A program made the translations under genes and the position numbers. Below the pieces are notes generated by a model. That model searched no databases, was not told where the DNA came from, and was given only the letters and a program-made list of their open reading frames with translations. Positions 1-64,000 of a DNA stretch of 64,000 bases are shown one piece after another. The DNA comes from Adineta ricciae. Lineage: Eukaryota > Rotifera > Eurotatoria > Adinetida > Adinetidae. The stretch lies in the NCBI GenBank assembly GCA_905250025.1, contig CAJNOJ010000027.1, forward strand, positions 310,001 through 374,000. The letters are read 5' to 3'. Each line of letters starts with the position of its first letter. The first letter of the stretch is position 1.

Positions 1-596
1 AGCTACAACACATCGTCGTAATTGTTAACTTGTTTTAATTTAATCACGCATTGACATGCATAAAACATCATCAACAGCTAAATTTCAAAAAAATCGTTCT
101 GTAAGTTATTCTTCTTCTTTCAAAATAATTAAAAAAAATTCCCAAACGGAAAACTCAGCATCTAGTCACTTGTCTTCATTCTTCTGAAAACGACAAAGTG
201 CAACAAGCTTTGCCGTTTTCTTCTTCACCTAATGATTCATTCGTTTCTACGACCATTCATTTATCAAAGTCATTGCTCAAACAGTTCAAAGGTGAATGAT
301 TCGTTTCGTACGGAAATATTCCGTTTCTCTTACCAGACGAACGCTTAGTCGAACTGACGATCATAAGAGGTTTATTTTCAACGCATTCAGAAAACAGCAA
401 TTACGTTCTTGAGTGCTTGTAGAAAATTGTTTTCTCGTGAAGATCTCTTCATCTAGAACTTTCTCGTTTCGATGTTGTTTACTAACATTTCTATTTATGT
501 GTGTACATATGTATAAATAGTCATTTTCGAGCGAGAGAACGAAGAAAAAGCAAATGCTTCGCATTCGTCTCATTCTTTTCGTGATTCATCTCGACA
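1..596. other. 5' flank, no gene seen
   Basis: No credible coding exon is visible on either strand. The short open frames here are AT-rich and match no family. The last 200 bases probably hold the promoter and 5' UTR of the oxysterol-binding-protein gene that starts at 597. Confidence 0.5.
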
Positions 597-3500
597 ATGA
601 CGGACGAGAAAAGTAAAAAACATTTGAAACTGAAAACAATTGATGACCTTCGAAAAGATGCGACCTACGAATTGAATCTCTTCTCGAAAAGACGACGATC
701 ACAATTATGTACATCAGCGAAACTAATTGACGAAGATTACGCGGATGATCAAGTATTTACGAACATTTTCACTTTGTTTCCTTCTGTCGAAATCGGTATT
801 TTGATTCGATTTGTTTTTCTTTAGGTTATTACTGATTCCGATAATGGCGAAGATTCAGATGAGGAAACTACAGCAGGAGTCAATGATAAAACAGTTACAA
901 CCAGTGGACAGAAAAAACAAAAGCAACGAAAGGTTCACATAAAGGAAAGAGCTTGTCATTTGCAAAACAAAATTCTCTTTAGACATATGTGCCAGAATTG
1001 TTGCCCATGGGTTCGAGAGATGATCCATCGAAGCCCATGATCACTCTGTCGAATTATCTGATGAAAAAACGTAAATGGCCGTATCGCGGATGGCACAAGC
1101 GATACTTTGTGTTAAACAATGGGTCACTTGTTTACGGCAAATCAGAACAAGAGGTAGAGAATGAGTTGTTCGGGTGTGCTCTTCATTTTACATGATCTTT
1201 AGATTAAACGTGGCCGATACAATGGCAAATGTGATATTGGTTTATGTATTGTAACTTTTGTTCGAGAATTACAACGAATTAACATCGATGAAACGAACTC
1301 GGTTTATCATATAAAAATCAAAGATAAGAAAACGTTTGATCAATGGCTGGAACAGATCGCACTTCATCGAAACAATCGTCAAAAGATTTTAGAACAACAA
1401 AGTCCATTAATTCAACAACTCAATTCTTCCGATGAGAACAAAACCGAAGCCAATGACACAGCTCAATCATCTACTCACAATTCCATCCCGTCAACTGATC
1501 GATTGTTTTACAATGGTAATTTCGTACTTGGAAAACGAGCGAGTTTTCATTGACGTTAACATAGATTTCGCTGACATACAAGTTCAGTTAAGTAGCTTAT
1601 CAGATATTCTCGAACACATCAAGACAAACGCCACCACGACAGGATCAAGTGTATCATCGAGATCGATTGTAAGCATTGCTTTCAGAATTTCATCATATGA
1701 ACGTTGTATTCTATCATAGGATGGAAGTAAGACAAGCGGTGGACATACACCATCAGCTAGTATCAGCAGTATCAATTCATTTACCTTACTCGATGCTCAA
1801 CGACAAGATTATTTTGAAATTTCCAAAAAAGGTTTGATACAAAGAAGTGTTTAACATATACATAATATATTTTTCGTTTAGTCTTCGATAATCTCAATAA
1901 TCTTTACAAACGTCTGTCCGTTCTTGCTATTGAACAACAACAACAACAACAGCAGCAGCAAAGTTCATTGGTAGATAGAGTTGAAATAGAATTAAAATGA
2001 TCTCCTCGAATTAAATTTTAGATTAACACAGCTCATGCCGGAACAAGTAATACTCTCCAATCGATCTCATCGACATCGACGACCATGTCTCGGCACGGAT
2101 CGATCTTTTACGATGCCCCTGAGGCTCTTAGTGCATTAATGCTAAACGAAGAAAAAGATGAAATTGAAAAAATGGTAAATGAAATAATAATGAAGGAGTT
2201 TTCTATAGATATATTGATGAAAAAACATTGATTACCGAGAGTTGTTGTTCACGGTTTATGGAACAATTTACATAATTAAAGAGACGTTTATTCAACGTCT
2301 AGGCAAAATCTTTGACAATAATTTCATTCAGTCATATTTCCGGGGTAGAACAAAACAGTTAAAAAAATAACCACTCGAGACGTACCATTGCCATTGTTGG
2401 GTACCACATTGTTCGTCAACTGTTCCATTCATTGCCTCCACTCATACTTATTTTCCAAATCGCTTGAGCTATTTGTTCTATTTAGTCCGATTCGGAATCA
2501 TCAAGTTGTGGTGACGATGAAAGTCATGCCGGCGACTTATCTCGGCAGCCAGCTATTCCACCCCAATTAAGTATGTTCAGCTAATCTGACATTGTGCACT
2601 CATTTGTTTCCCTTTGTGCATCTATAGAGCCGCCTCAAATACAATGGCGTCGTTCGTCATTACCAGCGTATGCTCCAGATACATCGAATATTGGCTTATG
2701 GAACATCATGCGGAAAGCAATTGGAAAGGACTTGTCTCGTGTCGCTATGCCCGTCATCTTGAATGAACCATTGGGCCTGTTACAAAAATTATGCGAAGAA
2801 ATGGAATATTCGGACTTGCTTGATCGTGCTTCTCAAACAGACGATGTTCATTTGCGTTTGGTTTATATAGCTGCATTCATTGTGTCAACATATTCTTCAA
2901 ACTACTATCGAACAGGAAGAAAAAATTTCAATCCTTTACTTGGCGAAACATATGAATGCATACGCGAAGATAAAGGATGGAAGTTCGTCGCTGAACAAGT
3001 AAATCTTGATGAAAATAGAGACGGACAGTTCATTGATTTATACTTTAGGTTAGTCATCATCCACCCATTAGTGTTTGTACTTGTATTTCTCCAAATTTTA
3101 TATTTTCTCAAAGTAAAGACTTTTGAACGAATTGTGTGCTTGATATTCATGCGAAAATTTAGAACTACAAGCCAAAGTTAAGTTTTGGGGTAAATCCATG
3201 GGTAAATATCTTACAAACTTATTTTTCCTATGGCAAAGACGACCCTTTCTTTGGAATTGATTTAGAAATTTTTCCTGATTCATTGAATACATTGATATTT
3301 CCCAAATATAACGAGACAATTACATGGAATAAATGTACTATGTGCATACACAACGTTCTTTCACCAGAACGATGGATCGACCATTACGGTGATGTTCTTG
3401 TCGAAAGTTCATCCGGTAATAAAGCGCGAATTAGTTTTATACAGGTCAGAATTGGCGAATATCCGGAATGACTACATTTTATCAATCGTCTTTTATCTAA

Positions 3501-4430
3501 ATTCTAGAGTGATTATCGAACGCGCTTGAACAATGTGGCAGGTGATATTGAAAACACGACAGGAAAGGTGGTGCACAAAATTTTTGGTCATTGGCATGAG
3601 AATGTATTCTGTGGAAATGATCAAACAGCTAAATGTATCTGGAGACAGAGTAAGTTCCAGACATCGATTTTCATCTACGAGAGTCGTGTATGAGAAAATC
3701 AGACGGTTATAGACCTCTCGTAAGATGGCCTAAGATTTGAACAGCATTGATGTGAACTTTTGCTATAAATCATGAATCGAGCGCCTCGAAATCACCAGAA
3801 CTAATCAAGTCATTCAATTTAAGTAATTACCCGGTAGAAGCTCATTCGAGATATATAGCCTTTTGTTTTTCGAACGACGTTGATGTCGGCAAGAAAACAC
3901 GTCTGTTCACCGTGAAAACATAATTAACTTCATGTCTGCCACGTATCCTTTCTTTAATACCGGATTTTGAACGATTTAATGCGCCTTTTAGCGTATACCT
4001 TGTTTTATTAATTGGTTCATGTTTCTTTCAGGTGCTGTGCCTGAAAATTCTAAACAGTATTATGGTTTTACTCGTTTTGCGATAGAATTAAATGAGTTGA
4101 ATGACGATTTGCGACAACAACTTCCACCAACAGATACTCGCTTTCGGCCCGATCAACGGTTTGTTTTGGTCAACGCTTGTTGAACAATGGAATTTACCTG
4201 CTTTTTTCTTGTTCAGATTATTGGAATCCGGGCAAGTTGACCAAGCTGAAAAAGAAAAGGCTCGCATCGAGCAAGCTCAAAGATCACGTTCTGCAACTGG
4301 TCTATGTCCTAAGTGGTTCAAACAAGACGGTGATTCATTCACTCTCATACGTGATGAGGATCCGTCGCACAGCTATTGGAAGAAGCGCGAAGAACACTGG
4401 ACAAATGTTGAATTTCTTCAATTATGGTAG
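597..4430 (+). CDS. Oxysterol-binding protein-related protein (ORP3/6/7 type)
   Basis: Lipid-transfer protein expected at membrane contact sites, moving sterol or phosphoinositide between membranes. A PH domain is clear near 1035-1370 ([19 protein letters not shown]). The C-terminal ORD carries the family signature EQVSHHPP, which forms only after removing a 50-base intron at 2999-3048. Later parts read [30 protein letters not shown] and a terminal [17 protein letters not shown], as in the ORP3/6/7 subgroup. At least ten exons are visible. Most introns are about 50-60 bases, but 3651-4031 is about 380. An N-terminal segment rich in acidic and Gln residues precedes the PH domain. The start ATG at 597 opens the first clear coding stretch and stop TAG is at 4428-4430. 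I did not see an unambiguous FFAT motif. Some mid-gene exon edges (about 1700-2600) are uncertain. Confidence 0.95.
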
Positions 4431-6911
4431 ATGAGAATGGATATTTAATCGTGCAATTAGGACTCTATTTTGTGCTTAGCTTCCTAGTCATTTTTTGTTT
4501 CCTTTCTCCTTCTTTTCTTTTCATTTTTGGTGGAATAATCTTCTATTGGCTGTAATTGATACCATTAACACTCACTAATGCGCAAATCTTTCTAGCGATA
4601 TTTGATTTCTGCTTGGCGTCTTGTCTCTATATTTGTTTTGTCAAATTCCTTTCTGCTATGCTCGTTTTTTAACTAATAATGCTCAGCTGCAAGTCAAACA
4701 GTGCACAGTTCTAACGAATATCACAAATATATATTAATACCACGTCTATCTGTTCTATAATTTAACATCATCCGTCCCTATCGGATCAATTCGAGTCGTG
4801 ATTTCTGTCAGACTGAACAAAATCGGATTTAATTCTGGCAGAATGTCTTAGGAAGTGTTTTCCAGCCATTCTCACTGAGAAAAATGCCTCGTTTACATTC
4901 GAAAATATTCTTAACTAAATATTTGTCGATGCATTATGTACTTGAGTATGCATTATCTATCTATGAAGGAAAAGTTCGATTTCTTTCTAACAGAACTCGT
5001 GTTCTGCTCTCGTTGCACTAGAATTTAAGAAACTCAAATCCGCTTGTTATTTTTCTCGAATTACCCAACAAGAACCTGTCATATATTGAAGAGCGTTCTT
5101 ATTTATTGTTGTGAAAAATAATCATTTTCTTTCTAACTAACGATTCGATGTCACAGCATTATAACTTGTTATTGTTCAATAAAAGGGAAATCGATTGGTC
5201 TAGATGGCGTAGAATTTTAATCAGCAAAGGTGTTGAAGAAAAGGCTTCTGTCTTCCTTTTCTTTTTATTCGGCATGTGCGTGCAGAAAAATTGATGCGAA
5301 AAATGTCATGCGCTTAGTGAAAAAGAATGAAGGAAAACTGTCGAGCTGGATCGAGTAACGAGGGCGATCGGGTTGCTTAGCGGCGTTCCTTTCATCCTTT
5401 CTATTTTTTTTTTCATCATTTCTATGTTTTCCATTGGCATTATTACTTTGTTTCTGTTCAATTCTTGAAAACTCTCGTTAAGAAATTGTCGACTTGTCTC
5501 AACAGGTAAGAGTTCTTTTGTTAACAATGCTAATTCGTCTGTTTGGACACCTGAATTCAATCGTTAACGAGTGTTCTTTGAAAATTGAAGAGTTATGCGT
5601 AGGAGATTATTGTGCATTCAACAGCTTGACAAGACATTTCTTATTTTTCACCGGATTGCACTTGCGGAGATTTTATATATTCACGAATCTGTTTTTGATA
5701 GTTATATATTCAGAAGAGAAATCATCGGCACATAACAACACCAGTGTCACTTGCATTTGAAGTTACCGTTCATTACACACGGTATTTGTGCTCATTAACC
5801 GCCCGAGAAAAATCTTTTTACGCTTTAACAATTTTTATTCGTCTCTCGTTGAGTCCGACATGTTTTCATTCGTGTGTTGAAGTGTTTCTAGTGACAGCAG
5901 GCAGAATGAAACTTAATGATGATTACCACATCGTTGATTAACTGCTCTACTTAATACTATGATGTCGTTGACGGCAAAGAGATGCGCACATGTCGAGCTA
6001 GCTTTCCTGAGAGAAAAGCAAAGCCTTAATTGCCAACAGAAGAAAATCCACGTAATCATTTATTCATTGTACTAATTTTTATATTTACTCTTTTACTTCG
6101 ATTATCTTCAACGGTAGTTCTTTTTTTTCCTCTTTTTCCTTTCTTGTTCCACTCATTTTCTTTCATTTTGCTTCGCTAAACTGCTGTCAGAATACTTCTT
6201 AGGCTATAATATTGACTGATTACAAGTTTAGAGAAAAACACTAACCATCAGCATTTTCCTTTGCTTTCGTCTTCTTTGTATTTTCTAATACTAACATAAA
6301 TGGATAAAGGAAGTGATCTTTTCTTAACTCAGGAAATTCTTTTTTTTTCTTCTTTTGCTTCAGTATTTTCCAACTGCACTTCGAAAAGTAGTTGATTTGT
6401 TTTCCAGGAACTATCTTTGTCAAGGATTTGAGAGCGCGAGAGAAACGCAATCGTTGTTAAAGTTTCATTCAACACGAGGCAATTTAGCTCCTCATGATTA
6501 GATGAGTGCGCGTATTTTTACGACGGTTTTATTCTTTTTCTATTCTTCCTTTTGACTTTCAATCTGGTGTCGTTAGTATGTGTTGTTTTTCTTTTACTTG
6601 ATCAAATTTATATTCGAGCGTGCACCCTTTTCCCTCTTCGATCGAAAACATAAAAACGAAAGTGTTCGGTTTTTTCCTCAACCAAACCTCAGTTTGATAT
6701 AAGCCGCTACGATAAATTATGCTAAGCAATTCAGTTGTTGAGATCAAGTATATGATGACGTCAAACGAGCAAGAACGTAGGTAAACCAACGTAAAAATGG
6801 ACATGAAATAAAATCGTAGACGTGTCTGACATTCAAGTTTAGATCTATATCTTAGAGCATACTTTTTGTCTTAAGATTGATTCATTATTTCTTCCGGTGA
6901 ATGATCTACTC
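4431..6911. other. Intergenic, no gene recognised
   Basis: About 2.5 kb with 3' UTR of the ORP gene at its left end. Open frames on both strands are short, pyrimidine- or purine-biased and lack family motifs or consistent splice sites. I see no RNA gene or repeat here. Confidence 0.5.
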
Positions 6912-7859
6912 ATGGGTGGAAGTTTTAGTTCGGCGACGCTGGACGACGCCACAGTGGCCATGATCAAACACAAGACAAGAATGAAGTCGTCCGAAATAAC
7001 CGAATGGTTTAACGAACTGAAGGTAACAATCAGACTTGAATTGTCTCTGACGGCAAGTTTTCTTTAGCAATACGAGAAAAGTTCCGATTAGGTTTCGCGG
7101 AAATGCTTATTCAAAGCATGTAGATCTATTCATTTTGTATGAATTGAAAGAAAAAGGCACAGTCGCATGTTTTTCCTCGCACCAGATTGTGCCTAGGTCG
7201 TTAAAGACTAATGGTACTGACGAAAGAATAATGTACTTAGCTTTGTTTAGTCTCGATGTCCGAATGGCAAAATGACGAAGAAAGATATGCTAAAATGTTA
7301 CCGAGATCTCAGCACCTGTGACATGGATAAACTGGAACAAGTCGTTAATGCTATATACAAAACATTCGATACAGACAACGACGGTAAAGTTGGTAAGACA
7401 ATCTCCAAATATAATCCGTTGCTTCCACTTTCCCTTTTCATGCAGATTTTAAAGAATTTGTAATCGGGTTTCTATTAACAACTAAAGGCACGATGGAGGA
7501 AAAACTTGATTACACATTTCAACTCTATGGTATGTTAATGCATTCTCGAAATGGAAAACATTCTCATTCATCATCATCTAGATATTGACAAAGACGGTTA
7601 TATAGATCAATCGGAAATCGATGTTATGGCTAAGGTATTTACCCGAATGTTATGATGGATGGTTCTACTCGTTTGTTTTTTTTAGTATGTTCTACGTATG
7701 CTAGGTGGCAATGGTAATGAGTTCGAATCGATCGAATTGCTCAAACATTTTATAAGTTCATGTCATTGTAATGAACAAGGACTTATAACAAAAGAGAACT
7801 TTATTCGAGCCTTATCAAAAAACGAATTACTTAGTCAACTTTTATCTCCTTTCACTTGA
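6912..7859 (+). CDS. Neuronal calcium sensor-like EF-hand protein
   Basis: Calcium switch of the NCS/recoverin family, 187 residues in five exons (6912-7022, 7251-7392, 7446-7529, 7582-7634, 7686-7859). The N-terminus MGGSFSS is a good N-myristoylation signal. The second EF-hand is canonical (DTDNDGKVDFKEF), as is the third (DIDKDGYIDQSEI). EF1 is replaced by the family's cryptic CPNG-type loop (SRCPNGKMTKKDM). The fourth EF-hand (about residues 155-170, SCHCNEQGLITKENF) has lost most calcium ligands and is probably silent. Length and layout match frequenin/hippocalcin/VILIP proteins, but similarity looks moderate, so the exact orthologue is not assigned. The protein is expected at membranes of neurons. 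Confidence 0.88.
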
Positions 7860-8384
7860 GGAAAAGAAAATCTAATCCTTCTCTTAGGATGAATGCAAGA
7901 AAAAAGAAAACAAAAGCTTCCTTTCTTCTTCTTCGGTTTTTTTTTTGATGTATCCACTTCCTACTGGCTGTACATCTTACTGTTTATTTTGTTTTTTTTT
8001 CTCATTGTCATATGTATTTTTATTTTGCAAAACAAATTAATATAATGAAGACGATTCATCCAGGTCTTGAAGAAACAAAATTGCGTCAAATTTTCATCGA
8101 GGTTAACTAATCGAGAGGATAAGCATACATGACAGAAAAAAAAGATTTCTTATTAGGGAAAATTTACTCTATTCATGCAAAAAAAAGTTGCGTGTCGAGC
8201 GAACATATTTCTTTTTTGAAAGATAAGAGAAAAATCTGTTTTGTTTAGAAAGATTTATTTGGCATGGGAAATTGGATTCAAACAACCGGATCTCATAATT
8301 TTCATCCTTATGAAATCTCGAAATCTGATTGATTTCAAAACGCGCCACTTTTCAAAATCTCTGCTTTTCTTTCCTTCAAATCGA
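7860..8384. other. 3' UTR and spacer
   Basis: Between the calcium sensor and the small secreted-protein gene. Contains T-rich runs and AATTAATA-like sequence consistent with a 3' UTR. No further gene seen. Confidence 0.4.
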
Positions 8385-8564
8385 ATGCTGCATCGTTATT
8401 TATTCGGCCTCGTATTTATGATTATGTGCTTAATTAGTGCTCTTGGTGGATTTGTAGACGCACGGCGTAGTCATCATCGTCGGCGAGTACATTCACCCTC
8501 GAACAAACATCATGGTTACAGTGGTACGCACGAACGTGTCTCGAAACTTCGCTACTCAAGATAA
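8385..8564 (+). CDS. Small basic secreted protein, 59 aa
   Basis: Short single-exon frame beginning MLHRYLFGLVFMIMC, a typical signal peptide with likely cleavage after GGFVDA. The remaining 33 residues are rich in Arg, His and Ser (RRSHHRRRVHSPSN and so on) with no Cys. I do not recognise a family. An upstream in-frame ATG exists at 8241, but the 8385 start places the hydrophobic core correctly. It could be a cationic peptide, or a chance frame in the tail-to-tail spacer before the ARL13B gene. Its stop lies only 138 bases from the ARL13B stop on the other strand. Confidence 0.4.
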   Translation: MLHRYLFGLVFMIMCLISALGGFVDARRSHHRRRVHSPSNKHHGYSGTHERVSKLRYSR

Positions 8565-8702
8565 CTGAACTTTGTGGCAGATTGTTTTCATGCATATCGA
8601 ATATTTGAGTGTGATGTTGCAATTAGTGCAATTGTGTATTTCCTCTTTTATTTGTATTTCAATGAGTTGAAAGGTTGGAATATGTTATAAGAAGTTCGAA
8701 AC

Positions 8703-10984
8703 TTAATAATCATAATAGTTGTTTTTTCTAGATCTATTCAGAGAGTTTGAGCCATTATTCGAGGTGAAAAATGACTCGTTCTCAAGACGAGATCGATATC
8801 CATTATAATTGTTGTAAGATGAAGAATGATCCGTTATACGAGGTGCACTGGGATAAGCATCATCATCATCACCGTCGTCATATGTTGAACGACTTGTTGC
8901 TTTGATCGATGACGATGGATAGTATGCATCATCATCATCGTCATCCTCGAATTTTGACTGAGATACTGGTTTTGGTGGAGGAAACGATCGATTTCCACCG
9001 TTGTATTTGGATTTCAACGATGAGTAGTAATCGTCGTCATTATCATCATCACCACCGTATCTCGAGGTGACAGCTGGCTTTGTTGATGTGTAATGATAAT
9101 CATCATTGCCGCTGGATTTCGAACGATATTGTGAGTTCGCTGTTGAATAATCATTTCTGTTGGATGTATGTGAAGTTGTTTTTGACGACGAAGAGTAGTA
9201 GTCGTCGTTGTAAACGCCTGTTGAGGATTTCGGTCGATTGGTTGTCTACAAGTAATCACAAAGGAATGAACTTCGCAGGTTTCTGTAGAAATAGTGGACC
9301 TACTTTTGATCTTTGTGAATAATTGTTATTGTGTTCGTCATCGTCACTGTAATTGTCGTGTTTGTGTGATGACGAGCCATTGGTATAAGATTTCAAGTCG
9401 CGAACGAGAGGGCTGACGTCGCGTCGTTTTGAATCGTTGGCCAACGACGTTCGAGTATTGAATCGCGACAAGATGTCATCACTCCTAGTTGATTTCAGTA
9501 CCGATGTTGATATTGACCAGGGTGTGTCCTCGGGAAACGATTCGTATGTTGAACGAAATGCTTTTAATTCATTATCACGAGATTTTTGCAGTGAAGATTG
9601 ATTATTATTAGAAGTACCTAATAGCTTCTTCTTCTTGAGAAGCCCATTTGACAAAGGCCGATCTTCATTTTCACCATCACTGTATGTTTTACTTTTGGAT
9701 TTGTTCATATTAATATCCGGTAGCTTTTGTGAAGTGATTTTTGTATGAGAGTCCGTGTCCTTATTCATCCCGTTTCCATTGCTCAAAGAATGAGACAGCG
9801 GTTTACTTTTTGTTTTGCTAACTCGAGCATTCAACTCCGTAAAATTGTTAGTTATTGATTGAATTAACCAAGTGAACCCTTGTTGAATTGATTCATCGAC
9901 ATTGTTATCATCATCTTGAGGTAACGCCGTACATAATTCCTTAAGCGGATTTAGATGAAAACCAGTTTCATGATGAAAATGATCGACTCACAAGTTTATA
10001 TTTTGCTTGTAACCGTTCGATATTAAGCTTCCGCTTTAAATCATATTCATTATTAATAGCACCTCGTTGATCTTGTTTATTTGCGAAACTAAAATTAGGA
10101 AGACGAGCGTCTGATACCTGGTTTTGTTGACGATTACGAAACGAATTTACATGAGAAATGGTTTCTTTTGAAGTTGATCATGTTCAAGTAGATCGGCGAG
10201 GACGTCTTGATTTTCCCTGAAACGTCTTTTTTCACTGGCATCGAAAACAAATATAAAGCCATGGATTCGATCATAAAATTGCGACCACGATTGTTCACGG
10301 TATCGTTTATCACCACTCACATCGATCAGCTGTATACGTTGTTTTGTTTTTGTTCTATCAGTGCGATTTGTTGTCTCATTCAGTGGATTCATTATCAGTA
10401 CTGTTTTGGAACTCGATGTCGGTGGGACATTTTCAGTTGGATCTAGGTTAGAGAATTATTTTAAAAAAATGAGAATGAATCGAGTAGTACCTCCATCGAT
10501 CGCTCTAATTATTGATGTTTTGCCTATATATAGATACAATGAAAGAAAATGAATACTAGAGAAAGCAATGATAGATTACCGGCATCATCAAGACCAAACA
10601 CACCAACGACGATGGTTCTAAAAAAATGACACATTTGTAGACAACAGTTGGTTAAAGATAAACTTCGATAGTGATGATGCACTTTGCCTCTGGATTTAAA
10701 CTTTATTTCAAACACAATTTCGTGTACAGATTATCTTTTAATTCTTTATCACATGAAGTGCTACTACTACGTATGAGGATATATTTGGATATGGTTCATG
10801 ATCGTATAAGTTCTCTGAGATATCACTGATAAAGAAATGGATTACACATCGAAATCAATCATTGCTGCTCAACAGACAAGAGACATTTACATGAAACTAA
10901 GTCCGATTGTTCTACCTACTTGTTATCTTCAGTTTGCTGAATTTGTGACACTGATTTTGCACTTTTACAAGCGGCCGTGCCCAT
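8703..10984 (-). CDS. ARL13B: ARL13B-like ciliary small GTPase
   Basis: Atypical Arf-family GTPase of the ciliary membrane and exchange factor for ARL3. Seven exons can be joined in frame to 567 residues: 10920-10984, 10580-10617, 10491-10523, 10151-10442, 9992-10088, 9304-9939, 8703-9245. The P-loop GLDDAGKTS is assembled across an intron; its last residues lie on a 33-base mini-exon. The guanine-specificity motif reads NKQD. Switch II is DVSGDKR, lacking the Arf glutamine, as is usual for ARL13B. The N-terminus MGTAACKS offers Gly2 and a Cys for lipidation. After the G domain, FTWLIQSITNNFTELNAR matches the ARL13B helix region. The long tail is disordered, rich in Ser, Asp and Tyr. Exon 1 is the least certain piece. 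The cilium link fits a ciliated animal. Confidence 0.88.
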
Positions 10985-11313
10985 GATTTGATTGTTTAAT
11001 GATCACGTATTTCTCACCTGTATATATACGTAGTTTGTCCGATTCACAAAGCAAACAAAAAGTATGTCAATCGAGTGAGTATTGCATCAACCTAACGTAA
11101 TGCTATGTTTATTTTTGTTTCCTTTGTTCTTTTAGATGACACGCCGACCGCAGAACACCATCTAAACGATGTATACCATGGCAGCAACTGTAAAGAACAC
11201 TTTTTCATAAATGTAGAGGTCACCTGAAAAGTGCACAAACTAAACTCAAGAGATCGGATTTTGCTTGCGGGTACTTCTCTAAGCGACAATGGAATAAAGC
11301 AGTAAAAGACCGT
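10985..11313. other. Spacer, no gene seen
   Basis: About 330 bases between the ARL13B start and the GPCR stop, which lie on the same strand. Probably the ARL13B promoter plus the GPCR 3' UTR. No motif that I can name with confidence. Confidence 0.4.
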
Positions 11314-12233
11314 TTATCTCCGAATCCATCCATGAAATTTTGTTGTAAAGAAGTGTCTCAATTCATGATTGGCCACGTACATCTTGATAATATCAACGAG
11401 TATTGCGAATTCAGCGAGAAAAATTAAAACTGGAATAACATATGGAGAGATATCAATGAAATGATTGATAATCAAAGTTAAATAGATTGGACTCCAGCTG
11501 CCAATGAAAATGCAAAACATATTCGTCATTCTTCGTAGGAGTTTAAGATCACGACGCCGGACGTTGAACACTTTCCAGGTGTGTGTCATGGTCGATCCAG
11601 TTGGACATTGCGGCTGGATTTGACGAGAGAGTGATTGAGCATACGTGAACAAACGCACACTGAAAGCTAGACTGATCACAGAAGGAACGATAACTATCAT
11701 CATCAAATTATACACCAATATCCATATTTGAAATTGACAACGCTGGTACAAATATATTAACATAGATGGGTTACTCTCTGTCTTACAAACACTCTTACCT
11801 CGTCTGTTCGAAATAAATATGGCGTGGGAATAATCAATCCTGCCAGCCATTGACTTAAAATACATGTAACTAGCCAGCGTTGACTATGGAAAAAACGTCT
11901 TGTATGATGCACTACAGTGCAATATCGATGTAAAGAGAAGATCGTAAATGCAAGTGGTACTTGCAACGGGCATGCCATGAAAAAATAGATCAACATGAGA
12001 CATGAATCTTCAACGTAAAGGTGTTGAAAATCGAATTGTTCCATACCGACAAATACTGCAAAATAAGTCGCACAAACCATACAAGCTAGACAGATGTTAG
12101 CTGTAAAGATATTGTACGAAACTTGAAAACGACGGACGAAAAATATTGTAAAAAAGTATATCAATCCCAAGATTGCTTCTATCCCAAAGGTAATTATTTG
12201 CAGACTTGTAAGGATGATCGCTCCTTCATCCAT
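11314..12233 (-). CDS. Divergent rhodopsin-like GPCR
   Basis: Seven-helix receptor of 287 residues in two exons (11799-12233 and 11314-11742) split by a 56-base intron. Seven hydrophobic segments are evident, from LQIITFGIEAILGLIYFF through VIPVLIFLAEFAILVDI. A Cys before helix 3 (EDSCLML) and one in loop 2 (ERCQFQIW) can form the usual disulfide. The DRY box at the end of helix 3 reads HRY, the helix 6 CWxP is GSWSP, and the helix 7 NPxxY position reads DIIKMY. This is a receptor far from the textbook class A consensus, of a kind seen as large lineage-specific sets in small invertebrates. The ligand is unknown; a peptide is possible. The N-terminus is very short. Confidence 0.8.
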
Positions 12234-13244
12234 GTCGGCACGATTTACTTTCTGAAATCGAATATGCTTCGATGAAAAATAGATTCTGTAGAAACTCTCC
12301 TACGGGATTATAAACTCCACATATATTAGTGCACTGGAATAAAATAGCACTTCCTGCTCAATAATTTAACTATCCGGTATTACATGCTATTTAATATCTA
12401 ACTGTGACGTTTCGCTCGCATTTCTCACGTGCTTGTTAATTTAGTAATATTAACAATATATTTATACAGCGATAGCACCAGAACTTAATCATCAGTCAGC
12501 GCCATTCTAAGAAGATAAATTTGCTGACGTTGAACGAAGGATTTCTTGAGTTGTCGTAAATCTCAACAGGCGCTTAAGATTTCAACTACACGAAAATAAT
12601 CTCAAGATGTCAAAGAATCAAGAGCACGAAGAGAAGATTGAAGTAGGTTGTAGAAAAAATTAAAAGTCCTTTGTTTATCTACTCTTGATGAATATTGTTT
12701 AAAGAAGGTAAAAATAAAGTGGCAAAAGTTACGATTTTTGACAACTTCTGAAACATCGGCAAATACCATTTCGACAAAATATTCATCGACTTATTACTTT
12801 TCCATTGAACTTAAGTTTAGTTTACAAGAAGTTCAAGAGAAAACTTTGTTGTCAGCATGTCGTTTTGTCTAACAGATCTAAACGATATTAATTTGATCGG
12901 AGAAGATTAACTTTTTGTTGATAAAATGAAAACTTTTCAGTTCAGTCTCTACTGACACATTTTATCTACTAATTGTGCATTCTTGTATCACTGGTCGTTT
13001 TATTGAATTTGTTTTCCAACAACTGAACTAACATTCAGTGCTCGCAGTTGAAATTAATAACGAATATCATCTGATTTAGTCTCGGAATTCCGAGCGATTG
13101 CTTTATGCATGACATATTGGTGGATATTTTTGTTTATCATTTACAGGTGAATGAGGTGTGTATATCGTAAGGCGTATGATTTTTTCACGACGTCACACAT
13201 GCGTCGAAACTAGACACACCCAGCTGACTTTTCGGGGGCCTGTC
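12234..13244. other. Intergenic, no gene seen
   Basis: AT-rich kilobase between two divergently transcribed genes, expected to hold promoters for both. No coding exon or repeat recognised. Confidence 0.4.
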
Positions 13245-13327
13245 ATTCGGAAGTATCTATAATTCGAAAAAAATACTGATGATTTCTGAATATTTTGTCG
13301 ATTATCTTCCGAATGTCGATATATAAA
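13245..13327 (+). promoter_or_regulatory. Promoter with paired CATTCGGAAG sites and TATA box
   Basis: A 10-base arm CATTCGGAAG near 13245 returns inverted as CTTCCGAATG near 13306, about 50 bases apart. A TATATAAAT box follows at 13319-13327, some 75-83 bases before the ATG at 13402. The same TATA-to-ATG distance is seen in the secreted-peptide genes at 31-43 kb. The inverted pair may be a binding site for a dimeric regulator; that part is inference. Confidence 0.5.
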
Positions 13328-13401
13328 TCCCATTCAATCAGTGGTTATCACAACCAATTTTCTCTTCACTTCTCCTAGCAAATATTTCCATTCAAAGCAA
13401 A

Positions 13402-13788
13402 ATGGCGAAATATAGCTCACTCTTCATTCTCGTATGCATGGCCTGTGTTGTTTATGGCCAACAAACCCTAGTCGATGTCTCAACTCAGGCTGTCTGTACT
13501 GAGTCTGGCATACAAAACCCCAGCTATGAAAACCGTTGGGCACAAGCTGGTCTTGATACCAATGTTGACATCGCTTTGAAATGTGGTGATATCGTTGCAT
13601 ATAAATTAGAATGGTTTCCAGTTGGTAGTGGAAAATGGTCCGATTGGTACGTTGTTGGTGTCAATGATATCGACTCAAAAACCGATGGATCGAAATTAAC
13701 ACTGAAACGCATGTGGAGTTACTTCGCCGATCATCGTCATATTTATATCACATGCAAGCAAAATAAATTCAAAGGATGTGCTTGTTAA
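13402..13788 (+). CDS. Small secreted protein, 128 aa, unknown family
   Basis: Single-exon gene. Signal peptide MAKYSSLFILVCMACVVYG is followed by Gln, a likely cleavage point. The mature part of about 109 residues has four or five Cys, two of them in the C-terminal KGCAC, and aromatic-rich segments such as KLEWFPVGSGKWSDWY. It suggests a compact disulfide-bonded extracellular domain, but I recognise no family. A strong TATA box lies about 80 bases upstream. The last 75 coding bases plus the 3' UTR are duplicated near 15.75 kb, so the locus has undergone local duplication. Confidence 0.75.
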   Translation: MAKYSSLFILVCMACVVYGQQTLVDVSTQAVCTESGIQNPSYENRWAQAGLDTNVDIALKCGDIVAYKLEWFPVGSGKWSDWYVVGVNDIDSKTDGSKLTLKRMWSYFADHRHIYITCKQNKFKGCAC

Positions 13789-14025
13789 AACAATCGAATG
13801 GAATCAGAAACTTTCACTACTCTCACGCTTTTTTGCTCATTTTTCTATTCAACTTACCGACTTCTTCGATCTAATAAATCTTTCGTTAGACGAAATCTTC
13901 GCGATTTCCTACTTTCACATGACTATCAAGCAAGAATGAAACTATGTGATGAGATGATTAATTCATGTTTTAAAGAATGTGGTATTAAATAATACTTCGT
14001 TCGTTTGGTACAAAGACTTTTCTTC
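13713..14025 (+). repeat. Source copy of a 3'-end duplication
   Basis: The end of the 128-aa gene and about 230 bases of its 3' UTR. It matches 15745-16040 closely in the same orientation, with a few substitutions and small length changes in a poly-T run. The open frame at 13798-13992 lies inside this UTR and is preserved only because the DNA is duplicated. Confidence 0.85.
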
Positions 14026-14225
14026 TGCCAAAAACAAATATAAGACAAATACATAGCTGGGCAGATTGACGCGACATCTGTCATCTGTCGTCCTTGATTT
14101 GTTCACATCACGAAACGATAGCTAGTCTTCTGGTTGCTGTCTCTCTCCTCATTTCATTAGTAATTTTCAACTATATGAATTGACTTAGAAAGCACTGCTG
14201 TTTTATTTTAGATCGCAACTTCCCA

Positions 14226-15125
14226 ATGGATGCGTTTGCGTTCCCCAGGTCAACAAATCCGATGCTGGATCCGATCGGATCTTACCGGATCCGATCATCC
14301 GACAAAATCCGATCGGATTCCGGGAAACGGAATTGCATTGGAATCCGACTAGAAAAATCCCGTCGGTTGTTGCAAATTTTATGAGCGATCTTTCTAGCTA
14401 TATTCTATGATGACCCTTAGAAAATCCAGGAAATCCATGTTTCGGTTCCGACGAGATCCGACGTGGGATCCGATCGGATCCGAGACCGTCGGAATCCAAT
14501 GCGATTCCGTCACCAGGATTGCATCGGATCCGTCGAATTCCTGTAGGATCCGGTAAAATTCAGTATTGGATCCGATGGGATTCGATGGGATTCGATGGGA
14601 TCCGGTGGAATCCGAGTATGGGATTGTTCGACCTGGGTCCTTTCACTTATAATCACAGCGTACTTTATTCAATGGCTCTATGCTGTGTATGTATGTGATA
14701 ACAAAATCGCAGTTTCGTCAACCAACAGTACACGATGGCAAGACTTAAACGACTGTATGGCTGCACACACACATCATGGGCTGGATCGTCTATTCGATAC
14801 AATTCGTGATTGCACTACATATATCTTCGAACATCTACTTGAAATCTCGATCTCCATGTTGATTATTTTATGCACATACGCATCAATCAATCGAAATAGC
14901 GATGCCAGTAATGCGATGGCAAATGCTATCAATGCTGTTCGTGATGATCTCAAAGCAGCTTCGTGTGAAGTTTGGATATCCGCGAAGAGTGCTTGTGTCA
15001 CTCTATCACATTCGATCACCATTGTAAAATTAATGGAAGTTCTTTTAATTGGCTCATTTCTCGTAATTTTACCTAATGCATTTCATTTTCTTCTCAAAAC
15101 ATACGCTAAACTGGCCAACATATAA
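14226..15125 (+). CDS. Three-pass membrane protein interrupted by a MITE
   Basis: The open frame to the stop at 15123-15125 encodes hydrophobic segments LSLIITAYFIQWLYAVYV, LLEISISMLIILCTYA and LMEVLLIGSFLVILPNAF. Between the first two is a Cys-containing hydrophilic loop with an Asn-Ser-Thr glycosylation site. I do not know the family. The current frame can start at ATG 14595, but that codon and about 15 following residues lie inside a transposable element (14244-14637). The six codons before the element (from ATG 14226, MDAFAF) and the frame after it are in phase once the element and one 2-base target copy are ignored. That gives a natural signal-anchor start. The element therefore seems to have landed inside the first coding exon. 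Whether the gene still works from 14595 is open. Confidence 0.6.
14244..14637. mobile_element. MITE-like non-autonomous DNA element, 394 bp
   Basis: Ends are inverted: CCCAGGTC at 14244-14251 and GACCTGGG at 14630-14637. The similarity continues inward (AACAAATCC against the reverse of GGATTGTTC). The inside is packed with degenerate GGATCCGAT and ATCCGATCGGAT motifs in both orientations, quite unlike the AT-rich surroundings. A TC dinucleotide flanks both ends, a possible 2-base target duplication. No transposase frame. The superfamily is not assignable from this alone. Confidence 0.75.
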
Positions 15126-15744
15126 CTATACGTAAACTCACTATTTTTTTGTCAATTTTTCCCTGCTTATACTGTTTGGTCTTCTTCAGTGTCTCAAAAG
15201 TTCAACAGCTGATTCATTAGCAACAACAATTTCCTGTAAACATTTTCAAGATAATAAAACTTTTCTCGACAATTATACAACAATCTTTCATNTTATTCAC
15301 AATCCTTAATTTAACAATCACTATGTTTGTATGGAATTTTCATTAAGAAAAATCAAGAAACACTTCTGGTTTTTTAGTTATACTTGAATTCAAAATTTGT
15401 CACACCTCTCCTATGAATGGCTTTCCACGACATTTTCATTCATAAGAATATTCTTTACCAAGTGAACTTCGCTTAAATCTTATCATTTGATTATACGCAG
15501 ATATCCTGAAATGAAATTATTCAATCATCATTAACTTTATTGAAGCAATGGCAATTCATACACATATATAATGCATTTATTCAGAAATCACCTTTTACAA
15601 ATGATTGTTTAGAACATCAACGCGTAATTTGTGTTTTAATTTTCTGAAAATTCTCTTGTCCTTTTTTTACTGGTAATTCAAATATTGGAAGAAAAGTTCA
15701 AGATGCAAATGTCTATACGTATTAATAAGCAGAATGAAGATTAA
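15126..15744. other. Spacer with one ambiguous base
   Basis: 3' UTR of the membrane-protein gene, including AATAAA-type signal sequence near 15250, then AT-rich spacer. Base 15292 is an N, the only undetermined base I noticed. No gene seen. Confidence 0.5.
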
Positions 15745-16040
15745 TATGGGGTTACTTCGCCGATCATCGTCATACTTATATCACATGCAAGCAAAATAAA
15801 TTCAAAGGATGTGCTTGTTAAAACAATCGAATGGAATCAGAAACTTTCACTACTCTCACGCTTTTTTTTTCCTCATTTTTATTCAACTTACCGACTTCTT
15901 CGATCTAATAAATCTTTCGTTAGACGAAATCTTCGCGATTTCCTACTTTCACATGACTATCAAGCAAGAATGAAACTATCTAATGAGATGATTTGTGCAT
16001 GTTTTGAAGAATAAGATACTTCGTTTGGTACAGAGAATTT
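15745..16040 (+). pseudogene. Partial copy of the 128-aa gene 3' end
   Basis: Begins abruptly in the codons for YFADHRH and runs through the stop and the 3' UTR of the gene at 13402. It has no signal peptide, start or promoter, so it is a 3' fragment left by a local duplication. It lies between the MITE-bearing gene and the MPPE1 stop. Confidence 0.85.
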
Positions 16041-16049
16041 TGTTTAATC

Positions 16050-17260
16050 TTAGAAGCGAATTTGTCTTCTGAGAAAACAAAAAGCAATCAAATAGAATGG
16101 TCTTCGTCCACCAAAAAGTATATAGCAGATCAAAAGGAAAATACCAATTCCATACGACCAAAATACAGTTGATTCACGAGGTAGATAACAATGTGACACT
16201 CGTTCGTTATTCGTTGTTATCGATAATAACATCAACGATGGATCGTCACGATTACGCCAAGAAAATGATGGCACTGTCCATTCGGGAATGATTCGACCAT
16301 TGGTTCCTATATGTCGAGTATAACAAAAATCATGTGTATGGCCTGTAAATATAAGACGAGGCTGTATTGTTTCTAATAGATGCTGGGATGCTTCTTGAGA
16401 TAAGACATCATAACGTTCTTTGAGCAAAGTGAATCGAGATGAAGTAAACGACGAAGAAGACTAAAACAAAAGATAGGTTTGATTGTAGTCAAACAAAAGA
16501 TGTTTTATTTAACCTGTATGTATCGTGTACAATTTTCATCTGATGAACGATACAATGGGAAGTGGGACAATAAGATGGGTCGTGTCCATGTTCGTACTTG
16601 TTTTAATTCTTGAACAATTTCATTGAGTTCGTTTTCAGCGCGCGTACATAACCGACACTGGTCACCCTCGAATGCTACGGAATTGATTAATATAAAATAA
16701 AGATTGTCATCATTATTGTCAATCGTGATCAAACGAACATGTGGCGCTTGAAATGATGATTCAAATCGTTTTAAACGACCATCCGATACCGCATAGTGGA
16801 AGCCAACATCATGATTCCCTGCCAGAACATACACTTTCGTATCAGTTGGAACAGCAAATAAGGAATGAAAGCGTTGCACTGTTTCTTCCCATTCATTATC
16901 TGAACACCATTTTCCTTCATCAGTTACATCGCCCAGGAAAAATACTACATGCGGATCAAAGAGAAATCTTGCAGATTGAAATGATCGATACATTTGCCAT
17001 TCGCGCCGCAGTTTGTCAAACCAATGGCCTTCACGTGAGCCGAGTAAATGTGTATCAGAAACGAACATAACATGTAATGGTTTTTGGTTTCGTTCATTGG
17101 TTGACTTAATTGTAAAATCCTGATCAAATTTTGATAGCTGAGGCCATGAACAAGCCAATAAAACAAAATAATAGATAACAAATTCGCAGTAAATAACAAT
17201 AAATATCAATAAGAAAATTATTTTCGTCAAAAAATGTAACATATTTGGAAAAGATAACAC
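16050..17260 (-). CDS. MPPE1: Metallophosphoesterase MPPE1/PGAP5
   Basis: GPI-anchor remodelling enzyme that trims an ethanolamine phosphate from GPI proteins at the ER exit/Golgi. 385 residues in two exons (16514-17260, 16050-16460; intron 53 bases). An N-terminal membrane segment (IIFLLIFIVIYCEFVIYYFVL) precedes the calcineurin-like domain. The metal-binding motifs run in order: DTHLL, GDVTDEGKW, GNHDVGFHY, a His in LLSHFPLYR, and GHTHDFCY. The diagnostic WFDKLRREWQMYRSFQ and VPSFSWRNRDDPS stretches match the MPPE1 family. A C-terminal hydrophobic segment (WSYGIGIFLLICYILFGG) is followed by basic residues. Length fits the family (about 390). All active-site residues appear present. Confidence 0.95.
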
Positions 17261-17354
17261 ATATGGCTTGTGTTCAGATGGACAACCTAAACATTATCTA
17301 CCACTATCATTGCAGGCGTTCGTTATCTTCTTTTTTCGTAGATTATCTAAAGAA
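17261..17354. other. Short spacer before inverted repeat
   Basis: Upstream of the MPPE1 start. Nothing recognised apart from the inverted repeat that follows. Confidence 0.3.
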
Positions 17355-17605
17355 AAATATCGTGCTGAATAAAATTGCAAGAACAAACTATGTAAACAGC
17401 ATCGTATGTCACTATTCTTTCTACGAAGAGAATGTTGTATTGTGTTCCAATGTGAAGGACAGATTTTGACTTGTACTCTTCAAGAATGCAGTATACGATA
17501 TTATTGAAAAGTTCGAATCTGTTCTTCAATACTCTCTTCTTAGGAAGAACACGGACATACGATATTGTTTACATAGTTTGTTCTAATAATTTTGTCCAGC
17601 ATTAT
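17355..17605. repeat. Imperfect inverted repeat, arms about 60 bp
   Basis: The reverse complement of 17355-17415 and the direct strand at 17550-17605 share GACATACGAT, then TGTTTACATAGTTTGTTCT, then similar AT-rich sequence, at roughly 80 percent identity. About 135 bases separate the arms. It could be a decayed MITE or a local inverted duplication. No gene in between. Confidence 0.6.
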
Positions 17606-17795
17606 AGAACTCTTCGTTATTGTCTGACATTTATTTGTAAAACGAAATACGATACAAGACGAAAGCAAAACATAAATTAAAGCGAAGGAATGAATCTATT
17701 TGCATTCGAACACCGAGATTCTGAAAATTGGTTTGATAAGAGAATTTTTACCTAAAACATTTAACTAAAAATAGAGCGCATCAGACAATAGCAAA

Positions 17796-18502
17796 TTATT
17801 TTTGATCGATTGTTTCTTCTACAGGTTTTTTCGGTTTGATATAAAGCACAACAGCTTTCGCATAGATCTCATCTTCGCCATTCTCGACCGAAGCGTGTAT
17901 ATATGCTTTTCGGCCATCGACACGCTCAACATGAGCCCGAACAAGAACCCATGCCGGTGTAAGTAACGGCTTTTTATAATCAACATTAAGATTGGCTGTA
18001 AAACAAGGGCCGATCGAACGAAATCTATAACAAAAAAATCAAGTGTTTCGCTTCCTATGCGCAAACAAAACAACTTACGCTGCTGCACCGCTAACTTCAT
18101 CGATCATCGTGGCTGTCAGCCCTCCATGTCTACCGAAAAATTCATGACATCATGAAAAAGCGATCGTTCGGGTACTTACACTATGCCTTTATGTCCGCAA
18201 ACTCCGTCACCGAGATGAAAAGCAACGCGGACTTCTTCATACAGTTGACTTGTCGCGTCTTGAGATTCCGATGAGTTACTGGAAACATTGTTCGTCGGTT
18301 CCGTTTGTTTTTCAGTGCCCACAAAAAAGTAAAAATGACGTATGCCATTTGAATTCAACAGAGAATCAAATAGAAGGTGACCGGTTATATCGTAGAATTT
18401 TGTTCGATCAAGAAATCGCCCATTCGATGGTAGATTTTGAACCCATTGCGGTGCGTCGGCTGGAATTTGAGGCAATTCGACAATGTCTTCCTGTTCCGTC
18501 AT
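17796..18502 (-). CDS. THEM4-like hotdog acyl-CoA thioesterase
   Basis: Acyl-CoA hydrolase of the 4HBT/hotdog class. Three exons (18180-18502, 18079-18129, 17796-18024) with introns of 50 and 54 bases give 200 residues from the first good ATG. The catalytic-loop motif GHKGIVHGGLTATMID spans an exon junction. It is followed by FTANLNVDYKKPL and VEGRK-like VDGRKAYIHASV, all as in THEM4/THEM5. The open frame continues upstream to about 18588 (ESYVNNVFDSINKSVDAFF) without an ATG. A further 5' exon, perhaps carrying a mitochondrial presequence, is therefore likely and was not found. The DNA between here and MPPE1 holds no other gene. Confidence 0.82.
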
Positions 18503-18855
18503 CGTTGCTTTCTGTACTGTCAATGATCGAGCAAAGAACGCGTCAACTGATTTGTTGATCGAGTCGAAAACATTGTTGACGTATGACTCATTCCTATTTG
18601 ATTACTTGTTAATTAATTTGATATAAGATGCGCAATGTTTGTCAATATTGACGACAATTTTCTACATAATTTAAGGACAGTCCACTTCATTGAAAATATC
18701 CTGGCGACACTGTTCGATTACTCCGATTGGAGTGAATAGAACTGCCATCTGTCGAGAGTACGAAGAGCATTACTCAAGGTTTAACATTTATCTAGAATAG
18801 CGTTCGATTTTCACTGGGAACAAAAAAGGATACAGACAAAACGGAAATTGCAGAT

Positions 18856-20272
18856 TTATTTTAAATAGTGCGAAATACGTCTGATATGTTCTTCGAGTTG
18901 ATTGATTTTATCTTGTGATGTTGGTGGAGATGAACGTCGATATATCGCACTTGCTCGTTGAAAACATGCCATTGACTGAGAGAAATCTTTTTTCGATTCA
19001 TAGATACGGCCGAGGTTCTCCAGAGTGACTGCCGTTGATGGGTGCTGTGGCGGAAGGCTTCGTGTTTTAATATCCAATGAAGTTGTGTAATGCTTCAACG
19101 CATAATCGTACAAACCTAAAGGAAGATCTATGAGGATATATATGGAAAATCCTGCTCGTACCTTGTTTCCAGTAAAGATCTCCGATATTTTCATGCGTAT
19201 CTGCAATTTTTGGATCCGTTGATCTTCCAGTTCGTCGCATTTCGGATTCAAGTGCCTTGTTATACCACGAAAGACTGGTATCAAGATCAATTCTCGCTGC
19301 GGCGATCAATCCCAGTAATTTGTAACACTCGACTTTATTCGGATGATCCGCAGGTAGTTGTTCAAGATAAACAGTTGTGTATTCTTCCGCTTCATCGAAT
19401 CTATCCAAATCGTATAATAGTTTGGCAAATGTAAGAAGGTTTATCTCTTGATCGTTGTATTTCTTTTTCATCTCGTCGAATACTTGTTTGAGTTCATGAT
19501 CGGTGTCACTGTACAAGGTTAATTCAATTGTGTAGATGCCATTATTTGTACATGTAATATTATTAATCAGAAAAACTGAACCGAATGTAAATAAGACTTC
19601 ATTTTTATCACCGGAGAAATTTAATGAGCCGATTTGAACGAATGGCCTTGAACCGGGCACTCGAGGATCAGCATCAATTTCTAACAGAACGCGTTCACAG
19701 TTCGCTTTTGTCTCTTGACTTGTATTGAGAAAAGTAAGAGCAACTTCGCTATCTGTGGTCGCTGAAAGAAACGAATTAATTACAATACATTGACCAACTG
19801 AACTTATCCATTTATCGAGCAATTCAATTGGCATTATTTGACTTCGGTATACATGTAGAGGAGTGGAACATCGATGTTGACGGATCTGTTGGTCGATATC
19901 ATGCAGAATCCCACGAAAGAGGAATAGATTACGTATATCTCGACTTTCAAGGGAATTGTTTAAAATTTTGTACAGGAAACATTCTTGAATGTACCACCAA
20001 AGAGCTCGATCTGCAGAGTAATCCGTTTTCAATGCATGTAACATTCGTAATTCATGACGTTGGTGACTAAGTTGTTCGTAACACATTGCAATAAGTTCGC
20101 CGTGATCGTTCGAATTATATGAAAGTCGTAAAAGATACTCGAGAATAAGTTGCATTTGAAAATATTCGATCGTTAGCTCATTTCCAGATTGATTGGGATC
20201 TGATGGAATCGAGGATGAAGCAGAAGCTGAAGCAGCATTGGATTTTGGTTTCGATTGAGATCGATCATTCAT
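18856..20272 (-). CDS. ADP-ribosyltransferase with TPR repeats
   Basis: Mono-ADP-ribosyltransferase (R-S-E clade) joined to tetratricopeptide repeats, 456 residues in two exons (19162-20272, 18856-19115; intron 46 bases). The ART core shows the Arg strand (HVYRSQ), the Ser strand (SFLSATTDSEVAL) and the Glu strand (DKNEVLFTFGSVFLI). The residue two before the catalytic Glu is Lys rather than Glu or Gln. That makes arginine-specific transfer doubtful, because Arg-specific ARTs use ExE. TPR units follow from about residue 290 (HPNKVECYKLLGLIAAARIDLDTSLSWYNKAL and on). A low-complexity Ser/Ala N-terminus precedes. No signal peptide, so cytosolic. Bdelloid rotifers carry many such genes. The substrate is unknown. 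Confidence 0.85.
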
Positions 20273-20522
20273 AGCTGGAAAGGTCAGATTTGACGGTTTA
20301 TGAGTCGGTGAGGAATATATTAAATGTCTCTATTCTCCGTACTAAAAAATACAATAACTTTCGTCTGGTTTGCTATTGGTTAGACGGTGTTAAGCAATCA
20401 GAAGGAATGATTGATGATGCAGTGACAAAAAAAGTAACGTCCTAAGGAACGACAGAAGAGTAAAACTGCACTATTGATAACTAGCTGCGATTTGTCAGAA
20501 AACTTCATTACAATAAAACGTA

Positions 20523-21997
20523 TCACAGAGTTCGTTTCATATGTTGAACGATATCATCAACCATTTCTCGAGCGATATTTAATCCCAATGATCCATAGAG
20601 AAATGTTATTGAGCCATGAAACGTATTTTCGTAATGTTTGTGAGTAACATCAACACCCACGCGTTTGGCGCGACGAGCATAAATGAATCCTTCGTCACGA
20701 AGACGATCGTGTCCAACGGTGATGATATAAGTCGATGGTAATTTTGCTAACTGCTCATCATCTACAAGCAGTGGTGAAACGTCCGGTTCAAGAGCTCTTT
20801 TCATCTTTTCGATAAGTTTGAAGTCACCCACTTGATCATCCGTTATTGGATTTGTATAAATCGCTCGATATTCTATTGGAATCAGTGACCAATCAACATA
20901 TTTACGATACCATCGTTTTTGCTCGAGACTGGTATGCTGATTGAAATACAGTGTTTCGTCGATACTATCATTCAAATAGACTGATAGTTTATGAGAAGAA
21001 GTATAGTGTAGAAAAGTAAAATGTTGCTGTCGATAAGATGGAAGCATCATATCGAAAAATTGTAGAGATGGATAAATCAAAACTTGAAGACGGGGTAGAT
21101 ATTTGCTAACCGGATGTGTTACTAACCGCATCGTTATGATAGCAGCAAGGCTACCACCTGGAATATACACACACACAAATTAGAACAGTTGACAAAAAAA
21201 AGAACATTTACCAGCCGAGTCCCCAGCTATAGCCACTCGTGTTGGATCGATATGTAAGTCTTTTGATTGCTTATATTCGAGAAGATATTTCGCGACGGTA
21301 TAACAATCATTCAGACCAGCAGGCAATGGATGTTCCGGTGCAAGACGATAACTATACGAATATGTACAGCGAATAGATTCAGAGAGTTATTAACTTACTT
21401 AACGGAAACAACAACAATATTTGCTGATCGTGACAATGTGCTCGTGAGTGTATTGTACGTCTCTATAATACGAAATAATCGAGAATGCTCTATTGATGTC
21501 AAAGGAAATTTACCAACTGAACCCATGTAGAAACCACCACCATGAAAGTAAATGAGAACAGGCAATGAACTATTATCATTCAATGGTCGAACGATTCGAA
21601 CCTGTACGTTTTCAATCAATATATCTTCGACCTCAACATAAAGAATATTATAATTTTATTAGGAAAAATATCGTTTTTACTTGAAGATTAGCATCGACAA
21701 CTTTCTTATTCTGTAACAATGCAGCAAAATCAATTATTTTTCGTAGTACCATTACGCGATCGGATACGCCGAAAAACTCCACTATTTGTCCCTATCGAAG
21801 TAAAACCTATCATTCTATAACAAACACTATAGTCCATATCAACATACAATTAAATGAACAATTTTCATCGGTACACAAAGTATTCGAATTCGATCTATCT
21901 GTTCGATGCCTTTGCTATTCGGTGCACGATAAAGATACGCCATGCAAATTCCTACGATGATGATGAAAATGGATAAACATCGAGCCGCACGTGCCAT
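20523..21997 (-). CDS. AADAC-like membrane esterase/lipase
   Basis: Alpha/beta-hydrolase of the arylacetamide deacetylase / hormone-sensitive lipase family, 405 residues in six exons joined in frame (introns 47-56 bases). A signal anchor MARAARCLSIFIIIVGICMAY places the enzyme on the ER membrane facing the lumen. The oxyanion motif is FHGGGFYMGS, followed by NYRLAPEHPLPA. The nucleophile elbow GDSAGGS is split by an intron. The acid is probably in VGHDRLRDEG and the base His in TFHGS. Length and order match AADAC/AADACL proteins (about 400). All catalytic residues look intact. Expected to hydrolyse lipid esters or xenobiotic amides. Confidence 0.92.
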
Positions 21998-24411
21998 GCA
22001 TGCAAATAGAGTCAACGCCTATGATAAATTCACTTATTTACTATCACCGTTTCGACTTTTCTTTATCTATTCCATTCAGAAATGTAATTGGTCAAGCCGA
22101 AAGACCTATCTTTCTATCGTTATCACAAATGATATTGTGAATTACTACAAAGATAGACATCAAATTTTCATGTGACGAGTTGTTGCTGGTCAAATGAACA
22201 ACAGTGTTAACTCAACATGAGAGACCATCCTTTTTTTGTTTTATTTTTGCCCTACATACGTCATCCCTCTTTTTTTTCAATAAGAAACAAGGTTAATGTA
22301 TAAGCACTCTTGCCATCAGCGCTATTCTCCCAGAAGAGTCTCATGTATTACAGTAATGACGAAATCTTGTCACACATTAAGTATATACTTCTCGATTATT
22401 TCTATTTTTATTCGTTTTTTTTTATTACAAAATAGCCACCTTAGTGCATTAACTACTAAATTAAAGAACGTGGAACATATTCATAATTCAGAGAAATTTG
22501 ATCGCTATTCCTCGGAGACAAGCAGCTATCTACATCGTCTGGCAAGTTTATCTCTCTATGCCCACATTCTTCTCTCGAACAGTGTTCCGATCAATAATAT
22601 ATTAAAATTATGGGGGTGTACATATGAAACTAATGATTAGACCTTTCGTATGATATTCGAACTGACCATGCGCGAAGAATTCAAAGAAATTGAAAGAAGA
22701 TTGTGTTCCGACTTAACAATTAATACAATAAAAAATGCCATTGCAAATTCAATTTCTAATCGCTTTGTAAAATACTGTGTGAGTACATCAATCATCTTGG
22801 TGACAATGCCAGATAGGAATTTGCACTGACAAAGAAACAAAACGCGATTATTGAAAGCATAAACAACATTAATAATCTATTCAATTATATCTACTGTGTC
22901 GAAAACCAATTGTTTCCAGATCATCTGTCAACATTTGTACGACGATAGATTTCGTTTCGAACAAAACAACATGAGTACATTGATAAAACAAACTCTTCCG
23001 AATTCAGTTCAAGGACGCAGGAATTACATTAAGATAACTGTCATGTTTCGATCCTATTTTCAAATTATCTACATGTTCCATTAGAACACGAAATGTTGCA
23101 TACATAATTAACTTAACTATTTCTTTAATAAAGATTTGTAAGTACGTCATCCATCGAGATGACATTCACTATCATGAAATAGACATTTCCTATTCGAGTG
23201 TGCTCAAAGTTTATTGAAGGCAAGTTAAATTGATCATTTTTCTGTCGAAACAATGACACATGTCACACTAGTGACATTCCTATTTTTAGAATATACAGAT
23301 GATTCGTTCATGACAGAATGGTGCAGGATGAAACTATGCTCAATTGAGTTCAATTTTTTTCTTGAAGAGAGCAGGTCGAATAGTAGCAGTTCGGTTTTCT
23401 CTCCTATTTTCCTGTTTTCTTCTTCGGTCTCTTTCCGTTTTTCCCTCAATACGCTCCTATTTCCTTCCTCAACCTTGAGGTATTCGACCGCTGTTACAAC
23501 TATTAATAATTACTTCCATCGTTATTGAGAAAGTACTTCAACCACATAAGCTCGATATTTCAAGGTAAGAAAAACGAAGTTTCTCCCTATGAACCATCAG
23601 CACTGATCAAGCAAACTTCTCTGCTTTGTGTCACCGAATGCGAATAGACTACGATTTCCTCATCACGTCACGGTCAATAAAATCCAAGCGAATCAGATGT
23701 AACATACAGACTAATTGTACTTCCATCAGTACAAAAGTAAAGGGCATTAAACTGACTTGAAATAGTAATTAACAGACAGATATGTATTACGAAAGAGCAT
23801 ACAGATGTTGTCTAATAGGAGATATTCTCTCATGAAGATATCTAATGTAGCGACGAGCCTTGACCTAAAACGTAATAGCTTGTTCAATTATTGGATGCGT
23901 TTGATGTACAAATTGTCTCGTTATGTGGCTGTCCAAAGAGTGCTTTCATCCTACGCGTTTCTCCCGAAAGAAATGGAAAAAAAGACACGAGTCCGTACGG
24001 ATCTTATTCCAAGACAGGTAATCCATGTAATCGAGTGTGATTGGAAGATTTGCATGGCAAAAGAAGATAGATATTTAGATAGAAAGAAAGCAGATAATCT
24101 ATGTTAAACGATAATACAAGACAGACTGATTGATAGCATGTGTCTTACATATTAATTCTTTGTTTAATAAATTCTTCCGATCACATTCCTATAGAAATAT
24201 GAATAGCTAGGCCGGTCATGTAGACGAAAAGAAGAGTGAAACGTCCTAGTTTGAGAGTACATCGATCAAATCTTGTAATTACAAGAAAAAAAACTGAAAA
24301 GAACATATGTTACGATTTATTTTGACGTCATCATCTTGTTATTATTGTTTTTGTTCGTCAAAGTGACACATAAAATAAAGCGGATATCTCTTTATAGTTG
24401 TTTGTACGACC
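21998..24411. other. Gene-poor spacer
   Basis: About 2.4 kb of AT-rich sequence. Open frames up to 114 codons exist, but their composition is low-complexity or random and no motif is recognised. The frame at 23805-24107 ends near a good splice-donor-like CAGGTAATCC, yet its peptide resembles nothing known, so I do not call it. Confidence 0.4.
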
Positions 24412-24866
24412 ATGAGCAGTCAAGAATCTGTTATAAACATTCTAACCATTTACAGACGACAAAGACAAATAGTATGGTTAGTAGAAAAGGATAACCTTGT
24501 ATGTAACACTACACAAAATGACATCGAATATTTTCTTTCATTTAAGAAACAAACATATTGATTGAAATGATTAACATTCAATTCATTAGCATCAAACGCT
24601 TTCTTTGCCTGTCAAATCAAAGCGATCGCTTTCATTTTTGTTTATTACAAGATGCACTTAGATACTGTAGAATAAATTTCAAATTGTCGAAAAATCACTT
24701 AGGTGGGACATCGAATGTAACTATAGAGGATATTGATAGATGGTTAAATTATCATCGTGGATATCTGGCGGAAGTAGACAAGCATATTGCCGAGGGAAGA
24801 GAAAGAGAGAACACGAGAAAGAGAAAGAGAGAGAGAGAGATGGAGGAAACTCATGAAGAGAAGTAA
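24412..24866 (+). CDS. Possible small gene of unknown function
   Basis: A weak candidate. ATG at 24412 opens MSSQESVINILTIYRRQR. A second stretch from about 24653 reads ALRYCRINFKLSKNHLGG then IEDIDRWLNYHRGYLAEVDK. It ends in a run of Arg, Glu and Lys codons made by a GA-rich simple repeat. An intron from about 24502 to 24652 (donor GTAACA, acceptor TTACAAG) would join them in frame. The Trp/Tyr-containing middle part looks protein-like. No family recognised. It may equally be chance. Confidence 0.2.
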
Positions 24867-25807
24867 ATTGTAGTCCTTGTTTCGTACACAATGATTCAGA
24901 TAGTATTAGTCTGATGTATCCCATCAACAGAAGATATTTTGGACGAAAGATTGAGGTAAGTGTCGAAAGTAGATATCCGATGACAACTGTATGGCGAATT
25001 TATCTTCTGAGCTGTTTTGACAATATTAGATTAGTTTAGCAAATAATGAATACCACTCACAGGATAGATGCCTGAGCAAAATTTGAACAACTCACTCATG
25101 TTAAGATGAGATTTCCGTTCGTACAAAGCCTCACATTGAAAATATGTCAATAGAACAGTAGGTTAAACAAGGACATATGTAAAGATTTTCTGTCTATATC
25201 ATCACAAAAGTCTGCAATTATCTAGAGCAGAATGAAGTTCCATGCCAACAAATATCTCGCTAATTTTCTCATGTAATTCACATCCTATATTCTTCGCTTT
25301 TTTTCATTATTAAAATAAGATTAACCATTGTCGTTTCCTTTTGTATTTTCAAGCGTTAAATATCGGATAAGTATAACAATGAAAAGAAAGACAAGACGCG
25401 AGACCTTCATCATGCCCGATAGTCTCTGTCTCCAGCTAGGTGGCTCGATCGTCGAATCTAACCTTGCTTATGCTACTTTTATCTCTCCGTCTGCGCAAAT
25501 CCTTCCCTTTAACGATGACGAAATACTCCGGTCAATCAGATACATATATATCAATATATATGTATACAGCACGACTTACTAATAACTATTAAGTATGTTT
25601 ATCTCAACATAAATCATATTGTTCATTGTTATATACATTTATCCTCCGCATGCTAAATGATCGAGCAGTCAAACATTATCCATTTATATAAATAGAGTTT
25701 TGTTCGATGTTCGACAATTGGGTGATGAATACATTTGCTTCTTCTAGATAACGCGATGATATTTTACAGATTAATTCATTGATAGATGTAATTAAAACAA
25801 ACTTATC
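24867..25807. other. Spacer, no gene seen
   Basis: AT-rich sequence upstream of the GPCR start at 25808. A TATATAAATAG-like box lies near 25685. No coding exon recognised. Confidence 0.4.
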
Positions 25808-27566
25808 ATGAATAATATTATCTTGCGGAATCTATTTGTGCTAACCAGTGCTGCCATATTTCTTGGAACAATCATTCTTAATCTTCTAGCTATTGTTTAT
25901 ATTCGTTCAAGGCGAGACAAAACGTCAATTGCTATTCTTGTTGTTAATTTAGCGATTGCCGACATCATTCATGCCAGTATGTCTCGGATGAATTGAAGAT
26001 TTCGAAGTTTTTCTTTCGTTCTTGTTTCTTTCTAGTGGGAATTATCTTCTTTAGTACTAATTTGTTTACTCCAAGCTGGGTGTTTGGTGAATTTGGATGC
26101 AAATTTAGTTTATCCATCGACGTTCTTTGTACTGTGGTAAGATTAGATACGTTTCATTCTTTAATCGAATGAGAACCGGCTGATTTGCGACGTCCATTTC
26201 CTTGTTTAGTGACGAGGAATTGAATACACATAAAAAGCTGACTGAGTCTGCATTTGTTCCACTCCAAAGGAAATATGACATTTTAGTATGTTGGAAACAA
26301 GAGCAGCTTAAAAAAGGTTTTTGTTTGTGCGCAACTGCAAGTCGCGAAAAAGTTCAAACAAGTGTCTAGAGTATCCTTTGAGAGAAAAAGCCGCTAATGT
26401 CGGATCAAGAGACATAATTATATATAACTACGAAAGAAAAACAGAATAACATAATTGCCAAGTGTTTATTAATACTTGAAACTAACTTCATGTTTATAAA
26501 TACATACATAAAAACATGACAGCGAAAAACAACGAATCAAGGACAATGGTATTATTAATAAACACCATAACAATAATATCCAAATGAGTTGATAACTATC
26601 TCATTAGAGAGAAATCGATTAATGATAACAGAAGCTCTGATTTCATTAGAGAAAAACATTCATGCGAACAATCGCAAATGATTTTTGGAAAACACCTTCG
26701 AAATCATCTGAAATTTCTTCTAGGTCATTGTCTATACAGTCGCAGCATTGAGCGTTGAACGTTACATCGATGCTCGATCGAAACTGTCAGCCAGAGTTCG
26801 GTTCTTCATAACATTTGCATCGGTGATTGTCATCTGGACAGTTGGAATCTTGTTACCATATCCATTCATTTTCTACACATTTCTCTACGATCAAAATAAA
26901 AGTTCAACGAAAAATCTGACAACATCGATCTTAACATGTCGATCCGTTCTCTCCGAGCATGCTTTACTTATCTACGAAATCGTTCTTTATATCATGGCAT
27001 TTATCATACCGTATTCAATAATTGTCGTATTTTCATTAAAGCTGCTTCGATTTCTACGTCAATGGCTGAACCGAAAGCAGAAATTAACGCGATTAAATGT
27101 CGTGAAGAAGCGTACACGCGGAGTTAAGCTTGTCCTATGTATTGTCTTATCATTTCTCATATGTTATACACCGTTCTGGATCTTTAAATTTTACACAAGC
27201 TTCCTACTTGATGAAACGATACGTCGTCGACCATTACTTAGGCATTTTCTGACATATGCACATCAACTTGTTGTTCTACTTAGTCATATCGAAGGCATTT
27301 TAAATCCATTATTCTTCATTGTTTTAACGGATCATTTCTGTAAAACATTTTCGAAGCATCGACAGAAAACATGGAATTTCCTTGGAACAAAATCATCATT
27401 AATTTCACGAAATGGCGAAAGAAAATCGTCGATTGTTAACGGCAAAAATTCAACACGAAGAATAGTAACAACAGGTGGTAATACAGAAATAAACGGTCTT
27501 CTATCATCACATCCGACTCTTTGTGAAGAGAATGATAAAATTACCATAGCCGTTCTATCTCATTAA
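25808..27566 (+). CDS. Rhodopsin-family neuropeptide-type GPCR
   Basis: Seven-helix receptor, 370 residues in three exons (25808-25976, 26036-26136, 26724-27566). The second intron is 587 bases, long for this window. Helix 2 carries LAIADI, helix 3 ends in ERYIDA (the E/DRY box), helix 6 reads FLICYTPFW, and helix 7 has NPLFF in place of NPxxY. A Cys pair (GEFGCKF before helix 3 and LTCRSVL in loop 2) can bond. Loop 3 is short and basic (RKQKLTR, VKKRTRG). The tail is rich in Ser/Thr and basic residues. The layout resembles peptide receptors such as somatostatin/allatostatin-C or FMRFamide types, but I cannot name the ligand. An FLRFamide precursor lies 3 kb downstream, which is suggestive at most. 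AATAAA follows the stop. Confidence 0.87.
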
Positions 27567-28325
27567 CACTTGTATATTGTTTATAGTAGAATTGCGATTA
27601 ATAAACATATGTATAGAAACGAAGAAGAGTTCTATTTCATGATAACAGATGTTCCTTAGTCGCACAAAGCATCGATCAGATGTTTGTAAAGCTACAAACA
27701 CCGACTTGCAAAAGAACCTGGAATGATTTTATATAGACTCTCATGAGATTTGCTCTCAGAGCTCTTTTAGTATAAATATTCCCGACTTCGATTGATTTTT
27801 GCATAATATCAAGCGGAAATTAAGCCATATTTCTTGATTACATTATCGAAACGAAGAAATCTACTCGATGGCAAAAATTCATTGTTCAGACCTTTGCAAA
27901 ACTGGACTTTGGTGTTTTCTGCAGTCATATGCAATCTCAAGTTGATAGCTGCACCGTTGTGTAAAAGAGACAAAAGAATTCTTATACCGAGTCTTGAGAA
28001 TGTTATCATATATTTCGAGATAGAGCAGGATGGCGAGTAAAACTGATTTGTCCTATTTTATCAACAAATGACGAAATCATTGAAGCATGTCGAAACTAAT
28101 ACAAACATAACAAGGGCAATATTATTCATTACGTGTATGATTACGTGCTACGTCGGGAATATCTTTTTCTTTTTCTTTTTCGTTCTATTCCTAGCGCATC
28201 AAGAAGAACGTCATATCGAAACAGCAGTTCGATACGTTTTTTTCTTCGTTTTCGAATCTCAAAGTAAGTACGAAATGCAAATCGACATTCCTGAAATGAT
28301 GTTTTGTACATAGATTTCAATCGAA
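27567..28325. other. Spacer, no gene seen
   Basis: 3' UTR of the GPCR (AATAAAC near 27600) then unremarkable AT-rich DNA up to the next ATG. Confidence 0.4.
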
Positions 28326-30305
28326 ATGGGTAATCTGCATGGTAAAGATCGGTTGCCAAAACATCATCCCACTCTCGGTCCTTCGTCGAAGACGAGTCCT
28401 GTCGATGACCCAAGTGATCCTCCATTCGTTGTGGTCTGGTGTGATGCATCGATCGGTTCAGATACAAATGCTAGCGATGATGTGAATACCTTAATACAAT
28501 TGACACGTATTGTGAATAGAAAGCGGCAGTTGATCCATACTTTCAGTGAGTTGGATGCATGTCAAGATTTTATCTATCATGCGAGTAATGTTTGCTTGAT
28601 TGTGTCTGGTCAAATGGGTACTCAACTTGTTCCATTAGTTCATGGTCTTCATCAATTACATTCGGTTTATATATTCTGTTTTAATAAACCAAAATACGAT
28701 CAGTGGGCGAAACAATTCAATAAAATTCGTGGAGTTTATACTGAAATCGATGAAATATGTGACTATTTGCGAAAATACTTTGCTGCCCAATCAACAATAT
28801 CTGACGAAGAACAATTACAATTCGACATTTTCAGGAAAAATCCTGATTTAGCTTCGGGCGATCGACAAGACGTTCCGTTTCTTCATTCTATTCTCATCAA
28901 ATTGATTTTGTCGAACATGAATTTAATTAAAATTGAAGACATGATTAATTACTGCCGGATTGAATATTCGAGTCCTCATCAGCAGCATTTAATCAATGAT
29001 TTAGAAAAGGTCTACACGCAATATGATCCTGTTTGGTGGTATACACGGGACAGTTTTCTCCAAACTATTGTTAATCGTGCTCTACAAATCAATGATCTAT
29101 TTACTCTATGTACGATGAGTCCGTTCATACAACAACTTGTTAAGCAACTTGCAACTTCACATGAAGAACAGAACACTTCAATGTCAAAAGACTTAGTGTT
29201 GTATTCATATCAATTATTATCATTTGATGATTTTGAAAAAATCAGATTAAACCAAGGAGGACTAATGTGTATTAATCAATTTACTTCTGCTAACAGCGAA
29301 AAAGCGATACCTTTGACATTTCTGCAACATCAAGCAGCACCACCTGCCGCAACGCCAGCCACGACACCAGCAACATCATTAGCCACAACGCCAGTCACGA
29401 TACCAGGCGCAACACCAGCACCAGCAGCAACGCCTGCATCAACGTTTGCAACAACACCAACAACCGACACCGTTACCATCAATCCCATTCAGATCAATGC
29501 AATTCTCAACATCACAATTCCGCATGGCGCGACACCGAATGTTCCGTTTGCGAACATTGGTGCAGACAGTGACTTTGTTCACGAAAATGACTATCTCATA
29601 TCTATGACAAGTATCTATCGAATTGATAAGCTTGAGCAATTTCCGGAAGATCCTGCGTCTTGGCATATCTATCTGACGTTAATTGGTGAAAAAGATGAGC
29701 AATATACTGATATAGTGCATTACTTAACTTTAACTTATAAGCTTGAAGAGTCCACTCTACCTGAACTCGCATCATCCGTTACACACAAACTGTATCAATT
29801 CAAATCAACACGCAAACTATTTGAAAAAGCCTACTCTTCGAAAATTCGACAAATGCGTACGGGTCTGATGAATTATAATATGGGTGTGATTTACGATTGT
29901 ATGAGTGAATACGCAAAAGCTATTAGCGAATATAAATACGGTGTAGAGTTCGTTCGGCAAACCACACCGGACGGGTTTTCCGTCGATCATGCATGTCTCG
30001 CACCGGTATTTTCGAATGTGGGGATATCGTACGAACGATTACACGTCTTTTCCAATGCAGTGGATCATGGATTTCGTGCAGTGACTATTGTATCGGACAT
30101 GGATGAGAAAACCTGTCCATTTCGAAAAGAACTTTTGGCTTCCGCATACTTCAATCTTGGCTTAATTCATGAGTTGGATATGAAATTTCCTCAAGCGAAA
30201 ATGTTTTATGAACAAGCTTTGAAATATCGACGTCAAGTATTGTCTCCTGAACATCCCGATATGAAAAGTTTAAAACACACTTTGAGTTTATTAACATCTG
30301 AATAA
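28326..30305 (+). CDS. ART-TPR family protein with decayed catalytic core
   Basis: Single-exon, 659 residues. It starts MGNLHGKD, a possible myristoylation site. Residues about 35-155 form an alpha/beta domain (FVVVWCDASIG, VCLIVSGQMG, SVYIFCFNKP) found at the front of many bdelloid ART-TPR proteins. Residues about 290-450 align with an ART domain: LYSYQLLSFDDFEKIRLNQG, then INQFTSANSEKA, then VPFANIG and ENDYLISMTSIYRI. None of the R, STS and ExE positions keeps its catalytic residue, so this looks like a pseudoenzyme. A Thr/Ala/Pro repeat (about residues 338-385) is inserted in the core. The C-terminus has TPR units (LMNYNMGVIYDCMSEYAKAI, AYFNLGLIHELDMKFPQAK). The frame is intact over 2 kb, so the gene is probably expressed. 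Polyadenylation AATAAA overlaps the stop. Confidence 0.85.
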   Translation: MGNLHGKDRLPKHHPTLGPSSKTSPVDDPSDPPFVVVWCDASIGSDTNASDDVNTLIQLTRIVNRKRQLIHTFSELDACQDFIYHASNVCLIVSGQMGTQLVPLVHGLHQLHSVYIFCFNKPKYDQWAKQFNKIRGVYTEIDEICDYLRKYFAAQSTISDEEQLQFDIFRKNPDLASGDRQDVPFLHSILIKLILSNMNLIKIEDMINYCRIEYSSPHQQHLINDLEKVYTQYDPVWWYTRDSFLQTIVNRALQINDLFTLCTMSPFIQQLVKQLATSHEEQNTSMSKDLVLYSYQLLSFDDFEKIRLNQGGLMCINQFTSANSEKAIPLTFLQHQAAPPAATPATTPATSLATTPVTIPGATPAPAATPASTFATTPTTDTVTINPIQINAILNITIPHGATPNVPFANIGADSDFVHENDYLISMTSIYRIDKLEQFPEDPASWHIYLTLIGEKDEQYTDIVHYLTLTYKLEESTLPELASSVTHKLYQFKSTRKLFEKAYSSKIRQMRTGLMNYNMGVIYDCMSEYAKAISEYKYGVEFVRQTTPDGFSVDHACLAPVFSNVGISYERLHVFSNAVDHGFRAVTIVSDMDEKTCPFRKELLASAYFNLGLIHELDMKFPQAKMFYEQALKYRRQVLSPEHPDMKSLKHTLSLLTSE

Positions 30306-30587
30306 AATAAAAAGTAAAACAATCAAGTTGACTTGTCGGTGCCATCGGTAGAACCGAATGAATCTTCGACTGTGAACTTCAATTGTATCTCATCATTCTG
30401 AGTCTATGTTTGCTCAAATATTTCCTTTTTATTACATTCTCATTGAACATCGAGAGACTATTTCAGTTATTCTTTGTAGCAAACAATTCAATTTGACAAA
30501 ACACGCGAATAAACAAGATTTCGTGTTCGGTTTGTGTTGCTTTTATTTTTTTAACAAAATGTTCATATGCTTGCTGTAGTCAGTTGT

Positions 30588-31147
30588 TTAACCAAATCGT
30601 AAGAATTCACCTTTACGACCGAATCGGAGGAAATTGCTTGATGCTGCTGGTTGAGCTTCGCGACCAAAACGAAGAAAATTGTTCGAAGCTGCTTGTTGAA
30701 ACTGTCGACCGAATCGAAGAAAGTTGCTCGAAGCGGAGCTTGGAGCTTGTCGGCCAAAGCGAAGAAAAGCAGCTCCATTGGGATCAGGACGACCGAATCG
30801 GAGAAAGGTAGGTTGGGAACGACCAAAACGAAGAAATGACGAATATGTCGATGGAAATTGACGACCAAATCTTAAAAATTCTGCAGCTCGCGGTACAACG
30901 AAGTAGTCCTCGTCATCCTCCTTATCATCATTGACTATATCTTCGTTATCAATTATTGTCGAAGGTTGAATCAAAGTATTTGGTTGCGAACTTCGGCTAG
31001 CATCATTTGAATCTTGAGTTATGAATTTGAAACAGAAATGAAACAGTAAGAAAGCAAAAAAGAAAAGCATGTTGAGTTCCTACCACTAGTAACAGTCGAG
31101 ATTAATTGAAGACAGATCAAGGAAGCTAGAATGGTGAAGAAATACAT
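30588..31147 (-). CDS. FLRFamide neuropeptide precursor
   Basis: Prepropeptide of 162 residues in two exons (31084-31147, 30588-31012; intron 71 bases). Signal peptide [19 protein letters not shown] is followed by an acidic spacer ([13 protein letters not shown]). Eight copies of FLRFG then follow. Seven are followed by a single Arg, and the last stands at the very C-terminus before the stop. The Gly would be converted to the C-terminal amide. Predicted peptides include [12 protein letters not shown]-amide, SQPTFLRF-amide, [11 protein letters not shown]-amide and [13 protein letters not shown]-amide. Cleavage at single Arg rather than dibasic sites is notable. A TATAAATAG box lies at 31222-31230. 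FMRFamide-related peptides act through GPCRs or peptide-gated channels in invertebrate nerve and muscle. Confidence 0.96.
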
Positions 31148-31221
31148 GCTGATGAATACGTATCTAAAGAGAACTTTTCAGAATAGTCAAATGTGAATGC
31201 ATTTTCTGATATTTTATTGTT

Positions 31222-31230
31222 CTATTTATA
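31222..31230 (-). promoter_or_regulatory. TATA box of the FLRFamide gene
   Basis: TATAAATAG on the minus strand, 75-83 bases before the ATG at 31147. Sequence and spacing are the same as in the A-type secreted-peptide genes at 32.7, 36.3 and 43.1 kb. Confidence 0.65.
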
Positions 31231-32083
31231 AGATCGAAAGGCAAAGATAATAGCTTCTCCTATTTAAAGTCTTGCATGTGATGTGAATTTTTCTAGTTCT
31301 CTAATCTACATAACAGACTTGTGTGCAGGCGGAAAACAATAGAGGAGGAAAAGGAATAATTATCATCATTAGCATCGATCGATGGTGCATTGTTCTGTTG
31401 CCTGACTAGATTTCTAGCGTGACGGAAGATCGTTGAGAGAAGGTAATTTAACTAATGTTCCATTTCTTAGACTAAGAAGGTAATTTGCAAGTTTGAATGT
31501 GACAAATAAATTACATATCGTGGTCTACGCCTCCTTGTGTGTATATTAGTAAAAGAAATTATTTTTTTTTCGTGATTATATAGGTAATTGGAAAGCGTTT
31601 TAGAAATAAAAGAAAGGTTTTTCTACTTTTTCAATCTACTAATCACATCGATTAAGGTGGGCAGGTATGTAAAGTGAATATACAGCACTAAAAAATATAT
31701 TTCCAGCGAATCATTCTTGACGTCTTGAGAAGAGATTATTCAGTGCGCGTCCTCGTTTATTCTTAGCAAAGGCTATTTTCATTCGTCGTGAACTGGACTT
31801 GTGGCATCATTTTCGAATAGAACATAATAGCAGCACAAGAATGAATAAGTGTTCACAACCAGACCAAAGGATTCTAATGTTTTCTTTGTCCACAACTAAT
31901 GGTAACTCTCGCGTATGTTTGATTCAGCTACTTCTCGATAATCATGTTCATTTAGATGATACGCATTTTCTATTTGAAAATTGAGATTTTATTGAAAATC
32001 AGATGTTTATAATAAAGAAAAAAGACTTGTACGAAAAATATTAAATTCGATTGAATTACGTTTATCATTCGCCAATCAAATTT
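31231..32083. other. Spacer, no gene seen
   Basis: AT-rich DNA between the FLRFamide promoter and the stop of array gene A1. The frame at 31799-31984 has no recognisable features. Confidence 0.4.
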
Positions 32084-32722
32084 CTATTTGCAAGCAATTG
32101 TACCTTTTGCGATTGTAATTTGACCATTACCACATTGAACGGCTACGAAAGAGAAAGTACATTTACGTACTCAAAGGATGACGGAAACCCTTGTTTTTGG
32201 TACTTACAATCGACTTCTTCACCATCTACAGAAACACTTGCTTCGACATCTGAACCACCGGCAACAGCGGAAGCAGCAACGTCGTCCGATACGGATGAAG
32301 CTAAAACAAAGAAAACACAAATTAATCACTTAATTAATTCTCTCTACTACACCACTACTGTGCCAGATTTCTCTATTACCTAGCACCCTCGTCCATCACG
32401 CATACACAGACTATCATGTCTTTCATGCACTTATTCTCAGTACAAGCCTTTCAAACAGAACAAAATCACTTACCGGCAGCAGCGCTTCTGGCTTTGTGGA
32501 TAAGTACTTCACGTAAAGTCAAAACCTTTTCGGGTGTACCTAGAATGAAAAAAAATTCTTCCTATCGTTGAATCTAATCCGGTAATTCAGCTTACGTTCA
32601 GATGTGATTTCGGATGGGAAAGTAGCTTCAAATTTGTCGCCAGTTTCCATTGCATTGATTTGATGTGCAGCAAAGATGATCATGCTGCATAATAATAAAC
32701 AGTACACACTGAATGATTGCAT
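32084..32722 (-). CDS. Array secreted peptide A1
   Basis: First of eight related prepropeptide genes. 114 residues in four exons (32596-32722, 32474-32539, 32208-32300, 32084-32142), all introns phase 1. Signal peptide MQSFSVYCLLLCSMIIFAAH, likely cut after INA. The middle is low in structure, with a basic site (LIHKARS) and an Ala/Ser/Val/acidic stretch. The last exon encodes the family core VQCGNGQITIAKGTIACK and the stop. The mature region has two Cys, so one disulfide is expected, closing a short beta-hairpin. Function unknown. The first exon and about 600 bases upstream are nearly identical to gene A2, inverted. Confidence 0.82.
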
Positions 32723-33325
32723 GGTAGCAGATTCACAAATTGTATTTCACAGTAAATGACGAATGAATGATGAAATCTCTCGCACAAACACACTTCTATT
32801 TATACCACCACACGACCAATCGTTGACCACTTCTATCTCTCTCGTCCACACATCGAACAATGACAAGCACAGAAACAAGCCTCGATAGCGATCCATTACA
32901 AAGCAACTATTTCGATATCTTCCCTGGATAGCATCTCCGAGAAGAATACTTTGTGTGACACACATTGTGACGACTTCTTAGTACACTCGGATAGTTATCG
33001 GACGATATACTGACTTGCCTATGATAATTCGAAGCAGTCAACACGTATCAAAGAGAAGAAGAAGAAGAAGACGAAGAAAAGAGGAAAGTGACGTCATTCG
33101 ATATGAACAGTTTTGTGAGAATATTCCTGAAATGGAATATCTTCTGTCAATAGAAATGCTGTATCTCTGAACAACGGCAGATGAACGTAGTCGAGATGAT
33201 TCGTCTTGCAATGAGGTCTATATTGATGAACGATGCACGAGATAGTTCAAGAAGTACATGGTTCGTGACGGATCTGATGAATTCGGCATGAAGAATATAA
33301 TTCGTTCGTCATGATGGCATGTTAG
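32637..33325 (-). repeat. Left arm of an inverted duplication
   Basis: Matches 35793-36470 in reverse complement at roughly 95 percent or better. It covers the signal-peptide exon of A1 and its promoter, including the TATA box, the CRE-like site and an ORF-like stretch that is only promoter DNA. The arms enclose genes B1 and C1, about 2.5 kb. Confidence 0.85.
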
Positions 33326-33492
33326 ATAGAAAGAACGAAAAAAGCATTGTCTGTATATTCGTTTCTTATGCATGTCGAAAAGAAAAAACGGTAATGAATG
33401 TCCGTTTCGGTGATATATATATATATGTGCATGCACGCAAATGTTGGCTGAATATATTTGATTATTTGCTATACTATTGTACATCTGCTAAC
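32723..33492. promoter_or_regulatory. Divergent promoter region A1/B1
   Basis: 770 bases between two start codons facing away from each other. A1 side: TATAAATAG (minus strand) at 32796-32804. B1 side: an alternating TATATATATATA run near 33412-33426. A palindromic CRE-like TGACGTCA lies at 33089-33096 and is followed by TTCGATAT. A block with CGGACGATATA and GCCTATGAT near 33000-33025 is shared with the D/B2, C1/A2 and C2/A3 regions. A GAAGAAGAAG tract sits near 33055. Confidence 0.65.
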
Positions 33493-34349
33493 ATGTATTC
33501 GTTTAATGTTTCGTGTTTAATTTTCTGCATTGTCATGGCCTGTGTTTTGTACGGAACACATGGTAATCCAGTGGAAAACACATCAAGCGCACCTGCTACC
33601 AGCACACCAGAGGAAATGTTGAAATCAGCATCACTTGATCAACCGATAGTCCAAATTCCAGGACTGGATATTCAAAAAATGTTGGAGGGGTTGAAAATGT
33701 CAGCAAATGGTAAAGTGTCCAAAATATTTGATCGTTCCTTGATTAGAAAGCATTTGTCAGGAGAGATCTCTAGTGAAATAATCTCTGCAGCGCGTGAACT
33801 TTTACTGCACTCTGTAGTAGACTACCTACATTTTCAACTGATTTCATTACCTGCCATAACACTCTTCACTCATTCTACAAATCCTATGAAAATTTTGCTT
33901 TCATTTCAGGACAAAGTGGTAATTCTCCAGGTTGTTCATCGAAAGGTATGTGAAAATTTAGTTTTTAGAACATGGCCAATAATGGCCGCTTTACGCTCGC
34001 ATAAACTCAGGAGTAAGGTCTACTTCTGCTGGTAGTAGCATAATATAAGTATGACTTTTTTGCTTTTCTGAAGATATCGGAAGTGCGAAAAATCTATGGC
34101 CACTTGTTTTTTATCTCTTTCCTTATAAGAGAGAGTGTTTAAGTATGGATGATTTGCAGTACAGTTAGCAGTTGAGTCATATTTATAAACTTTCAAGTCG
34201 CAATGTTTTCCCTACGTTTTTCTCATCATTCCTCGTGATTCAAACCGTCACTTTTATGATTCAAGAAGATCAATCTTTTTCTATTCATAGGCTCCAATAT
34301 TGGTAACGGTGTTGTCAGTCTATCTGGTCAAAGTATCTCCTGCAAATAA
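33493..34349 (+). CDS. Array secreted peptide B1
   Basis: 103 residues in three exons (33493-33709, 33910-33945, 34291-34349), both introns phase 1. Signal peptide MYSFNVSCLIFCIVMACVLY, cut about GTHG. A propeptide rich in Pro, Ser and Thr contains the amphipathic stretch IQKMLEGLKM. The 12-codon second exon gives QSGNSPGCSSK. The last exon gives GSNIGNGVVSLSGQSISCK. Two Cys in the mature end. The last exon and the 3' flank are close to those of B2, but the first exon is unrelated to that of B2, so the 3' end has been joined to different signal exons. AATAAA lies about 130 bases after the stop. Confidence 0.78.
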
Positions 34350-34990
34350 TCAAACAAAACCCAACGATCGTAGCGGAAAACAAGACTGACAATATCACCA
34401 ATCATTAGTTGTTCAAATTTATCAATAGTTCTTTTTCTCTTTTCTCTTTCCTCTTGTTGTCTAATGAATTATGTAATCAAATAAAATCTGCTCCAAACAC
34501 TAATCAAAATCATTCTTCTTTTCAAACTCGGTTTTATCCAACATACGGACCGGTATCAGCAATTTCGTTTACAGTTGTAAATGTCAGTGTTGATGAGACT
34601 TTTCTTTCGTTTTCATACTTTCACTGATGAATACATTTCCCATCGATATATGAAGAACAAATGATAATTGCTAGATTAGATGTGCATTGAATTATTTTCT
34701 TTATTAAATATTCAAAGTGAACAACACTACATGAAGCGATTGGAATAGATACGAGGAGAAATGATGAAACACTATGGTGAGAAATGGCATATAGGTCAAT
34801 GAGATGTTCATTCAATGATTGTTCACACCGATTTAACAACCATTTATAAGACCATTGATGATACCAAAGTTTCCTACGTCGACTGCGACGAAAAGAAAGA
34901 AAATGAATTGGGATATGAAATGTGAAACAGCATGAATACTCACCCTTGACGTCTCCAGTGGCAAAATCACTGCCATCAACTACAATGAAA
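34301..34990. repeat. Direct duplication, copy 1 (B1-C1 junction)
   Basis: About 690 bases from the last exon of B1 through the convergent spacer to exon 3 of C1. It matches 41220-41905 in the same orientation at about 95 percent. The two genes converge here, 484 bases stop to stop in both copies. Confidence 0.88.
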
Positions 34991-35621
34991 AGTAAAGATT
35001 CACGATGATGTATGGAGAAACTGGTACAATAAACGAAAATGTTCTTGTCTAAGTAAGAAACGCGTATCAGTCGTGTGATGCATCGATAGGTATATGTCTC
35101 ATCAGATGTTTATGATCGATGAAATCTTTAGCGAAGAGTGTTTAAATGGTTGAACTGCTCTGCTTGTTAGCTATCATAAGGATCATTTATTTGGTTCGTG
35201 CATCTATCGACTGAAACAAGTGTTTAGTCAGCACTTAAGGATTTGAGGACACTGATTATGACGAACTGCAGTTTGAATTTTGTCTTATGACAAGAGAACT
35301 TATAATCATTGCAATTTACTTACAGTTGATCCGACCGCATGGTTGCTTCTTCGCGGGCCTTCTAACGTTCGCCCTTGTTTGTCCCTTTCGACGCACATTT
35401 CCGACTGGCACTTCCACGCGTGATTCATCTTGTCCTTCATCATCTAATTAGTAAAGGGATAATTCAACAAGAAGACTTGCCTTTGTATTTTGCTTACCGT
35501 CTGGCCTCCTAAAAGAATTGGGATCGCTCATTGCCTTCTGAGTGCCAAATCTTGCAGCTGTTTGATGAACAATCAAAGTCATCAGGATACATAATAATAA
35601 ACAAAGAGTTAATGTTTTCAT
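34833..35621 (-). CDS. Array secreted peptide C1
   Basis: 109 residues in four exons (35498-35621, 35324-35443, 34944-34979, 34833-34882), all introns phase 1. Signal peptide MKTLTLCLLLCILMTLIVHQ, cut about TAA. The propeptide is highly basic (VRRKGQTR, VRRPAKK) and gives a furin-type site directly before the mature part QPCGRINFDGSDFATGDVK, then VDVGNFGIINGLINGC at the C-terminus. Two Cys in the mature region, the second being the last residue. It is the C-type variant of the array core: Gly-Asn-x-Gly-Ile-Ile then Gly-x-Ile then Cys. Function unknown. Confidence 0.8.
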
Positions 35622-36385
35622 GATACAACAAGATCAATAAATGTTGACGCAAACAGAATTGGGATATCGCGTGAATGACTAAACCTATTCAGTCAACATC
35701 TATACATGTTTCTTTTTCGATATTTAGTCAGGCAGTAATAATCGTTTTTCGTTTCTGTCGAAACAGTCGTAACAACTATATTCTCTTTCTAACATGCCAT
35801 CATGACGAACGAATTATATTCTTCATGCCGAATTCATCAGATCCGTCACGAACCATGTACTTCTTCAACTATCTCGTGTATCGTTCACCAATATAGACCT
35901 CATTGCAACACGAGTCATCTCCACTACGTTCATCTGCCGTTGTTCAGAGATACAGCATTTCTATTGGCATAAGATATTCCATTTCAGGAATGTCCTCACA
36001 AAACTGTTCATATCGAATGACGTCACTTTCCTCTTTTCTTGTTCTTCTTCTTCTCTTTGATACGTGTTGACTGCTTCGAATTATCATAGGCAAGTCAGTA
36101 TATCGTCCGATGACTATCTGAGTGTACTAAGAAGTCGTCACAATGTGTGTCACACAAAGTATTCTTCTCGAAGATGCTATCCAGGGAAGATATCGAAATA
36201 GTTGCTTTGTAATGGATCGCTATCGAGGCTTGTTTCTGTGCTTGTCATTGTTCGATGTGTGGACGAGAGAGATAGAAGTGGTCAACGATTGGTCGTGTGG
36301 TGGTATAAATAGAAGTGTGTTTGTGCGAGAGATTTCATTATTCATTCGTCATTTACTGTGAAATACAATTTGTGAATCTGCTACC
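35622..36385. promoter_or_regulatory. Divergent promoter region C1/A2
   Basis: 764 bases between the C1 and A2 starts. The A2 side carries TATAAATAG at 36304-36312, the C1 side a TATA-like element near 35698-35704 (minus). TGACGTCA at 36018-36025 is the mirror of the A1 site. From 35793 rightward it is the inverted copy of the A1 promoter. The 72-codon open frame at 36143-36361 lies entirely in promoter DNA. Confidence 0.65.
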
Positions 36386-36470
36386 ATGCAATCATTCAGT
36401 GTATACTGTTTATTATTATGCAGCATGATCATCTTTGCTGCACATCAAATCAATGCAATGGAAACTGACG
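35793..36470 (+). repeat. Right arm of the inverted duplication
   Basis: Reverse complement of 32637-33325. Identity is highest in the promoter and signal exon and drops sharply after the codons for METD, where A1 and A2 mature parts diverge. Confidence 0.85.
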
Positions 36471-37014
36471 ACAAGTGGGTCACAGAAGTTCCATCAGAAT
36501 TGAACTTTGAACGTAGGAAGAGTTGCATTTTTAAATAACAATACTGAATTTTTTATTGTATTTGTAGATACTACCGTAAAAACATGGCCACTACCCGAAA
36601 AAGTTCATGAAAAACGCGCATCTATTGCTGCCGGTAGGTCATTTACGCCAGATGGCGATCGACAAGGAATCTAAGTATATATCGAGAAAGGAGGGTGAGG
36701 GTGTGTAAATAGTTGTGCAACGAAAGGAAAGCATAATGATAAAGAAGCTCACTAAATGCAGAGGAAAGACAGGAAAATATTGTTGCAATTGATCAAATAG
36801 GTGAACTAATTATTTGTTGTTTTTTAGCCGCCGTTTCAGGTTCAGGCTCACGTAGACCTGCTAGAGTTCGAACCAGCGGACCATCAAGTAAGTGTCAATC
36901 AAAGTGGTTTCAATTACCTTTGGAATGCGTAACTTTATTGTTTCTTTTACAGACATTCAATGCGGTAATGGTGTTGTTACTATTACTGATGGTCAAATCT
37001 CATGTGGCAAATAA
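36386..37014 (+). CDS. Array secreted peptide A2
   Basis: 104 residues in four exons (36386-36512, 36568-36633, 36828-36887, 36953-37014), all introns phase 1. The signal peptide MQSFSVYCLLLCSMIIFAAH is identical to A1. The segment after it (DDKWVTEVPSELNFE) has diverged strongly from A1. A basic site (VHEKRAS) and a further Arg-rich stretch (GSRRPARVRTSG) precede the core NIQCGNGVVTITDGQISCGK. Two Cys in the mature region. AATAAAATA lies about 95 bases after the stop. Function unknown. Confidence 0.82.
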
Positions 37015-37689
37015 TTGTATCGGCGAATGATATGGATAATTTGATCAAATTCAATATTTTTTCGTACACATTTTCTTTCTTTCGCTGTTGTTAACATGTA
37101 TTAATCATCAATAAAATATCACTTATCAAATAATAAAACCATTTTGGAATGTGACTGAATAAAATGAAAACAAAAAGTACTCATTCATCTTCAAAGTGTC
37201 AAATGTATGCGTTGTTGCAGCTTTGAGAGCCATGTATTGTAAGCAATTGCGAGAGAAGTTTGCTATCCCTCTCTCTTCTTTTGACGCTGTTTTACGACTA
37301 CACGTATTCTGTCGCGGGCGTCAGATTATCTGGCAAATTGTCTTGTCACCGTGAAAGCTATTAAATATGACAGTGAATGATCGCTGTTCTGTAGGGATTA
37401 TATTCATAGTTCTATTAGTGAATAAATAATTTGAAAGATTTAGATATATACGTATATCCAATTATTTCCTTATTCATTATTCAAGACAGAAATAAGGACA
37501 ACAGGTAGTACAGTTAAAGATTATCATGAAAAATGGAATATTTGCAGGTTAAATGTTGTTCTATTGCTTGCCCCTATCAGTTTAACAAAATATCTACCAC
37601 CATAGTCATGTACCCTCGCCGTAAAAAAACGCAACGAAACTAGTTCACAAACAGTATAACACTGTTGAAGGACTAAGAGTGTCCGTCAC
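37015..37689. other. Spacer after A2
   Basis: 3' UTR of A2, then AT-rich DNA with no gene recognised, leading to the C-type relic. Confidence 0.4.
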
Positions 37690-37980
37690 TCCATGGATAT
37701 CTCTGATGGGTAATTCTGCTGCAGCTGACTGATATGCAGTCCAAACGACCGAGAGACACAATAATAATCAGCAAGTATTTAGCGACTTCATAAAAAAGAT
37801 TCACAATAATTGAAATGGTCAGAGCTGGAATATAGGCAAAATTATGAAGTCTATAGTCAGCTAGCAGTTTATATAAACACGGACGGAAGGACCTTCTCGA
37901 TATTTGTTGAAGCAAATAGACAGTCAATAACTTTTCGTTTCTGTCGAAATAGCTTTTGTTTTCTTTCTAACACGTTAACT
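37690..37980 (-). pseudogene. C3, relic of a C-type array gene
   Basis: Minus-strand sequence aligns with the signal exon of C2 (ATGAAGTC start, TTATTATTGTGTCTC, GCTGCAGCAG end) and with the upstream flank of C1 and C2 (GATTCACAATA, CGTTTCTGTCGAAA, TTCTTTCTAACA). The signal region is broken and no matching last exon with the core was found, so this is an inactive remnant. It shows that the array once held at least nine members. Confidence 0.65.
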
Positions 37981-38305
37981 TGACGTGGCGAACAAAACAT
38001 CGTTCGTACATGTTCCATCAATTCATGCCAAAGGTCATCGAGGTCGTCTACTGAGCACTTTTTAGCGTATCTCTTATTGATCACAGACAGTTGCGCCATG
38101 TGTTCAATCCTCAATATGATATCATGCAATGAAATAGGGAAAGATGTTTCTAAACAGACAATGTTGAAATGACGTTCTTGTGAATACACATGAGTTTTGG
38201 AAAGTTTTCAAGAGTGAAATATAGTCAGGACATTCATCTCTTCGAGTTAACATTATTGGATAACATTGAATATAGAAAAATGTGCTTTTCAAACTTTCTC
38301 AGTAT

Positions 38306-38409
38306 TGTATGGTTCTTGTACAATGATCGAAAGATTTTGAATGAATGCGGTCGGTCACGATAACACTGTATAGAATAGTATATGTTTGAACTAATTCCTT
38401 GATGAACAT
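38306..38409 (-). pseudogene. Relic of the ephrin first exon
   Basis: Minus-strand DNA aligns at about 70 percent with the signal-peptide exon of the ephrin gene (46331-46443). Shared landmarks are ATGTTCATCAA at the start and TCGATCATTGTA near the end, followed by AACCATAC. The reading frame is not maintained along the exon. The frame at 37869-38189 just downstream might be a decayed continuation, but I could not align it convincingly. Confidence 0.5.
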
Positions 38410-38637
38410 CGATTTCTGCTCGGCTCTCGGCTGATTAGATCCAGTCTTACTGTACTCAAGCGTTGATCATTTTCTGAACACCCGATATGCCAAGGAAAAC
38501 TAGCAAACAAGTGATTCGAGAATTTTAGACAGTGTGTATACAATTATTTTCTTTATTGATGAGATTCAGAACTGGTACAAGAAATTGATGAGAAGAAAAT
38601 TGAAATAGAGAAGTGTATGGTTGCCATCTTCTTGGAA

Positions 38638-39351
38638 CTATTGTAGTTCACAGACAATTCTGCCATTCTTCATTGTAATCACTCCATTACCACAGACTGA
38701 AGCTAAACGAAATAAGAAGCGAATACGATCAAACATGATTCTTCGAAATGACTATTGAAATACTCACTTTGAACTATTCCAACACGGCGTTGTCGTTGTA
38801 AAGCTAAAACAAAAGCAAGCCATGAATTAAAGGATATCAGAAACCAATAAACATCGAAGGCTAGTTTTGAATGGCAAGGACCAACAGTCAGTAACATCTT
38901 AGATTCATGCAAAATCTTTCTTGTATTCAGTGATGGAGCTTCGTATGAGAAACTGACTGTCCTCTTCAAATTTCTCGCGTAGTTCTCCGACTCGTTGTCA
39001 GAAGATCTAGAGGTGAATTTGTCTGCTTATCGATTTCATAACTACGCCAACTATTCGCATGTTTAACAATCGAACTACTTTCGTATCCAGGAATATCATT
39101 CACTTACGAATATTAGAAACATCACGCTTTTTCTTAGATGACAAATGCACATTTATGCCCGTATTCGCCATTTGTGGTCCTCCTAAAACGAGACGAATGT
39201 TTTAACAGTATCCGACAGCAGCACAGTTACCTGTGTTAACATGGATCGATGAAAGCCCTGGCCCTCCGATATGCACATCTGCATTGGCTTGGTATGCAGC
39301 GAAAATAATCAAGACACAAAAGGCTAAGCAGTACGTAATGGATGATTGCAT
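38638..39351 (-). CDS. Array secreted peptide D
   Basis: 98 residues in four exons (39231-39351, 39108-39182, 38768-38803, 38638-38702), all introns phase 1. The signal peptide MQSSITYCLAFCVLIIFAAY resembles the A type, cut about QANA. Exons 1 and 2 carry two similar Gly/His segments (DVHIGGPGLSSIHVN, then TGGPQMANTGINVHLS), perhaps an internal exon duplication. Basic sites SSKKKRD and LQRQRRV precede the core SVCGNGVITMKNGRIVCELQ. Two Cys in the mature region. TATATA lies near 39431-39438 on the minus strand. Function unknown. Confidence 0.8.
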
Positions 39352-40121
39352 GGTAACAGGTACGTAAGACGAAATTAATAAAGAAATTCGATGGAGGACG
39401 AATGATGAAATTTATTCAAGGGACATAAACATATATACAATCAGAAGACCAATCGTCTCTTATTTCTTTCTTCGGGCGAATGAGAGGAAAAGAAAGTAAA
39501 ATCATGTCCTGGACGAATAGTCCCTGTATAATAGGTCGTTTTTGCTCTTTCTTTAATCGAAAGTTCGAGAACGATGCTTTGATAGTAAATATGATTGTTT
39601 TTAGTTAATGCACGTTCCAGTCGGACGATATAATTCTTCGCCTATGATGTTCTACTATAATGGACTTGTGTACGAGAAGGACATGACGTCATTCGACATA
39701 AATAACTTTGTTTAGAGGTTCACCAGAAACATACAATTGCTCAACCGAAATTATCTCACAAAAGTCTTGTTTATCAAGAAAAATAGAGACAAATGTTAAT
39801 TAGTTAATTTGAGGTACAGCGAATTGCCTTGTTCATATATGTGAAGTCGTATGGATGGGTAGATGACTCCTATCGGTGAAATGAGTCATGTGGGGAAAAT
39901 TATCTATTTGTTGATTCGTCATGTTGGTATGTTAGAAAGAGAAGAATTGCCGACGTTGGCTCGGCTGAAGTGAAAAGATATAATTTATGTTCGTATGAAT
40001 ATTGGAGAGGAAAAGAGAAACGTTTGACTTCAATTTATAAGTAAGTGACTGAACGTTAGTAGTATCCGTATCATCATTACTTGATAGGACGATTCGTTTA
40101 GCTATTGATATTTATCAATCT
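39352..40121. promoter_or_regulatory. Divergent promoter region D/B2
   Basis: 770 bases, exactly the length of the A1/B1 spacer. TGACGTCATTCGA at 39684-39696 and the block CGGACGATATA with GCCTATGAT near 39616-39643 match the A1 promoter in order and orientation although the rest has diverged. TATA elements lie about 80 bases before each ATG (TTTATAA at 40034-40040 for B2). Confidence 0.6.
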
Positions 40122-41268
40122 ATGAACATGAGTTCATTGGCACTGTATTTCACTACGATCTGCACAGTTCTCGTGTCTCTGACGTATCGATCGGAGAGTG
40201 CTTTTTTACGATTTGGACCAGATGGTTTACAATTAGGCGGGGGTGCTGATGGTAGTGTAGGTTTTATGAATATTCCATTTTCAACCGGTGGTGTCAAGAT
40301 ACAATCGGCCGTAGACGGAGGATTTGCTAATTCGTTCATAAACATACCAATGGTGCAACGATTTGGATCACGATTCAATCAGTATAGGTATTCAACAGCC
40401 ACCAGTAGACCATTAGGGCGAACGAATTTCGATTGGTATTCTCGTTGGGGCCTTCCTTTTTCAAATCTATTCAATGGTCAAACATATCAACAAAGATTTC
40501 GATCATCTGGTGCTCAGTGGCAAAGCCAAACAGGCTCACAAACCGCTTCTTCAGTAAATTCTCAAAGTATTCGTCCTTGGTTTTCTAACGTCAATCGAAT
40601 GGTTAATGCTCAAGTAACTCCAGCGAATATTCCCATCACCGGTATGTAATCTGTCAAAGTAGTTTAACTATGTGATTTCAATCAGCAGATCGTGAATCTC
40701 TAATGGCACATAAGTCATCCAGTTGTACTCATCATGAAGCAATGAGAAATGGTGGAGAAGCACCTGTCGAATATACGATTTCTTTTAACTTTTCTTTCGC
40801 ATCGACCATATCTTCTACAATTTTTTCGTATCTTGCATTGATCTGAATCTTTGTTTATGTTTTAGGCTTCGCTAGTTCTGGAACCGGATGTTCAAGAGGA
40901 GGTACGTGATAATTGTTCAAATTAAAATTTCCTTCAATAAGCATGTGTACAGAATGATCGATGTCCGATTCACTTCTATCTTGCTCTTTCTCTTTCTTCG
41001 GCACATCTATACATGAATTACCTTTGATTAAAACTTCAATTAATGAGCTACAAAACATTGCCTCCGACGATGATTCCATTTCAAATAAAAACTAAATGTT
41101 TCTCGTTTGTTTTGTTTTAGTTGATGCAAATGGTCAACAATGTAACTATCTGAACAACTGTTTTCGATCTATAGACTTATGTGCACTAAATTTTTCTTTC
41201 TACTTATAGATATCAGTGCGGCTAATGGTGTTGTCAATCTGTCCGGCCAAAGTATCTCCTGTAAATAG
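40122..41268 (+). CDS. Array secreted protein B2 (long form)
   Basis: 211 residues in four exons (40122-40641, 40866-40901, 41121-41141, 41210-41268), all introns phase 1. A start at 40128 is also possible. The signal peptide ends about SESA. The long first exon is Gly-rich (PDGLQLGGGADGSVGFMN) and then Gln/Ser/Asn-rich, unlike any other member. The short exons give TGFASSGTGCSRG and VDANGQQ. The last exon gives YISAANGVVNLSGQSISCK. Two Cys near the C-terminus, as in the rest. The sequence AFLRFGPDG right after the signal peptide is probably not a neuropeptide, because no basic residue follows the Gly. Function unknown. Confidence 0.75.
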
Positions 41269-41905
41269 TCAACTCAATTGCAATGATCATAGTGCAAAGC
41301 CAGAGTGACAATGCCACCAATCATTAGTTGTTCAAATTTATCAATAGTTCTTTTTCTCTTTTCTCTTTCCTCTTGTTGTCTAATGAATTATGTAATCAAA
41401 TAAAATCTGCTTCAAACACTAATCAAAATCATTCTTCTTTTCAAACTCGGTTTTATCCAACATACGGATAGGCATCAGCAATTTCGTTTACAGTTGTAAA
41501 TGTCAGTGTTGATGAGACTTTTCTTTCGTTTTCATACTTTCACTGAAGAATACATTTCCAACCGATATATGAAGAACAAATGATAATTGCTAGATTAGAT
41601 GTGCATTGGATTATTTTCTTTATTAAATATTCAAAGTGAACAACACTACATGAAGCGATTGGAACAGATACGAGGAGAAATGATGAAACACTATGGTGAG
41701 AAATGGCATATAGGTCAATGAGATGTTCATTCAATGATTGTTCACACCGATTTAACAACCATTTATACGGCCATTGATGATACCAAAGTTTCCTACGTCG
41801 ACTGCGACGAAAAGAAAGAAAATGAATTGAGATATGAAATGTGAAACAGCATGAATACTCACCTTTAACGTCTCCAGAGCTAAAGTCACCATTAACTAGA
41901 ATGAA
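41220..41905. repeat. Direct duplication, copy 2 (B2-C2 junction)
   Basis: Second copy of the block at 34301-34990. It includes the last exon of B2, the convergent spacer and the last two exons of C2. Differences are mostly single substitutions, denser right after the B stop. Confidence 0.88.
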
Positions 41906-42337
41906 AAGTAAGTATTCACGATGATATATGCATAGATTAACGAAATATAAGGAAATGTGTGAGAACCGAGACTAATTCGGATTTGATAGGAAATTCGTAT
42001 CATTCTCGTGGCTTATTTGCTGATAAAGCTACAGTCTGAATCTTGTGTCATAACGAGAGAACTTCAATGGGTATACTAAACTTACGGTTGACTCTTCCGC
42101 AACGACGTTTCACTTTTATTTCACTCAGTTGTTCATGTGCTCCGTCTTGTAGCTTGTCATCTAATGTACAAACAATTTAAAAACGAAAATTGAATTCATG
42201 CTGCGCCTACCAACTGACACTATTAAAGGTGCAAAATTTGTCGTCATCTCGAGAACCACAGGCGCTGCAGCTGTTTGATGCACATTCAAAATGACCAGGA
42301 AACACAATAATAAGCAACAAACATTTGATGACTTCAT
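41752..42337 (-). CDS. Array secreted peptide C2
   Basis: 94 residues in four exons (42211-42337, 42086-42160, 41863-41895, 41752-41801), all introns phase 1. Signal peptide MKSSNVCCLLLCFLVILNVH, cut about QTAA. After a short propeptide the site EIKVKRR stands directly before the mature start CGRVNLNGDFSSGDVK. The C-terminus VDVGNFGIINGRINGC matches C1 except one residue. Two Cys in the mature region. The propeptide exons have diverged far more than the last two exons and spacer, which belong to the direct duplication. Function unknown. Confidence 0.8.
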
Positions 42338-43140
42338 GGTAAAAGATTCACAATAGTTTAACTGACCAGAATTTGAACACAGAATAACTAATCAACTCTA
42401 TTCAGCTAACGTATTTATGTATATATCGGCCAAATGACTACGCATCATCATTTACCGATTGGATGTTCATCCAATCTAATACAAAAACAATGTCTTTGTA
42501 TTTCAGTCAAAATAACTGCAGTAACTATTCTCTTTCTAACATACCAATAGGACGAACAAATTATCCTTCGCAAATGAATCATCAGCGATATATCAAGGCA
42601 CGTACTTATTCACTTCGAACTATTTCACATATGATTTTACTCGCGTGATCCAAAATGGCTGCATCGGCGAATACTTTTGCTAATTTATTCCGAATGAATA
42701 ATTTCATCTGTTTTCTTTTAACAAAAGGATCCAGAAGACTTTGCGTTGTTTAATGGCATCGCTTTCTCGGCGATTGAAATGGTTTAGATTTTCTGTTTTT
42801 TTCCTCTCTCTAACACACACGCCGACCGCTTCGAATTATCATAGGCAAGTCAGTATATCGTCCGATAACTATCCGAGTGTACTAAGAAGTCGTCACAATG
42901 TGTGTCACACAAAGTATTCTTCTCGAAGATGCTATCCAGGGAAGATATCGAAATAGTTGCTTTGTAATGGATCGCTATCGAGGCTTGTTTCTGTGCTTGT
43001 CATTATTCGATGTGTGGACGAGAGAGATAGAAGTGGTCAACGATTGGTCATGTTGTTGTATAAATAGAAGTGTGTTTGCGCGAGAGATTTCATCATTCAT
43101 TCGTCATTTACTGTGAAATACAATTTGTGAATCTGCTATC
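42338..43140. promoter_or_regulatory. Divergent promoter region C2/A3
   Basis: 803 bases. From about 42826 on it is nearly identical to the A1 and A2 promoters, including CGATAACTATCCGAGTG-type sequence and TATAAATAG at 43059-43067. The TGACGTCA site of the other three regions is absent from the part that has diverged. The open frame at 42898-43116 is promoter DNA. Confidence 0.6.
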
Positions 43141-43657
43141 ATGCAATCATCAACCATCTATTGCTTCTTATTATGCAGCATGATCATCTTTGCTGCACAC
43201 CAAACAAATGCGATGGCAATTGGAGACAAATTAGTCTCGGAACCTGTCGTCGAAGTCACCTTCGAACGTATGTGGAGTTGCATGTTTATATTCGATGATA
43301 CAATTTTTTTTCGTCTCATTTTTAGACTCTACCGTAGAACCAAAACCATTACTTGAAAATCACCATCAAAAACGTCAAAGTAATGAATTTCATTTTCTTT
43401 CGGCCGAGAGAGCGAAGATAGTGTGAGAGATAGATGAACATGTAGTATTGAAATTTTCCTCGTGGCTGGTTACTGCTTATCGTCTCCTTAAAGTCAGCTG
43501 TAGATCTCGAGACAAGATTTCGCGCGTTAGATAGTAAATGTCAATCGAAGTGATTTCTTTTACCTGTCAGATATGTAAATACGTCTTTTGTCTTCTAGAC
43601 ATACAATGTGGTAATGGTGTTGTTACAATTTCACAAGGTGAAATCATGTGTGGATGA
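43141..43657 (+). CDS. Array secreted peptide A3 (short form)
   Basis: 79 residues in three exons (43141-43267, 43326-43379, 43599-43657), both introns phase 1. The signal peptide MQSSTIYCFLLCSMIIFAAH is of A type, cut about QTNA. The third exon present in A1 and A2 is missing, and its absence keeps the frame because neighbouring introns share a phase. The basic site HHQKR lies directly before the mature peptide QNIQCGNGVVTISQGEIMCG, 20 residues with two Cys and an N-terminal Gln that could cyclise to pyroglutamate. It is the simplest statement of the family core. AATAAA lies about 75 bases downstream. Confidence 0.8.
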
Positions 43658-44465
43658 TTCTCCTGGCGAATGATGGGCACAATTACATTCAATTTTTTTT
43701 CTTTATCATGAATAAATCTCTAATGATCAATAAAATAAAATTAGCCAATGATTAAAATCATTTGTTGACATGGACAATGCTCGAATAATTTCCTCACGAT
43801 CGGATATGATCACAGATGTAGAAGTAGCTATGGATGACATATTCAAAAGATAGAATTCTAGAACAAATCTGACGAGGCCAACTCTGTAGTACCGTAAATA
43901 GAAAATCAAGTAGCTATTACTGAAATGTCAATTTTCTTTGAATCCAATAAACAGCAGCGAACTGTTCTGCATACGTTTGCACTTGCTTCAATTAAAGAAT
44001 TTACTTTGGAAACATTGGTCGATAGCGTACAATGACCATTTTGTATATTGGTTGTAAAATTTATGCCGATCATTTCTTTCCGATGTATCACCTATGGTGG
44101 TATCTCGATAGGAGGATAAAGATAAGAAGTCAGAAGGAAAACATGCTCGATTCTTCGTTTTCTTTAGTCTCTATAGTTATCAATGATTGTATCGTGCTAG
44201 TGCGAAAGAGATATGCATGTTTACGGATAATTACAAGATAAGTTCAACAGTTCGCCTCTGATCAAGATGCGCAATAATACTTATAAGATGCCTGAGTTAG
44301 AATATTGCTTTATTTGTTATGCATGTATGTGTCTTAGGGATGAAGTGTTTCTTAAAAAATAAAACAAAAAAAGATAATATTTAGGCCATCATGAGATTGA
44401 TCGTCTTTCGATAGTAAACAATAAGCGGAACACCGGTAAGTGAACGAAATGATAAAATATGCTTC
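43658..44465. other. Spacer between array and ephrin gene
   Basis: 3' UTR of A3 and about 700 bases without a recognisable gene. AT-rich, with two stacked minus-strand open frames of about 60 codons that look like chance. Confidence 0.4.
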
Positions 44466-46443
44466 TTATAATAGACAAAGTATTAGGAGTAGTAAGTTGA
44501 CGAACGGTATCGATAAACTTGTAGTTGATGAAGCACTCAATGCGAGACTAAGTGTGTTCGGTTTTGATGAAGACACGCTATTTGCTGTTCGGTAGGATTC
44601 ATCTATTGAACGAAATGAGAATGAACTCGTATAAAAGCACTCAGTGCAAAGAAATGGATACATACGAAAATCTTTGGCACGTGATGGTACATCGGTGATC
44701 CATTTTATCGAATAAGGATCACTGTGGCGCTGGGCTTTGACTATTTTCGAAAACAAAGGATGATGTTCATTGTACTCGATGGTTTGATCTGCTGACGAAG
44801 CGACTTGATTATTGGATTTATGAGAAATTATCGGGAAATTACGTTCCTGTTCATCGAGAGATGGTATTGCAGTTGACGATGATGAAATTCGTTCTAGAAA
44901 ACGTTCGATTGAAGAAAAACTCGTGATATAACAACGAAGAAGATAAATATCTCTTTTCAAGCAATGTCCTGTTTCTCTACATTCGAAATCGAGTTCAATA
45001 CGATAGTTTTTGTCTTCACCGAGTAAAAAAATTTCAATTAGATTACACAACTCCGAATAATTTCGTTATGCAATCAATCGTCATCTCCATATTGAATGTA
45101 TATGACTGTCTAGTTAGAAAGACACGAGAATTTGACTTACGGTACTCGTGTACATTGATTTTTAACTTGTAACATGGTTGATTCAATGATAATATTGATG
45201 TTGTTGAAAGAAAGTAATACGTTTGATTTGCATGAAACTCCAATCCATTCGGTATGGGCAGATACGAACGAAAGTTAAGTGTATATTTCATCACTTCATA
45301 AGGACTATTACACGCAATTAGAATCCGAGTGGTTGGATTGACATTCAATTGGTCTATATTACACATATCGAATTCATTTTTTGTTACCTGAATACAATCA
45401 ACTATGAATGTTTCAATGAAAACAAGAAAAGATCACTCGTACATGGTAAATATCGTATTGTTCGAGTTCATTTAACAAATAGGATTCTTGTTCATCATAA
45501 AATGGACATATAAGATCCATTACATCGCCCAGATGTACTTCAAAGATCAATGAACCGTCTTGGTATGGCCTATAGATATACAGTTATACGATGATTTGTT
45601 TGATTTCTATTTCCGCATTTTACTTTCGAGTGTTCTTCGACACTTGAAAAGAAAAAAGTAGACGGAAAATCTAATTGAAATGGATACTTTCCAGTCAAGG
45701 TCACTCGGTTTCCTCGTAATGCATTCGATGTCGTAAGCATTCCTATGTGGAGATTATATTCGATCTCGTGTCTTAAAGATGTAAATATGACCGAAGTTGT
45801 CGGTAGATAAGTACATGCTCAATGTCTAATTTACTATATATATATATCAAAGGATGTCCGGTGTTCTTTCAATGAACTAATCAGTTTCCTATGTTGTACG
45901 AGTGACATTTTTATTACGAACAATAATCTTTCTTTAAATAAATGCAGACCTATTGAAAATGGCGCTGTAATAATATCGACAAAGAAATCATTTGCTTGTA
46001 AGTGTCTTCTCCACAGAATTCGATGTGAAATCTATCGAGCAAAACAGGAAGCATGGATGTTCGATTGTCTACTCAACCTTGAGAAGGAAATTGTTCTTCA
46101 ATGTCCTTCAAGAAGCAGTTTTTTACATGTTCATTACTTACATAATACGTCTAGATCTCAAGCATTGTCAAACAAATAGACAAGCGCCGAAGAAATAATA
46201 CGATTGACTTAGTAGCGACTTATCTGAACAATTATGACTAATTAAAACAGCATTATTACGAATATCTCTCATTTAGTATTACCGAACAAGAATAGCAAAA
46301 GAAAGAAGGAAAGATCTTTTTTTCAATTACCTGAATGTCGTATGGTTCCAATACAATGATCGAAGAGTTACTGAATGAGTTTGTTGTTTAGTTACGAAGG
46401 TGAATAGAATAATTAATACTAGGACTAGTTCGTTGATGAACAT
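44466..46443 (-). CDS. Ephrin, GPI-anchored type
   Basis: Cell-surface ligand of Eph receptor tyrosine kinases. Five exons join in frame to 323 residues: 46331-46443, 45443-45569, 45141-45387, 44666-45013, 44466-44602. Signal peptide MFINELVLVLIILFTFV, then the family's YWN start (SLYWNHTTFR). The cupredoxin-like domain follows: VHLGDVMDLICPFYDE, DMCNIDQL, IACNSPYEVMKYTLNFRSY, GLEFHANQTYYFLSTTS, PCYKLKINVHEYR. A linker follows, then a C-terminal hydrophobic tail (SLSIPFVNLLLLILCLL) with no cytoplasmic part, typical of a GPI signal (A-type). The intron at 45570-46330 is 761 bases. The last intron (44603-44665) is 63 bases without a stop and might be retained. Upstream in-frame Met at 46611 is less likely. 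The MPPE1 enzyme at 16 kb acts on such anchors in general. Confidence 0.88.
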
Positions 46444-47156
46444 AGTTTTTATGTTGATGCATCGACTGAATGTACATACATACATACATACACACGCTCC
46501 GATTCTATTCAACAAGCCCTTCTCTTTCACTCTATCGTTCTCTTTCTGTAGTAAGATGAGGAAAAGAAATGGTCCAATTATCGTTTCTGTCGTCTCTTTT
46601 GATCCCGACAAGCGAGGAGAAGAGAAAGGAGAGAGAGAGAGAGAGAAACCGACTAGTTGATAGTGATAGCAAAGAGCTCTTTATACACTTGTTCTATCGA
46701 GACAAATATCTCTGGTTAATTATAGACTAACATCTAAGAGTTAGATTGTTCTCAAATGCAAAACTATCTCTTTTTTTTGTTTTATCAATCGGTAATTCTA
46801 TTCCTGTCTTCTGTTCATTGATACTCGTAATGTTTTAGTGCATCTAGAAATGAACATACTAAGTGCATATGGCTCTATCAATGATCAAAGTATATCATTG
46901 TACCTGAACAAATCGAACCATGAATTCGTTCTATCCTTTTCTGGATGATTTCTGCACTCATTTGGTCGTATCATAATACTATAGACTTAGAGGACATATC
47001 GAAAACTTTTGAGCGTCAATATGACCGTCCAAGTGTATATTTGTGATAGGTGAAAAAGACTCATTATGCGTTCATTTCTCGGTAGCAGAGTAAACTTGAT
47101 ATTGGTACAATGGTTTCAATGAACATTGAATAGATCTAATTTTTTTGCTGTTATCA
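46444..47156. other. Ephrin upstream region
   Basis: Promoter side of the ephrin gene. Contains ACATACATACATACATAC and GAGAGAGAG simple repeats near 46475 and 46630. No gene seen. Confidence 0.4.
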
Positions 47157-47293
47157 GATGTGTTTATTCAAGATTCGATTACGTTGATCTTTGTGCAATT
47201 AAAAAAACACATCCTCGAAACAAAATGTTGTGTGTTTATTAATGAGCAAACGGATGTGTTCTACGTTAGTCTTTATGCAATCTGCAAAACACA
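47157..47293. repeat. Two short related hairpin units
   Basis: Two imperfect copies of about 45-57 bases: 47157-47213 and 47250-47293. Each begins GATGTGTT and ends AACACATC, with CTTTGTGCAAT or CTTTATGCAAT in the middle. The ends are inverted, so each can fold on itself. Origin unknown. Confidence 0.45.
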
Positions 47294-49690
47294 TCTCTTC
47301 GTTCGTTCTATAAAGGAAAGGTCACTTTGATCACGACTGTATAATGTTTGAACGTGTCTGATGAGGTAATAAACCACGCCTGTATGACTCTAGTTCTAGT
47401 TTTGTTTGATTACGTCAATGATTAATAGATTTTACACCTGAAAATTAGCTCAACACAAAAGCGAAGATAGAAAAACACGATGAATCTAGACATGTTCATG
47501 CTAAATATTAGACTTACTTAAATGACGTACGATTCCAGTAGACAACAAATGTGTGATGAGCATTGGTACAAATTGATATGAAAAACAATGTCAATAAGAA
47601 ATCAAGTGATCGTTTGCATACTGTGTGCGCCATGCATCATTATTCGATGAGTAAATCAATTTGAAATTGGAATCATGAGATGATTTGATTCGTCGTATAT
47701 CTAAGAAGAAAAAAGAGGACGATTTCACGTCTCATAGGTTACGTTTATAATTGAACCATGAAAATCTCAACGTCGGCTATCACGGAGCAAGAATAACATT
47801 CAAGAAAATATGAAACAAAACGGATCTTAACAACTAACTATCCTTCGTTGTTTTAATAGTAGTAACACTAGTCTCCTTGGAACGCATAACAGACACCCCG
47901 GATGTGCGAAACAAATAATGATTATTATTCGCTCGCTCTTTATCTTCATAGTTTAATCAAAATGTAGCTAGTGACAGTCTTCTTTATCATCCTAAACTAG
48001 CTGATGAAAAGATGAAAATGGCCTTGATTTTTCTTTTCAATAAACAAGCTATTCTATCTACCTGACTTGCTGATTCAAACATGAGCTTGCTTACTCACGT
48101 ATTCTTGTGCGTGCAGGTGTTTGTCATTGTTTTCTTATTAGACGAGAAGGACTAATCCTATGTACGAAAGAAGAAGACGACGAGAGATATATGATGAAGA
48201 TTGTCGAGACGTGCAATAACGCCAAGGTCTTATGCTATAGACATAATCAGTGTTCGAGCAGGTGCATGCAAAATGTTTGATCTTTTCTAGTAGCAGAGGA
48301 TCTAAAGTCTATTAAAACTTGGTTAGCTCTTCTAATTCTCATCTAGACATGAAACAACGATTTACATACAGAAATACTCGTTTCTTTTCTTCTTCTTCAA
48401 GTATTATAAATAATATTCTAACGAACACGAGAAAACTTCTTTGACTTCCTATTCCCTCGAGAGTGATGACAATTCACTCTTTCTCTCATTTTCTTTTTAT
48501 GTCAGATGACAACAAGAAAAGGGAGTCATACTGAACTTTGTCTATCTGATTAGTTGATCGATGACAGAACTGATTATACTTGATTCAATTATACAATAAG
48601 TGTCATGAATCGACAGAAACTGTTTGGATAGTTAGGCGAATTCGATTTCGCTATCAAGAACTCGTTTTCAAGGATTGAACAAGGAAAAAAATATTGCTCT
48701 TCAATGTGTTAGGAAAAAATATATCCTGTCGGAAACGTACTATTATCATATAACACTGATGATTTTGCTCTGACAAGAAAGATAATTCTATGGCACTAGT
48801 TCGACTTGTCATATGTGAGATGAAGAAAATCGTGCAATTATTTTCTCATAATGAGAACGAGTCTTTTCTTAAGTAGCTAATTCGGGAAGAGAGTCGTTCT
48901 ACAGTATGAACACTTTAGTTATGGTAAATTGCATGGAAAACTGATATTATGTGCATATTTATATGTTATTCTAACCGATCTCCTTTTCTTGAACAAACAG
49001 CATCAGGTTTAAATTGATCTATAAATCCTTGATGATAATCTTCTTCTAATCATCATCATCGTCGTCGTCGCCTTGAAATAGGCATCACACCCGCTACGTC
49101 GGAAGATATTCTATTGAATTAGTTAATTAAACAAGGTCGGAGACTGTATCACATAGTGTAGATATCACTATTGATTGATCCAGCTGCAAACTCGGATAAT
49201 TAGAAAAGTTAATCATTCTGTGCGACTGTGAACCAGTGAAATTTCCAGAAAGAAAGACATTTTATCAAATTTTCGGCATAATGCATCAAGGTTGTGTGAC
49301 ATACAAATTCTTTTCAAAATATGTTCACGCATCCGTTCATTCAATGTTTGATCGTTATCTACTTCTAATGTTCACAACATTAAACAACTTCACACGTAGA
49401 TAAAATTGATTAGAAATAATCGTATTAGCAGTTCCCCTCTATTGACACACACACACACACATGAGCATCGCTTCTGTCATCGTCATCATCGATCGAAGTG
49501 GCATATACACGTTCACTCTTGAGACTGCCGTCAAGGTCATTTTATTCGTATGAAGACAAGACATGGTCATACAACGAAAATCAACACACAGTATGACATA
49601 GAGCTATAGAGGCAATTCGGTAAAACAACCTGTGATGAAGATTTTTCTTTTACTGTCTATTGTTTGAAAGATACTTCCTCTTTTTCTCCT
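47294..49690. other. Gene-poor region
   Basis: About 2.4 kb, AT-rich, no family recognised. Simple repeats are CATCATCATCGTCGTCGTCG near 49055 and ACACACACAC near 49450. Confidence 0.4.
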
Positions 49691-50030
49691 ATGTCAATTC
49701 TCTCACTATTGATTACTAATACGGAAATCATCGGTATTGTCTACTTGAATAGTCTTAATAGCAACTGTCTCTTGAGGCATTAACCAAACAATAGAGTCCT
49801 ACTGACCTCCATCATTAATCAGAACTTTCTACACACAGAAGTTACCTAATACAATTTCATATGTCAATTCTCTCACTATTGATTACTAATACGGAAATCA
49901 TCGGTATTGTCTACTTGAATAGTCTTAATAGCAACTGTCTCTTGAGGCATTAACCAAACAATAGAGTCCTACTGACCTCCATCATTAATCAGAACTTTCT
50001 ACACACAGAAGTTACCTAATACAATTTCAT
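49691..50030. repeat. Exact 170-bp tandem duplication
   Basis: 49691-49860 and 49861-50030 are identical base for base as far as I can read. The first ten bases (ATGTCAATTC) start again at 50031, marking the junction. It is either very recent or an assembly artefact. No gene inside. Confidence 0.95.
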
Positions 50031-50851
50031 ATGTCAATTCCGCGCATTTACGCGTTTGTAAAAGAAAGAATCATTTTATTGCGTGATAAACTTCACTTCT
50101 TCCGTTCACATGCGAGACACAAGCAGAGTAAGTTCAACCATCATCTCCATACACATTCGACGAATGACATGACTAATTACGACGACATATTTCCTTGTAA
50201 ACCAAGTTATTGTCCTACGGAATCGAATTAGAAATATTAGTGAATAATCGAGAAATAAATATTTGTACAGTGCCACTATGAACAAAGAGCAATAGCTTTG
50301 AACTTCCTCGTCTTCGCCTAAACAATTATGTTATCATGAGACCATAAAATTCTTTGAACATGTTATTTTCGTCTGGTGAGATTGATGAGAAAAAGGATAA
50401 TTACAAGAATGTTATTTATACGTGAATTGTGTAATAACATTCATTCGCACGAGGTGCAACTCACATTAGTATCACTTCTGTTATTAATAAACTTCACCAG
50501 TCGTGATTCCAGTGCTGCTAGAAATGATTACATCTCATTCAAGGTCACATTTGACCTACGAGGAATATAGTAGAAAAACAATATGATTAAAAACATCTTT
50601 ATCTTTCCCCTCAGGTACACAAATTTGTACATGCAAGGTTAATCGTCTGTTTTGTATCTAAAACTGTTCGACTTAGAACGGTCTAATTCAGGGAAAATGC
50701 ACTTTCGATATTTGCTTTTCTCTCTTCGAAACGATGTCTGTCAACACTTATCGCCATTTAGTTATACAGATCAAATAAAGCAAAGACATCAGTGAGAGTT
50801 CTTTTCCCTTTCGTGTTGAGAAAAATGATCATGCTTTGAACTATTTATTCT
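50031..50851. other. Spacer, possible upstream exon
   Basis: Open frames at 50031-50231 and 50376-50570. The second includes a signal-like LTLVSLLLLINFTS and could be a first exon of the membrane-protein gene that follows, but I could not find a donor and phase that join it cleanly. Confidence 0.3.
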
Positions 50852-51673
50852 ATGTTATACATAGACGGCAGAAAGGCGAATCACATTTCTTCCTCTTCTT
50901 GTTATAGTTTAGACAGTATGAATCAATCGATATGGAATCAAATTCAGATATATGAAATATGTCGCCAGCATTCACATTGCTATCGTCTTCGTCCTCCGCC
51001 TCGATTACCGATATTTCCAAAATTACTTCCTACTAATTCGCCATCCACATCGACTTATTCGTTTTTAAACATCGACGTTTATTTAATTCTATCTGGAATT
51101 GTTCTTTCTCTGATTTCAATTTGTTTTCTTCTGATCGTATTTGTAATCAAGTAAGATTAATCATCAAACTTTAATCTGTAAAGTTCTCTTTCAATCACTA
51201 GGATTCAAATCTATCGTAAAACTCGAAAGCAACATCACCAGAAGACAAACGACACAAATCATATCAAAACATCTACTTCATTGCCGAGTGTAAGAAAATA
51301 GATCTTGTTCGATCGTACATTTCTTTCTCTTGTCTTCATTCAGATTTTTCGTACCTCTTACAAATCTTTCACACCCATCACTCTAACTACCAACCAATCG
51401 CCATCATTACTCGTGATCAATCAATCCAATTCGAATTCTGAAACGCATCTACCCTATCATAATCATTCTCTGAACATTTACGACGTCGCCCGACTATCGT
51501 CAAATCATCGACATTGTTCATGCTGTTCGTGTGCCTTGTCATACTATGAAAATTCGCATTCGATCTATACATCGCGTCCAATACCAATGTATTATTATCC
51601 ATGTAGATCATCGAAAAGATCTCATGGTCGACATAAATGTCTTTGTCAGAACTTTTTTATGCCAATCAAATAA
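50852..51673 (+). CDS. Single-pass membrane protein, unknown family
   Basis: Three exons join in frame: up to 51150, 51202-51289, 51344-51673 (introns 51 and 54 bases). A Pro/Ser-rich outer segment with three Cys (YEICRQHSHCYRLRPPP) is followed by one membrane helix (VYLILSGIVLSLISICFLLIVFVI). A basic stop-transfer stretch (KIQIYRKTRKQHHQK) and a cytoplasmic tail with a CSCCSCALSYYE cluster follow. The start is uncertain: Met at 50852 or 50918, or an upstream exon, since a good acceptor (TCTTCTTGTTATAG) lies at 50895-50908. The family is not recognised. It converges on the disordered-protein gene at 51944. Confidence 0.6.
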
Positions 51674-51943
51674 AAAGTACGATTTGATGTTCGATGTAGC
51701 ATGAAAACGAATTCGAATATGTTATATTTTATGCAACTATCACGCAGCGAATGATCAAAGAAGGATCGTTTATCATTCTGTTATACATTTGCATCTTCTA
51801 AAGCAAAAAATCAATCGTCATTAATGAATAATTTTTCAATACTTTCGACAACTGTTTTCATTCATTAGTCATCAATTTTTAAAACTTTTCCAGAAGAATA
51901 TTTCTCGTGCTTTAACATAGTCACTACATGAACAGTGTATTCC

Positions 51944-53569
51944 TTAAACATAAATAGTATTCGAAATAGAATGGAAGTCAGTTGAGACATGCTCAGTAGT
52001 GTTTGTACGCGTTGACGAATATGGTGATCGAACAAGTTTCAGTGCACTTTGAACGCGTGTCGTTGGGCTTGTGTCACTCGTATTGGTTAACAATGTTGAT
52101 GACGACGGTGACGTGTATCCATTGTTGGAGCGTTTGGAATCAAAATGTACAATGTAGTTACGTTTTAATTCTTTTGCTGAACTGAGACCTGTCATTGGTC
52201 GATGTCCAAATGCTGATAATAGTACAGCGTCGTTGATTTCTTCACCGTCGTTATTACTCGACTGCGTACGAGCAGTGGTATGATTGAGAGAAGTTGACCG
52301 ACGCGTATTCATGAGTATTTGCTGACTAGGTGATGGTCTTAACCGAGTTGGTGAGGCAAATTGTTGTCGAAGAGAAATAGTTCGAAGTGATGGACGTTGC
52401 CGATTCATATACAGAGAAGATAATGAACTATTACTGAATGACGTTCGTAAACCTCGATCATTGCCTTCGACTTTTCCGTTCTGTTCATTGAAAACTTGAC
52501 TAACTGATGGATGAACACTACCCAGTCGAGCACTTTCACGTGAAACTTCAGTAGAACAGCTCATAGGTATTTCGATGGCAGGTTCAGGTATATGGAATAG
52601 AGGCTTCTCACGTTGCAGAACATGTTTGGATTCTGGTAATGAAACTTCAGATGGTAGCGATGGGTGATTGACTATATCTGGTAAAAGAGTTAAACGTGAT
52701 GGCAAGTATGCACGCGGTGAAGTGATAATAGGTTGTTTTTCAGCGTCCGATCCTGGTGAAATTTCCGGTTGACCATAATAGAAGGAATTCGGTGTTTCCG
52801 AATGTGGTGCTAATACTGATGATGGATAGTTAAGGTTATTCGTTGTTCGTTTTGCAGAACGATGTCGATGCCTATAGTGTGGCGTATGATCGTCGAAATA
52901 TTGAATTTTATCAAAGTCGGAAAATGAAACCCGTGGCCGACGCGTTTCACTCGTCTGTTCAGAATCCTGTCGCGTGAGAGCTGCATGTTCTTGATGATGC
53001 ATTGCGTCAGGCAGAAATGCATTGCCCGAATGTTGATCAGCTATTGTTGAATGCACAGGAAGTTGCCGTGTCAAAGCAGTGCCTCTTCAATAAACGAAAA
53101 AGAAAAACTTGAATATCATTATCCTCTAACTCAAAAATTTGCTGTAAATATTCAGACTTTTCGAAACGCTTCATCCAATAGGAATGTACATTCGTTATAA
53201 ACCGCTTCAATCGATGCCATATTAATCTTTTTCTTTTACTGAGTCTGATAAAATCGAAAAGAAAAACTTGTTTTCTGCTTACTTGATTAATCCGGATAAA
53301 GATTTGACTTTTTTTATTTGTCTATCCACAAAAACTTTCTTCGATAAATTGCTATCGTCGACTTTCTGATATTCAGGCGCATCATACGATTCATCCGTTC
53401 GAGCTTTTGTCGATATTCTGGACGAACCAGCATTTGTTCGATAATCAGATGGGATTGTTGGTGGTTGATAATGATCTAATGACGACGATCCGCCAGTCGC
53501 GTGCATGCGACTAGTAGACGGTAACATTTCGACATAGATTCGTTCGTTGGACGATGCCATATGAAACAA
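51944..53569 (-). CDS. Disordered protein with PP1-docking motif
   Basis: A first exon (53283-53569, MFHMASSNERIYVEML) is followed by a middle exon with basic residues and Trp (RLIWHRLKRFITNVHSYWMK). A long last exon runs to the stop at 51944 and encodes over 350 residues. The first intron would be only 38 bases. The junction between the middle and last exon is unresolved. The protein is Ser/Pro/Arg/Thr-rich and predicted disordered. RPRVSFSDFDKIQYFDD contains an RVSF motif, the classic docking site for protein phosphatase 1, followed by acidic and aromatic residues as in several PP1 regulators. No folded domain or membrane helix seen. The family is not recognised. Confidence 0.6.
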
Positions 53570-53975
53570 ACATAGACAACGAAAAGAAAACGTCGAAATG
53601 AATGTTTATGTTGAAAAGTTTTCTTTTTCTTCACGACGAGAAAGGAGAGAAAAAAAGCAACAAAAATCGTTTTTTTGTTATTGAAGATGAAAACAAATAC
53701 GTCTTAGTACAAAGAAATCTGCACTTTGGCGAAAGAAGAAGAAGAAGAAATGAATTGAATGTTTGTCATCGGACATTTTCAGATTGATATTTTTTGCTTT
53801 TCTCTCTCAAATCATCGGAACGAAAGGAAAGAAATCGCTTCAATTCAAAGTAATATTATTCTATTTATTAAAGATCCATTTCATACACGTATATTTCTGT
53901 CATAATGAGCTTTGATTTCTTTTTTTTTTTAATTTTTTTTTGGTTCATTTAAAATTGTCAGTGAGAAGAGAGTGA
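53570..53975. other. Spacer between two minus-strand genes
   Basis: A-rich promoter side of the preceding gene, then 3' UTR of the PDZ-LIM gene, with a T-rich run near 53915. No gene seen. Confidence 0.4.
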
Positions 53976-55931
53976 TTAATTGAAGAATGAACCAGCCGGA
54001 TGACCATGTTGACGACAATAAGGTCGATTGTTTTTCACGACAAATGGTTGACCATCTAAACTAGTTTGGCATTGCTAAAAAAGAAGCGAAAAAGAATTTT
54101 AATAGGGTTCTTTTCTCCTTCGACAGCTCTATGCATGAACATACGGAGCAGTTGAAACATTCGACATGGTAAGTTCCACCGATGGCTTCCAAATATTTAT
54201 CTCCTGGTTCAATGGGAAACTCACAAGAGGTACATTTGGCTTGAAACATCCGTCGATAATCTAAATATTTACTTTTTCGATAGTTTATCGCAATGATAAA
54301 TATTATTGGTAAATACCTTCGGTGCAATAGGGTTGACCTTCTTCAACGTGAAATGATCCGGATCCAATCGACTTTTTGCAGGCGGTACACACAAAACATT
54401 CCGGATGCCATGTTTGTTCCAATGCGTGCACACATTCCTTTTGTTTTTGTTCAATATAGAAGTTAGAATAACTGAGGCGAAAAATCTTTTGATCTTACTT
54501 TTAATATTTTTTGTGAACATTTTGAGCAATGTGGTGCGAGAAATTGTTCAAAATCTTGTTCACAATATAATTTACTGTTCTCTTCGATAAAGCCACAATC
54601 AACAAGATCTTTCGAACAGTGTGAACAGGTAAAATGGTTGACACAATAGCAATTGCCAACGGCCGAAATAAATGGGCCACTATCAAAATAGCTTTAAATG
54701 AGAATGCTCCCGAGTTTCTATACGATTTACCGTATTTTAACTCCACATGTATGACAAATAGCAATTTGATTAGCGTTATCATTTTGATTTAATAAGGCTG
54801 TACCTCTAGTACCTTTCTTAGGTCCTCGATTACCAGCACCGGGTGGCACTTGAGCATTGTTATTGGACACTGGTTTATTTCCTAATTGGATGGTAGAATA
54901 GAAGTGAATCTTTGCCACACGGTATGAATGCTTACCGGTCGGTTTCGAAGGAGCACCGAATGGAGTTGGATATGTTGGTTGTTGTGGTTTAGGTGGCGCT
55001 GGCATTGTGGGCGGTGGTAAGGGTGTTGTTGGTTTTGAAAAATTATTATGAGGTGCTGGTTTAGGCATAGATTTAGCTGCTGTTGGCTGATATTCGTTAG
55101 CACTTCAATTCGCATATTCATATAAGAAAAATTCATCTATCAGTCAGTTGGATGCCTTACTTTCTTGGTGGTTCGTCAAAGGTGGGATTAGAGGCTACAT
55201 TTATACTTTATGAAGGAAAACAAAATATAAGATGAGAATGCGCTGTTCATTTGGTGATACCTTTTAAGTGTACGGGCGATGGTATCAGTAATATTGTCAG
55301 CTGAATAGAGACCTATGGGAGTATTGTATGTTTGACTTGATATCGTACGATTGTTCGAGATTGGCATAACGATCTATACGATAAATGGAGAATGATTTAA
55401 CTCATACAAGTAGTTATAACAATACTTGTGGCCCTGGTGATTGAGGCGGTGTTTGATAATTAGATTGTGGGTAGAAGTGAGGATGAATTGGTTGAGGTGT
55501 TGAAAAATCGATACGATTATTATAATCGGCAGTTGTCGGTGGAGCACCACTAGAAAATAGACAAGTAAGAAGAACTTCTTTGTTCGTTTCCGTACAAACC
55601 GTTGCAAAACGAATTCCAAGACATTGCTCTGCCGTTTGATTTGTTCTTGAGCTTCTTGATGTTGAAGATGTTCAGTCGAGGCTTGTCCAATGCGAAGAAT
55701 ATAATCATTTGTTTGCATCCCACATCGCTCAGCTAAGCTATTCGGGTTGACATGTTGAACTTGTATGGGACAATTGAAGTCTCTTCCACCTAAAGTCATA
55801 CATTCGAAAGTCATCGGAATTGTCCTCCGAACAGAATTACCTTGCATACGGAAACCCCATGGTATCGCGTTTGAATCACGTTGCATTTTAACATGAAGAT
55901 TTGTATACGACGGCATCGCTAAAGATTCCAA
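53976..55931 (-). CDS. PDZ and LIM protein, ZASP/PDLIM type
   Basis: Z-disc/actin scaffold of the ZASP (LDB3)/Enigma group. The N-terminal PDZ domain starts in the first exons, with the binding loop PWGFRMQG, then [18 protein letters not shown] and NDYILRIG. A Pro/Gln-rich linker follows, then three zinc-binding LIM domains: CHTCGVKIR with HFTCSHC and CEQDF; CSKC with [10 protein letters not shown] and [12 protein letters not shown] with [10 protein letters not shown] and YCRQHGHP near the C-terminus. The order PDZ - linker - 3 LIM matches the long muscle isoforms. About eight short introns interrupt it. The start is either ATG 55931 (MESLAM) or the Met five codons on ([12 protein letters not shown]). 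Stop TAA at 53976-53978. Expected in muscle, anchoring alpha-actinin. Confidence 0.92.
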
Positions 55932-56795
55932 TGTATCGAATCGTTTAAATTAATATAAGAAGCGACAGACACCGACACACACTCTGAAAGCGTAACGCTT
56001 CTTTAACCTTCATATGGAGAAAATATCATGTCAAAAAGTCTGTCATCTGGTGAGATATTTTCCAAAAATATGCAAATAATCTTCTTTTTTCAAAATAGAA
56101 AAAAAGCTCTGTAATACATCTGCTTGTCGTCATACATTCACGTACAAAAACTCGATGGAAGTGACATGTTACTGTAAATATAAATAAGTACCTTTTATTC
56201 AATACTTGTCTTTCGTCTAAAGTAATCTCAATGTATGATTAGTCGGTCTTGGGATATGTGTAACCTATGTATCCAACGCTAGTTGAGAACAACTTATATT
56301 ATCAGATAGCTTTTTTTTCTACTCTGCTAGACACCAAAATCAGAGAAAACAGGATAAAGACGCTTTTCCCCCCTCTCTAACTATCCCCATCGTTTGTGTT
56401 GTTGTTGTTGTTGTTGATGCTTTTCTTTCTTTTCCTACTACCAATAACAAATTCTCGGGTATACCAAATGTTTTTTGCTAGCTTAAATGACGCCAATACC
56501 TATGGCATGTCAAGAGAATATATATATGTGTATATTATAAACATGTACATCGTCTTCGTCGTCACATTTTCTTCTTGTTCTTCCTCCAATACATATTACT
56601 TCGACAATATCTTATTTTCCACAATCGCAAAGCGATGTTGGATCGACAATAGAAGAAACATATCAGCGGGTTAGTCAAAATAAGTCTCTTGTACAGTCGA
56701 ACAAAAGAGAAACGAAAATCGGAGTATTTTTTACATAGGCTTTTTATTTACTAAAATTTAAGTCAAAACACGACAAAGATTTGGAATAATGCGAA
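55932..56795. other. Spacer, no gene seen
   Basis: Upstream of the PDZ-LIM gene and downstream of the AAA gene. Holds a GTT repeat (56397-56415) and AT-rich DNA. No gene recognised. Confidence 0.4.
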
Positions 56796-58108
56796 TTAAT
56801 TATCCAATTCATTCTCTTCCGTGCTGCCTTGGTTATAAATTTCAGCCAAAGTCATTGACTCAGTTATTTGTTCAGTGCCATAACCTAATTTATCTGATAA
56901 AATCTTGGAACTTTCAACATCAAGTTTGTTGAATTCATAATTAGCAATCAATCGACCTTTGCGTAATAAAGCTGGATCAATGATTGTTAAATCACAGTTG
57001 AATGTGGCGATAATTTGTTGATGCATAGCATCGCCTAGTAAACCGTCGGATCTAGAAAATCAACCAATAGATTCTAGTTGACACTAATTTAGATTAGACT
57101 TACAAGTTAAGAAGATTAGCAACAGCTTGCGAGGGTGTTGATGTTTCACTTCGGTCTTTGATGATATTTTCGGCGTCTTCGATGATTAGAATAGCATTTT
57201 GCCATTCCATCAAAAAAGGAAGAAATTGAGGTGATGAGATTTCTTTCGCCATGTCTGGTGGTACATAGATCAATGTTTTATCTTGAACTTCTTGAATCAG
57301 ATATCGTATGTAATGGGTTTTGCCTAAACGATCACCGGATGAATAGAAGTGGGAACATCAAATTGAATGGATATTTACCTGAACCGGGAATGCCGTGTAA
57401 AAGAACGATGCCTTTGGAATCTTTGGTATTAAGATTTTTGAGGATCTTGTCGTGAACATTCACAAATTTTTTACCATAATGCAGAGCGAGATCAGTGATC
57501 AATGGTTTTTTAATTTTAATTGCACTGAGATAAAAACCACATGAATTGCGGCAGACCATTTGTAAAGTACAGGATTTTGATGAGAAGACAGTCATTTCTT
57601 TGATTTTGCTGTCTAAACTTTCAGCTAATGGTTCTTGCTCTGGTAAATGATAGATACGGATTTCTTCACAAATGAGAAAATAATTATCTGGGTGATCGGG
57701 TTTGAGTTTATTTGGATTTTGAACTTCATTATCCAGGTTTGATCCAACGAAATGAATAATAACTCCATTGCCAAGATCAGTCAGACGATCACTATTGTAA
57801 TTTTTCTTGATTTTTCGATTATATTTTCGTGTGATACAGTCTTTTCCGAGATCGTGACCGAATTCTTCATGTAGATAATTCAGAATGCTTGTAGTATGGA
57901 AATAGAGGCCATCGTCATCAGTTTGACATTCAATAGTCGACGGATAAATTTTGTATTTACCAAGGAAAAGTCGAAGAGCTGGAATTTCACTATAACGATT
58001 TTCTGGACCGAATAAAAGAAAGCCTTCGGCGTCGATGCCAAGACAAGCACCGGCGCATGGCTTGTCGTCACCGTTACCATTCATTACAGTTTGAATTTTT
58101 CCTGGCAT
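56796..58108 (-). CDS. AAA ATPase of bacterial type
   Basis: 401 residues in three exons (57379-58108, 57104-57323, 56796-57051; introns 55 and 52 bases). The N-terminal half (about residues 1-230) is an uncharacterised domain (LGIDAEGFLLFGPENRYSEI and on). The AAA core has Walker A LLHGIPGSGKTHYIRYLI, split by an intron exactly inside GSG/KT, and Walker B AILIIEDAENI. Also visible are the segments VANLLNLSDGLLGD, sensor 1 IIATFNCDL and LRKGRLIANYEF with the Arg finger region. The wording of these motifs is that of a family common in bacteria, especially Bacteroidetes-like groups, rather than of animal AAA proteins. That suggests horizontal transfer followed by intron gain. A Met at 58141 lies upstream, but a TATAAAAG sits just there, so 58108 is preferred. 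Confidence 0.82.
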
Positions 58109-58140
58109 GGCAGACTGAGAAATTGTAAAGAAAAAGCGCA

Positions 58141-58149
58141 CTTTTATAG
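58141..58149 (-). promoter_or_regulatory. TATA-like box of the AAA gene
   Basis: CTATAAAAG on the minus strand, about 33-41 bases before the ATG at 58108. If functional, transcription would start almost at the ATG. That leaves a minimal leader, acceptable if messages are trans-spliced, as reported for bdelloids. It may also be coincidental. Confidence 0.4.
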
Positions 58150-59141
58150 TGTGCTTCGCAAATCTATCTTATTCATGCTTCGTTGTGAAATTACAGACAG
58201 AACACGCAAAATGTTGTGCAAGTCGCGTCATCGATTATACATCGGACGTGATTCATCGTGGAAGATGCATAGATATATCGGTTAATATGAAGTGTGATGA
58301 TCAAGGCGTGGTGAAAGATTGACTAAAGTAAATATTTCAGATGAAACCTGAAATTCATTCTTACGATGTTCGGGAGTCTTTGATACGATGGTTTTCGTAT
58401 CGCTAAGTTTCAACTAATCAATTCAGATAATATTTATTTATTTATTTTCGTACATTGCTCGGTGACAACTTAAGCACCAACACTCTGTGTGATAGACGTC
58501 CTGATGTTAAATGCAAATACTGCGCACAGCAAGGGTACAGCTGCACTTATCAATCAATGTTTTATTAGCCGAGTCCGAAGTTTTTCTCCTATAGAACTGA
58601 TGTTTTAAATCGATTCTTGGTGTACGTTGTCTATCAGAAATGAACGAACATTTTGCGATCAACTGATGAGTTTTTGATCTTCTTTATTTGATAAATTTCC
58701 GTGTTGTTCAATCAGACGAAGAGAGAAAAAGTACACTATTTTGTTTTGTTTTGTTTTCTGGCAGAGAAAGAGAGAAAATAAAGTGTAATATGTATATATA
58801 GAAATGTTTTCTTATAGAAAACTAATGTAAAATCGAACTGATGACGCCAAAAAAGAGAGAGAGAGAGAGAATACGAGAAATATGACAACATTAAAGGGTA
58901 GCAGAAAAAAAGAAAACCAGAATTACAAATAAAATAAGAGAGGAAGATGTCCGATGTTGAAATTCATCAAGCTTTGGGTAACACTAAAATGTACAAGAGA
59001 AGCAAATTGATGAAGTCAAATTTCTGTAAAAGAAGTTCAATTCGGTTAGTATCTAGAATTATTCAAAAGCAAGAAAGTACTGCTCATACTGACACACATA
59101 GTTCAAACAACTACCAACCAGTAGGAAGGATCTCTTTTTCT
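58150..59141. other. Spacer, no gene seen
   Basis: About 1 kb. A GA-rich simple repeat lies near 58855. The plus-strand frame at 58947 has no recognisable feature. The right end is 3' UTR of the PP2A gene. Confidence 0.4.
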
Positions 59142-61540
<2,399 letters not shown>

Positions 61541-61916
61541 TTTATTTCAAATAAACGATTATATCTAAAGTATAGGCAGACATAGAAAAGACAATTCACC
61601 GAATGACATAAAAGGTAACATCACAACATAACGGAGAAGAAATAACTCTTGGATTCATAGAACATTGTATACAAAACCATTAAGAAATTACTAATGCCTC
61701 ACGAAGACGGCAGATAGCGACATCTTTCACGGAACAATTAGAAAGTGTACTTTGCGTCATGCCATTCATTCATTAGGATATATCAAGCAGATTTATCAGT
61801 GTTACTGAGATTTGAAGCTCACTGCTGTCATTTACTTTGAATGTTTGTTTCACTATACAAAGATCTTTTATTTCTTGAGTAGTTTTTTTCTCATTTTATT
61901 TTGGAATTCGAATGGT
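61541..61916. other. Spacer, no gene seen
   Basis: Promoter of the PP2A gene and 3' UTR of the transporter gene. Nothing else recognised. Confidence 0.4.
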
Positions 61917-63656
61917 CTAAGCATTGATATACAAATGTTCATCCGTTCGAGTTCTATTATCGTTCTGTTCACTCTCGTTCATTGGTACTGTTTCTTCGAT
62001 AGTTTTATTTTCTTGTTGAGATCCCAGAGTAGCCCATCTCTCAGGTGTAGCTGAAGCCCATAACAAGAAAGCTAGTCCACCGATAAGATAAATAATACCG
62101 AAGAGAATATACAATTTTCTCCAGTCTTCAAGTATGGGCTGCTTAATCACGATTCCTGCTATTAGATTTGCGATTACTGCACCAAACGACGAAATTGCAG
62201 TGACGATGCCGAAAATTAAACCAGCATACGCCGGTACAACGTCTGCATAATTCACGATATAACCAGAGCCATAGGAGAAACCTATATTTTGATAGATTGT
62301 TGAAAAGAACTGGATAAAAAATAATTTACCTGAACTCAAAAGGAAGAATACGACGTTAATTACGCCTAGTATTCTCCGTTTTTCATCACAAAAACAGAAT
62401 ACAATCATACACAGACAAGGTATGAATGATCCCAAAGAATTGAATAACTTGCGCACTCCTACCAATGTCATAATGCTTCTTCGAACGAGATTATCTGCCG
62501 CAATTCCTATTCATCAATCAATATTCATAATTGTTACCAAGATCTGACTATCGAATATAGCATTTACCTGCTGATATATTTCCAACTAACATGAAGACGA
62601 ATCCAGAGGCTAGTATATAACCGGTATATTGACTGGGAATCTGTTGAATTTCTCGCAGAATTTTGCCGAGATTACTAAGAAAAAAAAATAAGGCAACAAG
62701 TTGACATGTTTCCGTTAGGAATAATGCTATAATCGGCTTTGACCGGACAATGGTCTTCCACGGCAATGCAGACAATGATACAGAACGACGCTGTGAATTT
62801 TCTCCGATGATACCAACAATGTATTGTCGTTCGGCATTACTAATACTTCGATGGTTTTCTGGCGCGTCAGACACCTGCCATAACCATAATGGTAACCAGA
62901 TAAAGCCAAGAATACCTGATAGAAGAAAAATGTATATCCAACCCGAATCTATATAATGACAAAAGAGACCACCGGCGAGGACTACCAATGCTATGAAACA
63001 AATCAATTCTATATTACTGCAAAAATACGATCTTAGTCATACACGTTCCGATGTTTGTTCCAGAAAAACCGATCGATGCCAAAGTACCGCGTTCGTTAGG
63101 TACCGCCCATTGTGACCAAAGTGTATAGGTGACTGGAAAGAGAATACCGTGAGCAGCACCGATGAGTATTCGTAAGCTAACAACAAGTGGAAATGAAGCA
63201 TTTTCGAAGTAATAAATACTAGTAAGCGCGATCGTAGCTGATGAGCTAAAGAAAACTGCAGTGGCAGACATTAGCTTTGCTCCTAAAGATATTGATAACC
63301 AACCACCTGAAGAACAGAAGAGCTCATCTTTTTTCTATGTATAAAACGATATTCCTAGGCGTACTTGGAACGAGAGTCAATAGGTAACCAGCCCAATAAG
63401 AACCGAGAATGATTTGTTGATCCCATTCGCTCCAGCGAAATGTTGTTTCTTCAAAAACGAAACTCATGCGATCACTAACTGTATTTTGTTGCCCATCAGA
63501 GTCAGATGTTTTCCGGCGAACCATACAGATAATAGCAATCGATAAATTAATTCGCTGCGCATATTGTACCACAAATGCGAAGCAAACAAGTAGCGCTAAA
63601 AGAAATCTTGTCGACGGAACAAGTCGTGGCCGTACGAGCGCTATTTCGTTAATCAT
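61917..63656 (-). CDS. SLC17-family anion transporter (sialin/VGLUT-like)
   Basis: Major-facilitator transporter of the SLC17 group (phosphate, sialic acid, nucleotide or glutamate carriers). About five or six exons (63324-63656, 63014-63310, 62548-63006, 62340-62500, 61917-62290; edges approximate). Helix 1 reads FLLALLVCFAFVVQYAQRINLSIAIICMV, the SLC17 signature. FRWSEWDQQIILGSYWAGYLLTLVPSG and NERGTLASIGFSGTNIGT are also typical. About eleven or twelve membrane helices are evident, and the C-terminal tail is hydrophilic (ENKTIEETVPMNESEQN). Start ATG 63656. The substrate cannot be fixed from sequence. VGLUT-type residues are not obvious, so a sialin-like or Na/phosphate-type carrier is more likely. 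Confidence 0.9.
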
Positions 63657-64000
63657 TCAGAAGACAGTCAGCCGATATATTCGATCAAACACGAATACAT
63701 AATATCAGGTGAACATGCATTTTTTTAAAATGCGCTTCATTCAACCATGACAGACTTATTCATATGTCACCGAATAAATGTGGTTTGAAAGCTGATTAGT
63801 GGTATACACCATTTTGTTTTCGTGATAGATTTTCATGAGGGCGCGGTCGATTGCCTGCGAAACAGAGGTCGTTTTTTTAACCTTAAAGTAAAATAATAAG
63901 TTTCTTTCAAGGTGACTAAACGAATTCATTTTTCTTTTATAGTCTGTGCTGTATATTCAATCGACAATCAAAGATATCGTTGTTTGATTGAAATTCACGT
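63657..64000. other. Right flank, no gene seen
   Basis: Promoter side of the transporter gene up to the window edge. Nothing recognised. Confidence 0.4.

What the first reader, a model, noticed from the sequence alone, without database searches (positions are those of the whole stretch)
32084..43657. Array of eight secreted peptide genes with a shared C-terminal core, apparently an undescribed family
Seen directly: eight prepropeptide genes (A1-, B1+, C1-, A2+, D-, B2+, C2-, A3+) can be spliced in frame. Each has a signal peptide and a last exon coding a core close to x-C-G-N-G-V-V-T-I-x-x-G-x-I-x-C (A, D), G-N-G-V-V-S-L-S-G-Q-S-I-S-C (B1, with A-N-G-V-V-N-L in B2) or G-N-F-G-I-I-N-G-x-I-N-G-C (C). 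I recognise no known domain. Inference: one-disulfide hairpin peptides, perhaps defence, signalling or mating factors.
Basis: partly seen in the sequence, partly recalled or inferred. Interest (0 to 1): 0.92.

Follow-up and report, generated by a model that had tools for sequence, protein, structure and literature searches.

The report
Rotifer array of processed hairpin peptides
A bdelloid rotifer carries a cluster of eight genes for small secreted peptides with a shared tail closed by two cysteines, from a gene family that matched nothing described; it looks like a home-grown set of secreted effectors or signals whose job is untested.

Summary
The window is from the bdelloid Adineta ricciae. 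Between 32084 and 43657 lie eight spliceable prepropeptide genes in strict -,+ alternation, i.e. four head-to-head pairs. Public gene models equal my models for A2, D and C2 and agree in part for B1 and A3. The core pattern occurs 8 times in the window, all in the array, and never in 60 shuffles. The genome also holds a homologous array, a third divergent array and two dispersed members. All 15 distinct precursors modelled have exactly two cysteines beyond the signal peptide, the second 0-3 residues from the end. Pfam, NCBIfam, PDB and three searches of 5.8 billion proteins gave no relative outside A. ricciae except two unnamed fragments. New here: TGACGTCA in three of the four shared promoters and upstream of other members; partners differ between haplotypes; no array in the ohnologous loci. 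Best reading: secreted one-disulfide hairpin peptides, many cut at basic sites, acting as lineage-specific effectors (0.4) or signals (0.35). Expression and function are untested.

The parts
32084..32722 (-). A1 prepropeptide, 114 aa; exons 32722-32596, 32539-32474, 32300-32208, 32142-32084; core VQCGNGQITIAKGTIACK
   Evidence: allele P0003
33493..34349 (+). B1 prepropeptide, 103 aa; exons 33493-33709, 33910-33945, 34291-34349; C-terminus GCSSKGSNIGNGVVSLSGQSISCK
   Evidence: P0018 covers residues 15-103, allele P0017 full length
34833..35621 (-). C1 prepropeptide, 109 aa; exons 35621-35498, 35443-35324, 34979-34944, 34882-34833; C-terminus KK|QPCGRINFDGSDFATGDVKVDVGNFGIINGLINGC
   Evidence: mini-exon chosen by analogy with C2, a longer model scored equally
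36386..37014 (+). A2 prepropeptide, 104 aa; exons 36386-36512, 36568-36633, 36828-36887, 36953-37014; C-terminus NIQCGNGVVTITDGQISCGK
   Evidence: identical to P0001
38638..39351 (-). D prepropeptide, 98 aa; exons 39351-39231, 39182-39108, 38803-38768, 38702-38638; RQRR|VGIVQTSVCGNGVITMKNGRIVCELQ
   Evidence: identical to P0008
40128..41268 (+). B2 prepropeptide, 209 aa; exons 40128-40641, 40866-40901, 41121-41141, 41210-41268; C-terminus GCSRGVDANGQQYISAANGVVNLSGQSISCK
   Evidence: the mini-exon has a counterpart in the B-like gene at C1:336184; no public model seen
41752..42337 (-). C2 prepropeptide, 94 aa; exons 42337-42211, 42160-42086, 41895-41863, 41801-41752; KVKRR|CGRVNLNGDFSSGDVKVDVGNFGIINGRINGC
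   Evidence: identical to P0015
43141..43657 (+). A3 prepropeptide, 79 aa; exons 43141-43267, 43326-43379, 43599-43657; HQKR|QNIQCGNGVVTISQGEIMCG
   Evidence: splice as in P0006 and in the allele P0004
33089..33096 (.). TGACGTCA between A1 and B1, 367 and 396 bp from the two ATGs
36018..36025 (.). TGACGTCA between C1 and A2, 397 and 360 bp from the two ATGs
39684..39691 (.). TGACGTCA between D and B2, 333 and 436 bp from the two ATGs
32634..33330 (.). A1 upstream region and first-exon part, inverted repeat of 35784-36474 (A2) at 96.7%
34304..35014 (.). B1-C1 convergent 3' block, direct repeat of 41223-41930 (B2-C2) at 93.2%

Best explanation
The array is a local expansion of one family of secreted peptide precursors. 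Each precursor has a signal-peptide-like start (sequence only). In 9 of 15 members a basic pair (KR, RR, KRR or KK) lies before the C-terminal segment, where a furin or prohormone convertase would release it; the two cysteines would close a ring around a beta-hairpin or short beta-meander; where the tail is G, GK or X-G(K) (A2, A3, E1, E2) the C-terminus could be amidated, and an N-terminal Q after the cut (A3, E1, C1) could become pyroglutamate (all inferred). Divergent neighbours share upstream DNA with a TGACGTCA site, so they may be switched on together by a bZIP factor of the CREB/ATF type (inferred). The peptides then act outside the cell. My committed guess at the role is a lineage-specific set of released effectors against microbes, parasites or competitors, because signal peptide and upstream DNA are better kept than pro-part and core while copy number grows; a released signal is almost as likely.
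For: Public models equal or agree with my models for five of eight genes; the 2018 and 2021 A. ricciae annotations used RNA-seq hints (passages of PMC5916493, and PMC7943196). Two and only two cysteines beyond residue 31 in 15 of 15 distinct precursors, the second 0-3 residues from the end; a basic pair before the C-terminal segment in 9 of 15 (A2, A3, D, C1, C2, E1, E2, P5a, H; my reading of the table), RX[KR]R in 5 (D, E1, E2, P5a, H). Allelic pairs, pooled over the five genes compared: pN/pS 0.022/0.151 in residues 1-24, 0.086/0.160 in the pro-part, 0.053/0.146 in the last 18 residues; 21 of 21 paralogous core comparisons have pN (0.06-0.47) below pS (0.26-0.80). D and the dispersed gene H keep 15 of 23 mature residues, against 10 of 24 in the signal peptide and 7 of 25 aligned in the pro-part. 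TGACGTCA: 3 in 11.7 kb of array against 2 in the other 52.3 kb (Poisson 0.011 at background rate, 0.0003 at composition rate), 4 in the third array, 1 at H 210 bp upstream; 18 of 27 family genes have one within 600 bp (counted). All named hits of the three protein searches are A. ricciae: 7 of 7, 14 of 14 and 11 of 13, the other two unnamed. No family gene in the 17 kb read at each ohnologous locus.
Against: No expression, peptide or activity data. Six of 15 precursors (A1, B1, B2, Bb, F, G) have no basic pair before the core (F's only pair is its C-terminal KK), so B-type products may stay large. Predicted net charges run from -6 to +3 (8 of 11 between -2 and +1), unlike classical membrane-active defence peptides. 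The D/H pair behaves like a signalling peptide (mature part kept, rest lost), not like a toxin family. AlphaFold confidence is low. Constraint is not uniform: between alleles pN exceeds pS in the B1 core (0.121/0.078), in the A3 and D pro-parts, and in the D signal peptide (one change). Nine of 27 genes have no TGACGTCA within 600 bp: C2, A3 and their alleles, Bb (676 bp), E3-E5 and G. Allowing one mismatch, the window has 34 sites, 9 in the array (18% of the length, about 6 expected), so only the exact site is enriched. The A1/B1 and C1/A2 upstream regions are copies of one another and E1/E2 have the same flanks, so those sites are not independent. No TATA box was found within 400 bp of C1, C2, B2, Bb, Bb2, E4, E5 and G. 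Head-to-head partners differ between haplotypes, so the pairing itself is not conserved.
Confidence: 0.4

Rival explanations
1. Neuropeptides, hormones or water-borne peptide signals: processed cyclic peptides acting on receptors of the same animal or of kin.
For: Convertase-type sites; G or GK amidation tails in A2, A3, E1, E2; N-terminal Q after the cut in A3, E1 and C1. D and H keep the mature part while the pro-part is lost. TGACGTCA is the site of cAMP-responsive factors (established knowledge). An FMRFamide-like precursor sits next door.
Against: No named relative outside A. ricciae, whereas neuropeptides are usually kept between genera (established knowledge); tandem expansion; the signal peptide is better kept than the core between alleles.
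Confidence: 0.35
2. Structural or adhesive secreted proteins (cuticle, egg shell, foot-gland glue) with a beta-rich, cysteine-closed tail.
For: B2-type products have long Gly/Ser/Asn-rich stretches without basic pairs; glycine-rich C-terminal segment of the C type with a predicted strand pair.
Against: Short A, D and C products with basic cuts and, in some, amidation tails; two cysteines per chain placed to close a ring give little cross-linking (inference).
Confidence: 0.15
3. Decaying or spurious ORFs: duplicated DNA with chance splice sites.
For: Much of the array is repeat; no transcript was seen here; E5 in the third array has no start codon in the sequence held; pN exceeds pS in the B1 core.
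Against: Open frames kept in two haplotypes; pooled pN below pS in core and signal peptide, and in 21 of 21 paralogous cores; public models agree; the core is also kept at an unlinked locus.
Confidence: 0.04

Closest known systems
Neuropeptide and peptide-hormone precursors with one C-terminal disulfide ring (for example allatostatin C or CCAP types; recalled, not tested by call)
   Same: Signal peptide, basic cut sites, one disulfide, in some members amidation tail and N-terminal Q
   Different: Ring of 15 residues counting both cysteines (A, D, E, F, G, H), 22-29 (B) or 32-33 (C); no sequence match; tandem array; no orthologue found
Disulfide beta-hairpin antimicrobial peptides (arenicin, tachyplesin; recalled, not tested by call)
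   Same: Small secreted precursor, predicted strand pair near two cysteines
   Different: Those are strongly cationic; 8 of 11 predicted peptides here lie between -2 and +1
Tandem secreted-effector families with conserved signal peptide and changing mature part (frog skin peptides, cone-snail peptides; recalled, not tested by call)
   Same: Signal peptide and upstream DNA better kept than the rest; multiple copies; fixed cysteine frame
   Different: Only two cysteines; core still recognisably shared; D/H pair shows the opposite pattern; source tissue unknown

Membership tests
Neuropeptide precursor | Signal peptide and basic cleavage sites before the mature part | tested here: inconclusive
   Hydrophobic signal-like N-terminus in the 15 models by eye (no predictor was available); basic pair before the C-terminal segment in 9 of 15 (my reading of its table)
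Neuropeptide precursor | Amidation signal G(K/R) at the C-terminus | tested here: inconclusive
   A2, A3, E1, E2, i.e. 4 of 15 precursors
Neuropeptide precursor | Match to a described neuropeptide family | tested here: not met
   No Pfam match above cut-off for 8 proteins; a calcitonin-family row for P0005 (E 0.19, 12.6 bits against 22.3) lies in a signal peptide; nothing known
Neuropeptide precursor | Receptor and neuronal expression | not testable with these tools
   no expression data held
Cationic beta-hairpin antimicrobial peptide | Strong positive net charge | tested here: not met
   Net charge -6 to +3 over 11 predicted peptides, 2 of 11 positive (D +1, H +3)
Cationic beta-hairpin antimicrobial peptide | Hairpin closed by disulfide | tested here: inconclusive
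   C-terminal strand pairs predicted for P0004 and P0015 at low confidence; two cysteines in 15 of 15; the bond itself is inferred
Tandem secreted-effector family | Signal peptide conserved, mature part diversifying | tested here: inconclusive
   Allelic pN 0.022 in residues 1-24, 0.053 in the last 18; the D/H pair shows the reverse
Any described protein domain family | Score above curated cut-off in Pfam or NCBIfam | tested here: not met
   0 of 8 proteins in Pfam (4 weak rows), 0 of 5 in NCBIfam (1 weak row)

The most novel reading that the evidence does not exclude
A peptide system that arose within the Adineta ricciae lineage: an ancestral single gene of the H/D type spread into arrays of head-to-head genes that share TGACGTCA promoters, and inversions through the repeated promoters reshuffle which two cyclic hairpin peptides are released together, haplotype by haplotype.
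Probability: 0.1. Interest if true: 0.8.

Novelty: new variant of a known kind. Interest (0 to 1): 0.55.

Why it matters
Ribosomal peptide effectors and signals of rotifers are little explored: a 2021 neuropeptide paper says Gnathifera lack deep sampling and that one study of three Rotaria species found very few precursors (PMC8557429, passage), though single rotifer neuropeptide papers exist (PMC10730642, listing and start of abstract). Work on bdelloid defence has stressed horizontally acquired synthetases (PMC11258130, abstract and passages). A home-grown, expanding peptide family would be a testable second arm, and a case of gene-family birth and rearranging shared promoters in an asexual tetraploid.

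Tried and rejected
Other bdelloids: three protein searches (the cap) returned no protein named as A. vaga, A. steineri or Rotaria; I could not verify by call that their proteomes are in the database. PMC7943196 (passages) says the assemblies and gene predictions of that study, A. ricciae, A. steineri and Rotaria among them, were deposited under one study id. Absence is provisional: the searches need shared 5-residue words, and short multi-exon genes are often missed.

Origin before the tetraploidy: not supported at this locus. The ohnologous loci C33:509-526k and C50:313-330k keep flanking genes but no core pattern or family-like signal exon. tblastx did list scattered short pieces (10-58 residues) between array coordinates and these loci; they do not line up with family exons and I took them as chance.

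C130 weak hit (E 0.85): region read, no family core or signal exon, dropped. Its neighbour in that list, C104 (E 0.30), proved to be member H.

FLRFG at the N-terminus of mature B2 beside the FMRFamide-like gene: taken as coincidence; the B-like gene at C1:331214 has IMIG there. B2 was sent to Pfam without its mini-exon; the 209-residue form was used.

No fold search was run: both models are too uncertain.

Papers, listings seen: bdelloid + neuropeptide (14 papers), Adineta ricciae + transcriptom (48, 15 listed), bdelloid pathogen terms (31, 10 listed), rotifer + antimicrobial peptide + Adineta (8), rotifer + neuropeptide precursor (18, 12 listed), bdelloid + secreted peptide (0), rotifer + disulfide + hairpin + antimicrobial peptide (1, a helical three-disulfide family by the start of its abstract), bdelloid transposon terms (2). 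Passages were opened in five papers (PMC11258130, PMC8557429, PMC5818035, PMC5916493, PMC7943196). In what I saw nothing described this family. Only open-licence PMC papers are held, and supplements could not be read, so whether these genes respond to the fungus in PMC11258130 is unknown to me.
Full report
WHAT IS THERE. The window is C27:310001-374000 of a 130 Mb genome. The A2 precursor, spliced from the window, is identical over 104 residues to an unnamed protein of Adineta ricciae, a bdelloid rotifer. Scripts that chained GT-AG introns gave complete precursors for all eight genes. Order and strand are A1-, B1+, C1-, A2+, D-, B2+, C2-, A3+: perfect alternation, hence four head-to-head pairs and three tail-to-tail junctions. 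Public models equal mine for A2, D and C2, and agree where they overlap for B1 (89 residues) and A3 (66 residues); A1 is backed through its allele; C1 and B2 by homology only. Six of the eight alleles on C1 (A1, A2, A3, B1, C2, D) also equal public models (P0003, P0002, P0004, P0017, P0016, P0009). My splicer alone would have missed the public splice for A3 and for the A1 and B1 alleles. For A. ricciae the annotators used RNA-seq hints (PMC5916493, passages; PMC7943196, passages), but I saw no read. The core is far beyond chance: 8 matches, all inside the array, none in 60 shuffles with the strict pattern, mean 0.15 and maximum 1 with the loose one (patterns written post hoc).

THE FAMILY IN THE GENOME. 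A homologous array lies at C1:1662-1687 kb, 84-96% identical piece by piece along the collinear path. Pooled allelic pS of 0.15-0.16 fits the mean KS of 0.14 that PMC5916493 gives for A. ricciae homologues (passage). Read left to right that array is A3-, C2+, B1-, A2+, D-, B2+, C1-, A1+: still head-to-head pairs, but A1 faces C1 and A2 faces B1 there, against A1/B1 and C1/A2 in the window; D/B2 and C2/A3 are kept. Two inversions, one through the A1/A2 upstream repeats and one through the B1/B2 3' repeats (both repeats), would explain it (my reading); a mis-assembly across those repeats is not excluded. A third, divergent array lies at C1:328-354 kb: E1, E2, E3, E4, an E5 without a start codon in the sequence held, F, two B-like genes and P5a. 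Single members lie at C196:146936 (G; public model P0012) and C104:294878 (H). H carries VHKRQRR|WGKVKTTVCGNGVITLANGKIICA; D carries RQRR|VGIVQTSVCGNGVITMKNGRIVCELQ: 15 of 23 residues the same in the mature part, 10 of 24 in the signal peptide, 7 of 25 aligned in the pro-part. P5a's last exon and H were spliced by eye and are tentative. For counting I modelled 15 distinct precursors (A1-A3, B1, B2, C1, C2, D, E1, E2, F, P5a, Bb, G, H); left out are the alleles, E3 and E4 (E3 the same predicted protein as E1, E4 with one extra lysine), E5, and the second B-like gene, whose model was not finished. Genome searches list best candidates only, so more members may exist.

COMMON ANATOMY. 15 of 15 have exactly two cysteines beyond residue 31, the second 0-3 residues from the C-terminus. 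Ring size, both cysteines counted, is 15 residues in A, D, E, F, G and H; 22 in B1; 29 in B2 and Bb; 33 in C1, 32 in C2; 13 in P5a (computed). B2, Bb and C keep a mini-exon between first cysteine and core (for example VDANGQQ, LNGDFSSGDVK), which A and D lack. Basic pairs precede the C-terminal segment in 9 of 15; RX[KR]R in 5. Tails allow amidation in 4 of 15 (A2, A3, E1, E2). AlphaFold of P0004 (14-sequence alignment) and P0015 (9 sequences) gave a C-terminal strand pair (69-72/75-78 and 75-81/85-91), mean pLDDT only 58 and 55. Five of the eight allelic pairs were compared (A1, A2, A3, D, B1): pooled pN is below pS in signal peptide, pro-part and last 18 residues, but pN exceeds pS in the B1 core, in the A3 and D pro-parts, and by one change in the D signal peptide; in 21 of 21 paralogous core comparisons pN is below pS.

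PROMOTERS. TGACGTCA lies between A1/B1, C1/A2 and D/B2, 333-436 bp from both start codons; on C1 between B1/A2, D/B2 and C1/A1 (342-437 bp); the third array has four sites and H one, 210 bp upstream. 18 of 27 family genes have a site within 600 bp; without one are C2, A3 and their alleles, Bb (676 bp), E3, E4, E5 and G (counted); upstream of E3 there is a one-mismatch form. Background in the window is two sites in 52.3 kb, one of them (24323) beside a stretch conserved in both ohnologous loci. With one mismatch allowed the array holds 9 of 34 sites, hardly more than its 18% share. Flanks differ between the D/B2, E, P5a, F and H sites; A1/B1 and C1/A2 are copies, as are E1 and E2. The TATA-region 20-mer of the A genes occurs at up to one mismatch only before A1-A3 in both haplotypes (6 places); at two mismatches there are 9 more places, and the reversed control gave 8 matches in all. 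That a CREB/ATF-type factor binds TGACGTCA is established knowledge of the motif, not a result here.

ORIGIN. The ohnologous loci (GPCR 60-61% identical; gene at 44466 about 40% over part of its length) keep the flanks in rearranged order; no peptide gene was found in the 17 kb read at each. So the array was gained here, or lost there. Protein searches: 7 of 7 hits A. ricciae with A2 (10 candidates), 14 of 14 with the A/D profile (4586 candidates), 11 of 13 with the mixed profile (628 candidates); the other two are unnamed ENA fragments of exon 1 (P0019 like B1, P0020 like G). Pfam and NCBIfam gave nothing above cut-off; PDB one row at E 0.99 and none.

FUNCTION. Shown: spliceable, on the whole constrained, secreted-type precursors with a fixed cysteine frame and recurring upstream elements. 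Inferred: cleavage, ring, amidation, pyroglutamate, co-expression. Guess: released effectors (0.4) or signals (0.35), with a structural role less likely (0.15). Charge near zero argues against classical cationic antimicrobials; lineage restriction and tandem growth argue against a conserved hormone; the D/H pair argues that at least one type has a kept target.

Noticed in passing
30588-31079 (-): FMRFamide-like precursor with repeated FLRFGR units (Pfam FARP, E 2e-13), directly beside the array.
   Followed up: partly
26724-27566 (+): Rhodopsin-type GPCR exon (Pfam 7tm_1), 99% identical in the homologous locus and 60-61% in two ohnologous ones.
   Followed up: partly
24323-24517: TGACGTCA followed by a stretch conserved with both ohnologous loci (C33:518067, C50:322008).
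   Followed up: no
C1:1662-1687 kb (L029-L031) against window 32084-43657: Head-to-head partners are exchanged between the two haplotypes (A1 faces C1 instead of B1, A2 faces B1 instead of C1): inversions through repeats, or mis-assembly.
   Followed up: partly
C1:353421-353448 (L034): E4 and E5 almost touch head to head, with an undetermined base and no start codon for E5: a palindromic junction or assembly fault.
   Followed up: no
C1:1680.8-1681.1 kb (L030): Run of N and low-complexity DNA inside a long intron of the A1 allele.
   Followed up: no
13327-13788 (+): Short secreted-looking ORF of 153 aa without a Pfam match at E 0.01.
   Followed up: no
28314-30305 (+) and 19067-20329 (-): Two long ORFs with TPR-like parts just below the Pfam cut-offs; the first has counterparts in both ohnologous loci.
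   Followed up: no
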